NCBI GenBank assembly: GCA_949292785.1
Contig: CASFBK010000014.1
Span: 17,953 to 81,952, forward strand
Length of the DNA stretch: 64,000 nucleotides
Direction: 5' to 3'
DNA from: an uncultured Eubacteriales bacterium
GTDB lineage: Bacteria > Bacillota > Clostridia > Lachnospirales > Lachnospiraceae
Part shown: piece by piece, positions 1-64,000 of the stretch
Numbering within the stretch: the first letter of the stretch is position 1
Layout of the letters: each line of letters starts with the position of its first letter
Made by a program: the position numbers and the translations under genes
Notes under the pieces: generated by a model
What the model was told of the DNA's origin: nothing
Databases searched by the model: none
The model's input: only the letters and a program-made list of their open reading frames with translations

Positions 1-45
1 GCCTGCCAGGTGCGTTTGTCATGTCTTAGAAAGCGAGGTTATAAT

Positions 46-1725
46 ATGCAGCTGACAGGAGCACAAATTGTAATTGAATGCTTGAAAGAGCAGGGTGTGG
101 ATACTGTCTTTGGTTATCCGGGAGGAGCCATCTTAAATGTATATGATGAGTTATACAAGCATAAAAATGAAATTAAGCATGTATTGACATCACATGAACA
201 AGGTGCATCTCATGCGGCGGATGGGTATGCGCGTTCTACCGGAAAGGTGGGGGTATGTATTGCAACGTCCGGACCGGGAGCAACCAATCTGGTTACCGGA
301 ATTGCGACTGCATACATGGATTCTGTACCTATGGTGGCAATTACATGTAATGTCGGAGTTTCCCTGCTTGGAAAAGATAGTTTCCAGGAGATTGATATTG
401 CAGGAGTAACTACCCCGATTACAAAGCATAATTTTATCGTAAAAGATGTTGCTAAGTTAGCAGAGACGATTCGCCGTGCCTTTCGGATTGCCCAAAAAGG
501 AAGACCCGGTCCGGTGCTGGTGGATATTCCGAAGGATGTTACCGCAAATAAGACGGAATTTGAGCCGATAAACATTCAGCCCGCAGAACGATTCAGTGAA
601 GAGATTACGGAAGAAGCATTGCAGACAGCAGTGGATATGATACATAAGGCAAAGAAGCCGTATATATTTGTTGGCGGCGGCGCTGTTATTTCCGAAGCCA
701 GTCCGGAACTGATGGAATTTGTAGAAAAGGTGCAGGCTCCGGTAACGGACTCTCTGATGGGAAAGGGAGCCTTTGACGGAAACCACAGATTATATACGGG
801 CATGCTTGGAATGCATGGGACCAAGGCATCTAACTATGGCGTAAGTGAATGTGATTTGCTGATTGCCATTGGTGTCCGTTTCAGTGACCGTGTCATTGGA
901 AATGCTAAGATGTTTGCAAAAAATGCCAAGATACTTCAGTTTGATATTGACCCGGTAGAGGTAAATAAGAACATCCTTACAGATGCTTATGTCATCGGAG
1001 ATGTCAAAGAGATTCTAACAAGACTGAATGCAAGAATAGAGCAGCAGAATCATGACCAGTGGATAGCAAAGATTTTAGAATATAAGGAAAAATATCCTTT
1101 GACTTATCATGAGGCAGGATTAAGCGGTCCTTATGTAATCGAAGAGATTTATGAACAAACAAAGGGTGAAGCGATTATCGTAACCGAAGTAGGTCAGCAT
1201 CAGATGTGGGCAGCACAGTTTTATAAATACAGTAAGCCACGTACTTTGATTACTTCCGGAGGACTTGGAACCATGGGATATGGTCTGGGTGCTGCCATCG
1301 GTGCACAGATAGCCAATCCTAAGAAGCAGGTAGTCAATATTGCAGGAGACGGATGCTTCCGTATGAATATGAATGAGATTGCTACCGCAGTGCGCCAGAA
1401 TCTGCCTTTAATACAGGTAGTCATCAATAACCATGTACTGGGAATGGTGCGTCAGTGGCAGACGTTGTTCTATGAACAGCACTATTCTGAAACAGTGCTT
1501 AACGACAGTGTGGATTTTGTCAAGCTGGCAGAAGCCATGGGAGCCACCGGATATCGTGCCACCACACAGGAAGAATTTAAGGAAGCATTTAGCAAAGCGC
1601 TGGTAAGCAAAACACCGGTACTGATTGACTGTATCATTGACAGTGATGACAAGGTATGGCCAATGGTAGCGCCGGGAGCGGCTATTAGTGAAGTATTTAG
1701 TGAAGAAGATATGCAAAAAAAATAA
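46..1725 (+). CDS. ilvB: Acetolactate synthase, large (catalytic) subunit
   Basis: Thiamine-diphosphate enzyme that condenses two pyruvates to acetolactate, or pyruvate with 2-oxobutyrate, in branched-chain amino-acid synthesis. The 559-residue protein has the full family layout: N-terminal TPP domain with the catalytic Glu in SHEQGA, central domain, and C-terminal TPP/Mg site (GDGCF followed by NNH). The VRQWQ motif is typical of the FAD-containing anabolic enzyme rather than catabolic AlsS. I chose the ATG at 46 (MQLTGAQ), where family homology begins; a GTG at 10 in the same frame is an unlikely longer start. No regulatory small subunit (ilvN) follows; the next gene, 33 bases on, is serC. 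Its promoter lies outside the window. Confidence 0.95.
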   Translation: MQLTGAQIVIECLKEQGVDTVFGYPGGAILNVYDELYKHKNEIKHVLTSHEQGASHAADGYARSTGKVGVCIATSGPGATNLVTGIATAYMDSVPMVAITCNVGVSLLGKDSFQEIDIAGVTTPITKHNFIVKDVAKLAETIRRAFRIAQKGRPGPVLVDIPKDVTANKTEFEPINIQPAERFSEEITEEALQTAVDMIHKAKKPYIFVGGGAVISEASPELMEFVEKVQAPVTDSLMGKGAFDGNHRLYTGMLGMHGTKASNYGVSECDLLIAIGVRFSDRVIGNAKMFAKNAKILQFDIDPVEVNKNILTDAYVIGDVKEILTRLNARIEQQNHDQWIAKILEYKEKYPLTYHEAGLSGPYVIEEIYEQTKGEAIIVTEVGQHQMWAAQFYKYSKPRTLITSGGLGTMGYGLGAAIGAQIANPKKQVVNIAGDGCFRMNMNEIATAVRQNLPLIQVVINNHVLGMVRQWQTLFYEQHYSETVLNDSVDFVKLAEAMGATGYRATTQEEFKEAFSKALVSKTPVLIDCIIDSDDKVWPMVAPGAAISEVFSEEDMQKK

Positions 1726-1758
1726 CATTTACATAAAGGTAAATTGAGGAGGAAAAAA

Positions 1759-2838
1759 ATGAGCAGAGTTTACAATTTTTCAGCAGGACCAGCGGTTTTA
1801 CCGGAAGAGGTCTTAAAAGAAGCAGCAGATGAAATGCTGGATTACAAAGGAACAGGAATGTCCGTAATGGAAATGAGCCATCGTTCCAAAGCATATGACA
1901 CCATTATCAAAGAGGCAGAAGCAGATTTGCGTGAGTTAATGAATATTCCGGACAATTATAAGGTAATGTTCTTACAGGGCGGTGCTTCTCAGCAATTCGC
2001 AATGATTCCTATGAATCTGATGAAGAATAAGAAAGCTGCCTACATTGTAACAGGACAGTGGGCAAAGAAAGCATATCAGGAAGCACAGATTTATGGAGAA
2101 GCAGTAAAGGTAGCATCCTCCGAGGATGAAACTTTCTCTTACATACCGGATTGTTCTGACTTGGATATTCCGGAAGATGCAGATTATGTTTATATCTGTG
2201 AAAACAATACCATCTACGGAACCAAGTTCAAGACCCTTCCAAATACCAAGGGACATATTTTAGTAGCAGACGTTTCTTCCTGTTTCTTATCTGAGCCGGT
2301 AGACGTAAGTAAATACGGCGTTATCTACGGTGGAGTTCAGAAGAATATCGGACCTGCAGGTGTAGTTATCGTTATCATGAGAGAAGACCTGATTACAGAA
2401 GACACCCTCCCGGGAACACCGACCATGTTAAAATATAAAACACATGCAGACGCAGATTCTCTTTACAACACTCCGCCAGCTTATGGAATTTATATCTGTG
2501 GGAAAGTATTCAAATGGCTGAAGAAAATGGGCGGTCTGGAAGTAATGAAACAGCGCAACGAAGAAAAAGCAAAGATTCTTTATGATTTCTTAGACCAGAG
2601 CAAGATGTTCAAGGGAACCGTAAGAAAGGAAGACCGTTCTTTGATGAATGTTCCTTTTGTTACCGGAGATAAGGACTTAGACGCTAAGTTCGTAAAAGAA
2701 GCAGAAGCAGCCGGATTTGTAAACTTAAAAGGACACAGAACCGTAGGCGGTATGCGTGCAAGTATTTACAATGCAATGCCAAAGGAAGGCGTAGAAAAGT
2801 TAGTTGAGTTTATGAAGAAATTTGAAGAGGAGAATTAG
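1759..2838 (+). CDS. serC: Phosphoserine aminotransferase
   Basis: PLP enzyme that converts 3-phosphohydroxypyruvate and glutamate to phosphoserine, the second step of serine synthesis. The 359-residue protein starts with the family signature YNFSAGPA. The PLP lysine lies in GGVQKNIGP near residue 200. The ATG at 1759 sits 6 bases after a strong GAGGAGG; upstream in-frame codons are just that ribosome site. It follows ilvB by 33 bases and ends one base before serA, so serC and serA are clearly co-transcribed and probably translationally coupled. Confidence 0.95.
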   Translation: MSRVYNFSAGPAVLPEEVLKEAADEMLDYKGTGMSVMEMSHRSKAYDTIIKEAEADLRELMNIPDNYKVMFLQGGASQQFAMIPMNLMKNKKAAYIVTGQWAKKAYQEAQIYGEAVKVASSEDETFSYIPDCSDLDIPEDADYVYICENNTIYGTKFKTLPNTKGHILVADVSSCFLSEPVDVSKYGVIYGGVQKNIGPAGVVIVIMREDLITEDTLPGTPTMLKYKTHADADSLYNTPPAYGIYICGKVFKWLKKMGGLEVMKQRNEEKAKILYDFLDQSKMFKGTVRKEDRSLMNVPFVTGDKDLDAKFVKEAEAAGFVNLKGHRTVGGMRASIYNAMPKEGVEKLVEFMKKFEEEN

Positions 2839-2839
2839 G

Positions 2840-4003
2840 ATGTATCAGTATCATTGTTTAAATCCAATCGCAAATGTAGGATTGGACTTGTTTGATGAAA
2901 ATTATAAAAAAGTAGATGAAATGAAAGAGGCTCAGGCGGTTTTAGTAAGAAGCGCTGCAATGCATGATTTAGAACTGCCGGAAAATCTTTATGCCATTGC
3001 AAGAGCAGGTGCAGGCGTAAATAATATTCCTTTAGAGAAATGTGCAGATGCCGGAATTGTTGTATTTAATACTCCGGGTGCGAATGCAAACGGCGTAAAA
3101 GAACTGGTATTTGCAGGTATGCTTCTTGCTTCCCGTGATATTACAGGCGGAATTAACTGGGTACTGGAAAATAAGGACAGCGAGACGGTAGGAAAAGATG
3201 CAGAAAAGGCAAAGAAAGCCTTTGCAGGAAATGAAATTGCAGGAAAGAAGCTGGGAGTAATCGGACTTGGTGCTATCGGTGTAAAAGTAGCAAATGCAGC
3301 TACCCATCTTGGCATGGAAGTATATGGTTATGACCCATTTATTTCTGTTAGTGCAGCATGGAGTCTTTCCCGTAATGTAAAACACATCAGTGCAGTAGAA
3401 GAAATTTATCGTGAATGTGATTATATTACCATTCATGTCCCACTGTTAGATGATACGAAAAAGATGTTAAACGAAGCAGCTTTCAATCAGATGAAGGACG
3501 GCGTCGTTATTCTGAACTTTGCAAGAGACCTTTTAGTAGACGAGGAAGCTATCTTAGCGGCAATCAAGGCAGGAAAAGTAAAGAAATATGTATCTGATTT
3601 CCCAAATCTGACCACAGCCGGACAGGAAGGATGTATTGTAATCCCACACCTTGGAGCATCTACCGAAGAATCTGAGGATAACTGTGCAGTAATGGCAGTA
3701 GAAGAGGTAAGAGACTTCTTAGAAAACGGAAATATTCGTAACTCTGTCAACTTCCCGAACTGTGATATGGGTGTATGTGCCACAGCAGGAAGAGTCGCAG
3801 TGCTTCATAAAAACATCAAAGGTATGATTAGCAAATATACTGCGGTAATGGAAAATAATAATATCAATATTTCCGACATGACCAATAAGAGCCGTGGAGA
3901 TTATGCATATTCCTTAATCGATATTGATTCTCCTGTAACAGAAGCAGCGGTAGAACAGTTAAGAGGAATTGAAGGTGTATTAAAAGTAAGAGTAGTAAAA
4001 TAA
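2840..4003 (+). CDS. serA: D-3-phosphoglycerate dehydrogenase (short form with ACT domain)
   Basis: Oxidises 3-phosphoglycerate with NAD, the first committed step of serine synthesis. The 387-residue protein has the D-isomer 2-hydroxyacid dehydrogenase fold: substrate domain, Rossmann domain with GLGAIG near residue 142, catalytic Arg in NFARDLL and catalytic His in IPHLGAS. A C-terminal ACT domain (about residues 315-387) suggests serine feedback. It is shorter than the roughly 525-residue enzymes of Bacillus, as in many Clostridia. The ATG at 2840 has its GAGGAG inside the end of serC, from which it is separated by one base. The phosphoserine phosphatase completing the pathway is not in the window. 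Confidence 0.93.
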   Translation: MYQYHCLNPIANVGLDLFDENYKKVDEMKEAQAVLVRSAAMHDLELPENLYAIARAGAGVNNIPLEKCADAGIVVFNTPGANANGVKELVFAGMLLASRDITGGINWVLENKDSETVGKDAEKAKKAFAGNEIAGKKLGVIGLGAIGVKVANAATHLGMEVYGYDPFISVSAAWSLSRNVKHISAVEEIYRECDYITIHVPLLDDTKKMLNEAAFNQMKDGVVILNFARDLLVDEEAILAAIKAGKVKKYVSDFPNLTTAGQEGCIVIPHLGASTEESEDNCAVMAVEEVRDFLENGNIRNSVNFPNCDMGVCATAGRVAVLHKNIKGMISKYTAVMENNNINISDMTNKSRGDYAYSLIDIDSPVTEAAVEQLRGIEGVLKVRVVK

Positions 4004-4035
4004 TTCTGAAGGATACGGAATAAAAGTAATTAAAA

Positions 4036-4083
4036 AAGAGGCAGCTCTCGTTTTTCGGTGAAAGCGATGAGCTGCCTTTTTCT
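4036..4083 (+). terminator. Rho-independent terminator after serA
   Basis: The stem AGGCAGCTC pairs with GAGCTGCCT, extended by TCG/CGA, and is followed by TTTTTCT on the plus strand; an A-run lies on the other side. It ends the ilvB-serC-serA unit and, lying between convergent genes, can also stop the minus-strand HD-domain gene. Confidence 0.85.
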
Positions 4084-4102
4084 AAAAGCTTTTTCTAAAA
4101 AG

Positions 4103-5383
4103 TTAATGATATTTGTGATTGTAATGGACAAGAATCAGATTCAAAGAGCGGTATTCGTTTACCATCTGCTTATAAGTATCTGACAGGGAAGCACAGGAAA
4201 TTTGTGTTTCCTTAATAATTTCGTCATAGTGCGGTTCTAAAGAAGCAAGGAGCTTGTTATCCATAGAACAGATACGATATTTGTCCCACAAAAAAGCAAG
4301 CAGTGATTGGTGGTGCGCACCAATATCAGAATCCGTTGTCAATGTATTGCTGAACAGATAAGACAATGCGACTACTTCTGAAAGCGGCTCAGGGGAAAAG
4401 GGAATCGGTTTGTTTGTTGTCCAACTGTCTAAAATCAGGAAAGATTGTTCAATGGTTTGAAGAATCTGTTCATCTACATTTCCCTTTAAAATATTTTTTG
4501 TAATTTTCTGTGTAGAATTTTTGTAAATATCTTTTAAATAAGAATCGTAATCCTCCATATTCTGAATGCAGGAGGAAAGAGAAATCTTACCGATATTGTG
4601 AAGCAAAGCAGAAATTTCCGCTATCTTACAGGAAGCAGCATCAAAGGCAAGAACTTTTGAAAGATTGCGGCTTACCTGAACAGCATAACTGGTATGAAGT
4701 GCAGAGTATTCATTGCGGAAGTCTATTGCAAAAATAAGCAGGAGCAGATAGTCGTGTATCTGTTCCTCTGTAAAGGTCAGAGTCTGCATATATTCTGCTA
4801 ATTCCTCGTAATAACTACCGGTATGCAGTCCATCTAAAATATGATATTTCGTGTCTGTCCGCTGAAACCACTGAATATCTTCTTCAGTAAAAACAGAATT
4901 CTGATATCCTTGCAGAAATGGTTGCAAATGTCTTGAGTCGTTAAATTGGCAAAAAATATCAATACGGTCAGCAAGATATAAAATACGAGCCAGACTGCGA
5001 TGATAATCATTAATGGGAACAGAGTAGTATTGAGCGTTGCAATGATGATGATATAAAATAATATTGGCATATTCCTTTAAAGGCGAAAATGTCTGAAAAA
5101 GAAGATAACCAAACACTGTGTGTGCCATAGAATCATTCTGGTCAAAAGAAAGCATCGCATCGATTTCTGCCTCCTTATATGCTCCAATATCGTGAAGCAG
5201 TCCCAGCATAAAAATATTCTGTTTTTCCACAGGAGAAATTTCGGATTTATCCTTGAACATCTGCATAAGTATGTAAGCCACGCGTTCCCCGTGACTATTT
5301 AAACGTGGCTCAATATGCCGAAAAGTATGACTGATAATGCCAGGGATATTAATGATTGATTCCTTCAATAGTGTCACCCCCAT
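4103..5383 (-). CDS. Protein with two HD (HD-GYP-like) phosphohydrolase modules
   Basis: 426-residue soluble protein without signal peptide. The N-terminal half shows an HD-type metal site: H...LLHDIG near residue 88, then HHH near 120 and LADRIDIF near 147, the pattern seen in HD-GYP-like hydrolases. A second, weaker copy in the C-terminal half has ISALLHNIGKISL, where the HD doublet reads HN, so this copy may be inactive. HD-GYP relatives often degrade cyclic di-GMP, but the GYP motif is not clear here, so the substrate is unknown. The ATG at 5383 is the longest start; a TTG at 5368 lies 8 bases after GGGGGTG and could be the true one. It stands alone and is convergent with serA. Confidence 0.75.
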   Translation of the reverse strand: MGVTLLKESIINIPGIISHTFRHIEPRLNSHGERVAYILMQMFKDKSEISPVEKQNIFMLGLLHDIGAYKEAEIDAMLSFDQNDSMAHTVFGYLLFQTFSPLKEYANIILYHHHCNAQYYSVPINDYHRSLARILYLADRIDIFCQFNDSRHLQPFLQGYQNSVFTEEDIQWFQRTDTKYHILDGLHTGSYYEELAEYMQTLTFTEEQIHDYLLLLIFAIDFRNEYSALHTSYAVQVSRNLSKVLAFDAASCKIAEISALLHNIGKISLSSCIQNMEDYDSYLKDIYKNSTQKITKNILKGNVDEQILQTIEQSFLILDSWTTNKPIPFSPEPLSEVVALSYLFSNTLTTDSDIGAHHQSLLAFLWDKYRICSMDNKLLASLEPHYDEIIKETQISCASLSDTYKQMVNEYRSLNLILVHYNHKYH

Positions 5384-5521
5384 AAGTTTATCACGTAAAA
5401 AATAGATATATTAATATTATAGTGAATTTAAAACCGGGTGTCAATGAACATGGTTGCAGAGAAAATCAATCTGTGTTACCATATTGCTACGCAATACTAC
5501 TCAAAAAGAAGGAGAAAAAGC

Positions 5522-6439
5522 ATGTTTGGTGTGATAAGCAAAATAGGCGTTGCATTGGCAGAAACAGGAAGTCAGGATATTGCCGATTTAAAAGAATTAG
5601 AAGAGATGGCGCAAAGTGGTGCGTTAAAGTCTTATTTAGAAAGTCTGGTGCCGGGGATGCTGGGATTTGCATTGCGGGTACTGATTGCTGTCATCATTTA
5701 TTTTATTGGCGGCAAAATCATTAAGTGGCTGCGGAAAATATTGAGAAGGGCTCTGGAACGCTCTAATGTAGATAAAGGCGTATGTCAGTTTCTGGACTCC
5801 TGTGCCAAGATGCTGTTATATTTTATTTTAATTATGATTGTTGTAAATCAGCTGGGGATTGAGACTACATCTGTAGTAGCAGTATTAGGCTCCGCCGGAC
5901 TTACCATAGGACTTGCATTGCAGGGAAGTCTTGCCAATTTTGCAGGTGGTGTATTGATTTTATTATTCAAGCCCTTTAAAGTAGGAGACTATATCATAGA
6001 AGATACTCATAAGAATGAGGGAACTGTTTCTGAGATTATGATTTTTTACACAAAGCTGATTACAGTGGATAATAAGGTGATTGTGATTCCAAACGGAACT
6101 CTTGCCAATGCCAGTCTTACCAATGTAACGAAGCAGGAAAAGCGTCGGTTGGATTTATATGTAGGAATCTCCTATGAAGCAGATATCAAAACAGCAAAAA
6201 AAGTGCTACAGGAGCTTTTGATGCAGGAGCCTGCACGTATCGCAGAGGAAGAAGTAACTGTTTTTGTAGATGCATTGGAGGACAGTAGTGTGAAGCTGGG
6301 CGGAAGAGTGTGGCTAAAGGCAGAAGAATACTGGCGGGCAAAGTGGCGTTTGACGGAAAGTATGAAAGAAAAACTAGAGGAAGCAGGAATTGAAATTCCA
6401 TATAACCAGTTGACTATTTCAATGAAAGAGAAAAAATAG
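5522..6439 (+). CDS. mscS: Small-conductance mechanosensitive channel, MscS family
   Basis: 305-residue inner-membrane channel that opens under membrane tension to release solutes after osmotic downshift. It has about three N-terminal membrane helices. The pore helix carries the Gly/Ala-rich family motif ([14 protein letters not shown]) followed by NFAGG and the FKVGDYI entry into the beta domain, and a soluble C-terminal domain follows. An N-terminal extension of about 40 residues precedes the first helix. The ATG at 5522 has GAAGGAG upstream; in-frame codons further upstream lack a ribosome site. Single gene, read away from the divergent HD-domain gene. Confidence 0.92.
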
Positions 6440-6461
6440 CACAAAAAGAACCTGGTTTTCA

Positions 6462-6490
6462 TTGACATCTATAGTAAAATATGCTAATCT
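6462..6490 (+). promoter_or_regulatory. Promoter of the cold-shock gene
   Basis: TTGACA (6462-6467), 17-base spacer and TAATCT (6485-6490) make a near-consensus vegetative promoter. The predicted leader to the ATG at 6549 is only about 50 nucleotides, shorter than the long leaders of some cold-induced csp genes. Confidence 0.75.
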
Positions 6491-6548
6491 TAAATACGTG
6501 GCAGATACAAACTGCATATATTTTTATGTATTTAGGAGGAAGTGTTTC

Positions 6549-6752
6549 ATGCAACAGGGAACGGTAAAATGGTTTAATGCAAAGAAGGGTTACGGATTTA
6601 TTTCCGATGCAGAGGGGAATGATGTATTTGTACATTTTTCCGCATTGGTCATGGATGGATTCAAGGAATTAAAAGACGGGGAAGCAGTAGAATTTGAAGT
6701 TGTAGATGGGGACAAAGGACCACAGGCTTCTAATGTAAGACGCATAGCTTAA
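6549..6752 (+). CDS. Cold-shock domain protein, CspA family
   Basis: 67-residue single-stranded nucleic-acid binding protein, the usual length for bacterial Csp. Both RNA-binding motifs are present: KGYGFI (RNP1) and VFVHFSA (RNP2). Likely an RNA chaperone in the cytoplasm. The ATG at 6549 follows AGGAGG by about 11 bases. It is monocistronic, with its own promoter and a terminator about 30 bases downstream. Confidence 0.95.
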
Positions 6753-6783
6753 TTCATGAAATTATTCAAATAAAAAGACGAAC

Positions 6784-6815
6784 CAGAGGTTGCTCTTAGG
6801 AGCAGCCTCTTTGCG
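6784..6815 (+). terminator. Terminator after the cold-shock gene
   Basis: The perfect 11-base stem AGAGGTTGCTC / GAGCAGCCTCT allowing one G-U pair, with loop TTAG, is followed by a short T run (TTTG). The weak tail makes it a modest terminator. Confidence 0.65.
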
Positions 6816-6838
6816 TAAACGGAATATTGTGCTATAAT
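6811..6838 (+). promoter_or_regulatory. Promoter of the M16C peptidase gene
   Basis: TTGCGT (6811-6816), 16-base spacer and TATAAT (6833-6838). The -10 is perfect, the -35 is weak and overlaps the preceding terminator. Leader of about 40 bases. Confidence 0.6.
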
Positions 6839-6882
6839 TGAAAAATAAATGGAAATAATAATAGAAAAAAAGGACGAATACT

Positions 6883-9798
6883 ATGAATTTAGAAAACTGT
6901 AAAGCGTATGAATTACTTGAAACAACGAAGCTGGATGATATACAATCCACAGGATATCTTTTACGACATAAGAAGAGCGGGGCGAAAATCAGCCTGATTT
7001 CCAATGAGGATGAAAATAAGGTGTTTTATATTGGATTCCGTACACCGTCTTTAGACAGTACCGGAGCTGCACATATTTTGGAACATTCCGTATTATGCGG
7101 TTCTAAGAAATATCCGGTAAAAGACCCATTCGTGGAACTGGTAAAGAGTTCCTTAAATACATTTTTAAATGCCATGACCTATCCGGATAAGACCATTTAT
7201 CCGGTGGCGAGCTGTAATGAGAAAGATTTTCAAAATCTGATAGAAGTATATATGGATGCTGTATTTCATCCTAATATTTCAGAGCATAAGGAGATTTTCT
7301 GTCAGGAAGGCTGGCACTATGAGATGGAGGATATTAATGCGCCGCTGACCATTAACGGTGTGGTATATAACGAGATGAAGGGTGCCTTTTCCTCCCCGGA
7401 AGAAGTGCTGAGCAGGGAAATCTTAAGTACGCTATACCCGGATACCTCTTACTTCTACGAATCCGGCGGAGACCCGGAAGTGATACCCACACTTTCTTAT
7501 GAGAAGTTCTTAGCCTTCCATCAGAAATACTATCATCCATGCAATTCCTATATTTATCTGTATGGAAACATGGATATGGAAGAAAAGTTAAACTGGATGG
7601 ATCAGGAGTATCTGGGAAAATATGATGCTATCGAGATAGATTCCAAGGTAAAATGGCAGGAACCGTTTGAACAGGTAAAGGAAGTAAAAATACCTTATAA
7701 TATCGCAAGCGGGGAAAGCTTAAAGGACAATACCTATCTTTCTTATAACATCAGTACAGGAACGATTTTGGATAAAGAACTGTATGTGGCATTTGACATT
7801 TTGGATTATGCCTTGTTAAGTGCGCCCGGAGCACCATTGAAGCAGGCACTTTTAGATGCCGGAATCGGTAAGGATATTATGGCATCCTTTGATAATTATA
7901 CGCTCCAGCCAATGTTTTCTATTGTGGCAAAGAACAGCAATATAGAGAAAAAGGAAGAGTTCCTTTCCATTATCCGCAGCGTGTTAGAAGAGCAGGTGAA
8001 GAATGGAATCAACAAAAAATCTCTTCTTGCAGGAATCAATAGCTTTGAATTCAAATATAGAGAAGCAGATTTTGGACAGTTTCCCAAGGGACTTTTGATG
8101 GGAATTAAGTGTCTGGACAGTTGGATTTATGATGAAACACAGCCATTCCTGCATCTGGAAGCATTAGAAGTTGTTGAGTTCTTAAAGAAACAGGTAGAGA
8201 CAGATTATTTTGAACAACTGGTACAGAAATATTTATTAGATAATACCCATGCGGCAGTCGTAATCGTAGAGCCGCAGTATGGACTGAATGCCAAAAAGGA
8301 AGAAAAACTGGCGGAAGAATTAGAGACTTATAAAAATTCCTTAAGTGAAGCAGAGAAGCAGGAGATTGTGGATTTTACGCATCATTTAAAGAAATATCAG
8401 GAGGAGCCGTCTGCACCGGAAGACCTGGATAAGATTCCGACACTGACAAGAGAAGATATTAAAAAGGACGCAGAAAAGCTTTATATCCGTGAAAAGTATC
8501 TGGATGACACATTGATGCTTTGTCATGATGTAGACACCAACGGAATTGCATATTTCAGCCTGATATTCGACGTGACGGATATACCGACACATCTGATTCC
8601 TTATATGGGATTAATGAAGGCAGTATTGGGCTACGTGGATACAGAGCATTACACCTTCCCGGAGCTTGCCAATGAAATCAACCTTCATACCGGCGGAATC
8701 TTTTCTAACATTGGTTCCTATGCCCATGTAGAAAAAAATACCGTCAGCCTGAAATATGAAATCAAAGCAAAGACACTATATAAGGCAATTCCAAAGACCT
8801 TAGAAATTATTCGTGAGATTCTTACCAGCAGCAATTATTTCAAACAGGAGCGTTTGTATGAGATTCTGGCACAGCTGAAATCAAGATTACAGATGAGCAT
8901 GAGCGGCGCCGGACATTCCATTTCCGCCATGCGTGCCATGTCTTATTTCTCTGTCAGTGGAAAATATTCAGATATGACAGAAGGAATTGAGTTCTATCAG
9001 TTAATCAAAGAACTAGAAGAGCACTTTGAGGAAAAGAAAGACCAGTTGAGCAAGACCTTAGAAGAGCTTGCCGGCTATATCTTCCGCAAGGATAATCTTA
9101 TGATAAGTGCAGGAGCACAGCCGGAGGGACTAGAAGCGCTGGAAAAAGAAATTCCAAAGGTAAAACAGATTTTAAAGGATGCACCAAAGGAAAGAAAGCC
9201 GGAAGGCTTAACACTAGAAAAGAAAAACGAAGGATTTTTGGATGCTTCCCAGGTACAGTATGTGTCAAGAGCCGGAAACTTCAAAAAAGCCGGATACGAA
9301 TACACCGGAGCACTCCGTATCTTAAAAGTGCTTTTAAGCTATGACTATCTCTGGATTAATATCCGTGTAAAGGGCGGCGCCTACGGCTGTATGAGTGGAT
9401 TTACCAGAAGAGGAGATGCATATTTTTCCTCTTACCGCGACCCGAACCTTTCTAAGACCAATGAGATATATGAAGGAATTCCGGAATATTTAAAGACCTT
9501 TACCGTAGAAGAAAAGGAAATGACAAAGTATATTATCGGAACCTTTAGTGATGTAGATGCGCCATTGACGCCGGCTGGCAAGACAGGAAGAAGTGCAACG
9601 GCATATCTGACCGGAGTGACCTATGAGATGATTCAGAAAGAGAGACAGGAAATCCTGAATGCTACACAGCAGGATATCCGCGCACTTTCCGGTATCGTGG
9701 AAGCAATTTTAAAGGAAGAAGCGCTCTGTGTCATTGGAAATGAAGAGAAGCTCAAGGAAGAACAGGGATTATTTAAAGAACTGAAAAATCTGTATTAA
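6883..9798 (+). CDS. Zinc metallopeptidase of family M16C (PreP/Cym1-like)
   Basis: 971-residue cytoplasmic peptidase of the insulinase superfamily. The inverted zinc motif HILEH is at residues 64-68, and the downstream acidic region (residues 130-160, with WHYEME and NEMKGAF) supplies the third ligand. The size and central linker with M16C-associated region match the single-chain presequence-protease type, which degrades oligopeptides in a closed chamber. No signal peptide is visible, so it probably recycles intracellular peptides. The start ATG at 6883 follows AAAAGGA. It is read toward era with a 19-base gap. Confidence 0.92.
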   Translation: MNLENCKAYELLETTKLDDIQSTGYLLRHKKSGAKISLISNEDENKVFYIGFRTPSLDSTGAAHILEHSVLCGSKKYPVKDPFVELVKSSLNTFLNAMTYPDKTIYPVASCNEKDFQNLIEVYMDAVFHPNISEHKEIFCQEGWHYEMEDINAPLTINGVVYNEMKGAFSSPEEVLSREILSTLYPDTSYFYESGGDPEVIPTLSYEKFLAFHQKYYHPCNSYIYLYGNMDMEEKLNWMDQEYLGKYDAIEIDSKVKWQEPFEQVKEVKIPYNIASGESLKDNTYLSYNISTGTILDKELYVAFDILDYALLSAPGAPLKQALLDAGIGKDIMASFDNYTLQPMFSIVAKNSNIEKKEEFLSIIRSVLEEQVKNGINKKSLLAGINSFEFKYREADFGQFPKGLLMGIKCLDSWIYDETQPFLHLEALEVVEFLKKQVETDYFEQLVQKYLLDNTHAAVVIVEPQYGLNAKKEEKLAEELETYKNSLSEAEKQEIVDFTHHLKKYQEEPSAPEDLDKIPTLTREDIKKDAEKLYIREKYLDDTLMLCHDVDTNGIAYFSLIFDVTDIPTHLIPYMGLMKAVLGYVDTEHYTFPELANEINLHTGGIFSNIGSYAHVEKNTVSLKYEIKAKTLYKAIPKTLEIIREILTSSNYFKQERLYEILAQLKSRLQMSMSGAGHSISAMRAMSYFSVSGKYSDMTEGIEFYQLIKELEEHFEEKKDQLSKTLEELAGYIFRKDNLMISAGAQPEGLEALEKEIPKVKQILKDAPKERKPEGLTLEKKNEGFLDASQVQYVSRAGNFKKAGYEYTGALRILKVLLSYDYLWINIRVKGGAYGCMSGFTRRGDAYFSSYRDPNLSKTNEIYEGIPEYLKTFTVEEKEMTKYIIGTFSDVDAPLTPAGKTGRSATAYLTGVTYEMIQKERQEILNATQQDIRALSGIVEAILKEEALCVIGNEEKLKEEQGLFKELKNLY

Positions 9799-9817
9799 TC
9801 ATTTATGGGAGAAAAGT

Positions 9818-10729
9818 ATGAATCAAAATTTTAAATCAGGATTTGTAACGTTAATTGGAAGACCAAATGTGGGGAAATCTACGCTGATGAATCGGCTCAT
9901 TGGTCAGAAAATTGCCATTACCTCTAAGAAGCCGCAGACCACAAGAAACCGTATCCAGACAGTATATACCGATGAAAACAAAGGACAGATTGTCTTTTTG
10001 GATACGCCGGGAATTCACAAAGCGAAGAATAAGCTTGGAGAATATATGGTAAATGTAGCGGAGCGAACCCTGAATGAAGTAGATGTAGTGCTTTGGCTGG
10101 TAGAACCTACCAATTATATCGGAGCCGGAGAGCAGCATATTTTAGAGAAGCTTCGGAGAGTGAATACTCCTGTGATTCTGGTTATCAATAAAACCGATAT
10201 GGTAAAAAAAGAAGAAATCCTTTCTTATATTGATACTTACCGGAAGGAATATGATTTTGCAGAAATTGTTCCCCTGTCAGCATTACGCGGAGATAACACG
10301 GATGTTCTGATTGATTTGATTTTTAAATATTTGCCGTATGGTCCCATGTTTTATGATGAAGATACCATTACAGACCAGCCGGAGCGACAGATTGTAGCGG
10401 AATTGATTCGTGAAAAAGCACTGCATGCCTTAAGTGAGGAGATTCCACACGGAATAGCAGTGACCATTGAGCGAATGAAAGAGCGGGAGAATGGAGGTAT
10501 CATTGACATAGATGCCACCATTATCTGTGAACGGGATTCCCACAAAGGAATTATCATCGGAAAGGGCGGTGCCATGCTTAAAAAGATTGGCACCAATGCC
10601 CGGTTTGAGATAGAACGCCTGTTAGACAGTAAGGTGAACTTAAAGCTTTGGGTGAAGGTGAAAAAGGACTGGCGGGACAGTGACTTTCTCATTAAGAACT
10701 TTGGCTACCGGGAAGAGGAAGACTACTAA
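9818..10729 (+). CDS. era: GTPase Era
   Basis: 303-residue GTPase needed for maturation of 16S rRNA and assembly of the 30S subunit. The G domain has GRPNVGKS (residues 14-21), DTPG and NKTD; a C-terminal KH RNA-binding domain contains IIGKGG. Length and motif spacing are normal. The ATG at 9818 has GGGAGAA upstream. Era, a yqzL-like gene and recO follow one another as in Bacillus. Confidence 0.97.
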   Translation: MNQNFKSGFVTLIGRPNVGKSTLMNRLIGQKIAITSKKPQTTRNRIQTVYTDENKGQIVFLDTPGIHKAKNKLGEYMVNVAERTLNEVDVVLWLVEPTNYIGAGEQHILEKLRRVNTPVILVINKTDMVKKEEILSYIDTYRKEYDFAEIVPLSALRGDNTDVLIDLIFKYLPYGPMFYDEDTITDQPERQIVAELIREKALHALSEEIPHGIAVTIERMKERENGGIIDIDATIICERDSHKGIIIGKGGAMLKKIGTNARFEIERLLDSKVNLKLWVKVKKDWRDSDFLIKNFGYREEEDY

Positions 10730-10826
10730 AAACTTCCTGTAAATTTGCCATTTTTTATCTGGTATATCTATCATGTTCAGGGACAACCTAATAGTACAGA
10801 AGAAAAAGTACAAGGGGGAATCGAAC

Positions 10827-11024
10827 ATGATAGAACCGGAATGGATGAAATTTGAAAGTACAGGAAGAGTTGCAGATTATTTAAGCTATAAAGGACATTC
10901 GGATGGTGCAGCCACATCATCTATGATAGAACAAGAAGAAAAAGGCAGGAGCGTGGCAGGATATGGGGCAGACCATAGTGCTGACGGGCATGGTGTTATC
11001 AGCGGTCCCGGTGGGCGAATATGA
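10827..11024 (+). CDS. YqzL-like small protein between era and recO
   Basis: 65-residue protein of unknown function. Its start, with Trp at residue 5 and F..TG.V.DYL.YK, matches my memory of the short YqzL proteins encoded between era and recO in Bacillus. AAGGGGGA lies 7 bases before the ATG at 10827. The reading frame runs 62 bases into recO in another frame, giving a tail rich in Gly, Ser and His that does not look conserved. The second half may therefore be a drifted extension. Identity rests on position and the N-terminal pattern. Confidence 0.65.
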   Translation: MIEPEWMKFESTGRVADYLSYKGHSDGAATSSMIEQEEKGRSVAGYGADHSADGHGVISGPGGRI

Positions 11025-11742
11025 TAAAAGAATAACGCTTCTGACCAGGGAAAGAGGAAAAATATCGGCATTTGCCAGAGGTGCAAGAAGACCAAACAGT
11101 CAGATGATGGCAGCCAGCAATCCTTTTTCCTTCGGGCAGTTTGAAGCCTACGAGGGGCGCAGCTCTTATACGGTGGTAAAAGCGGATATTTCCAATTATT
11201 TCAGGGAACTCACCATGGACCTGGATGGAGCCTATTATGGCTTTTATTTTATGGAAATTGCAGATTATTATGGTCGTGAGAACGCAGATGAAATACATAT
11301 GTTAAAACTGCTGTATCAGTCATTGCGGGCGTTAGAAAACGTTCGTCTGGATAATCGTCTGATACGGCGAATTTTTGAGTTAAAGGCAATGGTAATCAAC
11401 GGAGAATACCCTAACGTATTTACCTGCCTGAAATGTGGAACGAAAGAGAAGCTTAAGTATTTTCATGTAAAAAGCGGCGGAACCCTGTGCAGTGATTGTG
11501 CCAGAGGCGTACCGTCTTTTTCTATGGAGGAATCAACGCTTTATACCATGCAGTATATCATTACATCCAGTATTGAAAAGCTGTATACCTTTACCGTATC
11601 AGAGGAAGTTTTAGAGAATTTGGAAAAAATTATGAATGAATATATGAAGAATTATATTGAACGTAAATTTCATTCTCTCCAGGTGTTAGAAGAAAATCAG
11701 GGGTTCGCGGCAGGAATGATGTTAGAAAAAGATGGAAGATAG
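10963..11742 (+). CDS. recO: DNA repair protein RecO
   Basis: 259-residue recombination mediator of the RecFOR pathway, which loads RecA onto SSB-coated DNA. The N-terminal OB fold has the family start (TGMVLSAVPVGEYDKR). A C-terminal zinc site is visible as CLKC near residue 152 and CSDC near residue 173. The ATG at 10963 gives the usual N-terminus, so most of the 62-base overlap with the upstream small gene is real and the two may be translationally coupled. Confidence 0.93.
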   Translation: MGQTIVLTGMVLSAVPVGEYDKRITLLTRERGKISAFARGARRPNSQMMAASNPFSFGQFEAYEGRSSYTVVKADISNYFRELTMDLDGAYYGFYFMEIADYYGRENADEIHMLKLLYQSLRALENVRLDNRLIRRIFELKAMVINGEYPNVFTCLKCGTKEKLKYFHVKSGGTLCSDCARGVPSFSMEESTLYTMQYIITSSIEKLYTFTVSEEVLENLEKIMNEYMKNYIERKFHSLQVLEENQGFAAGMMLEKDGR

Positions 11743-11745
11743 CAG

Positions 11746-11774
11746 TTGCAATAAATGGACGGAAAGAGTATAAT
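11746..11774 (+). promoter_or_regulatory. Promoter of the lipoprotein gene
   Basis: TTGCAA (11746-11751), 17-base spacer, TATAAT (11769-11774). About 30 bases of leader precede AGGAGG and the ATG at 11811. The promoter starts right after the recO stop and may also serve glyQS. Confidence 0.7.
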
Positions 11775-11810
11775 ATTTAAGATTCACGTTTAGACTTTAG
11801 GAGGATTGTT

Positions 11811-12434
11811 ATGAAGAGAATAATTTCCATCAGTCTGGCATGTGTTATAATAGCCGGATTGTTGACGGGATGCGGGAATTCCCTTGATGTAGATTGTGAC
11901 ACCGTGTATGTAGAGAAAAAGGGGACAATCATTGGAGCAGCAGTTCAGAAGCTGGATAAGGACTATTACAACGAGGATGAATTGGAAGAATTCATTGACA
12001 CAAAGGAGGAAGCCTATCAGGAGGAGCATGGTAAGAGTAGTGTAAAGGTCAGCGACTTTTCCGTAAAAGACGGTGTTGCAGAGCTTTTGGTGAAATATGC
12101 AGGATATGAAGACTATCAGGAATTTAATAATGTTACATTATTTGCAGGAACGGTACCACAGGCGCTGGCAGCCGGTTATGACTTTAATACGAAATTCGTT
12201 GAGATAAAGGATGGAAAAGCAGCTGGTGAGGTAGAAAGCAGTACGATTACGGAATCGGATTATAAGGTTGTTGTTTTAAGTGAGAAGATAGATGTAAAGG
12301 TAGATGGAACCATCAAGTATATGTCATCTGATTATACTTCCCTGAAGGCGAAGGATACGGTTTCTATTACTCTTCCGGAGAATGCAGAGGATGGAGCAGA
12401 GTTAGCTTTGGTATACGTGGTATATGAAGAATAA
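11811..12434 (+). CDS. Putative lipoprotein of unknown function
   Basis: 207 residues. A lipoprotein signal peptide is clear: MKRI, a hydrophobic stretch and the lipobox LLTGC with Cys at residue 21. The mature part is acidic, with no cysteine pattern or enzyme motif that I recognise; the predicted fold is mixed alpha/beta. AGGAGG precedes the ATG at 11811. It lies between recO and glyQS, but neither neighbour explains a surface protein, so function is unknown. Confidence 0.8.
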   Translation: MKRIISISLACVIIAGLLTGCGNSLDVDCDTVYVEKKGTIIGAAVQKLDKDYYNEDELEEFIDTKEEAYQEEHGKSSVKVSDFSVKDGVAELLVKYAGYEDYQEFNNVTLFAGTVPQALAAGYDFNTKFVEIKDGKAAGEVESSTITESDYKVVVLSEKIDVKVDGTIKYMSSDYTSLKAKDTVSITLPENAEDGAELALVYVVYEE

Positions 12435-12475
12435 AGAGCATTAGAAATGAAATAGATAGAAAGAGGTAACGGTAT

Positions 12476-13873
12476 ATGGAAAAGACAATGGAAAAAATCG
12501 TAGCATTAGCTAAGGCAAGAGGTTTTGTATATCCGGGTTCTGAGATTTACGGCGGATTGGCAAATACCTGGGATTACGGAAATCTGGGTGTAGAACTTAA
12601 AAATAATGTAAAAAAGGCGTGGTGGCAGAAGTTCATCATGGAGAATCCTTATAACGTAGGAGTAGACTGTGCCATTTTAATGAACCCGCAGACATGGGTA
12701 GCTTCCGGCCATTTGGGCGGATTTTCTGACCCGTTGATGGATTGTAAGGAATGTCACGAACGTTTCCGTGCGGATAAGATTATCGAAGACTTCGCACAGG
12801 AAAAGGGAGTGGAATTAAAAAGCTCTGTAGACGGATGGAGCCAGGAAGAAATGGTGCAGTTCATTGAGGACAACCAGATTTCATGTCCGACCTGTGGAAA
12901 ACATAATTTTACAGATATTCGTCAGTTCAATCTGATGTTCAAGACCTTTCAGGGTGTAACAGAGGATGCCAAGAACACGGTATATTTAAGACCGGAAACC
13001 GCACAGGGTATTTTCGTAAACTTTAAGAATGTACAGAGAACTTCCCGTAAGAAGATTCCTTTTGGTATCGGACAGATTGGTAAATCCTTCCGTAACGAGA
13101 TTACACCGGGTAACTTTACCTTCCGTACCAGAGAGTTTGAGCAGATGGAGCTGGAGTTCTTCTGTGAACCGGGAACCGATTTGGAGTGGTTTACATACTG
13201 GAGAAGCTTCTGTATCAACTGGTTAAAGACACTTGGTATCAAGGATGATGAAATGCGTGCAAGAGACCATGACCCGGAAGAACTTTGCTTTTACAGTAAG
13301 GCAACGACCGACATTGAGTTCTTATTCCCGTTTGGCTGGGGAGAACTCTGGGGAATTGCAGACCGTACCGATTATGACCTGACACAGCATCAGAATACCT
13401 CAGGACAGGATATGACCTATTTTGATGACGAGAAGAAGGAAAAATATATTCCATATGTAATTGAGCCATCCTTAGGAGCTGACCGTGTGGTACTGGCATT
13501 CCTTTGTGCCGCATATGATGAAGAAAACATTGGAACAGAAGATAAGCCGGATATGAGAACGGTACTTCATTTCCATCCGGCACTGGCACCGGTGAAGATT
13601 GGTGTGCTTCCGTTGTCCAAGAAGTTAAACGAAGGGGCAGAAAAGGTATTTGCACAGCTTTCTAAGAAATACAACTGTGAATTTGACGATAGAGGAAATA
13701 TCGGAAAACGTTACAGAAGACAGGATGAAATCGGAACTCCATTCTGTATTACCTATGACTTTGAATCTGAAGAGGATATGGCAGTAACGGTACGTGACCG
13801 TGATACCATGGAACAGGAAAGAATAAAAATTGAAGACTTAGACGCTTACTTTGCAAAGAAGTTTGAGTTCTAA
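12476..13873 (+). CDS. glyQS: Glycyl-tRNA synthetase, class II dimeric type
   Basis: Charges tRNA-Gly with glycine. The 465-residue single-chain enzyme is of the archaeal/eukaryotic-like alpha2 type, unlike the alpha2beta2 GlyQ/GlyS found in many bacteria. It has the N-terminal [12 protein letters not shown], motif 2 around RNEI, motif 3 near GADR, and a C-terminal anticodon-binding domain. A zinc-type CxxC pair occurs near residues 90 and 140. The ATG at 12476 follows AGAGGT. I looked for a T-box leader in the 41-base gap and before the lipoprotein gene and found none. Confidence 0.95.
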
Positions 13874-13877
13874 GCTC

Positions 13878-13916
13878 GTAAAAGGGCATTCTGATAAAAA
13901 TCAGGATGCTCTTTTG
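13878..13916 (+). terminator. Terminator after glyQS
   Basis: AAAAGGGCATTCTGA pairs with TCAGGATGCTCTTTT through two G-U pairs, with loop TAAAAA; the T run is part of the stem base. Confidence 0.8.
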
Positions 13917-14032
13917 GTATATTTTAAGTCTGTTACTTCTTATTTTATAAGTGTACCTTTACCATAATTTGGAAAGAACAATATATAGTAGAAATGATGT
14001 AAAAAACATCTAAATGTGATAAAAAATTGCTG

Positions 14033-14054
14033 TTTGTGACAAAAAAATCACAAA
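14033..14054. promoter_or_regulatory. Palindrome TTTGTGA-N8-TCACAAA upstream of the ppdK promoter
   Basis: Perfect 7-base inverted repeat with an 8-base A-rich spacer, centred about 50 bases before the predicted transcript start of ppdK. A related half-site ATGTGAT lies about 20 bases upstream. The spacing suits a dimeric activator; the half-site is like that of the CRP/FNR superfamily, but the spacer is 8 rather than 6, so the binding protein is unknown. Confidence 0.45.
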
Positions 14055-14061
14055 AATAGGC

Positions 14062-14089
14062 TTGCTATTATTGGATAATATGTTAAAAT
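14062..14089 (+). promoter_or_regulatory. Promoter of ppdK
   Basis: TTGCTA (14062-14067), 16-base spacer, TAAAAT (14084-14089). It predicts a leader of about 120 nucleotides, much longer than others in the window. Confidence 0.6.
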
Positions 14090-14096
14090 ATAGATA

Positions 14097-14215
14097 TGTG
14101 CAGAGCACTTAATTGGTGTATTTGACCCGATAGCAGATGCAAAAGTCAGTCAGGACGATTTTAGCTTGATGCAAACGCGGGAATAACCCAAACTAAATTT
14201 TAGGAGGAATTTCAA
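14097..14215 (+). promoter_or_regulatory. Long 5' leader of ppdK, possibly structured
   Basis: About 120 untranslated nucleotides. The octamer GATGCAAA occurs twice (14136-14143 and 14168-14175). Short pairings are possible: AAAGTC with GATTTT, and CCCG near 14126 with CGGG near 14178. I compared it by eye with cyclic di-GMP I and II, glycine, THF, ZTP, fluoride and T-box consensus features and found no match. Together with the terminator at 13880 and the palindrome at 14033, this accounts for most of the 340-base gap between glyQS and ppdK. Confidence 0.35.
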
Positions 14216-16843
14216 ATGGCTAACAAGTGGGTTTATTTATTTACAGAAGGAAATGCAAATATGCGGGAACTTCTTGGGGGCAAAGGTGCGAACCTGGCGG
14301 AGATGACAAATATCGGACTTCCGGTACCGCAGGGTTTTACCATTACAACAGAGGCTTGTACTCAGTATTATGAAGATGGAAAAGAAATCAATGACGAGAT
14401 TCAGGGACAGATTAACGAGTACATAGGCAAGATGGAAGAGATTACAGGAAAGAAATTTGGAGATAAAGAAAATCCGTTGCTTGTATCTGTTCGTTCCGGA
14501 GCAAGAGCTTCTATGCCTGGTATGATGGACACGATTCTGAATCTTGGTTTAAATGAAGATGTAGTAAATGTAATTGCTGAAAAATCAAACAATCCACGTT
14601 GGGCTTGGGATTGCTATAGACGTTTTATCCAGATGTATTCTGATGTCGTTATGGAAGTCGGCAAGAAATATTTTGAAGAATTAATCGATAAGATGAAAGC
14701 GGACAGAGGGGTAACACAGGACGTTGAACTGACCGCTGAGGATTTAAAAGAACTGGCAAATCAGTTTAAGGCAGAGTATAAGTCAAAGATTGGAGTAGAT
14801 TTCCCGGATGATCCGAAGGAACAGCTGATGGGAGCAATCAAGGCTGTATTCCGTTCCTGGGATAATCCTCGTGCAAATGTATACCGTCGTGACAATGATA
14901 TTCCATATTCCTGGGGAACTGCTGTTAATGTACAGTCTATGGCATTTGGTAACATGGGAGATGACTGTGGTACCGGTGTTGCATTTACCCGTGACCCGGC
15001 TACCGGTGCAAAGGGTCTGTTTGGAGAATTCCTGACCAATGCACAGGGAGAAGACGTAGTTGCAGGTGTTCGTACTCCTATGAAGATTAGCGAGATGGAG
15101 ACAAAGTTCCCAGAGGCTTTTGAACAGTTTAATGAGGTTTGTAAGACATTGGAATCCCATTACAGAGACATGCAGGATATGGAGTTTACGGTAGAACATG
15201 GTAAACTGTATATGTTACAGACGCGTAATGGTAAGAGAACTGCACAGGCTGCATTAAAGATTGCCTGCGATTTAGTGGATGAAGGCATGAGAAATGAAGA
15301 AGAAGCAGTTGCAATGATTGATCCTCGTAATCTGGATACTCTGTTACATCCACAGTTTGACGCTGCGGCATTAAAGGCAGCAGTACCAGCCGGCAAAGCA
15401 CTTGGAGCATCTCCGGGAGCTGCATGCGGTAAAATTGTATTTACTGCAGAAGATGCAAAGGAATGGGCCACAAAGGGAGAAAAGGTCGTATTAGTACGTC
15501 TTGAGACTTCTCCGGAAGATATAGAAGGTATGAAAGCAGCACAGGGTATTTTGACCGTACGTGGTGGTATGACCAGCCATGCGGCAGTTGTAGCACGTGG
15601 TATGGGAACCTGCTGTGTATCCGGTTGTGGCGATATTACCATGGATGAAGAAAACAAGAAATTCACCTTAGGCGGTAAAGAATATCATGAAGGTGACTAT
15701 ATTTCTTTGGATGGTTCCACCGGTAATATTTATGACGGACAGATACCGACTGTAGATGCAACTATTGCAGGTGAATTTGGAAGAATTATGTCCTGGGCAG
15801 ATAAATATAGAAAATTAAAAGTAAGAACAAACGCAGATACTCCTGCAGATGCAAAGAAAGCCCGCGAACTTGGTGCAGAAGGTATTGGACTTTGCCGTAC
15901 AGAGCACATGTTCTTTGAAGGCGATAGAATTGATGCATTCCGTGAGATGATTTGTTCCGATACCGTAGAAGAAAGAGAAGCAGCACTTGCTAAGATTCTT
16001 CCGGTACAGCAGGGAGATTTTGAAAAACTCTATGAGGCTCTGGAAGGAAATCCGGTTACCATTCGTTTCCTGGATCCACCTCTTCATGAGTTCGTTCCTA
16101 CCGAAGAAGAGGATATTAAGAAGCTGGCAGATGCACAGGGCAAGTCTGTAGAGACCATTAAGGCAATCATTGATTCCTTGCATGAGTTCAACCCAATGAT
16201 GGGACACAGAGGATGCCGTCTTGCAGTTACCTATCCGGAAATTGCAAAGATGCAGACCAGAGCAGTGATTCGTGCAGCTATCAATGTTCAGAAGGAACAT
16301 GCTGACTGGAACATCAAACCGGAAATCATGATTCCGTTGGTGGGAGAAGTAAAAGAATTAAAATATGTGAAGAAAGTAGTTGTAGAGACTGCTGATGAAG
16401 AAATCGCAGCAGCAGGCGTGAAACTGGAATATGAAGTTGGTACCATGATTGAGATTCCAAGAGCTGCATTAACAGCCGATGAAATTGCAAAAGAAGCAGA
16501 CTTCTTCTGCTTCGGAACCAATGACCTGACTCAGATGACCTATGGCTTCTCCCGTGATGATGCAGGTAAGTTCTTAAATGCTTACTATGATGCAAAGATT
16601 ATGGAGAATGACCCGTTTGCAAGACTTGACCAGACAGGTGTTGGTAAGCTGATGGAGATGACCATTAAGTTAGGAAAACCTGTAAATCCAAACTTACACA
16701 TTGGTATCTGCGGTGAACATGGTGGAGACCCATCTTCCGTAGAGTTCTGCCACAAGATTGGTCTGGATTACGTTTCCTGTTCTCCATTCCGTGTACCGAT
16801 TGCACGTTTAGCAGCGGCACAGGCAGCGATTGCTGAGAAGTAA
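14216..16843 (+). CDS. ppdK: Pyruvate, phosphate dikinase
   Basis: Interconverts pyruvate + ATP + phosphate with PEP + AMP + pyrophosphate; in anaerobes it often runs toward pyruvate as a PPi-dependent glycolytic enzyme. The 875-residue protein has the three expected parts: N-terminal ATP-grasp domain, central swivelling domain with catalytic His455 in GGMTSHAAV, and C-terminal TIM-barrel PEP/pyruvate domain ending with GICGEHGGDP. His455 matches the position in the well-studied Clostridium symbiosum enzyme. AGGAGG precedes the ATG at 14216. Monocistronic, with a long leader and its own terminator. Confidence 0.97.
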   Translation: MANKWVYLFTEGNANMRELLGGKGANLAEMTNIGLPVPQGFTITTEACTQYYEDGKEINDEIQGQINEYIGKMEEITGKKFGDKENPLLVSVRSGARASMPGMMDTILNLGLNEDVVNVIAEKSNNPRWAWDCYRRFIQMYSDVVMEVGKKYFEELIDKMKADRGVTQDVELTAEDLKELANQFKAEYKSKIGVDFPDDPKEQLMGAIKAVFRSWDNPRANVYRRDNDIPYSWGTAVNVQSMAFGNMGDDCGTGVAFTRDPATGAKGLFGEFLTNAQGEDVVAGVRTPMKISEMETKFPEAFEQFNEVCKTLESHYRDMQDMEFTVEHGKLYMLQTRNGKRTAQAALKIACDLVDEGMRNEEEAVAMIDPRNLDTLLHPQFDAAALKAAVPAGKALGASPGAACGKIVFTAEDAKEWATKGEKVVLVRLETSPEDIEGMKAAQGILTVRGGMTSHAAVVARGMGTCCVSGCGDITMDEENKKFTLGGKEYHEGDYISLDGSTGNIYDGQIPTVDATIAGEFGRIMSWADKYRKLKVRTNADTPADAKKARELGAEGIGLCRTEHMFFEGDRIDAFREMICSDTVEEREAALAKILPVQQGDFEKLYEALEGNPVTIRFLDPPLHEFVPTEEEDIKKLADAQGKSVETIKAIIDSLHEFNPMMGHRGCRLAVTYPEIAKMQTRAVIRAAINVQKEHADWNIKPEIMIPLVGEVKELKYVKKVVVETADEEIAAAGVKLEYEVGTMIEIPRAALTADEIAKEADFFCFGTNDLTQMTYGFSRDDAGKFLNAYYDAKIMENDPFARLDQTGVGKLMEMTIKLGKPVNPNLHIGICGEHGGDPSSVEFCHKIGLDYVSCSPFRVPIARLAAAQAAIAEK

Positions 16844-16858
16844 TATATTAAAATCAAT

Positions 16859-16898
16859 GAACTGCTCTTTATGTTTCGGCATAAAGGGCAGTTTTTTG
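16859..16898 (+). terminator. Terminator after ppdK
   Basis: ACTGCTCTTTATG pairs with CATAAAGGGCAGT (one G-U pair) around loop TTTCGG, followed by TTTTTT. Confidence 0.9.
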
Positions 16899-17174
16899 CG
16901 AGTAATGAGGAAGTACCGTGCCTGCACGGGCGTTTGAAAATACCGCGAAAGTCTGGAAGTGAAGCTTTCAGAACATAGGAAATTTAAGCTCTGGTGGAGA
17001 TTTTGAGTTTGGGATTGTAAGTAGAGATGTAATACTTAGACTTGAAGCAAATCTGTTGGTATGTTAAAATATAACAAAATGAAGTTGATAAATTAGAATT
17101 TTGGTAAGGAAGCATACAAATGAGCAAGAAAAGGTTTAGTATGATTTTAGTTGTATAATAAGGTGGTGAATAAA
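16899..17174. other. Non-coding stretch with two small hairpins
   Basis: No gene found. Two hairpins are visible: CCGTGC/GCACGG (16916-16929) and TCTGGAAG/CTTTCAGA (16952-16972). The second resembles the third hairpin of the array at 63783-63808. The DNA becomes very AT-rich toward the next gene. A TATAAT at 17154-17159 is too close to the ribosome site to be a convincing promoter. Confidence 0.4.
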
Positions 17175-17612
17175 ATGATTAATTATTTTTATTGTATTTT
17201 TTTCTCGTTATTTATATCTACAATAATATATGAAATAAGAATTTTTTTAATAACTGACGGAAAAAGAATAAAGTTAGTAAAAGAGGCAATTGAAAAAAAT
17301 CATGTAATTAAGGGTAAATTAGTTCGAACCAAAACAGTTAAAAGAGCAGATCCTGATAGACGAGATGACAACGACTCATATGAACTTTATAATATGGGAA
17401 TATATGAATATGAATATAATAAAAAGACATATAAAACTAAAATTATCAGACGATTACGAGGATATCCTTTACAAAAAGAAATAGATTTATTTTATGTAAA
17501 AAATCCTAAAAAAGCAACAACTGAATCTTCCCTGGGTAAGACAGAAATTAGCTGGTTAAAATATTTTATAATAACATTTATAATATTATATATATTACTT
17601 ATAGCAATGTAG
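17175..17612 (+). CDS. Hypothetical two-helix membrane protein
   Basis: 145 residues. One membrane helix at about residues 5-25 and another at the C-terminus (about 122-143) flank a soluble, very basic middle with a KTY..KII pattern, similar in layout to DUF3592-type proteins, though I cannot confirm that family. The ATG at 17175 follows AAGGTGGTG; an upstream in-frame TTG lacks a ribosome site. Codon use is much more AT-rich than that of neighbours (many AAA, ATA, TTA, AGA), which suggests recent acquisition. It is an orphan between ppdK and the chemoreceptor. Confidence 0.6.
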   Translation: MINYFYCIFFSLFISTIIYEIRIFLITDGKRIKLVKEAIEKNHVIKGKLVRTKTVKRADPDRRDDNDSYELYNMGIYEYEYNKKTYKTKIIRRLRGYPLQKEIDLFYVKNPKKATTESSLGKTEISWLKYFIITFIILYILLIAM

Positions 17613-17658
17613 ATACATAACTTATGTCCCTTGTAATCAGGAGAAGGTTTAATTACGT

Positions 17659-17713
17659 ATAAAATAGCCCCTCTGTATCAACTTCCTTAGTTGATGCGAA
17701 GGGGCTATTTGTA
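17659..17713. terminator. Bidirectional terminator between convergent genes
   Basis: AAATAGCCCCT pairs with AGGGGCTATTT, with an inner stem TATCAACT/AGTTGATG. A and T runs on the two sides let it work for the orphan gene and for the minus-strand chemoreceptor. Confidence 0.8.
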
Positions 17714-17754
17714 TATCTGGTTTTTGAAGATTAGCCAGGAAACATCATAAGTAA

Positions 17755-19317
17755 CTATTTATTTTTCAGCAAATTATTTATTTCATCCACCATTCCATTA
17801 ATGCTATTTGCCTGAGTTGTCATTTCTGAGATATCATTTACATTTGTTTCCACCATTGCATTGATAGAAACAAACTGCTCATTTTCATTTCTAATACTTT
17901 CTGCAATATCCTGATTGATGGACACTGTATTTTTAATAACGTCAGACTGTTTGTTATGTGCATCCCCCATTGTATTCACTGCAGTTACGGTTACATTGAG
18001 AAGCTCCGTCATATCCTGCATTCCTTTAAATACATTATTATAATATTCGCTCTGTTTATTCAGCTTTTGAGAATTTTCTTTTACATGGAGGGTTATTTCC
18101 TCAACATTATTTTGAACTCTTGCAATAACAGTTTCTACTTCATCTAAGGATTCTTTTGTGCTGTTAGCCAGTTTACCTACCTCCTGTGCAACGACTGCAA
18201 ATCCTTTTCCGGCTTCGCCGGCGCGGGCAGCTTCGATGGAAGCATTCAGTGCAAGTAAGTTGGTGGAAGCGGAGATTTCATTAATAAGATTCAATGTAAC
18301 TCCAATTTCGTTTACGGCATCTGATAATTTTTGCGCCACATTTATCGTTGCCGACATGGATGTTGAAACTTCATTGTTAATAGAATGTAAATCATTTAAT
18401 AATTGTTCGTTATCCCTGGATTTATCCAATAAATCCTTTGAAGTTATTTCTACTTTTTTTACGTTGTCAGCAACAACTGTTTCCCACTTGTTTAGTTCCG
18501 TAAGATTCAACATACTTTCTTCTGTTTTTTGACTCAATAAATTACTGCTTGCTAATAATTGTTCGCTTGTTGCAGACAATTCTTCTGCGGAGGCACTTTC
18601 ATTTTCGGTAATGGAAGAAAGCGTTGTTCCGGCAGAATACAGATTTTTAGATAAGGTTTGAACAGAAGATAATACTTTTCTTACCTGTTCGTTGTTGCGC
18701 TCCATTTCATCCCTTTTTGCAGTGATCAGGAAGCGCTGGATTAAGTAGGTTAATAATACGGTTGTTGGTAAGGAGAGCGCCACACAAACAACGCGGTCAA
18801 GCATATTGCCTATAAAAAATTCATTTTGTATTGGCAGATGTATTTCGCTCCAAAGAAACCACGATATAACTACAGAAGCAGCAATTTCTATTGAGGTCGC
18901 TGCGACCATTTTATAATCCAGAAAAAACGAGGTCAGTATTACAAAAAAGAATGAAAAGCCCCAGAAATCAGTAGCAGGTATCATATAAAGGATAAAGTTA
19001 AACTGAATGAACATAATTAAAACAAGAAAAATCTTTCCGGCTTTCAATTTATTTTTGTCAACCAGACCGTTTCTAAATCCGGTTCGCACAAAATAAATTC
19101 CGGTAGCCAGATATATGAGACAGGTGATATCAAATATTATTAATGCAAGCCAGCTGACGGATGGAAACCAGCCCATTATCTTTCCGAAAGTATAAAGCAG
19201 TCCGGCACATTGACAGGCTCCTGGCACTAAAAGCAGAACCAGAACATAAACTTTGTTTATGTATTCGTCTATTGCTGATAAAGATTTTTTTGAAGTATCA
19301 TTTTCAGTAATTTTCAT
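17755..19317 (-). CDS. Chemoreceptor with six-helix membrane sensor and no HAMP domain
   Basis: 520-residue methyl-accepting chemotaxis protein of unusual build. Residues 1-195 contain about six membrane helices (near 22-42, 53-77, 94-113, 118-135, 137-155, 170-194) with almost no extracellular domain; no HAMP follows. The coiled-coil signalling domain has the CheA/CheW-binding tip near residues 335-375 ([16 protein letters not shown]). The membrane part aligns along its length with that of the divergent histidine kinase at 19491: both have VPGxCxCAG in helix 1 (Cys35 and Cys37 here), NFILY in helix 3, and QRFL or ERFL at the end of the last helix. It therefore probably senses the same membrane or membrane-permeable signal. 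Known: the tip motif. Inference: shared ligand. Confidence 0.9.
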
Positions 19318-19396
19318 AAAATTCCCTCTCCTTTTATAACGTCTTTTGTTATATTATACAATGAATTAAAAACAGAAAGAAAAGAAATTTATTATC

Positions 19397-19423
19397 TGGT
19401 CAAAAATAACCCTTAATTGGTCA
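19397..19423 (+). promoter_or_regulatory. Direct repeat TGGTCA x2, 21 bp apart: candidate LytTR operator
   Basis: TGGTCA at 19397-19402 and again at 19418-19423, exactly 21 bases apart (two helical turns), with the second copy touching the -35 of the kinase promoter. Direct repeats of this spacing next to a -35 are typical of LytTR regulators such as AgrA or ComE, and the second gene of the operon encodes one. Confidence 0.5.
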
Positions 19424-19452
19424 TTGCATTTTCTGAAAATAAGAAGTAATAT
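19424..19452 (+). promoter_or_regulatory. Promoter of the histidine kinase operon
   Basis: TTGCAT (19424-19429), 17-base spacer, TAATAT (19447-19452). A second TATAAT-like box for the divergent chemoreceptor lies on the minus strand at 19353-19358 with a poor -35. Confidence 0.55.
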
Positions 19453-19490
19453 AAAAAATAGTATACATTTGTGGGAAATAGGAGAATAGA

Positions 19491-20687
19491 ATGAATATTA
19501 TAAAAAAATACTGGGATTCAGTTTACATATATGTATTACTTCTGGTTCCCGGTTTATGCATGTGCGCAGGAATATTCTGGACAGTCTGTAAATGGAGGGG
19601 ACTATATCCGAATTTAGCATGGAGTGAAATTATAGTGTTTGATGGCAGTCAGCTTGTATATCTTGCAGTTGCCTTATTTTTTATATACCGGAATAAAAAA
19701 GATTCTTCTTATATTTCTGAACATTTAATGTATGTAAAAGGTTTTATCATTTTTGCATTATTCCTGCAATATAATTTTATCCTATATTTGTTTTCGTCCG
19801 TTTATGTATGGGAATGTACCTTTCTCTTTTTTGCAATTATTGTATTTTTGTTTGACAGTAAATTGATGCTTTTGAATATAATGTCATATTTCTGTTCCTT
19901 GCTGGTGGCACATATTTTAAGACCGGAGAAATTCCTTCCCCTGGAACAAGCGAATTTACCGGAAATAATTGCATATAGAGTGGTTATTTTTATCCTTACT
20001 GCGTTTTGCATTATGATTATTGTATATTTTGTTGAGCGTTTTCTGATGCAGGCGAGAGAAAGTAATGAGGAAAATATACACCTGATGAAAAAACAGCTGG
20101 AATATTATAAGGACATGGAGTTTTTAGATACGGAGATTAGAAAATTCCGTCATGATATAAAAAATCATTTTATTTGTATGGAGTCGCTTTTACACAATGG
20201 TAATGTAGAAGAACTGCAGCAATATTTTTCAGATTTGCAACAGTCAATTTCATTTCAGAAAAAAATGTATTTTTCCGGAAATGAAATCGTGGATGCCATC
20301 CTACAGCATGATTTGCCACATTATTGTAAGGAAGAAGTGAATGTTACAATATACGGAAATCTGCCTTGTATTGGGAACGTTTCTGCAATGGATTTATGTA
20401 CTCTGTTTTCAAATCTTCTTTCAAATGCCATTACTTCCGCAAATCAATGCGTTGGCATTTCAGATTCCCAGCTTACGATACATTTTTCGAGCGGAGAAAA
20501 ATATTTTTCCATTGCAATGTCAAATAGCATTCTAAACAAGAGTAGTATAAAAAGCAGAAAAAAGCAGGACAGGAATCATGGTTTTGGCATTAATAAAATA
20601 AAAAATGTATTAGAGAAGTATGATGGAAGATTTGAACTGAATGTAGGGCAGGAAATATTGACAATAAAAGTATATCTTCCTATTTAG
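19491..20687 (+). CDS. Membrane sensor histidine kinase, GHKL/AgrC-like (HPK10 type)
   Basis: 398 residues. Residues 1-195 hold six membrane helices homologous to those of the divergent chemoreceptor, including a CxC pair (Cys23, Cys25) in helix 1. The kinase part has the phosphoacceptor His221 in KFRHDIKNH, an N-box NLLSNAITSA near residue 320, and a glycine-rich G-box (NHGFGINKI) near 373, as in the AgrC/CitA-like GHKL group. Many relatives sense peptides, but no precursor peptide gene is seen here. GGAGAA precedes the ATG at 19491. The partner regulator starts 25 bases after its stop. Confidence 0.9.
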   Translation: MNIIKKYWDSVYIYVLLLVPGLCMCAGIFWTVCKWRGLYPNLAWSEIIVFDGSQLVYLAVALFFIYRNKKDSSYISEHLMYVKGFIIFALFLQYNFILYLFSSVYVWECTFLFFAIIVFLFDSKLMLLNIMSYFCSLLVAHILRPEKFLPLEQANLPEIIAYRVVIFILTAFCIMIIVYFVERFLMQARESNEENIHLMKKQLEYYKDMEFLDTEIRKFRHDIKNHFICMESLLHNGNVEELQQYFSDLQQSISFQKKMYFSGNEIVDAILQHDLPHYCKEEVNVTIYGNLPCIGNVSAMDLCTLFSNLLSNAITSANQCVGISDSQLTIHFSSGEKYFSIAMSNSILNKSSIKSRKKQDRNHGFGINKIKNVLEKYDGRFELNVGQEILTIKVYLPI

Positions 20688-20712
20688 ATATTACCATACA
20701 AAGGAGAATTAA

Positions 20713-21426
20713 ATGAAAATAGTATTATGCGATGACCAGAAAAGTGTTTCGGATGAATTGGGGCGTTTCATAAAAAAGTTTGATGAAAAAAATCAGCAGC
20801 AGAATGAATTTTTGTATTTTTCAAAGCCTTCCACATTATTTGAATATATGCAGGAAGAGACAGTCGATCTTATCTTTATGGACCTTGAATTTTGTAATGC
20901 GTCAGATGACGGAATTATCTGGCTGAAAAAAATAAAAATGCATTTTCCACGTACTGTTGTTATTATTCTTACAGCATATGAAAATCGCTATAAAGAGGGA
21001 TATGAAGCAAGGGCTTTTCGTTTTATGACAAAGCCGATTGAAGAAAAAGAGTTATTTGAGTATCTGCGTGTTAGCATGGAGGAGCTTTGGCTTACAAAAA
21101 GTATTTCTTTAATGAGACGTGGGATTCCATATAATATTTCAATTCGGGATATTTGTTATTTTTCGGCTCAGTCCGGTGGAAGTGAGTTATGGACCACAAC
21201 AGATATGTATTGCTGTGAGGAAAGCCTGTTACAATGGGAGCAGCGGTTGCCAAAGACTATTTTTTTCCGCTGCCATAGCAAGTATCTGGTGAATCTGGCT
21301 CGTGTGACCAAGTTTGAAAATCAGGTTTTAACCCTGGTTGATGGAGAGAAGATACCGGTTTCGCGCAGAAGATGGAAAGCATTTCAACTGGCATATATGA
21401 AGTTTGATACAAAAGATTTTTTGTAA
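20713..21426 (+). CDS. LytTR-family response regulator
   Basis: 237 residues: CheY-like receiver with acidic pocket (CDDQ), phosphoacceptor Asp57 in IFMDLEF, Thr87 and Lys107 (TKPI), then a LytTR DNA-binding domain from about 130 to 230 (RCHSKYLVNL, then IPVSRRR). It should receive phosphate from the kinase just upstream. AAAGGAGAA precedes the ATG. The direct repeat at 19397-19423 is a plausible autoregulatory site, and the divergent chemoreceptor a plausible second target. Confidence 0.93.
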   Translation: MKIVLCDDQKSVSDELGRFIKKFDEKNQQQNEFLYFSKPSTLFEYMQEETVDLIFMDLEFCNASDDGIIWLKKIKMHFPRTVVIILTAYENRYKEGYEARAFRFMTKPIEEKELFEYLRVSMEELWLTKSISLMRRGIPYNISIRDICYFSAQSGGSELWTTTDMYCCEESLLQWEQRLPKTIFFRCHSKYLVNLARVTKFENQVLTLVDGEKIPVSRRRWKAFQLAYMKFDTKDFL

Positions 21427-21455
21427 AATCTTTGTAAATTTTAAGAATTAATTAA

Positions 21456-21484
21456 GTGGACTATTTGTCGAAATCTGGTATAAT
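21456..21484 (+). promoter_or_regulatory. Possible promoter of the phospholipid cluster
   Basis: TATAAT at 21479-21484 is perfect; the -35 (GTGGAC at 21456-21461, 17-base spacer) is weak. It predicts a leader of about 25 bases before the ATG at 21516. Confidence 0.45.
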
Positions 21485-21515
21485 ATTCTTTAGTTGCAGT
21501 ATGAGGAGACGAGGC

Positions 21516-22202
21516 ATGAAGGAAAAGAAGAATAAAAAGATTTCGGCATATTCGTATATCGCTTTGCCATTATTAGCATGTCTGGCAGTAAATTTTCTTG
21601 TGTATTCAATTATCGCACCGATGACAGACAGCTGGAAACATTATGATTTAACCACGGCTTTTGACCGGGCGGTTCCTGTGATACCGGAATTCGTAATTAT
21701 ATATTTGGGATGTTATATTTTCTGGGTGGTGAATTACATCTTAATTGCAGCGCAGGGAAAGGAATATTGTTATCGTTTTGCAACGGCAGATATTATGGCT
21801 CGATTGCCCTGTTTGCTGTTTTTCCTGTTTCTGCCAACGACAAATGTGCGACCGGTGCTGGCGGATGGCGGTATATGGGAGTTTGTTTTACAGTTTGTAT
21901 ATGATATGGATGCTCCAACCCGGTTATTTCCATCGATACATTGTCTGGTCAGCTGGTTTTGCTATATCGGAATCCGGGGGCGAAAGAATATTCCAAAGTG
22001 GTATCAGATATTTTCCTGTATCTTTGCACTGCTTGTCTGTGCCTCTACACAGTTTACAAAGCAGCATTATATTGTAGATGTGTTTGGCGGAATCATTATT
22101 GCAGAAGTAACTTATTATATATCATTCCACACAAATTGTTACCGCCTGCTGGAACGTATATGTGATAGGATATGGGAAAGGATTTATAAGCGTGGAAAGT
22201 AA
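21516..22202 (+). CDS. PAP2-family membrane phosphatase
   Basis: 228-residue membrane protein with about six helices. PAP2 catalytic motifs are visible: FPSIHC near residue 146 (motif 2) and STQFTKQHYIVDVFGG near 185 (motif 3, with His-x3-Asp). The enzymes dephosphorylate lipid phosphates such as phosphatidate or undecaprenyl pyrophosphate. The ATG at 21516 has GAGGAGACGAGG upstream; an upstream GTG frame lacks a site. It overlaps the next gene by 11 bases, starting a four-gene lipid operon. Confidence 0.85.
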   Translation: MKEKKNKKISAYSYIALPLLACLAVNFLVYSIIAPMTDSWKHYDLTTAFDRAVPVIPEFVIIYLGCYIFWVVNYILIAAQGKEYCYRFATADIMARLPCLLFFLFLPTTNVRPVLADGGIWEFVLQFVYDMDAPTRLFPSIHCLVSWFCYIGIRGRKNIPKWYQIFSCIFALLVCASTQFTKQHYIVDVFGGIIIAEVTYYISFHTNCYRLLERICDRIWERIYKRGK

Positions 22203-23220
22203 GAAAAAGAAGATTGGAAATGTGTTGTTTCTTGGGATTGTATTTCTGCTGACACTTTATAGTGTGTTTCACGGGGAAGACCTGCATGCAGTTGTAGAAG
22301 CAATACGTGAGGTCAAGCCTGGATATATCATAGCAGCGGGAGCAGCAGTTATATTTTTTATCTGGGGAGAATCCATTATTATCCATTATATGTTCGGAAC
22401 CTTAAGTATTAAGACAAAGAAAAGAACCTGTTTTCTGTATTCCTGTGTGGGCTTTTTTTTCAGTGCAATTACACCGTCAGCGACCGGTGGACAGCCGGCA
22501 CAGATTTATTATATGCGTAAGAATAAAATTCCAATTCCAGTGGCTACATTGGTTCTGATGATTGTTACAATTACATATAAATCAGTATTAGTCTTTATTG
22601 GTCTGTTTGTAGCATTTTTTCAAAAGGGATTTGTACATCGGTATTTAGAAGGGATTCTTCCCATATTTTACCTTGGAGTAGCATTAAATGTATTCTGTTG
22701 TATTTTCATGTCGTTTTTGGTGTTTTCTCCGAATCTTGCCAAGAATATGCTGATAAAGGGGATGCATGTGTTAGAGCGTATTCATCTTATGAAGAAGAAG
22801 CCGGAACGTAAAGTGAAATTAGAAGCTTCCATGGAACATTATGAAGCAGCGGCAGAATATTTTAAGAGTCATAAGAAAGTAATCGGAAATGTATTGATGA
22901 TTACTTTTCTGCAACGATTTGCGTTGTTCTTTGTAACATGGTTCGTTTATAAGGCATTTCGTTTAAGTGGAACCGGCATATATGATGTGGTAATGCTGCA
23001 GGCAGTAGTATCCGTGTCGGTAGATATGCTTCCGTTGCCGGGAGGAATGGGAATTAGTGAGAATTTATTCCTGATAATTTTTAAAGGTGTTTTTGCCGGA
23101 AGTCTTTTGCTTCCGGGAATGGTGTTAAGCCGGGGAATTGCATATTATGTACAACTGCTGTTTAGCGCGGTGATGACAGGTGTGGCACATTTTACGATAG
23201 GATATTCACAAACAGAGTGA
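22192..23220 (+). CDS. Lysylphosphatidylglycerol synthase-type flippase domain protein (UPF0104)
   Basis: 342-residue membrane protein with about eight helices, like the N-terminal flippase domain of MprF and the YbhN family, without the lysyltransferase domain. Family signatures include TPSATGGQPAQ near residue 103 and LPLPGGMGISE near 280. The probable start is GTG at 22192, 10 bases after GGAAAGGA, overlapping the end of the PAP2 gene. A phospholipid-transfer role in the same pathway as pssA and psd is inferred from context. Confidence 0.8.
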   Translation: MESKKKKIGNVLFLGIVFLLTLYSVFHGEDLHAVVEAIREVKPGYIIAAGAAVIFFIWGESIIIHYMFGTLSIKTKKRTCFLYSCVGFFFSAITPSATGGQPAQIYYMRKNKIPIPVATLVLMIVTITYKSVLVFIGLFVAFFQKGFVHRYLEGILPIFYLGVALNVFCCIFMSFLVFSPNLAKNMLIKGMHVLERIHLMKKKPERKVKLEASMEHYEAAAEYFKSHKKVIGNVLMITFLQRFALFFVTWFVYKAFRLSGTGIYDVVMLQAVVSVSVDMLPLPGGMGISENLFLIIFKGVFAGSLLLPGMVLSRGIAYYVQLLFSAVMTGVAHFTIGYSQTE

Positions 23221-23244
23221 TGAGAAAGAAACGGGGAAAGAGAA

Positions 23245-23919
23245 ATGATAGGATTTTATAATTATTCGGTAATATTAACGTATGTTAGTCTGTTGTCTTC
23301 TGTGTTTGGAATGACACAGGCAATTCATGGAAGATTCAAAACAGCGATTTTTTGTCTGGCATTATCTGGTCTGTGTGATATGTTTGATGGAAAAATCGCC
23401 CGGGCAATGAAGAACCGGACAGAGGATGAGAAATCATTTGGTATCCAGATAGATTCGCTGTGTGACATGGTCTGTTTTGGAGTATTCCCGGCAATGATTT
23501 GTTATCTTCTGGGAGTACGCGGTGTAATTGGAATGATAGTAATTGCCATTTACTGTATCAATTCAGTGATACGTCTGGCATACTTTAATGTGATGGAAGC
23601 AAAGAATGCATTGGTATCGGAAGATGGAGAGAAGTTTTATAAGGGACTGCCCATTACCTCAATGGCTATCGTGCTGCCTCTTGTTTTTATGGTTCAGTTT
23701 TTTATACCGGATTATGCTTTTCGTATCTGCCTGTATGCAGCGTTGCTCATCGTAGGTATTTTGTTTGTGGTTGATTTTAAATTAAAAAAGCCAAAGAATT
23801 CTACCTTGGCAGTATTAGTGGTAATCGTTGCTATTGCTTTGGCTATAATGATTACATTTACACAATATAGGGTAGAGTTCCGTGCAATCTGGCCGTGGAT
23901 GCAGATGGTACGAAGATAG
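23245..23919 (+). CDS. pssA: CDP-diacylglycerol-serine O-phosphatidyltransferase
   Basis: 224-residue integral membrane enzyme making phosphatidylserine from CDP-diacylglycerol and serine. The CDP-alcohol phosphatidyltransferase motif is complete though stretched: DMFDGKIAR, then FG near residue 75 and D...D (QIDSLCD). About six helices. Assigned as PssA rather than PgsA because psd follows by 12 bases. GGGGAAAGAG precedes the ATG. Confidence 0.9.
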   Translation: MIGFYNYSVILTYVSLLSSVFGMTQAIHGRFKTAIFCLALSGLCDMFDGKIARAMKNRTEDEKSFGIQIDSLCDMVCFGVFPAMICYLLGVRGVIGMIVIAIYCINSVIRLAYFNVMEAKNALVSEDGEKFYKGLPITSMAIVLPLVFMVQFFIPDYAFRICLYAALLIVGILFVVDFKLKKPKNSTLAVLVVIVAIALAIMITFTQYRVEFRAIWPWMQMVRR

Positions 23920-23931
23920 AAAGGAAGAACA

Positions 23932-24801
23932 ATGAAGTACATAGATCGCAACGGAAATATCACCATAGAAGATTCCGGACAGGATAAACTGTTGTACTGG
24001 ATGTATAATAGTCCTATTGGCAGAAAACTATTAAAAATTTTAATAAAGCCCGGTATCTCTAAGGCGGCGGGGTGGCTCTTGAATCAGCGGTGTTCTAAGA
24101 TATTGATTCAACCGTTTATTCGAAAGAATCATATTGATATGAGCCTTTATGAAGAAAAGGATTATGAGTCTTACAATGATTTTTTCATCAGACAGATACG
24201 AAAGGAATGTCGCCCGATAGAAGGAGATGAAAATACGCTTATCAGTCCTTGTGATGGGAAATTAAGTGTTTATCCGGTGGAAGAGGATAGCCGATTTAAA
24301 ATAAAAAATACAGAGTATACATTGGAGTCCCTGCTGCGTTCTAAGAGGCTTGCTAAAAAATATCAGGGTGGTTATGTATGTGTCTTTCGATTGACGGTAG
24401 ATGATTACCATCGTTTCTGTTATGTGGATAATGGTAGAAAGTCTAAAAATTATCGTATCCCGGGCGTGTTCCATACGGTGAATCCTGCTGCCAATGATGT
24501 GTGTCCGATATATAAGGAAAATACCAGAGAGTTTTCTTTGCTAAAGAGTGAACACTTCAAGACGATTCTGATGATGGAAGTGGGAGCGCTTATGGTAGGA
24601 AGAATTGTGAATCATCAGGAAGAAGCCAATGTGTCAAGAGGAATGGAGAAAGGAACCTTTGAATTCGGCGGTTCTACTGTGATTTTGATGTTACAGAAAA
24701 ATGCAGTAACATTGGAAAAAGATATATTGCAGAATACCCAAAATGGCTATGAGACCATTGTGAAGATGGGAGAGCAGATAGGAAAAAAATGGCAGGTCTA
24801 G
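23932..24801 (+). CDS. psd: Phosphatidylserine decarboxylase proenzyme
   Basis: 289-residue enzyme converting phosphatidylserine to phosphatidylethanolamine. The self-cleavage motif is seen as FGGST near residue 245 (usual form LGST); the serine becomes the pyruvoyl group. DDYHRF near residue 160 carries a conserved His. With PssA it makes this a PE-producing Gram-positive. It is 12 bases after pssA; the gene end lies inside a terminator stem. Confidence 0.93.
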   Translation: MKYIDRNGNITIEDSGQDKLLYWMYNSPIGRKLLKILIKPGISKAAGWLLNQRCSKILIQPFIRKNHIDMSLYEEKDYESYNDFFIRQIRKECRPIEGDENTLISPCDGKLSVYPVEEDSRFKIKNTEYTLESLLRSKRLAKKYQGGYVCVFRLTVDDYHRFCYVDNGRKSKNYRIPGVFHTVNPAANDVCPIYKENTREFSLLKSEHFKTILMMEVGALMVGRIVNHQEEANVSRGMEKGTFEFGGSTVILMLQKNAVTLEKDILQNTQNGYETIVKMGEQIGKKWQV

Positions 24802-24816
24802 GATCTGCTTTTTTTA
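24790..24816 (+). terminator. Terminator overlapping the psd stop
   Basis: GCAGGTC pairs with GATCTGC (one G-U pair); the stop codon TAG lies in the loop region and a T run of seven follows. Confidence 0.75.
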
Positions 24817-24869
24817 TATCAAATTTCGATTAAAAGGTGTTAAATTTTTGAAATATGATACTACATTTA

Positions 24870-24898
24870 TTGAATTATGATGAGGATAGAGGTATAAT
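24870..24898 (+). promoter_or_regulatory. Promoter of the binding protein/chemoreceptor pair
   Basis: TTGAAT (24870-24875), 17-base spacer, TATAAT (24893-24898). About 40 bases of leader before the ATG at 24941. Confidence 0.7.
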
Positions 24899-24940
24899 AT
24901 ATTGTGTATGAGTATTACGAAAGCAAGGGAGGAAATACCA

Positions 24941-26254
24941 ATGAAGAAAAACAGAATTGGAATGATTACAATGCTGTTACTACTAGCATTTGCCTTGGTT
25001 GGATGTGGAAGTGCTAAAAAGGAAACGGGCAGTGTTTACTACCTGAATTTTAAGCCGGAAGTGGCAGATGTATGGGAAGAAATTGCAAGCACCTATACAG
25101 AGGAAACCGGAGTGGAGGTAAAGGTAATTACAGCGGCAAGCGGTACCTATGAGCAGGTATTGCAGTCCGAAATTGCAAAAAGAGATGCACCAACATTGTT
25201 TCAGATTAATGGACCGATCGGATATGAAAGCTGGTCTGAGTTCTGTCTCGATTTGAAAGATACAGATTTGTATAATCATTTGCTGGATAAAAGTCTTGCG
25301 GTAGAAACAGAGGATGGCGTATTTGGAATTCCATACGTAGTAGAGGGTTATGGTATTATCTATAACGAAAGTATTATGAATAAATATTTTGCACTGCCGG
25401 ATAAGGCAGTATCCATCTCTTCTACGGACGAGATTACCAGCTATGATTTATTAAAAGCGGTTGTAGAGGATATGACGCTGCATAAGGAGCAGCTTGGAAT
25501 AGAAGGAGCATTTGCATCTACTTCTCTTGCATCCGGTGAGGACTGGAGATGGCAGACACACCTTATGAATATGCCGATTTATTATGAATTCGCGGATAAA
25601 GATGTCAGTGATTTGGATGAGATCGATTTTACATATGCGGACAATTTTAAAAATATTTTTGATTTATATGTAAATAATTCCACCACTGAGCCTTCTCAGT
25701 TGGGAAGCAAGACGGTAAACGATTCCATGGAAGAATTTGCGCTTGGAAAAGCGGCGATGGTTCAAAACGGTAACTGGGCATGGAGCCAGATTAGTGCCGT
25801 AAGTGGAAATGTAGTTTCCGAAGATGATGTGAAGTTCCTGCCTATCTATATTGGTGTGGACGGAGAAGAAAGTCAGGGAATCTGTATTGGTACAGAGAAC
25901 TATTTTAGTGTGAACAGCTGGGCATCTGAGGAAGACCAGAAAGCGACCATTGACTTTGTGGAATGGCTTTTTACTTCTGATATTGGGAAAGATTATGTAA
26001 CTAACAAGCTGGGATTTATATCACCGTTTGATACCTTTGATGATGATGAGCAGCCGACGGACCCACTGGCACAGCAGGTAATTGAGGCAATGGCAGATGA
26101 AAGTCGTCAGAGCGTGGCATGGAACTTTACTGCATTCCCCGGACAGCTTTTTAAGGACCAGTTCGGAGCAGACCTTTTAGCTTATGTGAAGGGTGAAATG
26201 ACCTGGAGTGACGTGGTAAGCGATGTAAAGACACAGTGGAAGGAACAAAAATAA
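24941..26254 (+). CDS. Lipoprotein solute-binding protein, family 1 (sugar type)
   Basis: 437 residues. Lipoprotein signal with lipobox ALVGC (Cys22). The mature protein has the two-lobed layout of family 1 extracellular solute-binding proteins: VWEEIASTYTEETG near the start, GIPY near residue 125, and EFALGKAAMVQNGNWAW near 265, typical of oligosaccharide binders. GGGAGG lies 10 bases before the ATG at 24941; a longer in-frame start is unlikely. No ABC permease or ATPase gene is nearby. Instead a chemoreceptor follows 30 bases later, so its main role may be to present a ligand to that receptor. Confidence 0.9.
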   Translation: MKKNRIGMITMLLLLAFALVGCGSAKKETGSVYYLNFKPEVADVWEEIASTYTEETGVEVKVITAASGTYEQVLQSEIAKRDAPTLFQINGPIGYESWSEFCLDLKDTDLYNHLLDKSLAVETEDGVFGIPYVVEGYGIIYNESIMNKYFALPDKAVSISSTDEITSYDLLKAVVEDMTLHKEQLGIEGAFASTSLASGEDWRWQTHLMNMPIYYEFADKDVSDLDEIDFTYADNFKNIFDLYVNNSTTEPSQLGSKTVNDSMEEFALGKAAMVQNGNWAWSQISAVSGNVVSEDDVKFLPIYIGVDGEESQGICIGTENYFSVNSWASEEDQKATIDFVEWLFTSDIGKDYVTNKLGFISPFDTFDDDEQPTDPLAQQVIEAMADESRQSVAWNFTAFPGQLFKDQFGADLLAYVKGEMTWSDVVSDVKTQWKEQK

Positions 26255-26284
26255 TCTGTTTATCAGAAGATTGGAGCGAATAAT

Positions 26285-27970
26285 ATGAAGAAAATATTTG
26301 GAACCATAAAGGGGAAAGTATCCATTATGATGATTTCCACTTCCATTCTGCTGATAGCTGGAATTTTGATAGCGTCCAGAATTGTAAGTGAGAAAAATGT
26401 AGTTTCACTTTGTGAAAATTATTTATATGATGTGTGTATTTCGGCGTCAGATACTTTGTATGAAAGTTTCTGGGGAGATACAGAACGAACAGATATGTCA
26501 GTACGTCTTGAATTTATTTTAAATAGTGTTGGTATTGATGGAATGAAGTCCAGTGAAGCGTGTCTGGTAGATACAGATGGAACCTATCTTTACACGAAGG
26601 ACCGAAGCAAGATGGGAACCGTTATTGAAGGAAACAGTGTTATTCAGGAGGTTTTAGATACTCTGAATAACGAAGGCGTCATCACGACTGCTGATGTGCG
26701 GGAGTGTACTGTAGATGGAGAAGAGAAATATGTAGCCTTCATGTGTACTGTAAATAATTGGGTATTATTTGTACAGGCAGATAAGGCAGAAGTAATGGAG
26801 CCAATCAATACCATGAATATGTACTGTATGATAGTGGGAGTGATTCTGGTAGCAGTGATTATTCTTATCGGTTACATGATTACTTCTGTGATTACAAGAC
26901 CGATTCGCCCATTGACAAAGGTAATTCACTCTATCTCCGAGTTTGACTTATCCATGCAGGAAAAGATGCCAAAGACCAGGGACGAGATTGGAAATATGGG
27001 ACTGGCAGTCCTGGATATGAAGGATAAGCTGGCGGAGATTGTGGCAAAATTAAGTGCAATTTCCGAAAAGCTGTTAAATAGTTCCGAAGAGTTAAGTGAT
27101 ATTTCTAAGGAAGTAAATATGGCTTCAACAGATAACTCTGCAACAACGGAAGAGCTTGCGGCAGGAATGGAGGAGACCTCAGCATCTTCTGAGTCCATTA
27201 ACGAAAGCATTGCGGATATGCAGGATAACGTCATCAATGTAACAGGCAAGATTAAAGAAGGAACGCAGATGACGTATGATATTATGGAGAAGTCCGAGCA
27301 GCTGGCAAGCCAGAGTGAAAAGGCAAATCAGAATACCATGCAGATGTATGATGCCATTCGAAAGGTGTCAAAGGATGCGATCGAAAAGGCGTCTGCGGTA
27401 GATAAGATTAACGAATTAACCGGCACGATTCAGGAAATCGCAGAAGAGACTACATTGTTATCCCTGAATGCATCTATTGAGGCGGCAAGAGCAGGAGAAA
27501 ACGGAAGAGGCTTTGCAGTTGTGGCAGACCAGATTGGAAAACTTGCGGAGCAAAGCTCTAGTACTGCCACCAGTATTATTGATATTGTAGACCAGGTAAA
27601 TGAATCCGTACAGACTTTAATGGATTGTCTGAAACAGACTCTGGAGTTCCTTGGAACAGAGGTCACCAAGGATTACAGTGATTTCCTTGCGTCTGGAAGG
27701 GAATACAAAGAAGCCGCAGAGCAGATACAGAACTTTATGGTAGAAGCGGAACGGGAAGCAGAGGAACTGGAAAAAGGAATTACTGTCATCACAGAAGCAA
27801 TCGGAGGAATCAATACCACCATCAACGAATCCGCAGAGGGTGTATCTGATATTGCAGGTAAGACCACAGATGTCGTAAATTATACGGAAAATCTCTATGA
27901 AATGACAAAAGAATGTAGAGAATTGTCCAAGCAGTTAAATGAAATTACTTCCGGATTCAAGATGGAATAG
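26285..27970 (+). CDS. Methyl-accepting chemotaxis protein with extracellular sensor and HAMP
   Basis: 561-residue chemoreceptor of standard topology: membrane helix at about 11-31, extracellular domain of about 145 residues (likely single Cache; [13 protein letters not shown] near 92-104), second helix at about 178-200, HAMP to about 253, then the signalling coiled coil with tip [17 protein letters not shown]-like sequence near 400. Probably co-transcribed with the solute-binding protein before it. A terminator follows 25 bases after the stop. Confidence 0.93.
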
Positions 27971-27993
27971 GATAAATGGAAGCAGGATAATAA

Positions 27994-28040
27994 GAAAAGC
28001 GATGTATTGCTAATCAAAGTAGCAGTACATCGCTTTTTAA
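27994..28040. terminator. Terminator between chemoreceptor and aroA
   Basis: AAAAGCGATGTA pairs with TACATCGCTTTT, with TTGCT/AGCAG continuing the stem; T and A runs on both sides allow action for both convergent genes. Confidence 0.88.
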
Positions 28041-28097
28041 TATAACATTTGATATAATAACAGCTCTTAGTTGTGATATGTATTTTATTCGCAACAA

Positions 28098-29375
28098 TTA
28101 TTTTGTAAGTCTCATGATATCTTCAAAGAAATCAGGATAGGAGACCGTAACAATCTTTTCATCATCAAAGGTCGTAACACCATCTGCGTTAAGTCCTGCA
28201 ATGGCAAATGACATAGCAATTCGGTGGTCCATGTGAGTTTGGATGCAGGTGCCGCGAAGGGGAGCGCCACCCTCGATTATCATACCATCATCCGTAGGGG
28301 TAATCTTACCATCCATAGCAGAAAGATTTTCGGTAACAACAGCAATCCGGTCCGATTCCTTTACCCGTAATTCCTGTGCGTCGGTAATCGTAGTGGTTCC
28401 TTCGGCAAAGGCTGCCATTACTGCAATAATAGGAATCTCGTCAATCAGAGTCGGAATTAAGTCGCCTCCAATGGAAGCACCGTGCAGCGAACTGCTTTTT
28501 ACCAGAATATCAGCAACCGGTTCACCGGATACGGTTCTTTCATTCAAGAGTGTAAGGTTACCGCCCATGGCAAGGGCTGCCTGTATCATACCGTCTCTGG
28601 TAGGATTGATACCAACATTTTTAATCAAGATTTCCGAGTTTGGAGTAATTAATCCTAACGCAATAAAGTATGCCGCAGAGGAAATATCTCCCGGAACCTG
28701 AATCTGTTGTCCTTTTAAGTACGGTTCCGGCTCAATCGAGGCAGTTGTACCACAAGAAGTAACGTTGGCACCAAAGCCGGAGAGCATGAGTTCCGTATGA
28801 TTACGTGACAGTACCGGTTCCGTCACGCTGGTTACGCCATCAGCATATAATCCTGCAAGAAGCACCGCAGACTTTACCTGAGCAGAAGCAACCGGAGAAT
28901 CATAGTGAATACCGTGCAGTTGTCCGCCGGAAACCGTAAAGGGAGCACAGTCATTGTTATTCAGGCTCTTAAAGCGTGCGCCCATGGCAGAAAGAGGAGT
29001 AAAAATGCGCTTCATAGGGCGTTTCTGGATAGAAACGTCACCATTTAAGGTGCTCTCAAAGGGCTGCCCTGCAAGAATACCGGAAATCAGACGAGTTGTA
29101 GTACCACTGTTTCCAACATCCAGAACCTGTTTTGGGGCATGTAATCCGTGAAGTCCCTTTCCGTGAATCAAGATTTTATCCTGTTTGTTTTCGATTTCTA
29201 TTCCAAGATTACGAAAACAGGAAATCGTAGAAAGACAGTCTGCCCCCTGAAGGAAGTTTGTAACCTCTGTTAATCCATCGGCAATAGCGCCGAACATAAT
29301 AGAACGGTGGGAGATGGATTTGTCTCCCGGAACAGAAAGTTCTCCTTGAAATGTATAGTTATTTGTAATTTCCAT
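28098..29375 (-). CDS. aroA: 3-phosphoshikimate 1-carboxyvinyltransferase (EPSP synthase)
   Basis: 425 residues; joins shikimate-3-phosphate and PEP in the aromatic pathway. The PGDKSISHR motif is at residues 17-25 and RVKESDRI near 335, both family signatures. Normal length with the two-domain, six-repeat layout. GAGGTG precedes the ATG at 29375. It lies 11 bases after tyrA in one minus-strand operon, so the operon joins chorismate supply with tyrosine synthesis. Confidence 0.96.
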   Translation of the reverse strand: MEITNNYTFQGELSVPGDKSISHRSIMFGAIADGLTEVTNFLQGADCLSTISCFRNLGIEIENKQDKILIHGKGLHGLHAPKQVLDVGNSGTTTRLISGILAGQPFESTLNGDVSIQKRPMKRIFTPLSAMGARFKSLNNNDCAPFTVSGGQLHGIHYDSPVASAQVKSAVLLAGLYADGVTSVTEPVLSRNHTELMLSGFGANVTSCGTTASIEPEPYLKGQQIQVPGDISSAAYFIALGLITPNSEILIKNVGINPTRDGMIQAALAMGGNLTLLNERTVSGEPVADILVKSSSLHGASIGGDLIPTLIDEIPIIAVMAAFAEGTTTITDAQELRVKESDRIAVVTENLSAMDGKITPTDDGMIIEGGAPLRGTCIQTHMDHRIAMSFAIAGLNADGVTTFDDEKIVTVSYPDFFEDIMRLTK

Positions 29376-29386
29376 ATAAACACCTC

Positions 29387-30484
29387 TTATCGTTCATAAA
29401 CAGTGTAGTGATAATCACGAAGAAGTACCAGTGCTTTTTGTAAGGCATCTTCCTCATAAAATTCAATATGTAACACACCGTCCTGAAATTCTCTGTTATG
29501 AATAATACCAATATTTTTGATATTGATATGGTTTTTCGCTAGTATAGTAGCAAGTGTTGCAATTCCGCCGGTCTCGTCTACCAGGTCACAGTAGACCTCG
29601 AAGATTTTCGGGATAGGTCCCGAGCTTTTCAGACTGAAAGAATCCCTATAATCCTTAGCGGACTGGAAAAAATGAAAAAGCTCTGATTCATTTTGAATGG
29701 CAACTTCTTTTTTTATCGCTTCCAGAGCATCAATAAAGGAATTCAGAAGTCTAAGTATCTGTTTTTGATTCGTCAGACAGATTTCCTGCCACATTACCGG
29801 AGAAGAAGATGCAATTCTTGTAATATCTCGAAAACCGCCGGCAGCAATGGTTTTCATGGTTTCCTCCGGGGTATCCAGCTCCTTTACCAGATTCACCAGG
29901 GTGGCCGCCAAAATATGGGGAAGATGACTAATAGCGGCAGTAACATAGTCGTGTTCCTCAGAATCCAATATCAGCGGAATGGCACCAAGGGAACGGATAA
30001 ATTCCTGAAAATCTTTTACCAGTTCCGGGGAAGTCCGGCTGGTGGGGGTCAGGATGTAATATGCGTTTTCCAGTAAGTAGGAAGTGGCACTGGCATAGCC
30101 GCTTTTTTCAGAACCGGTCATGGGGTGACCGCCGATAAAATATGGCTCCATAGGGGTGCCTACTACATCTTGATGTATGGAAGCCTTAACGCTCCCAACA
30201 TCTGTGATGATGCAGGTTTGACTTGCAAAGCTCGACAATTTTGCAAGAAATTCTGCATTTTTCTGTACAGGTGCGCATAAGAAAATATAGTGGCAGGAAG
30301 CAAAGTCATCACTTAACATATCATAAGATTTATGGATGGTTCCTTCCTCGACCGCAAGGGCAAGAGAAGCCTTATCAATATCATATGCTATTAAAGAAAT
30401 TTCGGGGTATACCCGATGAATGGTCTTTGCAATAGCACCGCCAATTAAACCAAGACCAATAAAACCGATTTTATCCGGCTGCAT
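29387..30484 (-). CDS. tyrA: Prephenate dehydrogenase with ACT domain
   Basis: Oxidatively decarboxylates prephenate to 4-hydroxyphenylpyruvate for tyrosine. 365 residues from the ATG at 30484, which has TTGGAGGAA upstream and starts just before the Rossmann motif GLGLIGG. The His-containing active-site region shows GGHPMTGSE near residue 120. A C-terminal ACT domain (about 295-365, FEVYCDLVDETGGIA) suggests feedback by tyrosine. First gene of the tyrA-aroA operon; see the promoter and palindrome upstream. Confidence 0.94.
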   Translation of the reverse strand: MQPDKIGFIGLGLIGGAIAKTIHRVYPEISLIAYDIDKASLALAVEEGTIHKSYDMLSDDFASCHYIFLCAPVQKNAEFLAKLSSFASQTCIITDVGSVKASIHQDVVGTPMEPYFIGGHPMTGSEKSGYASATSYLLENAYYILTPTSRTSPELVKDFQEFIRSLGAIPLILDSEEHDYVTAAISHLPHILAATLVNLVKELDTPEETMKTIAAGGFRDITRIASSSPVMWQEICLTNQKQILRLLNSFIDALEAIKKEVAIQNESELFHFFQSAKDYRDSFSLKSSGPIPKIFEVYCDLVDETGGIATLATILAKNHINIKNIGIIHNREFQDGVLHIEFYEEDALQKALVLLRDYHYTVYER

Positions 30485-30541
30485 AATTATTTCCTCCAAG
30501 TCAGTGCAAATATGTAAATAAAATTTTTCATAATTGTACTT

Positions 30542-30570
30542 ATCATAAGTGATAAAAAAGAAAAAGTCAA
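30542..30570 (-). promoter_or_regulatory. Promoter of tyrA-aroA
   Basis: On the minus strand TTGACT (30565-30570), 17-base spacer, TATGAT (30542-30547). Confidence 0.7.
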
Positions 30571-30590
30571 CACTTTGACACTTCAAAGTG
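30571..30590. promoter_or_regulatory. Perfect palindrome next to the tyrA -35
   Basis: CACTTTGA-CACT-TCAAAGTG: 8-base arms, 4-base spacer, directly abutting the -35 of the tyrA promoter on its upstream side. No T run follows, so it is not a terminator; an operator is likely. Confidence 0.5.
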
Positions 30591-30706
30591 AAAAAGTATC
30601 ATGTGAATTTTGTGTGTTATTTGCAAAACAAAAAAAGAAAAGTATACAATATTTTTAATAAAATAAAAAATAAAACAAAATAAATTAGAAAAAATGAACA
30701 AAATAG

Positions 30707-30735
30707 TTGAAAATATAAGAACAATTTAGTAAAAT
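30707..30735 (+). promoter_or_regulatory. Promoter of the EF-G-like gene
   Basis: TTGAAA (30707-30712), 17-base spacer, TAAAAT (30730-30735), within a very A-rich stretch. Confidence 0.6.
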
Positions 30736-30775
30736 ATATACATCATATAAAAATATTAGCATTGGGGGAATTGAC

Positions 30776-32866
30776 ATGAACGTTTACACAACAGACAAGA
30801 TAAGAAACATAGCCCTTCTGGGACATGGCGGATGCGGAAAGACCACATTGGTTGAAGCAATGGCTTATCTTTCCGGTATGACCACAAGAATGGGAAAAGT
30901 AAGCGACGGTAATACCATCAGCGACTATGATAAAGAAGAAATCAAACGTCATTTTTCCATTAATACAACGGTAGTTCCAATTATTTGGGAAGACACCAAA
31001 ATTAATGTTCTGGATACCCCGGGATATTTTGGCTTTGTAGGGGAAGTGGAGGAAGCTGTCAGTGTGGTAGATGCAGCCGTGATTGTAGTATCCGGGAAGA
31101 ACGGAATTGAAGTAGGCACACAGAAAGCATGGGATATTTGTGAAAAATATAAGATACCAAGAATGTTTTTCGTGACAGAAATGGATGATGATAATGCGAG
31201 CTTTCGACAGGTGGTAGAGGACTTGCAGGAGATGTATGGAAAGCGGATTGCACCGTTCCATCTTCCTATCCGTGAAAACGAAAAGTTTGTCGGTTATGTA
31301 AACGTGGTGGCACAGACCGGAAATCGTTGGAATGAGAAAGGAGAAGTGGAGGATACACCGATTCCTGATTATTCCAAACCAAATCTGGAAATCTGCAGGG
31401 AAGCATTGATGGAGGCAGTAGCAGAAACCAGTGAAGAGTTTATGGACCGGTATTTTGCAGGAGAAGAATTTTCCGAATTTGAAATTCGTACCGCACTGCG
31501 AAACAATGTGGCAGATGGCAGCATTGTTCCCATTTCCATGGGCTCCAGCGTTATGGCACAGGGCGTGTATACATTATTAGATGATGTGCTCAAGTATCTC
31601 CCAAGTCCGGAAAAACGCTCCTGTAAAGGGGTAAATATGAAGACGAATGAAGTCTTTGACGGCGACTATGATATTGGAAAGCCGAAGAGTGCATATATTT
31701 TTAAGACCATTGTAGACCCCTTTATCGGAAAATATTCTCTTATTAAAGTGAATTCCGGTGTATTAAAGACCGATGATGTATTATACAATTCCGAAAAGGA
31801 TATGGAAGATAAAATCGGAAAAATCTATGTGCTGTGCGGAAATAAGCCTACGGAGGTGCCAGAGCTGCATGCAGGAGATATCGGTGCGCTGGCAAAGCTT
31901 TCTAAGGTCGGAACCAGAGATACCCTTTCTACGAAAGCAGCTCCGGTAATGTATGGAAAGACACAGATTTCCACACCTTATACGTATATGAGATATAAGG
32001 CAAAAAATAAGGGAGATGAAGATAAGATTTCCCAGGCATTACAGAAGCTGATGCAGGAAGATTTGACCCTTCGGGTAGAAAATGACAGCGCCAATGGTCA
32101 GACCTTGATTTATGGTATTGGCGACCAGCACTTAGAAGTAGTGGTAAGCAAGCTGTTAGAACGTTATAAAGTAGAAATCGAGCTGAGCCGTCCGAAGATT
32201 GCGTTTCGTGAAACCATTCGTAAAAAAGCCGATGTGGAATACAAATATAAGAAACAGTCCGGCGGACACGGACAGTACGGTCATGTAAAAATGACGTTTG
32301 AGCCAAGTGGAGATTTAGAGGAACCGTATGTATTTGAACAGCAGGTAGTAGGCGGAGCAGTTCCGAAAAATTATTTCCCGGCAGTAGAAAAGGGGCTTCA
32401 GGAATCTGTATTAAAGGGACCGATGGCAGCCTATCCGGTAGTAGGAATCAAAGCCGTATTGTACGATGGCTCCTATCATCCGGTTGATTCCTCTGAAATG
32501 GCATTTAAGATGGCGACGATTCAGGCGTTCAAAAAGGGAATCATGGAGGCTTCTCCTGTTTTACTTGAGCCCATCGCAACTCTGAAGGTAATCGTACCGG
32601 ATAAATATACCGGAGATGTAATGGGAGACTTAAATAAGCGTCGTGGCAGAGTGCTTGGAATGAATCCGTCAGATAGTGGAAAGACAGAGATTACTGCTGA
32701 TGTGCCATATATGGAATTGTATGGATACATGACAGACTTACGTTCCATGACGGGAGGAAGCGGCGTATTCTCCTATGAATTTGCCAGATACGAGCAGACG
32801 CCAAGCGATATTCAGGAAAAAGAAGTGGCAGCCAGAGCAAATAAGTTAGAGAAGGAAGAAGGATAA
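30776..32866 (+). CDS. Elongation factor G-like translational GTPase (EF-G2 type)
   Basis: 696 residues with the complete EF-G layout: G domain, domain II, and domains III-V (KKQSGGHGQYGHVK near 495 is the domain IV entry). The P-loop reads GHGGCGKT (16-23) and the switch II start DTPG (80-83). The usual NKMD guanine-specificity motif is TEMD (134-137), a feature of the paralogous EF-G2-like group rather than the housekeeping FusA. Function is uncertain: translation under stress or ribosome work. GGGGGAA precedes the ATG. Single gene with its own terminator. Confidence 0.85.
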   Translation: MNVYTTDKIRNIALLGHGGCGKTTLVEAMAYLSGMTTRMGKVSDGNTISDYDKEEIKRHFSINTTVVPIIWEDTKINVLDTPGYFGFVGEVEEAVSVVDAAVIVVSGKNGIEVGTQKAWDICEKYKIPRMFFVTEMDDDNASFRQVVEDLQEMYGKRIAPFHLPIRENEKFVGYVNVVAQTGNRWNEKGEVEDTPIPDYSKPNLEICREALMEAVAETSEEFMDRYFAGEEFSEFEIRTALRNNVADGSIVPISMGSSVMAQGVYTLLDDVLKYLPSPEKRSCKGVNMKTNEVFDGDYDIGKPKSAYIFKTIVDPFIGKYSLIKVNSGVLKTDDVLYNSEKDMEDKIGKIYVLCGNKPTEVPELHAGDIGALAKLSKVGTRDTLSTKAAPVMYGKTQISTPYTYMRYKAKNKGDEDKISQALQKLMQEDLTLRVENDSANGQTLIYGIGDQHLEVVVSKLLERYKVEIELSRPKIAFRETIRKKADVEYKYKKQSGGHGQYGHVKMTFEPSGDLEEPYVFEQQVVGGAVPKNYFPAVEKGLQESVLKGPMAAYPVVGIKAVLYDGSYHPVDSSEMAFKMATIQAFKKGIMEASPVLLEPIATLKVIVPDKYTGDVMGDLNKRRGRVLGMNPSDSGKTEITADVPYMELYGYMTDLRSMTGGSGVFSYEFARYEQTPSDIQEKEVAARANKLEKEEG

Positions 32867-32877
32867 TCGAATAAAGG

Positions 32878-32918
32878 TAAAATCCCCGCAGAAAAGATAA
32901 GTTTTGCGGGGATTTTAA
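32878..32918. terminator. Terminator between EF-G-like gene and sodC
   Basis: AAAATCCCCGCA pairs with TGCGGGGATTTT, with A and T runs on both sides, serving both convergent genes. Confidence 0.88.
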
Positions 32919-32928
32919 ATGTAATGGA

Positions 32929-33453
32929 TTATTGTTTAGAATTGGTGATGACCCCGCAGGCAATCATGGCTCCGGAGTTTCCGGAAGGCTGGGTATGAAA
33001 ATCATCAGGATTTTCATGTATGATGACAGTTCTGCCAATGATTTCTGAAAGGGAGAATCTCTCCGTATAATACAGCATCCACGCAAAACCATTGCTGGCA
33101 AACAACGGCGGCATATCTCCGGCGTGTTCCGGGTGCTGGCAGGAATGAGGGTTAAAGTGTGTTCCGGCATTGGCAAAGGGCTCCGTATCGGTGCCGGTGC
33201 AGCTTTCGCCCTCATGAATATGAAAACCATGGATGTAAGGCGCGCAGGGATTGGTGCCGGAGGGCAGACCATAGATTTCTGCATTTACGAGAATGCCGTT
33301 TCTTACAGTGTAAAAGCGTACTATTCCGGAAATAGAGGAAAAGTTCGGGGCACCGCTTATCCTTGCATGAGCTTCCGGCATCTGGTATAGTACGGTTTCT
33401 AAAAAGGATAGTCCCGGATTTTCGTAGGAGTCAGTATTTGGATTTGTTGTCAT
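32929..33453 (-). CDS. sodC: Cu/Zn superoxide dismutase family protein, no signal peptide
   Basis: 174 residues from the ATG at 33453 (TTGGAGA upstream). Copper ligands His78, His80, His99 and His146 and zinc ligands His107, His110 and Asp113 are all present. The zinc loop between His107 and His110 is about six residues shorter than usual. Cys85 and Cys166 match the conserved disulfide. The active-site Arg (Arg143 of human SOD1) is Met163, within GNSGAMIACG. There is no export signal, unlike most bacterial SodC. Metal binding is likely; normal dismutase speed is doubtful. Confidence 0.82.
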   Translation of the reverse strand: MTTNPNTDSYENPGLSFLETVLYQMPEAHARISGAPNFSSISGIVRFYTVRNGILVNAEIYGLPSGTNPCAPYIHGFHIHEGESCTGTDTEPFANAGTHFNPHSCQHPEHAGDMPPLFASNGFAWMLYYTERFSLSEIIGRTVIIHENPDDFHTQPSGNSGAMIACGVITNSKQ

Positions 33454-33498
33454 AGGAATCTCCAAAAAAGATTGTTCGGTGTAATATATGCTACTAGG

Positions 33499-33729
33499 AG
33501 AGAAAAGTGTCAAAAGATTATAGGAATCTGTGTATGAAATTATATGTCAAAAGCCCACATCGCAGTTGCGATGCGGGAATACTGCACGGAAATTGCATCT
33601 GGAAAACAAGTTTTCCGAGTGCAATTTCGGGCAGTTTGTCCATGCTGCTATTGCAGCATGACCTTTTGACATTGATTTATGATACCTGTGACCGTCTATT
33701 TTCCGATGCCATCTTCTGACACTTTCTCT
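33499..33729. repeat. Large branched palindromic element (nested hairpins) before leuS
   Basis: Outer arms at 33499-33517 and 33712-33729 pair (both contain GTGTCA with AGAGAAA flanks). Inside, ATGTCAAAAG (33544-33553) pairs with CTTTTGACAT (33663-33672). That inner pair encloses three hairpins: 33554-33577 (CCCACATCGCA/TGCGATGCGGG), 33581-33635 (long stem with GAAATTGCA/TGCAATTTC and GGAAAAC/GTTTTCC) and 33641-33660 (CATGCTGC/GCAGCATG). The overall shape is cloverleaf-like. No coding capacity and no T-box consensus. The right arm ends at the leuS -35. It may be a miniature mobile or REP-type repeat, or a structured RNA. Confidence 0.7.
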
Positions 33730-33756
33730 TGACAAATTTACCCCTTGTGATAAAAT
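33729..33756 (+). promoter_or_regulatory. Promoter of leuS
   Basis: TTGACA (33729-33734), 16-base spacer, TAAAAT (33751-33756). The leader of about 68 bases has no T-box features. Confidence 0.75.
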
Positions 33757-33830
33757 TTTAAAAGTATAGGTGTATACATAAAAGGATTGAAAAAGATTGG
33801 CTGTTGAGCCAAATTTAGGAGGAATAGAAA

Positions 33831-36239
33831 ATGGCAGCACCATATAATCACAGAGCCGTAGAAGAAAAATGGCAGAAAGTCTGGGACGAAGAAAAGGCAT
33901 TTGCAGCAACCGATGATTATTCAAAGCCGAAATATTATGCGTTGGTAGAGTTCCCATATCCATCCGGACAGGGACTTCATGTAGGACATCCAAGACCGTA
34001 TACCGCACTTGATATTGTGGCAAGAAAGAGAAGAATGCAGGGATACAATGTATTATATCCAATGGGATGGGATGCATTTGGACTGCCTACAGAGAATTAC
34101 GCTATCAAGAATAAGATTCACCCCAAGATTGTAACCAAGAATAACGTAGGAAGATTTAAGAACCAGTTACATTCTCTTGGATACTCTTTTGACTGGGACC
34201 GTGAAATCAATACCACAGACCCGGAATATTATAAATGGACACAGTGGATTTTCTTAAAATTATTTAAAGAAGGACTTGCCTATAAGACAGAAATGCCAAT
34301 TAACTGGTGTACTTCCTGTAAGGTGGGACTTGCTAACGAAGAAGTAGTAAACGGTGTGTGTGAACGATGCGGCGCACCTGTTGTAAGAAAAGTAAAGAGT
34401 CAGTGGATGCTCAAGATTACAGAATATGCAGATAAGCTTCTGGAAGGCTTGAATGATGTTGATTATATCGAAAGAGTTAAGGTCTCCCAGAAAAACTGGA
34501 TTGGAAAGAGTCAGGGAGCAGAGGTTGATTTTCAGATTGCCGGAAAGGAAGATAAGCTTACTGTTTATACCACCAGACCGGACACCTTATTTGGAGCAAC
34601 TTATATGGTTGTTTCTCCGGAACATCCTGTTTTGGATAAATATAAGGATGAGATTAAGAACTGGGATGAAGTAGTTGCATACCGGGAACAGGCTGCCAGA
34701 AAGTCTGATTTTGAACGTTCTGAGCTTGCAAAAGAAAAGACCGGTGTAGAAATCGACGGCTTAAAAGCAGTTGATCCGGTAAATGACAAAGAGATTCCTA
34801 TCTGGGTGTCTGACTATGTATTGATGAGCTATGGAACCGGAGCGATTATGGCTGTTCCGGCGCACGATACCAGAGACTGGGAATTTGCCAAGAAGTTTAA
34901 CCTGCCGATTATTGAAGTAGTAGCCGGTGGTGAAAATGTACAGGAAGAAGCCTACACTGATGTTGCTACCGGTAAATTAGTAAATTCAGGATTCTTAGAC
35001 GGACTGGAAGTAGCGGAAGCAAAGAAAAAGATAATTGAATTTTTAGAAGAAAAAGGAATTGGAAAAGGAAAGACTAACTTTAAGTTAAGAGACTGGGTAT
35101 TCTCCCGCCAGCGTTACTGGGGAGAACCGATTCCGATTGTAAAATGTGATAAATGCGGTTATGTGCCGATTCCGGAAAGTGAACTTCCACTGGAACTTCC
35201 GGAAGTAGAAAGCTATATGCCTACCGATAACGGAGAATCTCCATTGGCAGCCATGGATGAATGGGTAAACACTACATGTCCATGTTGTGGTGGTCCTGCG
35301 AAGAGAGAAACAGATACCATGCCGCAGTGGGCAGGTTCTTCCTGGTATTTCCTTCGTTACACGGACCCGCATAATACAGAGGCTTTAGCAAGTCCGGAAG
35401 CGTTAAAATACTGGCTGCCGGTTGACTGGTACAATGGCGGTATGGAACATACCACCCTGCATTTACTGTATTCACGATTCTGGCATAAGTTCCTGTATGA
35501 CCAGAAGGTAGTCCCGACACCGGAACCATATCAGAAGAGAACGTCTCATGGAATGATTTTGGGCGAAAATGGTGAGAAGATGTCAAAGTCCAGAGGAAAT
35601 GTGGTAAATCCTGACGATATCGTAATGGATTATGGCGCAGATACCCTTCGTACTTATGAGATGTTCATCGGAGCCTTTGATTTAAGCGCCTCCTGGTCTG
35701 AAAACGGTGTAAAGGGTTGCAGAAGATTCTTAGAACGTGTATGGAAGCTGCAGGATGTTTTAGTGGATGGTGATGCCTACAGTGAAGAGTTTGAGACAAA
35801 GATGCATCAGCTGATTAAGAAGGTAAGTTCTGATTATGAGAACTTAAAATACAATACAGCCATTGCAGCGTTGATGTCTATTTTAAATGATTTCTCAAAG
35901 GCAGGAAAGATTAACCGTGCAGAGTTTAAGACATTCTTACTGTTATTAAATCCGGTAGCGCCTCACATGACAGAAGAGTTGTGGTCTATCTGCGGATACG
36001 AAGGAAGAGTATATCAGAATACATGGCCGGAGTATGAGGAAGCAAAGACGGTAGAAAATACCGTAGAAATTGCAGTACAGTTGAATGGAAAGACAAAGAC
36101 AACCATTACTGTTTCGGTAGATGTAGACAAAGATACTGCCATCGCAGCAGGAAAAGAAGCTTTGGGAGATAAGCTGACCGGAAATATTATAAAGGAAATC
36201 TATGTTCCGGGCAGAATTATCAATATTGTTGCAAAATAA
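33831..36239 (+). CDS. leuS: Leucyl-tRNA synthetase
   Basis: 802-residue class I synthetase. The HIGH motif appears as HVGH near residue 47, and KMSKS as KMSKSRGN near 580. The CP1 editing domain spans about 220-420 with the TRPDTLFGA motif. Cysteine knuckles (CTSC/CERC and CDKC/CPCC) are visible, as in other Firmicutes. AGGAGG lies 8 bases before the ATG. Single gene with terminator. Confidence 0.97.
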
Positions 36240-36269
36240 AAGGTTCTGTAAAAGAGAATAGCAATACCA

Positions 36270-36308
36270 TAAAAGGACTGCGGCAGGATGATGCCGTAGT
36301 CCTTTTTG
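36270..36308. terminator. Terminator after leuS
   Basis: AAAAGGACTGCGGCA pairs with TGCCGTAGTCCTTTTT (one G-U pair); also ends the minus-strand genes that follow. Confidence 0.88.
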
Positions 36309-36317
36309 AATGTACAA

Positions 36318-36599
36318 TTAACGTTTCATATTTTTCATCATCTGCATTAACAAATCTACTTTTTTCTGCTCTTGTGGCGGCATACTCTGTTTTAAAACTT
36401 CAATAATCATATCCCGTTCGCCGGAAGAAAAATTTACGCCCTCCTTCTGGGCGGTCTCTGAAGCGTTTTTTAAGGAGGCTGCCATTTCCTGCGGACTTCC
36501 GGTGGAAGCGTTATTCTGAGCAAGCTCCATTAAGAGCGCGAGTTTTTCGGGTGAAATGTTTTTAAGCTGTGGGTTATTTAATAAATCGGCTGGGTTCAT
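36318..36599 (-). CDS. Small hypothetical protein (93 aa)
   Basis: 93 residues, no cysteine, no signal, predicted to be helical, rich in Met, Gln and Asn. It starts MNPADLLNNPQL and ends in a Met/Lys-rich helix (LLMQMMKNMKR). AAAGGAG precedes the ATG. It follows the 105-residue gene by 20 bases in the same direction, so the two form an operon. I do not recognise a family; the likely sporulation-type promoter upstream of the pair hints at late expression. Confidence 0.7.
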   Translation of the reverse strand: MNPADLLNNPQLKNISPEKLALLMELAQNNASTGSPQEMAASLKNASETAQKEGVNFSSGERDMIIEVLKQSMPPQEQKKVDLLMQMMKNMKR

Positions 36600-36619
36600 A
36601 TTACTCCTTTCTGGATGGG

Positions 36620-36937
36620 TTATTGTGAGAATAATGTTTCATAAGTAGAAAACATCTGCACAAAGTTAATAAGGTTGTCAACGGTTTCTTTTTCATAATC
36701 GTTGCAGTAGTCACGGATTGCATTCAGCATCTGCACCGGACGTTCTTCGTCAGAGCTGTCTTCCGAGCACATACGCAGATTATTTACAGGATTTTGAAAT
36801 AGTGCCATAGTGCGTTGTAATTCCATGAATTTTACCAGCATGGCCATGTCTTTCTGACGGGAAGGATTTAGATAGGGAAGCGCAGATTTTATCATTTGAA
36901 GATGTTTATCCTGAATCAGTGCATCAAGGTTTTCCAT
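36620..36937 (-). CDS. Small hypothetical protein (105 aa)
   Basis: 105 residues, predicted all-helical and acidic, starting MENLDALIQDKHLQMIK. No signal peptide or membrane helix; one cysteine. The ribosome site is weak (GGTGATG, 9 bases before the ATG). First gene of a two-gene unit with the 93-residue protein. Family not recognised. Confidence 0.7.
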   Translation of the reverse strand: MENLDALIQDKHLQMIKSALPYLNPSRQKDMAMLVKFMELQRTMALFQNPVNNLRMCSEDSSDEERPVQMLNAIRDYCNDYEKETVDNLINFVQMFSTYETLFSQ

Positions 36938-36962
36938 TTAATATCATCACCATTTTTTATTT

Positions 36963-36992
36963 TAATTTATGAAGAAAAGGCGGGAGATATAA
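36963..36992 (-). promoter_or_regulatory. Possible sporulation (sigma-E-like) promoter
   Basis: On the minus strand TTATATC, 14 bases, CATAAATT. This resembles the sigma-E pattern KMATATT-N14-CATACAMT with two or three mismatches. It would start about 20 bases before the ATG at 36937. No vegetative promoter is evident. Confidence 0.35.
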
Positions 36993-37037
36993 CCAGCTTT
37001 TGGAAAAAGCATATATTAGTAATGGAGGTGAAAAATT

Positions 37038-37163
37038 ATGGGTAGATTAATTATAGATGGTAATAGCGTATATGAGATTGATGAGGAGTGTATTCGGAGA
37101 AAGGAAAAAAAGAAGCAAGGGAAAAAAGAAGGAGAGAGGCAGAAAAAAGAAAAGAAACAATAA
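37038..37163 (+). CDS. Lysine-rich 41-residue protein
   Basis: Short gene with an excellent ribosome site (GGAGGTG, 8 bases before the ATG) and a terminator immediately after its stop. The N-terminal half (MGRLIIDGNSVYEIDEEC) looks folded and I recall similar starts in other Lachnospiraceae. The C-terminal half is almost only Lys, Glu, Gln and Arg. Function unknown. The good signals on both ends make it real. Confidence 0.7.
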   Translation: MGRLIIDGNSVYEIDEECIRRKEKKKQGKKEGERQKKEKKQ

Positions 37164-37193
37164 GAAAAACCCGGGATTCCCGGGTTTTTCTTT
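37164..37193. terminator. Terminator between two small convergent genes
   Basis: GAAAAACCCGGGA pairs with TCCCGGGTTTTTC around a minimal loop, with flanking A and T runs in both directions. Confidence 0.9.
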
Positions 37194-37202
37194 AAAATTT
37201 GA

Positions 37203-37454
37203 TTAGCAGAAGCTGTTGCATCCACAGCTGTCGCCGCCGAAGAAACCGTTGTTGCCATTTCCGCAGCAGAAGAGCAGTAAGATGATCCAGATACAGCTGT
37301 TGTTGCCGCATCCGCAGCCATCACCGAAGAAACCGTTACCATTTCCACAGCAGGAAAGTAACAGGATAATCCAGATAATAGAAGAGCATCCGCATCCTCT
37401 ATTTTCGTTGTTCTCACATCCACATCCACAGTTTGTTGCAGCTAAATCACTCAT
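37203..37454 (-). CDS. Cysteine/glycine-rich repeat protein (often annotated as high-cysteine HCB protein)
   Basis: 83 residues, about one fifth cysteine. It has an internal duplication: IIWIILLLSCCGNGNGFFG and IWIILLLFCCGNGNNGFFG, each followed by a CGC motif. The hydrophobic patches are short (8 residues). Clostridial proteins of this type are annotated after a chorion protein, which reflects composition rather than ancestry; a spore coat role is the usual guess. GGAGG precedes the ATG at 37454. A sigma-K-like promoter lies upstream. Confidence 0.75.
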   Translation of the reverse strand: MSDLAATNCGCGCENNENRGCGCSSIIWIILLLSCCGNGNGFFGDGCGCGNNSCIWIILLLFCCGNGNNGFFGGDSCGCNSFC

Positions 37455-37485
37455 GTTTAAATCCTCCAAAATTTTGATTACAATG

Positions 37486-37513
37486 TATCATATGAACGGA
37501 GCTTGTATGTGTT
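37486..37513 (-). promoter_or_regulatory. Possible sigma-K-like promoter of the cysteine-rich gene
   Basis: On the minus strand AAC, 16 bases, CATATGATA, matching the late sporulation -10 pattern CATAnnnTA and an AC at the -35. Leader of about 25 bases to the ATG at 37454. Confidence 0.35.
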
Positions 37514-37534
37514 TACAGGTGTTTGAAAAAAATT

Positions 37535-37563
37535 TTGTAAATTATGCAATAGTCTGATATAAT
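37535..37563 (+). promoter_or_regulatory. Promoter of the V-ATPase operon
   Basis: TTGTAA (37535-37540), 17-base spacer, TATAAT (37558-37563). About 40 bases of leader to the ATG at 37609. Confidence 0.65.
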
Positions 37564-37608
37564 TTTATTTAAGAAAAAGCAAGTAGTGGGAATTGGGGGG
37601 CTTTGCCT

Positions 37609-38631
37609 ATGGATACAGTAGTGATTGTAGATAATAGCAGGAAGATGATTGAGAACTACAGCAGGATGTTAGAAGCCTGTAAGGAGAAATTTTATTGCCG
37701 GTATTTTGAATATCCTGAAGAAGCAGTGGATTATATCCGCAAAGAAGGGGCAGCGGTTTTGGTGTGCGAGCTGGAAATGCCTGTTATGTCAGGAAAAGAA
37801 GTATTTGATATTGTGGAAATGATTTCCCCTGCCACGGTGAAGATTGCCATGTCACAGGTAACGGATGTTCGGGAAACATTAAAAATTGTGAATCAGAGCC
37901 GAATCTTTAAGTTGATTTTGAAACCGTTTTTCTTGCCGGAAGACCTTGTAGAACCGATAAAATCGGCATTGAAATATTATAAGCTCTTGGAAAAGAACAA
38001 AAATCATACTGAAATTACGATAGCTGCATTGGAGATGCCGGATAAGAAGACAAAGGAACTGGTCAGTGAACTGGAGAAAAAGAAGCAGACCTATCATAAT
38101 ATTTGTAAGACCGTAAGCGGTATCATAAAAGGAAATTTAGAATGCGGCAATATAGGACTTTCGGAACAGGAAAAAGCGGAAGTTACAAGAATTTTTGAAG
38201 GTATGCTTCAGGAATTTATGCGTTATTTCATGTTTGGAGTCCAGAATTACATTTTTCACATTAACTACCTGATGAATTTGTTTCATTCTCCGGAGGAACA
38301 CAGAACCTTTCAGCTGAAGAATAAAAACAGCCAGGAAATACCAAATGAAATTCTTTTGAAGATAGCATATACTATCTTTATAACAGGATATATTTCCAAG
38401 GAAGTTTTTGGACAATATCAGTTAAAGGCTTTCATAGAGAAGAATGAAAAAGAATATATACTGGAGCTGCTCTGTAAATTTCCGGAAAAAGATGGAAAAG
38501 TGGTAGAAGTCATCCTGCAGCTGGAAGAAGAAATGCTTAACATTTTAGCAGAGAAGACTTTGAAAGAAATGTCAGGAGGCATACTGGCAGAGAAAGTTTA
38601 CTATAAAAAGGGAGAAGTATCTGATGAATGA
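37609..38631 (+). CDS. Degenerate receiver-domain protein heading the V-ATPase operon
   Basis: 340 residues. The first 120 residues follow the CheY fold (VVIVDNS at the N-terminus, MPVMSG, LKPF with Lys105). The phosphoacceptor position is Glu54 (CELEMP) where active receivers have Asp, and the acidic pocket is reduced to Asp8-Asn9. A Glu here often mimics the phosphorylated state. The C-terminal 200 residues are helical, acidic, and have no DNA-binding or enzyme motif that I recognise. The start ATG at 37609 follows GGGGGG. It overlaps the next V-ATPase gene by 8 bases, so it is probably made with the ATPase. Confidence 0.75.
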   Translation: MDTVVIVDNSRKMIENYSRMLEACKEKFYCRYFEYPEEAVDYIRKEGAAVLVCELEMPVMSGKEVFDIVEMISPATVKIAMSQVTDVRETLKIVNQSRIFKLILKPFFLPEDLVEPIKSALKYYKLLEKNKNHTEITIAALEMPDKKTKELVSELEKKKQTYHNICKTVSGIIKGNLECGNIGLSEQEKAEVTRIFEGMLQEFMRYFMFGVQNYIFHINYLMNLFHSPEEHRTFQLKNKNSQEIPNEILLKIAYTIFITGYISKEVFGQYQLKAFIEKNEKEYILELLCKFPEKDGKVVEVILQLEEEMLNILAEKTLKEMSGGILAEKVYYKKGEVSDE

Positions 38632-38935
38632 AATTATAAAAGAATTGTATACGATTGAAGAGCGTGCCAGTCAGATTATAGAGAATACACAGCGCAAGAA
38701 GCAGGAACTGCAAGATAAGAAAAAAGAGCGGGAAGAATTGATTGAGAAAGAATTACAGGGGGAGATGGAGGGACGGCTGACGATTCTGCGGACACAGATG
38801 GAAGAGCAGGCAGAAAAAGAGATTCAGGAAGCAATACAAAAGAATGAAGCTTCTATGGAAGCGCTGGACAAGAAATATGACGGAAATTATGAAGAAAAGG
38901 CGCTGGAGATATTGAAACGAATCACAGAGGTATAA
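38624..38935 (+). CDS. V-type ATPase subunit G/H (peripheral stalk)
   Basis: 103 residues, one long charged helix (ERASQIIENTQRKKQELQDKK), the form of the peripheral stalk subunit that pairs with subunit E and resists rotor torque. Sequence alone would only say coiled coil; position at the head of the V-ATPase cluster supports the call. It overlaps the receiver gene by 8 bases (GGGAG ribosome site inside it) and ends 2 bases before the next gene. Confidence 0.75.
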   Translation: MNEIIKELYTIEERASQIIENTQRKKQELQDKKKEREELIEKELQGEMEGRLTILRTQMEEQAEKEIQEAIQKNEASMEALDKKYDGNYEEKALEILKRITEV

Positions 38936-38937
38936 GA

Positions 38938-39762
38938 ATGGCGGGAGAATTATTACAGTACAGTGGTCTGATTACGAAAATCAAAGCAATGGAAGGACGG
39001 CTTCTGACCCGGGAAGAATATGAACATATTCTGGAATTCCAGACCGTTCATGAAACGATTGCATATTTGCGGGAACAGCAGATTTATGGGAAAATCTATG
39101 GTGGACATGACGAGATTCAGCATCGTGGACAGGTAGAGGCTCTGATTTATAATTCCATACGAGAAGATTATCAAAGTATTTACCGTTTCTGTAATCCATT
39201 GCAGCGAAGTGCGCTTCGGCTTTATGAAAAGCAGTTGCGATATGAAAATGCCGTGCCGGAGTTAGATACCGGCTATTTTACAGAAGTATGGAAACGGATT
39301 GGAAGCTTTCGGCAGCAGCGAATGAAACGGATTCTGCGTGAAGTATTCGGAACCCAGATAGACTGGCTCAATATTATGTGGATGTACCGGGCAAAACGTT
39401 TCTTCGGACAGAGTGAAGCGGAGATTTCCGGTATGTTGATACCTGTTCACTATAAGTTGAAAAAATCAGAGATTCAGCATATGGTGGAAGCACAGAAGCT
39501 GGACGAGTTTTTGGAAATAGTAGAAAAGACCGTTTATTTTAAGGGAAAGGATGCGTTGTTACAGCTGCAGGATGAGGTTTCCTATCATCAGGTAATGCGG
39601 AAAATGTATCGGCGTTTATGCAGGAAATATCCCGCAAGTCTTGCACCGGTTTTTGCTTATTTGTATCGCAAGGAACAAGAGATACAGAAATTGACAACAG
39701 CATTAGAGGGAATTCGATATCAGGTACCGGAACAGGATATTCGGACTTTGATTTTGCAATAA
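38938..39762 (+). CDS. ntpC: V-type ATPase subunit C (central stalk cap, d-like)
   Basis: 274 residues, all-helical, hydrophilic; begins LLQYSGLITKIKAMEGRLL, as in V-ATPase C subunits that join the rotor stalk to the membrane ring. Somewhat shorter than the usual 320-350 residues. It starts two bases after the previous gene and is followed by subunit I. Confidence 0.85.
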   Translation: MAGELLQYSGLITKIKAMEGRLLTREEYEHILEFQTVHETIAYLREQQIYGKIYGGHDEIQHRGQVEALIYNSIREDYQSIYRFCNPLQRSALRLYEKQLRYENAVPELDTGYFTEVWKRIGSFRQQRMKRILREVFGTQIDWLNIMWMYRAKRFFGQSEAEISGMLIPVHYKLKKSEIQHMVEAQKLDEFLEIVEKTVYFKGKDALLQLQDEVSYHQVMRKMYRRLCRKYPASLAPVFAYLYRKEQEIQKLTTALEGIRYQVPEQDIRTLILQ

Positions 39763-39792
39763 TTGTATACAAGGATGCGAGGAGGAAATATT

Positions 39793-41703
39793 GTGGTAGA
39801 GAAGATGAAGTTACTGCATATTACCGGACCAAAAGATGACATTGACCGGGTAATGAAGCAGTATATCAGCAGATATGAGATTCATTTTGAAAATGCCATG
39901 ACCAGTCTGGGAAACTTAAGCAGTATAAGTCCCTTTGTGGAAACCAATGTTTATAAGGAAACCTGGCAGGAAGGTCAGAAGTTAAAGACATATTTGCAAG
40001 GTGCCAAGCCTTATTATGAAGGTGAATGTACCATACAAGAGGCAGATGAAATCATTCGTGGTGTCAGTGCCATGATTGCAGAAAAAATAGAAAAGCAGAA
40101 ACAGTTAGAAGAAGAGAACCAAATGGTAAAGAACCGGATGGCAGAAATTGCCCCCTTTATTGGTTTGGATTTTGAAGTTGGGAAGTTACGGGAATTCCAT
40201 TTCATTGATTATCGGTTCGGTAGAATTACTTTAGAAAATTATCATAAGCTTCAGGAGTATATTTACAAGAATCCATATACGCTGTTTTATGAATGTAACA
40301 GTGACCAGAAATATGTCTGGGCGGTTTATTTTGCGCCACATGTGCATATGGCAGAGCAGGAAGCGGTATATGCATCCTTTCATTTTGAAGACATTCCCAT
40401 ACCGGAAGATTTTGAAGGAACGCCGGGAGAAGCATTTGCCCAGGAGGCACAGCAATTAGAGCAGAACAAGACGGAGTGGAAGCGATTACAGCAAGAAATC
40501 CAGGAGACCGTAAAACAACAGGAAAAAGAGATATGCCTTGCCTGTGAGATGATGGAATCCTATTGTCAGAACTTCGAGATAAGAAAGTATGCAGCCTGCA
40601 TCAGAGAACAGGATGGAGAAGAATCTTATATTCTTTATGGCTGGATGGCAGAAAAGGATGCCGTGAAACTGGAACAGGAAATGGAACAGGATGAAAAGAT
40701 TCATCTGGTGGAAGAAGATGTGGACGAGGATTTGAGTGTGGTTCCGCCTACCAGATTAAAGAATCCAAAGCTGTTAAAGCCTTTTGAGATGTTTGTTGAA
40801 ATGTACGGACTGCCTGCGTATAATGAGATGGACCCGACGGTGTTCATTGCGCTGACGTATACGTTAATGTTTGGAATTATGTTCGGTGATGTAGGACAAG
40901 GTCTGGTATTGGTACTGGGAGGCTTTCTGCTCTATCGAATCAAGGGAATGCGGCTTGCCGGAATCATATCCTTTGCCGGAATTTGGTCTGTCTTTTTTGG
41001 CTTCATGTACGGAAGTGTTTTCGGATTTGAAGAATTACTGCCGGCAATATGGATAAAGCCCATGGATAATATTATGAATGTGTTGATGATGGCAATTGGT
41101 TTTGGTGCACTGCTCATTTTGATTGCAATGGTACTAAATATCATAAATTCCATCCGTTCCAAAGAGTATGGAAGACTTATTTTTAATCAGAGCGGCCTGG
41201 CGGGGCTTATCTGTTATGGCTTTGTGGCGGTATGTGTGGTTCTGTTTGCGACCGGACACGGGCTTCCGGCAACGATTATCATCGGAGTTGCAGTAGGAGT
41301 TCCGTTGATTGCCATTTTATTAAAAGAACCACTTAGTCATTTAATTGAAAAGAAAAGACCTGTGTTTCCCGACGGAAGTAAGGCGATGTTTCTGGTAGAA
41401 GCACTGGTAGAATGTTTTGATGTGGTCTTAAGCTATGCGACTAATACCATTTCCTTTGTCCGTGTAGGCGCCTTTGCGTTAAGCCATGCGGGCATGATGG
41501 GCGTAGTAATGACGCTGGCAGGAATGGAAAAAGGAAATCCAAACTGGGTAATCATCGTACTTGGAAATATTCTGGTAGCGGGTCTGGAAGGACTGGTGGT
41601 AGGAATTCAGGTACTTCGTCTGGAATATTACGAAATGTTCAGTCGTTTTTATAAAGGAAATGGAAAACCATTTGTGGCATTTAAAAAGAATAAACAGCAA
41701 TAG
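39793..41703 (+). CDS. ntpI: V-type ATPase subunit I (membrane stator, a-like)
   Basis: 636 residues. The N-terminal half is cytoplasmic and coiled coil; the C-terminal half has about seven membrane helices beginning near residue 345. The ion channel helix with the conserved Arg appears around SFVRVGAFALSHAG near 560. The GTG at 39793, 7 bases after GAGGAGG, gives the family start (VEKMKLLHI). It forms the ion path with subunit K. Confidence 0.93.
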   Translation: MVEKMKLLHITGPKDDIDRVMKQYISRYEIHFENAMTSLGNLSSISPFVETNVYKETWQEGQKLKTYLQGAKPYYEGECTIQEADEIIRGVSAMIAEKIEKQKQLEEENQMVKNRMAEIAPFIGLDFEVGKLREFHFIDYRFGRITLENYHKLQEYIYKNPYTLFYECNSDQKYVWAVYFAPHVHMAEQEAVYASFHFEDIPIPEDFEGTPGEAFAQEAQQLEQNKTEWKRLQQEIQETVKQQEKEICLACEMMESYCQNFEIRKYAACIREQDGEESYILYGWMAEKDAVKLEQEMEQDEKIHLVEEDVDEDLSVVPPTRLKNPKLLKPFEMFVEMYGLPAYNEMDPTVFIALTYTLMFGIMFGDVGQGLVLVLGGFLLYRIKGMRLAGIISFAGIWSVFFGFMYGSVFGFEELLPAIWIKPMDNIMNVLMMAIGFGALLILIAMVLNIINSIRSKEYGRLIFNQSGLAGLICYGFVAVCVVLFATGHGLPATIIIGVAVGVPLIAILLKEPLSHLIEKKRPVFPDGSKAMFLVEALVECFDVVLSYATNTISFVRVGAFALSHAGMMGVVMTLAGMEKGNPNWVIIVLGNILVAGLEGLVVGIQVLRLEYYEMFSRFYKGNGKPFVAFKKNKQQ

Positions 41704-41715
41704 GAGGAAAGCAAT

Positions 41716-42135
41716 ATGACAACCAAGATTATCATTGTAGCAATTTTATTATGCAGTATTATCGTACCTTTTGGAGGATTTTTACTTAGTAAGAAGAAAG
41801 AGGGCGGCTTCAAAGCAGCTCTTGCAAGTAATCTGTTCTTCTTTTTCGGAACGGTGATGGTGGCAGATGTATTATTATTCAGCGGGAACGTTCATGCGGC
41901 AGGAGAGGCAGCCCAAGCGGCAGCGAGCACAGAAGGATGGAGATATATGGCGGCAGCTTTATCTACCGGACTTTCCTGTATCGGAGCCGGTATTGCGGTA
42001 GCAAGTGCGGCAAGTGCAGCCCTTGGTGCGTTAAGTGAAGATTCCGGCATTATGGGTAAGGCTTTGATTTTCGTTGCGTTAGCGGAGTCCATTGCGTTGT
42101 ACGGATTGTTGATTTCATTTTCCATTCTGGGCTAA
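41716..42135 (+). CDS. ntpK: V-type ATPase subunit K (membrane rotor ring)
   Basis: 139-residue proteolipid with four predicted helices. The ion-binding carboxylate is Glu124 in the last helix (ALAESIALYG), with adjacent Ser and a Tyr four residues later. The second helix pair is the classic hairpin; the first pair lacks an acidic site. The Gln that helps bind sodium in Na+-type rings is not evident in helix 3 (IGAGIAVASA), so the coupling ion cannot be told. AGGAGG precedes the ATG. Confidence 0.92.
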   Translation: MTTKIIIVAILLCSIIVPFGGFLLSKKKEGGFKAALASNLFFFFGTVMVADVLLFSGNVHAAGEAAQAAASTEGWRYMAAALSTGLSCIGAGIAVASAASAALGALSEDSGIMGKALIFVALAESIALYGLLISFSILG

Positions 42136-42162
42136 CAGGAGCCGGACCAAGGAGGCGTTCAT

Positions 42163-42471
42163 ATGAAAATGTATCTGATTAGCGATAATAAAGATACTTA
42201 TACCGGAATGAGACTGGCAGGTGTAGAAGGCGTTGTCGTACATGAGCGGGAAGAATTAAAAGAAGCATTAGAAGAGGTCTATAAGGATAGTGAAATTGGA
42301 ATCGTGCTTCTGACAGAAAAGTTCGGCAGAGATTTCCCGGATTTGGTGAATGAGGCAAAAATGGGACACCGGCTGCCGCTTCTGGTAGAGATTCCGGACC
42401 GGCATGGTACCGGAAGAAAGGAAAGCTTTATTACAGATTATGTCAGTGAAGCCATTGGACTTAAAATTTAA
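42163..42471 (+). CDS. ntpG: V-type ATPase subunit F (central stalk)
   Basis: 102 residues with the Rossmann-like fold of subunit F: YLISDNKDTYTGMRLAGVEG at the start, GIVLLTE near 46, and a C-terminal helix. Works with subunit D in the rotor shaft. AAGGAGG upstream; next gene 12 bases on. Confidence 0.9.
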   Translation: MKMYLISDNKDTYTGMRLAGVEGVVVHEREELKEALEEVYKDSEIGIVLLTEKFGRDFPDLVNEAKMGHRLPLLVEIPDRHGTGRKESFITDYVSEAIGLKI

Positions 42472-42483
42472 GGAGAGGGCAAA

Positions 42484-43050
42484 ATGCAGATAAAAGAAAA
42501 ACTGGAAGTATTCCGTCAATCTGCCATAGAAGTGGCGGGGCAGGAGAGTAAGACAGAACTGGAAGAATATGAGAAAAGCTATCAGCAGGAGCTGGAATGG
42601 TTTCGGAAAGGGAAACAGCAGGAAATCGAGAATGCATTTCAGATGGAGCGCATGAAACTAAGTCGGGAGATGAATCGGAAAGTGTCTGCGGAAATCACAA
42701 GACAGAAACGGATTCTGGATGAACGACAGCAGCAGAAAAAGCAAAAGCTGTTTGCGGTAGTAGAGCAGAAATTAGCCGAATTTCAGAAAACGGAAAGCTA
42801 TGAAGCATATCTGATTGCACAGATAAAAAAAGCGGTTGTTTTCGCGAGAAACGAGGAAATTATTATTTACATTAATCCAACAGATGCAGAAAAGAAGCAG
42901 AAGCTGGAACAGGAAACAGGCGCGGTACTTACGATAAGTAAAATGGATTTTGGCGGCGGTATCCGTGCTGTAATCCATTCTAAGAATATTCTGATTGATG
43001 AATCCTTTGCCACCAGGCTGGAACAGGAAAAGAATTCATATACGTTTTAG
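42484..43050 (+). CDS. ntpE: V-type ATPase subunit E (peripheral stalk)
   Basis: 188 residues: N-terminal two-thirds a long charged helix, C-terminal globular part with IIIYINPTDAE and GGGIRAVIHSKNILID. This is the E subunit layout, partner of the 103-residue stalk protein. GGAGAGGG precedes the ATG; ends 16 bases before ntpA. Confidence 0.88.
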   Translation: MQIKEKLEVFRQSAIEVAGQESKTELEEYEKSYQQELEWFRKGKQQEIENAFQMERMKLSREMNRKVSAEITRQKRILDERQQQKKQKLFAVVEQKLAEFQKTESYEAYLIAQIKKAVVFARNEEIIIYINPTDAEKKQKLEQETGAVLTISKMDFGGGIRAVIHSKNILIDESFATRLEQEKNSYTF

Positions 43051-43066
43051 CAGGAGGAGCCTACTT

Positions 43067-44833
43067 ATGAATGTAACAGGAAAGATATATGGAATCAACG
43101 GTCCTATCATAACCATGCAGGGGAATTTAGGGTTTAAAATGTCAGAAATGGTCTATGTCGGAGAAAATCGTTTGGTGGGAGAAGTAATTGCTTTGACCAG
43201 AGAAACCACGACTGTACAGGTCTTTGAAGAGACCACCGGACTTCGGCCGGGAGAAAACGTAGAAGGGTCCGGCAGGGCGCTTTGCGTTACACTGGCGCCT
43301 GGAATCCTTACCAATATCTTTGATGGAATTGAACGCCCGCTTCAGTTAATTGGAGAAGAAAACGGAGCATATATTCCCCGGGGAGTAAAAGTGGATTTGC
43401 TGGACAAGGAGAAAAAGTGGGAGACTCGGATTCTTGTAAAAGAGGGCGATTGGATAAACGGCGGAACTGTCATAGCTGAGGTACCGGAAACGTCAGCTAT
43501 TGTGCATAAGGTAATGGTGCCGCCGGAGGTGGAAGGAACGGTAGTATCAACCGCAATGGATGGAGAATATACCATAGAAGAGACGTTAGTTACCATACGC
43601 ACGCAGGCAGGAGAGGAACGGGAGCTTACCATGTCTCAGCAGTGGCCGATTCGTATTCCGAGACCGATTCAGAAACGCTATCCGGCAGACCGCCCGCTGG
43701 TAACGGGACAAAGAATTTTAGACACACTGTTTCCGATTGCCAAAGGCGGAACAGCAGCGTTGCCGGGAGGATTTGGAACCGGAAAGACCATGACCCAGCA
43801 CCAGCTGGCAAAGTGGTGTGATGCGGATATTATTATTTATATTGGCTGTGGGGAACGTGGAAACGAAATGACCAATGTATTAGAGGAGTTTTCCCAGCTC
43901 ATTGACCCCAAAACAGGAAGCTATTTGATGGAGCGAACCGTGTTAATTGCCAATACCTCAAATATGCCAGTAGCGGCAAGAGAAGCAAGTATCTACACGG
44001 GACTTACTTTGGCAGAATATTATCGTGATATGGGCTATCATGTGGCGATTATGGCAGATTCTACGTCCAGATGGGCGGAAGCCTTACGTGAGCTGTCTGG
44101 AAGATTAGAAGAGATGCCGGCAGAGGAAGGATTTCCGGCTTATTTGGCATCCCGGCTTTCCGCTTTTTATGAGCGCGCAGGGTATGTAGAGAATTTAAAC
44201 GGAACAGATGGAAGCGTTACCATTATCGGAGCGGTCTCACCTCAGGGTGGAGATTTTTCAGAACCGGTAACACAGCACACCAAGCGGTTTGTACGCTGCT
44301 TTCTTGCATTGGATAAGTCCCTTGCCTATGCAAGACATTATCCGGCAATTAACTGGCTTACCAGCTATACAGAGTATTTGACCGATTTAGCGCCCTGGTA
44401 TGCAACGAATGTAGGTACAGACTTTATTTTATGCCGAAATGAACTGATGAATATTCTTACCACCGAAAGCAGGTTAAATGAAATTGTAAAGTTAATCGGA
44501 AGTGATGTGCTGCCCGATGACCAGAAGCTGATTTTAGAGATTGCAAGAGTGATTCGTCTTGGATTTCTGCAACAGAATGCATTTCATGCAGAGGACACCT
44601 TTGTTCCTATGGAAAAGCAGCTGAAAATGATGGAAACCATTTTGTATCTCTATCAAAAATGCCAGAGCCTGATTGGCATGGGAATGCCTGTGGCAATGCT
44701 TCGGGAACAGAATATTTTTGAAAAAATCATAGCCATTAAGTATGATGTGGCAAATAAGGAGTTGTATAAGTTTGAAGAATACAGGCAGATGATAGATGAC
44801 TTCTACCAGAACCTGATAGAAATCAACGCATAG
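43067..44833 (+). CDS. ntpA: V-type ATPase catalytic subunit A
   Basis: 588 residues. Walker A GFGTGKT near residue 235, the A-type bulge (non-homologous region) before it at about 110-190, and the Walker B/arginine regions follow. Hydrolyses or makes ATP in alternation with subunit B. The ATG at 43067 lies 8 bases after GGAGGAG; a longer frame overlapping ntpE is not needed. Normal length. Confidence 0.97.
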
Positions 44834-44843
44834 GAGGAGAAAA

Positions 44844-46217
44844 ATGTCAATAGAATATTTGGGATTAAGCGAAATCAATGGTCCTCTGATTGTGTTAGAG
44901 GGAGTACAGGATGCCTTTTACGAGGAAATGGTCGAATTTGTAGTAGAAGGAAATCAGGTGAAAAAGGGAAGAATCGTAGCCTTAGAAGAGGACAAAGCCG
45001 TGATACAGGTCTTTGACACCACAGACGATATGTCCTTAAAAAATACCCATACCAGACTAACCGGTCATCCTATGGAAATCGGGCTTTCCGAGGAAATCTT
45101 AGGAAGAACCTTTAATGGAATGGGTGACCCGATTGACGGACTCGGAAAGATTAAACCGGAGGTAGTGCGTGATGTCAATGGACTACCTATGAACCCCTGT
45201 ACCAGAGAATATCCAAGAAATTATATCCGAACCGGGATTTCAGCCATTGACGGACTGACAACACTGATTCGTGGACAGAAGCTGCCTATTTTTTCCGGTA
45301 ACGGTCTGCCTCACGACCAGCTTGCGGCACAGATTGTAGAGCAGGCATCCTTGGGAGAAGGTTCTGAAGAAGAATTTGGAGTTGTATTTGCGGCAATGGG
45401 TGTCAAATATGATGTGGCAGAGTTCTTCCGTCGGAGATTTGAGGAAAGCGGCGCCGCATCTCATGTAACCATGTTTTTAAACCTTTCTAACGACCCGGTG
45501 GTAGAACGTCTGATTACACCAAAGGTTGCATTGACTGCGGCAGAATATCTGGCATTTGAAAAAAATATGCATATTCTGGTGATTTTAACAGACATGACCT
45601 CTTATGCAGAAGCTATGCGTGAGGTTTCTTCCCTCAAAGGAGAAATCCCCAGCAGAAAAGGATATCCGGGATATCTGTATAGTGAACTGGCATCCCTTTA
45701 TGAACGTGCAGGAATTGTAAAAGGACGGGAGGGAAGCGTGACGCAGATACCGATTCTTACCATGCCAAATGATGATATTACCCATCCAATTCCGGATTTG
45801 ACCGGATACATTACGGAAGGGCAGATTGTACTGGAACGTTCCCTGCACCAGAAAAATGTTTATCCGCCTATCAATGTGTTACCGTCATTGTCTCGTCTGA
45901 TGAAGGACGGAATTGGAGGTGAATATACCAGAGAAGACCATCAAGATGTGGCAAATCAGTTGTTTTCTTCCTATGCAAGAGTGGGAGAAGCGAGAGACTT
46001 GGCAAGCGTTATCGGAGAAGACGAGCTGGCCGATACGGATAAGAAATATCTGGAATTTGGAATCGCCTTTGAGCAGCAGTTTGTGGCGCAGGGCGTCACA
46101 GAGAATCGTTCCATAGAAGAGACGCTGGATATTGGCTGGAAGCTACTGCATATTCTTCCGAAGGAAGAGCTGGATAGATTAGATACCAAGATATTGGAGA
46201 AATACTGGGAGGAATAA
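44844..46217 (+). CDS. ntpB: V-type ATPase regulatory subunit B
   Basis: 457 residues. Non-catalytic nucleotide-binding subunit: the Walker A position reads SGNGLPHD, lacking the GKT, as is normal for [14 protein letters not shown] near 250 and the MPNDD motif near 310 are family signatures. It is 10 bases after ntpA and 3 bases before ntpD. Confidence 0.97.
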
Positions 46218-46220
46218 AGG

Positions 46221-46841
46221 ATGGACCCAAAAGAATTTCCCACAAAAGGAAATCTGATATTGGCAAAAAATTCCCTGGCATTGTCCAAGCAGGGATTCGA
46301 ACTAATGGATAAAAAAAGGAATATTCTCATCCGGGAACTGATGGAATTGATTGACGAAGCATCTGATATTCAAAGGGAGATTGACGTTACCTTTACCAGC
46401 GCCTATCAGGCGTTGCAGAAGGCAAATATTCAGATGGGCATCCATGAGGTAGAGGCTTTGAGCCAGAAGATTCCGGTAGAAAACTCCATTACCATTAAAA
46501 GACGAAGCGTTATGGGGACAGAGATTCCAAAAGTGGAGTATGAAAAACAGGAATTGAAGCCTTATTATGCTTTCTATGGAACGAAAATGGCATTGGACGA
46601 AGCCTGCCAGAAGTTTCAAAAGGTAAAGGAGCTGACGATACGGCTGGCACAAGTGGAGACTTCTGCGTATCGGCTTGCCTACAATATCAAAAAGACCCAG
46701 AAGCGTGCAAATGCATTACAGAATATTACCATTCCAAGGTACGAATCTCTGGCAAAAAGTATACAGGAATCCTTAGAAGAAAAGGAACGAGAGGAATTTA
46801 CCCGGTTAAAAGTAATTAAAAAAATGAAAGGGAGAGCATAA
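46221..46841 (+). CDS. ntpD: V-type ATPase subunit D (rotor shaft)
   Basis: 206 residues, two long antiparallel helices (about 1-75 and 115-205) around a short beta region, as in subunit D that rotates inside the A3B3 ring. Starts PTKGNLILAK as in the family. Its stop TAA overlaps the ATG of the MoxR gene by one base, which ties the following three genes to the ATPase operon. Confidence 0.95.
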   Translation: MDPKEFPTKGNLILAKNSLALSKQGFELMDKKRNILIRELMELIDEASDIQREIDVTFTSAYQALQKANIQMGIHEVEALSQKIPVENSITIKRRSVMGTEIPKVEYEKQELKPYYAFYGTKMALDEACQKFQKVKELTIRLAQVETSAYRLAYNIKKTQKRANALQNITIPRYESLAKSIQESLEEKEREEFTRLKVIKKMKGRA

Positions 46842-47788
46842 TGGCAGATAATATCGGAAATCAACAAATACCGGCATTTCGGGTAATTAATGAAGTAAAA
46901 AAGGCAGTAATCGGCAAGGATGACTGCATTGTAAAGGCAGTAGCGGCTATTTTAGCGGGAGGTCATATTTTGCTAAATGACATTCCGGGAGTAGGAAAAA
47001 CCACACTTGCCATGGCTCTGTCAAAATCCATGTCCTTACAGCAAAATCGAATTCAGTTTACGCCGGATGTTCTTCCTTCTGATATTACCGGATTTTCCAT
47101 GTATCAAAAAGAAACCGGAGAATTTGTGTATCAGCCTGGAAGTGTGATGTGTAATCTGCTTTTGGCGGATGAAATCAATCGTACCTCCCCCAAAACCCAG
47201 TCCGCATTGTTAGAGGTCATGCAGGAACATAAAGTGACCGTAGATGGTGTGAGCCGAATGGTACCAGAGCCTTTTATTGTAATCGCAACCCAGAATCCCT
47301 TTGGAAGCGCCGGAACCTGGATGCTGCCGGAGGCGCAGTTAGACCGATTTATGATATGTTTAAGTATGGGATATCCCAGTATGGAGGATGAAATTGCAAT
47401 TTTAAAAGGAAACCGGGAGCAGGAAGAGATAAACAGTATTATCTCAAAAGAAGAGTTGAGAAAAATGCAGAAAACGGTGGTAAATATTCAGGTACATGAT
47501 GCTGTTTATCAATATATCGGGGAACTGGTACATAGAACAAGAAATCATGAAATGATTGATTTGGGCGTAAGTCCAAGAGGGGCTCTTAATATTGTGCAGA
47601 TGGCAAAAGCACTGGCATTTTTGCGCCAGCGGGAATTTGTGATTCCGGAAGATGTTATGGATGTGTTTGACTGTGTCTGTGAACATAGAATTGTTCTGAA
47701 TACAAAGGCAAAAATTGCCCGCAAGGATGCAGGAAAAATATTAACAGAAATCATACAAGAGGTAAAGGCACCAAAGGCGGTCGGTTAG
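46841..47788 (+). CDS. MoxR-family AAA+ ATPase
   Basis: 315 residues. Walker A GVGKTT near residue 51, Walker B LLADEIN near 115, sensor 1 TQNPFG near 155. MoxR ATPases act as chaperones for assembly or activation of complexes and are commonly encoded with DUF58 and transglutaminase proteins, as here. Translationally coupled to ntpD by a one-base overlap; DUF58 follows by one base. Confidence 0.93.
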   Translation: MADNIGNQQIPAFRVINEVKKAVIGKDDCIVKAVAAILAGGHILLNDIPGVGKTTLAMALSKSMSLQQNRIQFTPDVLPSDITGFSMYQKETGEFVYQPGSVMCNLLLADEINRTSPKTQSALLEVMQEHKVTVDGVSRMVPEPFIVIATQNPFGSAGTWMLPEAQLDRFMICLSMGYPSMEDEIAILKGNREQEEINSIISKEELRKMQKTVVNIQVHDAVYQYIGELVHRTRNHEMIDLGVSPRGALNIVQMAKALAFLRQREFVIPEDVMDVFDCVCEHRIVLNTKAKIARKDAGKILTEIIQEVKAPKAVG

Positions 47789-47789
47789 T

Positions 47790-48872
47790 ATGAAATATCT
47801 AAGCAGAATGGTATTGTATCTTGGAATTGCGACAGTAACTTTATATACGGCGGTCATCTATAATAGTAAGGGAGTGTTATTGCTTTGCGGGATGGCAATT
47901 TTACTGCCCCTGTTTTTTTCTTGTATGCTGTTGAGGACTCGTGGAAAAATAGAATATGACCTTTCTTTTCCGGAGGTCGTACAGACCGGTTCGGATATAG
48001 AAAAGATAGGAATTGAAGTGAAGAATACCGGAAAGATGCCGGTACTTATAAAAAGTAAGCTGTTATTTAACAACCCAAGAGATGGGAAAAAACATAAAGA
48101 AAAGATAAGCGGTAAAATAGGAGCAGGAGAAAAGAGACTGGTCTCTGGAAAATGGAAAGAAGCAGAGCTTGGAATGTGGCAGATATCCTGTGAAAGTATT
48201 TGGATTTATGAGACATTTGGGTGGTTCTGTGTGCGAAAAAGAAGAAAAAGAACAGGTGCGGTTATGGTTTTTCCGGAATGTTTTGAAACCGGCATTAAGG
48301 TGGGGATACGAACCAGAATGTTTTTTTCGGATGGAGAACAGTATCATCCGCAGTGGAATGGGGATGACCCCGCGGAAATATTGAAATTGCGGGAGTATCG
48401 TGAGGGAGACCGAATGAACCGAATCCACTGGAAGCTGTCTGCCAGAACCGATATGCTGATTGTAAAGGAAATGAGCATGCCATTAGGCTGTAATGTGGTC
48501 TTATTTTTGAACACAGACAGAAAAAAGGACGGAAGGGCTTATTGGGAGATTGTACATACGATTTCAGCAGGAATGTTAGAACAGGAATGTTTTCATTATC
48601 TGGCATGGCGGGAAAAGAAGGAAGAAAAAATGGTGCGTAAGGCAATTCGGAAGGAAGAAGATTTGTATGAGTTCTGGATGGAACTGCCGGAGCATGAATT
48701 TGAAAAGGGAGATTTGAAGCAGCAATATTCGCAGGATTTTCTGGGAGAGCAGTATGTATCTTATCTGGAGTTAAATGAGAAAATGGAGCTTTACTGTAAT
48801 GGTACATGGATACAAAGATTTTCAGAAGAAAAAATGCAGCAACAGATGCAGGAGATGGAACTGATTTTATGA
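47790..48872 (+). CDS. DUF58 protein with two N-terminal membrane helices
   Basis: 360 residues. Two helices at about 5-45, then a beta-rich soluble part, and the DUF58 core (LREYREGDRMNRIHWKLSAR near 200), whose fold is related to vWA domains. Usual partner of MoxR. Its stop TGA overlaps the ATG of the transglutaminase (ATGA). Confidence 0.9.
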   Translation: MKYLSRMVLYLGIATVTLYTAVIYNSKGVLLLCGMAILLPLFFSCMLLRTRGKIEYDLSFPEVVQTGSDIEKIGIEVKNTGKMPVLIKSKLLFNNPRDGKKHKEKISGKIGAGEKRLVSGKWKEAELGMWQISCESIWIYETFGWFCVRKRRKRTGAVMVFPECFETGIKVGIRTRMFFSDGEQYHPQWNGDDPAEILKLREYREGDRMNRIHWKLSARTDMLIVKEMSMPLGCNVVLFLNTDRKKDGRAYWEIVHTISAGMLEQECFHYLAWREKKEEKMVRKAIRKEEDLYEFWMELPEHEFEKGDLKQQYSQDFLGEQYVSYLELNEKMELYCNGTWIQRFSEEKMQQQMQEMELIL

Positions 48873-51262
48873 AGGAAGAAATATTGCAAAAGAGCAAAGC
48901 TCTTTGTCTTGGTACCGTCATATTAGGAATCTGCGGGAGCATTACTTCTGTGGTAGAAGCAGATGGCGCATGGAAGATGGCTGTGATTGCTGTTTTCATT
49001 AGTTGTGCAGTGTATCTTATCGGATGCTTTGGACGAGGACAAAGATATCTGATAACTCTTGTGTGGATGACAGGAATCGGCATATTTTTAAAGACGAACT
49101 GGGAGGTGCTGGAATATAGCGCCCGGGGCTTGGGAAACCAAATCATTCAAAGGATTAATAGCTATTACCATACAAATTATTTATTATGGTATCAACGGGG
49201 AAAGCCGGGAAAAACGGAAGTGATATTTCTTCTGATTTTTCTGATACTTGGAATGTTAGAAACCGTTTTTTTCTGGATGAAGAGAAAACGGGCAGGGCAG
49301 GTAGCGGTATCTATCATTCCGGTATTAGTATTAGGCGGAGGACTAATGCTTGGAAAAGCCTGTTCTTTCTGGGGGATGTTCTGGTTCTTACTGACCGTAT
49401 TTTTGTGGAAATTAATTCCGTTTCAAAAGGAAAAATGGAGAAATGCTGCAGCGACCGGGATTGTATTTCTATTGGCGGCATTCATTGCAGTTAGTCCTTT
49501 TGCCGGGAAAATGATGGAGCAGTACCATATGGTATGGTATCAAAGGCAGTTAGAGCTGGAAGATAAAATGCTTGCCTTTGGAGAAAAATATTTAAATCTG
49601 AACCGTATTTTGGCAGGAGGAGCACAGAAAGAGCAGACGCTTAGTAATCAAAAGCCGCAGCAGAATGGGAAAGAAATGTTTCAGATTACGGTATCGGAAA
49701 AGCCCGCCTCGAATATTTATCTGAGAGGATTTATTGGAGAAGTATATGAGAACGGAAGCTGGAGTGCGGGAAGCGAACAGGAATTTTCTGATTTTGCACA
49801 AAGTCAGGGCTACTCGTTAGAGGAGTATACCAGAACGATTCAGAATATGCCCGGAAAGCTTATGGCGCATGGAGCGGTGCCAACGGAGATGACCATTGAG
49901 ACGATAAGTGTCATGAGTGGATATACCTTATTTCCCTATTATGTAGAACTGGAAGAAAATATGCAGGCATTAGGTGACGGAGCGTTGAAACCCTCCGGAG
50001 AGAAGGAATATACGGTAACGCAAATGGCAGAATCTGATGAGGCAGCAAATATTTCCGAGAAGGAAATGGAACAGTGGGAAAGCTATCAGAAATATGTAAA
50101 AGAGCATGACTTAGGATATCCAAAAGAGGAACTGAGCCGTTTGGCGGGATTAATAGAGAACGTAAAAAACGGAGAAAAGGAAGTATATTTGAATGGATAT
50201 ACAACCGTAAATACACCATTTTCCTTTCAGGAACGAATTGTAAAAAGTCTGCTGTGGGAAGATACCAGCTACAGTATGGAATTAAATGAAGTTCCCGAGG
50301 GAGAGGAGTTTACGGAATATTTCTTATTTGACCAGAAAAAAGGATTCTGTGTACATTATGCTACTGCAGGTACACTTATGTTTCGTATGCTTAATATTCC
50401 TGCGCGCTATGTTTCCGGATATGTGGTAAGCCCCTCGGACTTTCAAAGGGATAGTGATGGGAATTATACTGCGGTTGTAACGGATGAAAGTGCACATGCA
50501 TGGACAGAAATATTTGAAGAGAGTGCAGGCTTCTATCCGGTAGAAGTGACCCCATCTGCGGCAGATACAGTCCGGGAAGAAGAAATACAAGAGGAATCAG
50601 AGGAAGAAAACAGACTGGTAGAAGAAAATGGCCAGCAGCAGACAGAGTCGGAACAGCAGACAGAGTCGGAACAACAGACAGAGTCAGAACAGCAGACAGA
50701 AACAGAACGACAGCAGGCAGAGAAAGGAACGCAGGAAGAACAGAATTCTATGACAGGAGGCAGAGGGCAGGCGTCTGGACTAAAGAGTCCTGCAAAAGGG
50801 CAGGAGCATGGCGTTGAAATAGAAAAAGTATTAAGAGTCATAGCCATATTGTCAGCTTTTATAGCAGGATGCGCAGGGGTGGTATTTGCGGTAAGAGTGC
50901 GAAGAAATCACGTGAATGAAAGAAAGTACAAGCGGTTTCATCAAAAGAACCGGGCGAAGGGAACCCTTGCTCTCGGAGCGGAAATTTATCGTATTCTAAA
51001 AGAAATGGGATATGGGAATCGAAAGAAAATGACCGATTTGGAATATGGTAAATGGTTAGAGCAAAATCTTGTTTTGGAACAGGAAATGAGCTGGAAAGAA
51101 TTTATTGCATTACAACAACAGGCGGTTTTTTCGGATAAAGAAATTTCGATGGAACAATGGCAGAAGCTGTTGGATTTATATGAAAGAATGAAGGTAGAAT
51201 TAATTCGCGGAAAAAGCCGTAGATTAATTTTATATTGGAAATATGTTAAAATACTCTCTTGA
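48869..51262 (+). CDS. Membrane-bound transglutaminase-like protein (TgpA type)
   Basis: 797 residues. About six membrane helices up to residue 215, an extracellular transglutaminase-like domain, a low-complexity linker, one helix near 655-675, and a C-terminal DUF4129-like tail. Catalytic Cys494 (FCVHYATAG) and His543 (AHAWTE) are present. The third residue is Glu559 (YPVEVTP), where this family normally has Asp. A QQTESE repeat fills the linker (residues 590-613). Membrane export and substrate are unknown. Start ATG at 48869 overlaps DUF58; the longer upstream frame is not needed. Confidence 0.88.
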   Translation: MKEEILQKSKALCLGTVILGICGSITSVVEADGAWKMAVIAVFISCAVYLIGCFGRGQRYLITLVWMTGIGIFLKTNWEVLEYSARGLGNQIIQRINSYYHTNYLLWYQRGKPGKTEVIFLLIFLILGMLETVFFWMKRKRAGQVAVSIIPVLVLGGGLMLGKACSFWGMFWFLLTVFLWKLIPFQKEKWRNAAATGIVFLLAAFIAVSPFAGKMMEQYHMVWYQRQLELEDKMLAFGEKYLNLNRILAGGAQKEQTLSNQKPQQNGKEMFQITVSEKPASNIYLRGFIGEVYENGSWSAGSEQEFSDFAQSQGYSLEEYTRTIQNMPGKLMAHGAVPTEMTIETISVMSGYTLFPYYVELEENMQALGDGALKPSGEKEYTVTQMAESDEAANISEKEMEQWESYQKYVKEHDLGYPKEELSRLAGLIENVKNGEKEVYLNGYTTVNTPFSFQERIVKSLLWEDTSYSMELNEVPEGEEFTEYFLFDQKKGFCVHYATAGTLMFRMLNIPARYVSGYVVSPSDFQRDSDGNYTAVVTDESAHAWTEIFEESAGFYPVEVTPSAADTVREEEIQEESEEENRLVEENGQQQTESEQQTESEQQTESEQQTETERQQAEKGTQEEQNSMTGGRGQASGLKSPAKGQEHGVEIEKVLRVIAILSAFIAGCAGVVFAVRVRRNHVNERKYKRFHQKNRAKGTLALGAEIYRILKEMGYGNRKKMTDLEYGKWLEQNLVLEQEMSWKEFIALQQQAVFSDKEISMEQWQKLLDLYERMKVELIRGKSRRLILYWKYVKILS
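50636..50707 (+). repeat. Four tandem 18-bp units coding QQTESE
   Basis: Units start at 50636, 50654, 50672 and 50690, differing by one to three bases; in frame within the transglutaminase gene. Copy number could vary by slippage without breaking the frame. Confidence 0.9.
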
Positions 51263-51288
51263 CAATGTATAATTGCATACAATATTAT
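51259..51288 (+). promoter_or_regulatory. Promoter of the citrate synthase-gntR-icd operon
   Basis: TTGACA (51259-51264), 18-base spacer, TATTAT (51283-51288). The leader is about 80 bases and contains repeated palindromes (next entry). It begins within the last codons of the transglutaminase gene. Confidence 0.65.
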
Positions 51289-51345
51289 AAATAGTATGAT
51301 TGTATACAATTATACATGAATGAATATACAAAGAATTGTATCAAT
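51272..51345. promoter_or_regulatory. Three ATTG-ATACAAT palindromes: probable GntR operators
   Basis: ATTGCATACAAT (51272-51283), ATTGTATACAAT (51299-51310, perfect palindrome) and ATTGTATCAAT (51335-51345). The first touches the -10, the others lie downstream of the start site, as for a repressor. The gene for an FCD-type GntR regulator is second in this operon. Confidence 0.6.
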
Positions 51346-51373
51346 AGTAATTTAGTCAAGAGGAGTGTTAGCT

Positions 51374-52756
51374 ATGAGAGAAGTTGTAATGAACAACCAT
51401 ACGAATCTGTTACAGTTAGAGGAACATTTCTACCAGCTGGTAGATGTGGAGGAACCCAACGTATTTCGCAATCTGTTTCCTTATGAAGAGATACCCAAGA
51501 TTGCGTTTAATGACCGTATTGTTCCCCATAACATGCCGGATAACATCTGGATTACTGACACTACTTTCCGTGATGGACAGCAGTCGAGAGCACCTTATAC
51601 CACAGAGCAGATTGTAACAATTTACGATTATATGCACAGACTGGGCGGACCAAAGGGATTGATTCGCCAGAGCGAGTTCTTCTTATATAGCAAGAAGGAC
51701 CGTGATGCAGTGTACAAATGTCTGGAACGTGGATATGAATTTCCGGAAGTCACCAGCTGGATTCGTGCAAGTAAGCAGGATTTCCAATTAGTAAAGGAGA
51801 TTGGACTTCGTGAAACCGGAGTTTTAGTAAGCTGCTCTGATTATCATATTTTCTATAAGATGAAAATGACAAGACGTGAAGCAATGAATCATTATTTAAG
51901 TGTCATTCGTGAATGTTTGGAAACCGGTATCAGTCCAAGATGCCACCTGGAAGATATTACACGTTCTGATATTTATGGTTTTGTCATCCCGTTCTGTCTG
52001 GAGTTGATGAAATTAAGCAAAGAGTATAATATTCCGGTCAAGGTACGTGCCTGCGATACCATGGGATATGGTGTCAACTTCCCGGGAGCAGTGATTCCAA
52101 GAAGTGTACCGGGTATTATCTATGGACTTACCACTCATGCCGGCGTACCGTCTGAATTGATTGAGTGGCATGGACACAATGATTTCTACAAAGCGGTAAA
52201 CAATTCCACTACTGCATGGCTGTATGGAGCCAGCGGTGTCAACTGCTCCCTGTTTGGAATCGGAGAGCGTACCGGAAATACGCCGTTAGAGGCAATGGTA
52301 TTTGAATATGCTCAGTTAAAGGGCACATTGGACGGCATGGAAACCACTGTTATCACAGAGCTTGCTGAATATTTTGAAAAAGAGCTGGATTATCATATGC
52401 CGGAAAGAACGCCTTTCTGTGGTAAGAACTTTAATGTGACAAGAGCAGGAATTCATGCAGACGGACTTTTAAAAAACGAAGAGATTTATAATATTTTCGA
52501 TACAGATAAGTTCCTCAATCGTCCGGCATTGGTTTCAGTATCTAACACCTCCGGGCTTGCCGGAATCGCGCATTGGATTAATACTTATTATCGTTTGCCG
52601 GAGGAACGCAGGGTAGATAAAAATTCTGAACTGGTAAAGGCGGTAAAAGAGTGGGTAGATTCCCAGTATGACGAGGGTCGTGTTACGGTAATTACAGATA
52701 ATGAATTGGTAGTTGTGATAACTGACAGTTGTAATAAACTGGGAATTGTATTATAA
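51374..52756 (+). CDS. Probable Re-citrate synthase (homocitrate/isopropylmalate synthase family)
   Basis: 460 residues, HMGL-like TIM barrel. WITDTTFRDGQQ near residue 55 carries the metal-binding Asp and catalytic Arg; the second metal site is HGHND near 265. Closest by memory to the Re-face citrate synthase of Clostridium kluyveri, which was first annotated as an isopropylmalate synthase. Placement with isocitrate dehydrogenase supports citrate synthesis from oxaloacetate and acetyl-CoA rather than leucine synthesis; no leuCDB genes follow. The ATG at 51374 has GAGGAG upstream. Confidence 0.75.
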   Translation: MREVVMNNHTNLLQLEEHFYQLVDVEEPNVFRNLFPYEEIPKIAFNDRIVPHNMPDNIWITDTTFRDGQQSRAPYTTEQIVTIYDYMHRLGGPKGLIRQSEFFLYSKKDRDAVYKCLERGYEFPEVTSWIRASKQDFQLVKEIGLRETGVLVSCSDYHIFYKMKMTRREAMNHYLSVIRECLETGISPRCHLEDITRSDIYGFVIPFCLELMKLSKEYNIPVKVRACDTMGYGVNFPGAVIPRSVPGIIYGLTTHAGVPSELIEWHGHNDFYKAVNNSTTAWLYGASGVNCSLFGIGERTGNTPLEAMVFEYAQLKGTLDGMETTVITELAEYFEKELDYHMPERTPFCGKNFNVTRAGIHADGLLKNEEIYNIFDTDKFLNRPALVSVSNTSGLAGIAHWINTYYRLPEERRVDKNSELVKAVKEWVDSQYDEGRVTVITDNELVVVITDSCNKLGIVL

Positions 52757-52774
52757 CTATAGGGAGGGCTTTTT

Positions 52775-53446
52775 TTGAGCGAAGATAATCATTCACTGGG
52801 ACAGCGTGTTTTTCATAGAATTCGTGAGGATATTCTGTCCGGGAAGTATAAAAAGAATGAAGAATTGAAAGAAAAGACCATCGGCGAAGAACTTGGAGTC
52901 AGCAGAACTCCGGTAAGAGAGGCATTGCGCCAGTTGGAACTGGAGGGGCTTGTTACTATAATTTCTAACAAGGGAGCTTATGTGGTAGGATTTTCCGTAG
53001 AAGACATACAGGATATATATGAAATACGTTCCGTATTGGAGGGACTATGTGCAAGACGCGTTGCCGTCCGGGTGACAAAGGAACAGTTAGAAGAACTGGA
53101 AGAGAATCTTTTCCTTACGGAGTTTCATGTGGAAAAGGGACATGCGGAGCAGGTGGTAGAGCTTGATACAAGATTTCACGAGATTTTGTACGAAGCATGT
53201 CAGAGCAAGGTGTTAGAACATGCACTGCGGGATTATCACCATTATCTGGAAAGAGTCCGTAAGGTGACGCTGGCGTCAAAAAAACGTTCGACAGAATCCA
53301 ATAATGAGCATAAGCAGATTTTAGAAGCCTTAAAGGAACGGGATGCCAAAAAGGCAGAAGCGTATGCCAATCAGCATATTCTCAACACCATTAAAAATAT
53401 TGATACCTGCGGCTGGGACAAAATTGTAAACAGCCCGGAAAAATAG
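52775..53446 (+). CDS. GntR-family regulator, FCD subgroup
   Basis: 223 residues: N-terminal winged helix ([17 protein letters not shown] near 43-60) and C-terminal all-helical FCD domain with metal-type residues (D..FH near 122, EH near 175, H near 200). The start is TTG at 52775, preceded by AGGGAGGG. It lies between citrate synthase and isocitrate dehydrogenase, so it probably controls this operon through the palindromes at 51272-51345, in response to a carboxylic acid. The ligand is unknown. Confidence 0.9.
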
Positions 53447-53484
53447 ATAGCAGACAAAAAAGACAATTTACAGGAGGACTATTT

Positions 53485-54696
53485 ATGGAAAAAATCAAAA
53501 TGACAACACCATTGGTAGAAATGGATGGAGACGAAATGACCCGCATCCTTTGGAAAATGATTAAGGATGAACTGTTAGAGCCTTTTATCGATTTAAAAAC
53601 AGAGTATTATGATTTAGGGCTGGAACATAGAAATGAAACCAATGACCAGGTAACCTTTGATTCTGCCAATGCAACCAAGAAGTATGGTGTTGCCGTAAAA
53701 TGTGCTACCATTACACCAAATGCAGCACGTATGACCGAATACAGCTTAAAAGAAATGTGGAAAAGCCCGAACGGAACTATCCGTGCTATCTTAGACGGAA
53801 CCGTATTTCGTGCACCAATTACCGTAAAAGGAATTGAGCCATGCGTTAAGAATTGGAAAAAGCCGATTACCATTGCACGTCATGCCTATGGTGATGTATA
53901 TAAAGCATCTGAAATGAAGATTCCGGGACCGGGAAAATGTGAACTGGTCTATACTGCAGAAGACGGAACAGAAACCAGAGAATTAATTCATAACTTTACC
54001 GGAGCAGGTATCATTCAGGGTCAGCACAATCTGAACAATTCCATTGAAAGCTTTGCAAGAAGCTGTTTTAATTATGCATTAGATACCAAGCAGGACTTAT
54101 GGTTTGCAACCAAGGATACCATTTCTAAGAAGTATGACCATACCTTCAAGGATATTTTCCAGGAAATCTATGATAAAGAGTACGCTTCTAAGTTCGAAGC
54201 AGCCGGCATTGAATATTTCTACACCTTGATTGATGATGCGGTAGCGCGTATCATGAAGGCAGAGGGCGGATTTATCTGGGCATGCAAGAACTATGACGGA
54301 GACGTTATGAGCGATATGGTATCCAGTGCCTTTGGTTCTCTGGCTATGATGACTTCCGTACTGGTATCTCCGGATGGATATTATGAATACGAAGCAGCAC
54401 ACGGTACCGTTCAGCGTCACTATTACAAGCATTTAAAGGGAGAGGAGACCTCCACCAACTCCGTTGCAACTATTTTTGCATGGACAGGAGCATTGAGAAA
54501 ACGTGGAGAGTTAGACAAACTTCCGGAATTAAGCGCGTTTGCCGATAAGTTGGAACAGGCGTGTCTGTCCACCATTGAATCCGGTAAAATGACAAAAGAC
54601 CTTGCACTGATTACCACCTTAGAGAATCCTACGGTATTAAACAGTGAAGGCTTCATCAAGGCAATCCGTGAAACCTTAGAAAAATCTCTGGCTTAA
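53485..54696 (+). CDS. icd: Isocitrate dehydrogenase, NADP-dependent (eukaryote-like type)
   Basis: 403 residues of the IDH1-like subfamily, unlike the E. coli type. The substrate loop shows [14 protein letters not shown] near 95 and the NADP-binding region HGTVQRH near 310 with ETSTNS. Converts isocitrate to 2-oxoglutarate, the glutamate precursor. No aconitase gene is seen in the window. Strong AGGAGG before the ATG. Confidence 0.95.
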
Positions 54697-54751
54697 GAGA
54701 GAGACCGGATATGCCGTGAAGGAAAGATAGAAGAAAGAAGAGGAAACAATC

Positions 54752-56662
54752 ATGATTTTAGCCTGCCAAAATATCAGTAAGTCCTTTGGCACAGACGAAA
54801 TCATACAACATGCGTCTTTTCATATTGAAGCAAATGAAAAGGCTGCGATTGTAGGAATTAACGGAAGCGGCAAGACCACTCTGCTTCGAATTATTATGGG
54901 AGAAATCTCTGCTGACGAAGGAGAGGTAGTTCTTGCCAAAGATAAGACCATAGGCTATCTGCCACAGAATCCGGACGTATCCGGTAATCATACCATTTAT
55001 GACGAAGTGCTTTCTGCAAAGAAAGCACTTATTTCCATGGAAGAAAAGCTCCGTGATATGGAGAGCAGAATGCATGAATATCAGGGACAGGAATTAGAGG
55101 ATTTCATGGAGAGCTACAACCGTCTGAATCATGAATTTGATATGCTGGGCGGTTATTCCTATCAGAGTGAGATTGTGGGAGTATTAAAGGGGCTGGGCTT
55201 TTCCGAGGAAGAATTTGGAAAACATATGCAGGAGCTTTCCGGTGGACAGAAAACTCGTGTCTGTCTGGGCAAGCTTCTGGTGACAAAGCCGGATGTAATC
55301 CTGCTTGACGAGCCTACCAACCATCTGGATATCAATTCTATCGCATGGCTGGAAACTTTTTTGCTGAATTATAAGGGAGCGGTAGTTATCGTATCCCATG
55401 ACCGCTATTTTCTGGACAAGGTCGTAAGTAAGGTAGTGGAATTAGACCGCACGAAGGTATCTGTTTTTCAGGGAAATTACAGTGATTATGCTACGAAGCG
55501 GGCGCAGGTGCGGGAAGCGCAGTTAAAGCAATACTATAACCAGCAGCGGGAAATCAAGCATCAGGAAGAGGTAATCGCAAAGCTTAAGTCCTTTAACCGG
55601 GAAAAGTCTATCAAGCGCGCGGAAAGCCGGGAAAAAATGCTGGATAAAATAGAACGTCTGGAAAAGCCGGTAGAGGAAAATACGGACATTCACCTTCATT
55701 TAGAACCCCGTATTGTCAGCGGAAACGATGTGCTCGCAGTAGAACATCTTGCAAAGGCGTATCCGGGACAGCAGTTGTTTTCTGATATTTCCTTTGAAAT
55801 CAAGCGCGGGGAACGGGTAGCGCTGATTGGGGATAATGGAACCGGAAAGACCACCATACTAAAAATCATTAACGACATGATAGAGGCAGATGCAGGAACC
55901 ATAAAGCTTGGCACCAATGTAAATATTGGATATTACGACCAGGAGCATCAGGTCCTCCATTCGGAAAAGAATCTGATGGAGGAAATCTCCGATGCATATC
56001 CAACTCTTACCAATACAGAGATTCGCAACGTTCTGGCTGCATTTTTATTTACCGGAGATGAGGTGTTTAAGCAGATTTCTGATTTGAGCGGTGGAGAAAA
56101 GGGACGTGTGTCCTTAGCAAAGCTGATGCTTTCTGAAGCTAATTTCCTCATACTGGATGAGCCGACCAACCATTTGGATATTACTTCAAAGGAAATTTTG
56201 GAACAGGCATTAAACAGCTATATCGGAACCGTTTTCTTTGTATCCCATGACCGTTATTTTATTAACAAAACAGCTACCAGAATCCTGAACCTTACCGGAG
56301 AGACCATTGTAAATTATATCGGAAACTATGATTATTACATGGAAAAATGCCGGGAGCTTACCAAGGTCTATGTACCGGAGAAAGACAGCGAAGTGAAGCC
56401 GGAGACAGAAAGCATTAATAAGCTGGATTGGAAACAACAGAAAGAAGAACAGGCAAAGCTAAGAAAAATCGAGAACGAGCGAAAAAAGACAGAAGAAAGA
56501 ATCGAAAGCTTAGAAGCGCATATCAGCGAGTTAGAGGAATCTTTTTCTGATGAAGAAATTGCCACGAATTCTGCAAAGTTGCAGGAAGTGCACGAAGAAT
56601 ACGCTAAGTGCCAGCAGGAATTAGAGACACTTTATGAAAAATGGGAAGAGCTCATGGAGTAA
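54752..56662 (+). CDS. ABC-F family ATP-binding protein
   Basis: 636 residues, soluble, two ABC domains in one chain and no membrane part. Walker A GINGSGKTT (about 35) and GDNGTGKTT (about 360), signatures LSGGQKTR and LSGGEKGR, the charged linker between them at about 240-300, and a C-terminal coiled coil (540-636). These proteins act on the ribosome; some give antibiotic resistance, others are housekeeping. The coiled-coil tail points to the Uup/YdiF-like housekeeping groups, but I cannot separate them by eye. Confidence 0.92.
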   Translation: MILACQNISKSFGTDEIIQHASFHIEANEKAAIVGINGSGKTTLLRIIMGEISADEGEVVLAKDKTIGYLPQNPDVSGNHTIYDEVLSAKKALISMEEKLRDMESRMHEYQGQELEDFMESYNRLNHEFDMLGGYSYQSEIVGVLKGLGFSEEEFGKHMQELSGGQKTRVCLGKLLVTKPDVILLDEPTNHLDINSIAWLETFLLNYKGAVVIVSHDRYFLDKVVSKVVELDRTKVSVFQGNYSDYATKRAQVREAQLKQYYNQQREIKHQEEVIAKLKSFNREKSIKRAESREKMLDKIERLEKPVEENTDIHLHLEPRIVSGNDVLAVEHLAKAYPGQQLFSDISFEIKRGERVALIGDNGTGKTTILKIINDMIEADAGTIKLGTNVNIGYYDQEHQVLHSEKNLMEEISDAYPTLTNTEIRNVLAAFLFTGDEVFKQISDLSGGEKGRVSLAKLMLSEANFLILDEPTNHLDITSKEILEQALNSYIGTVFFVSHDRYFINKTATRILNLTGETIVNYIGNYDYYMEKCRELTKVYVPEKDSEVKPETESINKLDWKQQKEEQAKLRKIENERKKTEERIESLEAHISELEESFSDEEIATNSAKLQEVHEEYAKCQQELETLYEKWEELME

Positions 56663-56697
56663 TGGGAATAACAGTTCAGAACGAGTCATTCGCAGTA

Positions 56698-56715
56698 TGT
56701 TAATTCTTTAACACA
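56698..56715. promoter_or_regulatory. Rex-box-like operator upstream of rex
   Basis: Eleven of 14 defined positions match the Rex consensus TTGTTAA-N4-TTAACAA (the right half is TTAACAC, the left TGTTTAA-like). It ends two bases before the -35, so NADH-controlled autoregulation is plausible. Confidence 0.45.
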
Positions 56716-56716
56716 T

Positions 56717-56745
56717 TGACAGTCTACCCAGGATTCATTATAATA
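56717..56745 (+). promoter_or_regulatory. Consensus promoter of rex
   Basis: TTGACA (56717-56722), 17-base spacer, TATAAT (56740-56745): both boxes perfect. Confidence 0.85.
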
Positions 56746-56790
56746 AATATAGTATGTGCATGGGAGAAATGCAGTTTAGGAGGAACGTCA

Positions 56791-57435
56791 ATGGAAAAAG
56801 AAATATCACAGGCAGTAATCCGCAGAATGCCCAGATACTACCGTTATTTAGGGGACTTGTTAGATGATGGTGTAGAACGTATTTCGTCCAATGAACTAAG
56901 TACGAGAATGAAGGTAACTGCTTCCCAGATACGTCAGGATTTGAATAATTTTGGTGGGTTTGGACAGCAGGGCTATGGCTATAATGTAAAGTATTTGTAC
57001 GATGAAATTGGAAAGATTATGGGCATGAACCAGAAGCACAATATTATCGTGATTGGTGCGGGAAATCTGGGGCAGGCACTTGCAAATTATGTGAAGTTTG
57101 AAAAAAGAGGATTTGCTATCATTGGTTTATTTGATGTAAATCCGGCATTAAAAGGAGTTTCTGTCCGGGGGATTAATATTCGTATGATGGACGAATTAGA
57201 AGACTTTTTAAAGAACAATCAGGTAGATATTGCAGCACTTACCATGCCCAAGGGTAAGGCAAGTGAAGTGGCAAACATGCTGGTAGACTATGGAATTAAT
57301 GCTATCTGGAATTTTGCACATCTGGATTTGGAGCTTCCGGACCATGTAGTGGTAGAAAATGTGCATCTTACAGACAGTCTAATGCAGCTTTCCTATAATA
57401 TCGCAAATCATGGGAAAACAGAGGATAAGAGATAG
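56791..57435 (+). CDS. rex: Redox-sensing transcriptional repressor Rex
   Basis: 214 residues. N-terminal winged helix (ASQIRQDLNNFGGFG near 45) and NAD(H)-binding Rossmann domain (GAGNLGQ near 90). Senses the NADH/NAD ratio and represses fermentation genes in anaerobes. The ATG at 56791 lies 7 bases after AGGAGG. Its stop is 11 bases before the next gene's start. Confidence 0.96.
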   Translation: MEKEISQAVIRRMPRYYRYLGDLLDDGVERISSNELSTRMKVTASQIRQDLNNFGGFGQQGYGYNVKYLYDEIGKIMGMNQKHNIIVIGAGNLGQALANYVKFEKRGFAIIGLFDVNPALKGVSVRGINIRMMDELEDFLKNNQVDIAALTMPKGKASEVANMLVDYGINAIWNFAHLDLELPDHVVVENVHLTDSLMQLSYNIANHGKTEDKR

Positions 57436-57446
57436 AAAGTGATAAG

Positions 57447-58085
57447 ATGGGTGGAAGAAAAGAAAAAAATTATGGGTTTGAAGCAGCACTTCGGGGAAAG
57501 CAGATACCTTTGTTGATTTTAGACCAGAAGTGGCACAATCTTTTTTCAGATGATGGAAAGCCAAAGAATGTGGTGAAGCTGGAAAAGAAGGCAAAGGAAT
57601 ATCTGCGCAGACAGAGCAGGCTCAATCAGGATATCAAGGATTTAAAGAACCTGAAAGAGAAGCTGATGAAAAATATCATGGCTAATATGGATGAAATCGG
57701 GAAAGAGCAGGAATCTAAGAAGCTTCGGGAGGACCGAAGACTAATTTCTGAGATAAACGAGAAGCTGCGTGCGGCATTTGCAGAATTGGAGGAGCTTCCG
57801 GAAGAACTCAATGCAGTCAACGAATCTCTCATGATAGAGACCATGGAGTATTGTTATGAGAAAATGCGTAACAATGAGAGTGAAAAAGAAGTCATTCAAA
57901 AATGGTTAGAACAGATTCGGGAAGAGGTAAAAGAAAAGGCAGCACGCAAGCAGCTGGTAGAAGATAAGAACAGGGAGATTTATTCCTATATGCATGATAT
58001 TTTCGGCGCTCATATTATTGATATTTTTGACTTAACGTATGAGAAGGAACCTTCCGGGAAAGAGGAGGAAAAGAGGCAGTCTTAG
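57447..58085 (+). CDS. Coiled-coil protein of unknown function after rex
   Basis: 212 residues, soluble and highly charged. Residues 45-175 are almost continuous heptad-like helix rich in Lys and Glu. The N-terminus has PLLILDQKWHNLF, and the end YMHDIFGAHIIDIFDLTYE is more hydrophobic and probably folded. AAGTGATAAG gives a poor ribosome site, so translation may depend on rex. I recognise no family. Its place next to rex may only mean shared transcription. Confidence 0.7.
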   Translation: MGGRKEKNYGFEAALRGKQIPLLILDQKWHNLFSDDGKPKNVVKLEKKAKEYLRRQSRLNQDIKDLKNLKEKLMKNIMANMDEIGKEQESKKLREDRRLISEINEKLRAAFAELEELPEELNAVNESLMIETMEYCYEKMRNNESEKEVIQKWLEQIREEVKEKAARKQLVEDKNREIYSYMHDIFGAHIIDIFDLTYEKEPSGKEEEKRQS

Positions 58086-58213
58086 CAGAGTGTATTGTTA
58101 GGCGTGTCTCTTTTTCATATCATTTAGGAAAGAACTTGTTGTACGAATGTATAAAGGTGTTGACTTTTCAGATATCATGAGGATTCAGATAAAATGTGAT
58201 AGGAGGAATGGGT

Positions 58214-59719
58214 ATGAATATTCTGGTGGACAGCAGACAGATGAAAAATTGTGATAATAATACAATTCATCACTTTGGAATTCCCTCGTTAGTATTAATG
58301 GAACGGGCAGCACTGGGAGTTGCAGAAGAAATTGAAAAGAATGTGCAGGCGGGAAACCGGGTGCTTTTGGTGTGCGGAACCGGAAATAACGGCGGGGATG
58401 GTCTTGCGATAGCAAGAATGTTGTGGCAAAAAGCTTATGACGTGACAGCGGTAGTGATTGGAGATTGGCAGAAAGCCTCAAAAGAGACAAAGCAGCAGAT
58501 GGAAATCTGCGAAGCATACGGAATTGAGCTTCAAGAGCAAATTCCAGAAGAGAACTTTGAGGCAGTAGTAGACGCTCTCTTTGGGATTGGACTTAGCAGA
58601 GAGTTACAGGGAAAGTATTTTGAAGTCGTAGAACAGATGAATAACATAAAGGCTTATAAGGTGGCGGTAGATATTCCATCCGGAATTCATGCAGACACCG
58701 GAGCCGTGATGGGAATCGCCTTTCGTGCAGACATTACAATTACCTTTGCCTTTCAGAAGATGGGATTACTTCTTTATCCGGGAGCGGAATATGCAGGAAA
58801 GACAATAGTAAAAGAAATTGGAATTACCAAAGATAGTTTTTTAGAAGAAAAAGTCACTGCTTATGAAGTAAAAGAGAGGGACTTGGAGAAAATCCCGAAG
58901 CGCAGGGATTATTCCAATAAAGGAACCTTTGGCAAGGTGCTGGTGGCAGCGGGGCACAAGAATATGGCAGGCGCAGCATTTTTAAGCGGGAAAGCAGCCT
59001 ATGCCACTGGGGCAGGACTGGTGAAAATCATGACAGAGGAAGCAAACCGCACCGTTCTTCAGCAGCTTTTACCAGAGGCAGTGTTAGAGACCTATGAGCC
59101 GGGACAGGAATGGGAAGCATCATTAAAAAGCAGTATGGAGTGGGCAGATGTCATTGTGGCAGGCCCGGGAATCGGTACAGCAGAAACTTCCGAGAAGATA
59201 ATAAAAGTGATTTTAGAAAATGCAAAAGTACCGGTGATTTTAGATGCGGATGGCTTAAATATCGTGGCAAATCATACCGAGTGGCTGAAGGAGCGAAAGG
59301 CGTCGGTCATAGTGACACCACATTTAGGAGAAATGGCAAGAATCACCCAAAAAAGCATTTTTGACATACAAAAGCAGTTATTGCAGGTTGCGCGTGAATT
59401 TGCAGAAAGGTATAATGTTATATGTATTCTAAAGGATGCCAGAACCATTACGGCATTGCCGGATGGAACGGTTTTTGTCAATACCAGTGGAAATAACGGA
59501 ATGGCTACGGCTGGTGCAGGCGATGTTCTGACCGGTGTCATAGCAGGACTGATTGCACAGAACATGGAACTTGAAGTGGCTGCTCTCATTGGAGTATATC
59601 TCCATGGAAAAGGTGCAGATGAGATTGTGGCACAAACCGGAACCTATGGCATGATGGCACAGGATATCATCGAAGGTGTCCGTCAGGTGATGAAAAAGAC
59701 GGACAGGAAAGGAAATTAG
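58214..59719 (+). CDS. nnr: Bifunctional NAD(P)HX epimerase/dehydratase
   Basis: 501 residues. N-terminal YjeF_N epimerase domain (GTGNNGGDGL near 53) and C-terminal carbohydrate kinase-like ADP/ATP-dependent dehydratase (GNNGMATAGAGDVLTG near 435), which repair hydrated NADH and NADPH. The ATG at 58214 lies 7 bases after AGGAGG; an in-frame ATG six bases earlier is too close to that site. It is followed by alr with one base between. Confidence 0.95.
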   Translation: MNILVDSRQMKNCDNNTIHHFGIPSLVLMERAALGVAEEIEKNVQAGNRVLLVCGTGNNGGDGLAIARMLWQKAYDVTAVVIGDWQKASKETKQQMEICEAYGIELQEQIPEENFEAVVDALFGIGLSRELQGKYFEVVEQMNNIKAYKVAVDIPSGIHADTGAVMGIAFRADITITFAFQKMGLLLYPGAEYAGKTIVKEIGITKDSFLEEKVTAYEVKERDLEKIPKRRDYSNKGTFGKVLVAAGHKNMAGAAFLSGKAAYATGAGLVKIMTEEANRTVLQQLLPEAVLETYEPGQEWEASLKSSMEWADVIVAGPGIGTAETSEKIIKVILENAKVPVILDADGLNIVANHTEWLKERKASVIVTPHLGEMARITQKSIFDIQKQLLQVAREFAERYNVICILKDARTITALPDGTVFVNTSGNNGMATAGAGDVLTGVIAGLIAQNMELEVAALIGVYLHGKGADEIVAQTGTYGMMAQDIIEGVRQVMKKTDRKGN

Positions 59720-59720
59720 A

Positions 59721-60890
59721 ATGAAAACATATAGCAGAGTTTATGCAGAAATAAATCTGGATGCAATTCTTCACAATATGGAACAGATGCGCAGACTGCT
59801 TAAGGAAGATACAAAAATCATGGGAGTTATTAAGACTGATGGCTACGGACATGGTGCCGTTCCCATTGGCAGGGAATTAGAGAAATTAGAGTATACCTGG
59901 GGATATGCAACTGCAACTGTAGAGGAAGCCGAAATCTTAAGAAGAAATGGTCTGAAAAAGCCGATTCTCGTGCTCGGAGCAACCTTCCCGGAGCAGTATG
60001 AAGCAATGGCAGACTTAGAGCTTCGTGTCAATGTATATTCCATCGGGCAGGCTGAGCGGATGGAAGAGGCAGCAGCAAAAATGAATAAGAAAATCATAGT
60101 ACATGCTAAGATTGATACAGGCTTAAGCAGACTGGGATTTCAGGTAACAGAACAAGCGGCAGATGAAATAGCACGGATTTCTAAGATGCCGCATATCATA
60201 ATGGAAGGAATCTTCACTCATTTTGCAAAATCAGATGCCAGAGATAAGACCATGGCAAATCAGCAGTTAGAAATCTTTGCAAAGATGAAGCAGATGTTAG
60301 AGGAAAGACAGGTAGTAATTCCGATGATTCATTGTTCTAACAGTGCTGCAATCATTGATATGCCAGAGGCAAATATGAATGCTGTCCGAGCGGGAATCAG
60401 TCTTTATGGTATGTGGCCTTCTGACGAAGTAAAAAAAGAAAATATCAATCTGGCGCCTGTTATGTCTCTAAAGAGCTGCATTGTCTTTTTAAAGGAGTTA
60501 GAAAAAGGAAGAGTCATTAGTTATGGCGCCACTTATGAGACCAGTAAAAAACAGCGGATTGCTACTATTCCTATCGGATATGGTGACGGTTATCCAAGAA
60601 GTCTGTCCAATAAGGGATATGTATTGATTCATGGAAAAAAAGCGCCTATCTGCGGGCGCATCTGCATGGACCAGTTCATGGTAGATGTCACAGACATTCC
60701 CGAAGCGAAGGAAGGGGACATCGTAACGCTTGTAGGAAAAGACCATGGAGCGGAAATTACCATGGAAGAAATTGGAGACTTATCCGGAAGATTCAACTAT
60801 GAATTTGCCTGTGATTTAGGAAAACGAATTCCAAGAGTTTATGTGAAAAATGGAGAAGTGATAGAGACAAGAGACTATTTTGGAGAATAA
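59721..60890 (+). CDS. alr: Alanine racemase
   Basis: 389 residues; PLP enzyme making D-alanine for the cell wall. The PLP lysine is Lys38 in VIKTDGYGHG; the second catalytic base Tyr is in GATYE near 270, followed by IPIGYGDGYPR. GGAAAGG precedes the ATG. Order nnr-alr-mazF resembles that of Bacillus (acpS-region), with the antitoxin gene missing. Confidence 0.96.
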   Translation: MKTYSRVYAEINLDAILHNMEQMRRLLKEDTKIMGVIKTDGYGHGAVPIGRELEKLEYTWGYATATVEEAEILRRNGLKKPILVLGATFPEQYEAMADLELRVNVYSIGQAERMEEAAAKMNKKIIVHAKIDTGLSRLGFQVTEQAADEIARISKMPHIIMEGIFTHFAKSDARDKTMANQQLEIFAKMKQMLEERQVVIPMIHCSNSAAIIDMPEANMNAVRAGISLYGMWPSDEVKKENINLAPVMSLKSCIVFLKELEKGRVISYGATYETSKKQRIATIPIGYGDGYPRSLSNKGYVLIHGKKAPICGRICMDQFMVDVTDIPEAKEGDIVTLVGKDHGAEITMEEIGDLSGRFNYEFACDLGKRIPRVYVKNGEVIETRDYFGE

Positions 60891-60957
60891 ACTGAATACA
60901 CACGAAGAAATTGGGAAGAATAGGAAATAACCTATAAAAGTTTTGGAGTGTGATAAC

Positions 60958-61305
60958 GTGATGATTCATAGAGGGGACATTTATTATGCAGACCTGCGTC
61001 CGGTGATGGGCTCAGAGCAGGGAGGCATACGTCCGGTACTAATTATACAAAATGATGTTGGAAACAGACACAGCCCTACGGTGATTTGTGCAGCCATCAC
61101 ATCAAAGATGAATAAGGCAAAGCTGCCTACCCATGTAGAATTAGATGCAACAAGGTATGATTTGGTGAAAGATTCCGTAGTATTATTAGAACAACTTCGC
61201 ACCATTGATAAACAGCGTTTGAAGGACAAAGTATGCCAGTTGGATCATGAAATTATGAAAAAAGTAGAGAAAGCCCTGAGAATCAGTTTGGAATTATATA
61301 CATAA
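60958..61305 (+). CDS. ndoA: MazF/PemK-type endoribonuclease (EndoA)
   Basis: 115 residues. Strong match to the EndoA group: [25 protein letters not shown], and TVICAAITS; the conserved Arg and Thr of the active site are there. A sequence-specific mRNA interferase. The GTG at 60958 is 9 bases after GGAG; the next codon, ATG at 60961, is an alternative. Only about 67 bases separate it from alr, too little for the usual antitoxin gene, so no cognate antitoxin is adjacent. Confidence 0.92.
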
Positions 61306-61308
61306 ATC

Positions 61309-61337
61309 TTGACTAATATATCCTAAAATGGTATATT
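61309..61337 (+). promoter_or_regulatory. Promoter of the CNNM/CorC gene
   Basis: TTGACT (61309-61314), 17-base spacer, TATATT (61332-61337), right after the ndoA stop. Confidence 0.65.
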
Positions 61338-61395
61338 TCAAGTGTTTATTGTGTAAAGAGCAAAGCTACAAAAGAAAAAGGAGAAGAAAAAAGAA

Positions 61396-62781
61396 ATGGA
61401 TGACGGCGGGAGTACGGTCATAGGATTTATTATATTTTTAGTATTACTGATACTGGATGGTATTTTTTATGGTTTTCTTACAGCATTAGAAGAGATTACC
61501 GAAAGCCAGATTGAAAAACGAAAGGAAGAAGGAAATCGACATGCAGCATGGCTGTTAAAGATTTTTGATTCTCCCTATAAGACCAGGCATACCATTCAGA
61601 TTACGGCAAATTTTGTCAGCGTTATTTTTGGAATTTATCAAGTGCGTTTACTGGGTGGACTATTGATAAAAAATCTGCTTGAGGAGAGCGCACAGATTTA
61701 TCTGTATGTTCTGTGTTATGCAGGTGCTGCAATTATCGGAATTTTTATTTTTACGGCAGTAGGTGTAATTGCTCCGCAAAAAATTGCAGCAAGACGGCCG
61801 GAGCAGTGGTTATTCCGGCTGGCAGGAATCGTACATGGGATGACAGTGATATTAAAGCCATATTCTTATCTGGCAGAGAAGGTTTCTAATCTTGTGGTAC
61901 GGTTGTTTGGAATTGACCCCAATGCGAGTATTGATGATGTGACAGAGGAAGAAATCATTTCTATGGTAAATGAAGGTCATGAGCAGGGCGTACTACAGGC
62001 AAGCGAAGCAGAGATGATTCATAATATTTTTGAATTTGATGACAAAGAGGCAAAGGATATTATGACCCATCGGAAACATATCGTTGCTATTGATGGAAGC
62101 CTGCCCCTTGCACAGGTGCTGGAATTTATGCTTGATAAGAACAATTCCAGATTTCCGGTATATCGGGAAGATATTGATAATATTATCGGAATTATACATA
62201 TTAAAGACGTGATGATACAAAGCCGTGATGAACAGTATCTGAACTGGGCAGTTCAGGACATTCCGGGACTTGTCCGTGAAGTAGTGTTTATTCCGGAGAC
62301 TAGAAATATCAATGGATTATTCAAAAATATGCAGTCTCAGAAGATACATATGGTGATTGTAGTGGATGAATACGGTCAGACTGCCGGTCTTGTGGCAATG
62401 GAAGATATTTTAGAAGAAATCGTAGGAAATATCTTAGACGAATATGACGAAGAGGATACCATGATTGAGGAACAGCCTGATGGAAGTTATATTATGAACG
62501 GAATGGCCTCTTTTGACGAAGTATGTGAGATACTGGGCGTAGAGCTAGAGGAAGAAGAATACGAGACCTTAAATGGGTATCTGATTTCTTTGATTGATAA
62601 GATTCCGGGAGACAACGAGCAGTTTGAGGTAGAAGCACATGGATGGAAGTTTCATGTGGTAGCTGTGAAAAATAAAATGATTCAGACCGTAAAAGTGTCA
62701 AAAATAGAGGTTTTGCCTGAAGAGACAGAAGAAAGTCAAAAGACAGACTCTTGCCAGAATGAGGATAAAGTGGTAGAATAG
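61396..62781 (+). CDS. CNNM/CorC-type transport protein (DUF21, CBS pair, CorC_HlyC)
   Basis: 461 residues. About four membrane helices (DUF21/CNNM, 1-180), a CBS pair (about 205-325, with IMTHR and DKNNSRFPVY), and a C-terminal CorC_HlyC domain (about 365-440). Often annotated hemolysin C-like; relatives move magnesium or other divalent cations, and a toxin role is unlikely. AAAGGAGAAG precedes the ATG at 61396. Confidence 0.92.
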   Translation: MDDGGSTVIGFIIFLVLLILDGIFYGFLTALEEITESQIEKRKEEGNRHAAWLLKIFDSPYKTRHTIQITANFVSVIFGIYQVRLLGGLLIKNLLEESAQIYLYVLCYAGAAIIGIFIFTAVGVIAPQKIAARRPEQWLFRLAGIVHGMTVILKPYSYLAEKVSNLVVRLFGIDPNASIDDVTEEEIISMVNEGHEQGVLQASEAEMIHNIFEFDDKEAKDIMTHRKHIVAIDGSLPLAQVLEFMLDKNNSRFPVYREDIDNIIGIIHIKDVMIQSRDEQYLNWAVQDIPGLVREVVFIPETRNINGLFKNMQSQKIHMVIVVDEYGQTAGLVAMEDILEEIVGNILDEYDEEDTMIEEQPDGSYIMNGMASFDEVCEILGVELEEEEYETLNGYLISLIDKIPGDNEQFEVEAHGWKFHVVAVKNKMIQTVKVSKIEVLPEETEESQKTDSCQNEDKVVE

Positions 62782-62900
62782 CAAAGGTTGACTGCGCCGG
62801 AACAGGTGCAGTTTCGGAAATGTGATCGTAGATAGAGAGATACGATTGCAATAATTAAGAACGAAAAAGAAAGTAAGAAAACAGAAAAGAGGAATAGGAT

Positions 62901-63629
62901 ATGTCAGGACATTCTAAATTTGCCAATATTAAGCACAAGAAAGAAAAAAATGATGCAGCAAAAGGAAAGATTTTCACCGTAATCGGAAGAGAAATTGCCG
63001 TAGCAGTGAAGGAAGGTGGAGCAGACCCTAATAATAACAGCAGACTGCGTGATGTAATTGCAAAGGCAAAAGCCAATAATATGCCAAACGATACCATTGA
63101 AAGAGGTATCAAAAAGGCAGCAGGAGATGCAAACTCCGTTAATTACGAATTCGTATCTTATGAAGGATACGGACCGAATGGAATTGCTATTATCGTAGAT
63201 GCTTTAACCGATAATAAGAATCGTACCGCTGCAAACGTAAGAAGTGCATTTACAAAGGGAAACGGAAATGTAGGAACCCCTGGCTGTGTATCTTATATGT
63301 TTGACAAAAAGGGTCAGATTATCGTTGACAAAGAAGAATGCGACATGGATGCAGATGATTTGATGATGATAGCATTAGATGCCGGAGCAGAAGATTTCTC
63401 AGAGGAAGAGGACAGCTTTGAGATTATTACAGACCCGGATGCATTTAGTGATGTACGTCAGAAATTAGAAGAAGAAGGAATTGCAATGGTATCTGCAGAA
63501 GTGACCATGATTCCACAGAATTATGTAGAACTGACCGATGAGAATGCAGTGAAGTCCTTACAGAAGACCTTAGACCTTCTTGATGAAGATGATGATGTTC
63601 AGGCGGTTTATCATAACTGGGACGAATAA
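62901..63629 (+). CDS. YebC/PmpR family protein
   Basis: 242 residues, full length. N-terminal [14 protein letters not shown] and central [11 protein letters not shown]-like sequence are family signatures. Members act as transcription regulators or, as shown for some, help ribosomes through proline stretches. GAGGAATAGG precedes the ATG. Followed by its terminator. Confidence 0.95.
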
Positions 63630-63657
63630 AAAAATGCAGCTCGCTAGCATTTTTTTA
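63626..63657 (+). terminator. Terminator after the yebC gene
   Basis: AAAAAAATGC pairs with GCATTTTTTT around an AGCTCGCTA loop, starting at the stop codon. Confidence 0.85.
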
Positions 63658-63668
63658 TGAGAACCTGC

Positions 63669-63814
63669 TTCTAAAACCTGCTTTTGGTTTTAGAATGGGA
63701 GGAGGAACTATTTCCAGAAGTGCTTTTCTTCTGGAAGTGGGATGAGATTGAAACCTGCGAGTGAATTTTTACGAAGACCTGTTTCTGGAAGCGTTTTTGC
63801 TTTCAGAAGTGGGA
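63669..63814. repeat. Array of three hairpins, each followed by a TGGGA element
   Basis: Hairpin 1: TTCTAAAACC/GGTTTTAGAA (63669-63695), loop TGCTTTT, then TGGGA. Hairpin 2: TTCCAGAAG/CTTCTGGAA (63712-63736), loop TGCTTTT, then GTGGGATGAG. Hairpin 3: TTCTGGAAGC/GCTTTCAGAA (63783-63808), loop GTTTTT, then GTGGGATAAAG. Variants of ACCTGC occur in front of them. Stems differ while loops and flanks stay similar. No gene is seen here. Confidence 0.65.
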
Positions 63815-63821
63815 TAAAGTC

Positions 63822-63850
63822 TGGAGCCGGAGATTTCCGGTTCCTTTTTG
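63822..63850 (+). terminator. Terminator ending the hairpin array
   Basis: GGAGCCGGA pairs with TCCGGTTCC (one G-U pair) and is followed by TTTTT. Since yebC already has a terminator, this one suggests a transcript covering the array. Confidence 0.75.
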
Positions 63851-63866
63851 GTTAAGCAACTTTTTA

Positions 63867-63895
63867 TTGACAATATATGACAAAACAATTATACT
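63867..63895 (+). promoter_or_regulatory. Promoter reading out of the window
   Basis: TTGACA (63867-63872), 17-base spacer, TATACT (63890-63895). No start codon with a good ribosome site follows before the window ends; the gene lies beyond. Confidence 0.65.
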
Positions 63896-64000
63896 TGAAA
63901 ACAGTTTGAGAGGGATAGGAAAAATAAGAGGGATTAGGGGGATTTATCATCATAGGTTATCATTCGATAACCACTAATTCAGTAAAATATCCGAAAAAAG

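Follow-up and report, generated by a model that had tools for sequence, protein, structure and literature searches.

In gut Lachnospiraceae, as judged from sequence comparison, the same membrane sensor is carried by an MCP chemoreceptor and by a gene-control histidine kinase that are encoded back to back. Newly recognised here, a conserved LytTR-type direct repeat lies between the two genes, in a register fixed to the -10 element of the MCP promoter. This suggests that the regulator of the kinase switches on both its own genes and the receptor by which the cell steers its swimming.

The divergent locus and its genes

The window is a stretch of 64,000 nucleotides from an uncultured Eubacteriales bacterium, and its relevant features are as follows.

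17755..19317, minus strand: MCP chemoreceptor, 520 aa, with MCPsignal at residues 317-465
18718..19275, minus strand: sensor domain of the MCP (about residues 15-200), from the alignment and an AlphaFold2 model
19353..19358, minus strand: predicted -10 of the MCP promoter, TATAAT on the minus strand, 45 nt from its first base to the first GGT of the repeat
19396..19425, plus strand: predicted LytTR operator, 9-bp direct repeats CTGGTCAAA and TTGGTCATT, 12 bp apart, period 21
19424..19452, plus strand: predicted kinase promoter, -35 TTGCAT (19424-19429), 17-bp spacer, -10 TAATAT (19447-19452)
19491..20687, plus strand: GHKL (HATPase_c_5) sensor histidine kinase, 398 aa
19491..20060, plus strand: sensor domain of the kinase (about residues 1-190), from the alignment, genome search and an AlphaFold2 model
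20713..21426, plus strand: LytTR response regulator, 237 aa

The genes lie at the positions given in the preliminary description, and Pfam agrees with the identities given there, namely a HAMP-less MCP, a divergent GHKL kinase and a LytTR regulator. The MCP matched MCPsignal (E 6e-29, 101.5 bits), the kinase HATPase_c_5 (E 8.8e-19, 67.8 bits against a cut-off of 22) and the regulator both LytTR (E 1e-19) and Response_reg (E 1.7e-13). A HAMP linker, which is common in transmembrane MCPs though not defining, was not detected in the MCP in a Pfam scan at E ≤ 1. The kinase and regulator genes of the window are separated by 25 bp, and the genome holds one CheA gene.

A sensor domain shared by different outputs

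The first ~190 residues of the MCP and the kinase aligned from end to end, as had been described, and without gaps; BLASTP found 58 of 188 residues identical (31%) with 103 bits and an E-value of 1e-32, which refers to a single comparison of two N-termini. The motifs named earlier were all present (VPGACQCAG/VPGLCMCAG, NFILY in helix 3, FFLDYK/FLFDSK and RFL). The match also stood out in the genome: a genome-wide search with the kinase sensor (E ≤ 10), which narrowed 11 first-look candidates down, listed two places, the kinase itself and the neighbouring MCP (E 6.4e-29), and no third copy at that threshold, so that the match lies above what any polytopic protein would give. The proposal of one sensor with different outputs was likewise borne out, since five kinds of output were found fused to the domain, including GGDEF, GGDEF-EAL and histidine kinases. 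MCP fusions form the majority of the copies found (39/67 in the sensor tree, counting two MCP fragments).

AlphaFold2 models of the kinase sensor (pLDDT 88.7, pTM 0.81) and the MCP sensor (pLDDT 87.0, pTM 0.77) predicted six main helices. Fold searches with both models returned nothing at E ≤ 0.001 (best E 0.08). The top PDB match of each was the diguanylate cyclase ImcA (E 0.08, prob 0.98, TMq 0.46 for the kinase sensor; E 0.74, prob 0.82, TMq 0.54 for the MCP sensor), and AC9 was listed for both with TMq 0.57 each, all with E-values similar to those of unrelated proteins. By sequence, PDB gave no match at E ≤ 1, and no accepted Pfam or NCBIfam match to the sensor domain was obtained for the 26 members scanned with Pfam; among the MASE models only MASE11 appeared, at E 2.5 in 1/26 members. 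Weak, scattered matches in one or a few members, such as those to CCC_membrane (E 0.0052 at best, 6/26 members) and TMEM260-like (E 0.0066, 1/26 members), were judged without family cut-offs and read as chance. The earlier statement that no named system has this design is consistent with the lack of a family for the sensor domain in these searches, and searches of the open-licence PMC literature for the divergent pair or the shared sensor found nothing that named this pair. The sensor domain may represent a new family within the Lachnospiraceae of the gut.

Residue conservation was counted over 67 distinct domain sequences, after 4 of 71 rows (the half-domains from L046 and L071, both broken loci) had been dropped. 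The preliminary description had called the CxC pair of helix 1 conserved, which holds insofar as both Cys occur in 48/67 domains but not in the sense of invariance, because 7/67 have neither; the pair is common but not essential. The same pair had been proposed to sense metal, heme or redox state. Besides the prevalence of the pair, the kinases speak for such a sensor, as C23 and a third Cys, C109, are both invariant in them (23/23). On the MCP side, however, C109 is found in none, C23 is absent from 4/18 paired MCPs, and both Cys of the pair are kept in 14/18 paired MCPs versus 12/21 kinase-less MCPs; nor does an accepted family match to the sensor lend the idea support. We therefore consider a metal, heme or redox site a weak proposal and quite unlikely. 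W107, F113 and D122 (each 67/67), K83 (66/67) and Q93 (65/67) would be better signatures of the domain than CxC.

Pairing of kinase and chemoreceptor across loci

Comparison of 24 kinase loci, including the window, confirmed that the divergent gene pair is conserved, with a divergent same-sensor MCP at 18 of them. In the other six, the MCP start lay at a contig end (one locus), the locus was broken but kept MCP fragments (three) or there was no MCP (two, L059 and L062). In the sensor tree, all kinase sensors fell on one side of a branch with 100/100 support, apart from every MCP sensor, and the sensors of the partner MCPs were spread over four groups, with at least 8 changes. Local duplication of the sensor, which had been suggested for the pair, is ruled out by this topology. 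AU tests without the long-branch L067 rejected trees in which the A-partnered kinases (p 1.07e-49) or the B-partnered kinases (p 3.66e-5) were held together, p-values weakened by the naming of the partner groups once the sensor tree had been seen. In addition, the tree of MCP tails disagreed with the sensor groups in places (e.g. L070, L067 and L027-L029), so sensor and tail have also been exchanged among MCPs. Together, the trees show that partners have been exchanged between kinase and MCP lineages, be it as entire genes or as segments encoding the sensor.

Little else at these loci is shared. When 17 window genes were compared with 16 loci (11 with the kinase and 5 with the MCP only), only members of the MCP-kinase-regulator trio were found in place, with the exceptions of L050 and L053, which had other MCPs, and of L074, with a weak enzyme match. 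In an all-against-all comparison of genes of at least 150 aa from the 24 loci, none of the families occurred in more than 8 loci, apart from those of the trio itself; one gene family was present in 8 and another in 5, at varying positions. Flanking genes were common to L059, L061 and L062. Phospholipid genes lie 3' of the trio in the window, but they provide no evidence for the signal because the flanking genes are not conserved across loci.

These comparisons bear on the possibility that the locus is an AgrC/ComD-like quorum-sensing system for a peptide or lipid, to which the chemoreceptor adds taxis towards the autoinducer. The combination of a HATPase_c_5 kinase and a LytTR regulator, which we take to be the AgrC/AgrA class, would fit such a system. 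A six-TM quorum-sensing receptor, CqsS, controls a cyclase when it replaces the membrane anchor of the latter, according to PMC4821796. Nevertheless, the 24 loci have no further family in common among genes of at least 150 aa, and the kinase-regulator gap of the window is only 25 bp, which leaves quorum sensing a very improbable explanation.

A direct repeat in register with the chemoreceptor promoter

The GGT of the intergenic repeats reads toward the kinase promoter, and the second repeat, as delimited here, shares 2 bases with the -35-like TTGCAT of the kinase in the window. A GGT pair with a period of 20-22 was found within 200 bp upstream of 20/22 kinase genes, counted without the broken L069, L071 and L072, against a shuffle expectation of 1.95; because the loci are kin, these counts lack independence, and relatedness does not enter into the shuffle control. 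The period was 21 at 19 kinase genes and 20 at L067. An upstream GGT pair was absent from 19/20 kinase-less MCPs (leaving out L046, whose frame is broken), and the single MCP bearing it has no exact -10 in register.

Measured from the first GGT, a -10 with 5 or 6 of 6 bases stood at 45 or 46 nt on the MCP side of 18/21 sites, while at any other distance within 36 to 55 nt a -10 facing the divergent gene was seen in at most 3 sites. The second kinase of L063 faces an OmpR-type regulator, and therefore the register for MCPs is 17/18. For this comparison, the sites of L055 and L059, which have no perfect GGT pair, were set by hand, and in the two-pair loci L057, L063 and L064 the pair nearest the kinase was used, the other pairs having no -10 in register. 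L056 has no -10 in register; L067, outside the 21 sites, has an exact -10 at 45 nt from its upstream, farther pair. The MCP-less L059 and L062 have no -10 at 45-46 nt, and their -10-like hexamers lie elsewhere (5/6 bases at 43 nt in L059; exact at 50 nt in L062). The bases between the repeat and the MCP-side -10 vary, with the distance kept. With a 17-bp spacer assumed, the position expected for the MCP-side -35 showed no consensus among the 12 loci at 45 nt, the plus-strand majorities being A A A G A G. On the kinase side, 10/21 sites have a -10 whose distance from the second GGT is exactly 27 nt; that of the window lies at 28 nt and has 4/6 bases.

A genome scan with the repeat pattern (≤ 3 mismatches) yielded 2 forward and 0 reverse matches, and a backward control yielded 2 and 3. 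As the control matched as often, only the intergenic site, with 1 mismatch, is believable; more degenerate targets may exist elsewhere in the genome. Since this only believable site lies between both genes and in the register of the MCP promoter, the controlled genes probably include the chemoreceptor. The earlier proposal, in which one signal feeds both motility and gene expression, is therefore incomplete, in that the chemoreceptor itself is probably controlled.

The repeat could instead serve autoactivation of the kinase operon only, with the two outputs in parallel and the MCP promoter separate and constitutive. Autoregulation through such repeats is common in LytTR systems, as stated in PMC6193735, and the repeat abuts the kinase -35. 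Such an arrangement would not account for an MCP-side -10 kept at 45-46 nt in 18/21 sites across four partner groups with varying intervening bases, for the out-of-register -10 in both MCP-less loci, or for an MCP promoter whose -35 place lacks a consensus at the 12 loci, and we regard it as unlikely. Alternatively, the regulator might repress the MCP, so that receptor and gene-expression response would be alternatives. The asymmetry of the repeats, whose GGT points to the kinase promoter, speaks for repression, but the repeat sits upstream of where the MCP promoter would have its -35, which fits activation better than blocking, as does the missing -35 consensus, and little credence is given to repression here.

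A proposed inducible circuit

We consider it probable that the kinase and regulator form a closed circuit which induces its own operon and a matched receptor. The six-helix membrane sensor of the kinase would detect a ligand or a membrane state, and the kinase would pass a phosphoryl group on to the LytTR regulator. The regulator would then bind the single direct-repeat pair between the divergent genes and activate both its own operon and the adjoining chemoreceptor gene. In the chemoreceptor, helix 6 would connect the matching sensor with the coiled coil for chemotaxis, such that the cell would make the receptor when its cognate signal is present and then steer by it. Binding by the regulator, activation and not repression of the MCP, and a same or similar signal for both sensors are inferred. 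The fixed distance of the MCP-side -10 speaks for the circuit, and the kinase-side distance is fixed in about half of the sites.

Some observations point the other way. Being direct, the repeats are asymmetric, and rightward activation may not mean leftward activation. The MCP and kinase sensors, at 31% identity, may bind different ligands. In L059 and L062, the kinase has been kept without an MCP.

It is also conceivable, although we hold this more tentatively, that the kinase-regulator cassette repeatedly captures any chemoreceptor with a matching sensor and places it under its own operator, which would yield an inducible chemoreceptor circuit.

Relation to known systems

AgrC/AgrA-type two-component systems (GHKL kinase of the HPK10 class with a LytTR regulator) resemble this locus in their parts, as they too join a polytopic membrane sensor to a HATPase_c_5 kinase. 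The sensor described here, by contrast, lies outside known families, no peptide gene was found with the cassette among the genes of at least 150 aa compared, a chemoreceptor bearing the shared sensor is encoded divergently, and both sides seem to be served by a single repeat pair. A further likeness is reported for AgrA in PMC4227749, where direct repeats are placed between two promoters of an intergenic region. In the HdrRM/BrsRM LytTR regulatory systems, for which positive autoregulation is predicted, two direct repeats of 9 bp, with a gap of 12 bp (11-13), precede the -35 by 4-11 bp (PMC6193735). The window shares the 9 + 12 + 9 bp architecture of these characterised autoactivated promoters and differs in the 2-bp overlap with the -35; in HdrRM/BrsRM, moreover, the LytTR regulator is paired with a membrane inhibitor, as opposed to a kinase and MCP.

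The six-TM domains of MASE-type proteins and class III adenylyl cyclases likewise have six helices, the last running into the output, and the sensor described here is similarly joined to GGDEF, GGDEF-EAL and histidine kinases; there is, however, no significant sequence or fold match, and most copies of the present domain are on MCPs. Cache and four-helix bundle sensors are common to MCPs and kinases, usually unlinked. They too provide one input domain for chemotaxis and two-component outputs, whereas here the pair forms one divergent unit whose partners are exchanged.

Implications

The ligands of chemoreceptors are hard to find, and a kinase with a matched sensor and a promoter suited to reporters may offer a second, independent readout of the sensor, so that transcription could be used to screen for a ligand and taxis to check it. 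The proposed circuit, if correct, would exemplify feed-forward control in chemotaxis as it occurs in nature. If chemoreceptors are indeed captured as suggested, a ligand would induce the very receptor used to swim by it, and the match between sensors, not the lineage of the receptor gene, would be under selection.

Shared sensor domain of the chemoreceptor and the kinase

It had been proposed from the sequence that a single membrane sensor serves both a chemoreceptor (MCP) and a two-component kinase encoded next to it. The genes concerned are as follows.

17755-19317, minus strand: MCP, MCPsignal (Pfam)
19491-20687, plus strand: GHKL kinase, HATPase_c_5 (Pfam)
20713-21426, plus strand: LytTR regulator beside the kinase, Response_reg and LytTR (Pfam)

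No HAMP domain was found in the MCP by the Pfam scan. The N-terminal ~190 residues are common to the MCP and the GHKL kinase, with 58 of 188 positions identical in an ungapped alignment (103 bits, E 1e-32). When the whole of the own genome (3.65 Mb, 99.74% complete) was searched with the kinase sensor at E <= 10, only the kinase itself and the window MCP (E 6.4e-29) were recovered; because nothing else matched genome-wide, the question of whether the two are more alike than unrelated six-helix proteins is answered in favour of homology. The proposal that one sensor feeds differing outputs is also borne out, as the domain was found fused to MCP, GHKL kinase, GGDEF, GGDEF-EAL and HisKA hybrid kinase outputs. 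Locus L011 (214-3570) has two genes in tandem that both carry this sensor, one ending in GGDEF and the other in GGDEF-EAL (the latter reaching the locus end, incomplete), possibly an opposed cyclase/phosphodiesterase pair on one sensor.

No Pfam or NCBIfam family was an accepted match for any of 26 domain sequences, each scanned alone, and no PDB sequence matched a 40-sequence profile at E <= 1. AlphaFold2 models, built from alignments that combined window sequences with those of named genomes, show six main helices in both the kinase sensor (pLDDT 88.7, pTM 0.81) and the MCP sensor (pLDDT 87.0, pTM 0.77), with helix 6 (residues 154-201) extending toward the output. The top Foldseek PDB match of both models was ImcA, a diguanylate cyclase of Pseudomonas (E 0.08 and 0.74), and AC9, a human adenylyl cyclase, appeared in both lists (TMq 0.57, ranks 6 and 11); neither model had a PDB match at E 0.001, and similar E-values were given by many unrelated helical proteins. 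By resemblance only, the modelled sensor may thus be described as a MASE- or cyclase-like six-helix type.

In the window's family, 27 of 397 genomes matched the domain profile. Of 299 genomes drawn from the whole phylum only the window's own did so, and of 291 drawn from the class 4 did: the own genome, one more member of the same family, and two belonging to a single other family, in which the copies carry MCP tails. Within the genus, a single-sequence search matched 4 of 29 genomes, the other three having MCP forms 63-66% identical to the window MCP. A kinase-sensor scan of named genome contigs yielded 23 loci in records titled Lachnospiraceae, Roseburia, Lachnospira, Robinsoniella or Clostridiales, and deer, goat or cattle gut samples are named in many of these titles.

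The preliminary description also singled out a CxC pair in helix 1, whose conservation held in part. Both cysteines are present in 48 of 67 domains (19/23 kinases, 14/18 paired MCPs, 12/21 other MCPs and 3/5 remaining outputs) and neither in 7; the first occurs in all 23 kinases. A further cysteine, C109 in helix 4, is found in 23/23 kinases and in no other output. Since CxC is not universal and C109 is confined to kinases, it is unlikely that all copies of the domain share one cofactor site, and the three cysteines may have a kinase-specific role.

Conservation of the divergent gene pair

Pairing was counted in 24 loci (the window plus the 23 named-contig kinase loci). The divergent arrangement proved to be conserved: a same-sensor MCP lies divergent from the kinase in 18 (including L056, with a short MCP frame of 325 aa), the first 34 residues of one precede the contig edge in L060, and three broken loci (L069, L071 and L072) retain MCP fragments on the opposite strand. 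The divergent MCP is absent from L059 and L062; their sister L061 has it, and flanking genes are common to all three. The regulator gene comes after the kinase gene in all but one of the 24 loci (as two frames in L056), and in the other, L065, the contig ends just past the kinase. Apart from the sensor genes and the regulator, every gene family (>= 150 aa) is confined to at most 8 of these loci.

Locus L063 holds a cluster (2269-8954) of two kinase-regulator pairs, one MCP and one OmpR-type regulator; the second pair stands opposite the regulator gene, labelled OmpR-type by reading of its sequence, instead of an MCP. In L071 (5779-7321), the sensor frames of the MCP and the kinase lie on opposite strands and overlap, and each lacks its N-terminus, reflecting either a join made in assembly or a rearrangement involving both genes. 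In the window, the regulator is followed by a run of lipid genes encoding PAP2, LPG_synthase_TM, CDP-alcohol phosphatidyltransferase and phosphatidylserine decarboxylase (21456-24801, plus strand), which was not found beside the trio in 11 other kinase loci compared. A second MCP (26285-27970, plus strand; weak HAMP match, 24.1 bits against a cut-off of 25) is immediately preceded by a solute-binding protein gene (24902-26254), and the two are likely a binding-protein-fed chemoreceptor pair.

Predicted operator and promoters

The predicted LytTR repeats of the window are CTGGTCAAA and TTGGTCATT. Their 12-bp spacing is that usual in characterised LytTR systems, where, according to PMC6193735, 9-bp repeats mostly 12 bp apart lie 4-11 bp upstream of the -35 and autoregulation is positive; in contrast to that position, the second window repeat overlaps a -35-like TTGCAT by two bases. 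For AgrA, PMC4227749 places direct repeats centred near -60, between two promoters.

With the three broken loci left out, 20 of 22 kinase genes have a GGT pair of period 20-22 in the 200 bp upstream, against 1.95 expected from dinucleotide shuffles; the period is 21 in 19 genes and 20 in L067, and L055 and L059, which have no perfect pair, each have one GGT altered. Twenty-one sites were aligned on the repeat (L067 excluded, L055 and L059 positioned manually, the kinase-nearest pair taken where there were two). A -10 (5 or 6 of 6 bases) facing the divergent gene lies 45 nt from the first GGT in 12 sites and 46 nt in 6, and no other distance between 36 and 55 has one in more than 3 sites, while the intervening bases vary. 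This register holds for 17 of 18 MCPs, the exception being L056; the remaining in-register -10 faces the OmpR-type gene of L063, at 46 nt. The MCP-less L059 and L062 have no -10 at 45-46, and carry out-of-register hexamers at 43 (5 of 6) and 50 (exact), respectively. L067 has an exact -10 at 45, measured from its farther GGT pair. On the kinase side, a -10 (5/6 bases) lies 27 nt from the second GGT in 10 of 21 sites; that of the window is at 28 (4/6 bases).

Among 20 kinase-less MCPs (260 bp upstream; 175 bp for locus L007), only L025 has a GGT pair, of period 22, with no exact -10 found in register; five paired MCPs in the same comparison, from loci already in the kinase counts, all have one. 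The own genome contains one operator-pattern site at 1 mismatch, and one further match at 3 mismatches was no better than control. It also has one CheA match.

Exchange of chemoreceptor partners

In a tree of 67 sensors, the 23 kinase sensors form one side of a branch with 100/100 support, and the sensors of the partner MCPs divide into four groups, A to D. On a concatenated kinase and regulator tree (22 rows, 19 group-labelled, the second kinase of L063 taken as D), partner group requires at least 8 changes against a possible minimum of 3, these being parsimony counts on sensor-defined groups and not numbers of events; well-supported branches alone force fewer (4 for A, 3 for B). Without the long-branch L067 the count is again 8, and trees uniting A partners (p 1.07e-49) or B partners (p 3.66e-5) in one clade are rejected. 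With all six labels, 11 changes are needed against a shuffled mean of 12.6; therefore, partner type hardly appears to track kinase descent. The MCP tails show additional shuffling.

Proposed circuit

Precedents exist separately for shared input domains and for LytTR autoregulation. No description combining a kinase cassette, a matching-sensor MCP, exchanged partners and one shared operator was found in aimed searches of an open-licence library, which does not prove that none is published. The predicted operator is conserved in register, and beyond this we infer the following steps. A ligand or membrane state would alter the six-helix bundle, and helix 6 would carry the change onward, to the GHKL core and then the LytTR regulator in the kinase, and directly to the chemotaxis coiled coil in the MCP, with no HAMP domain between. 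From a single operator, the regulator may in turn upregulate both its own operon and the MCP.
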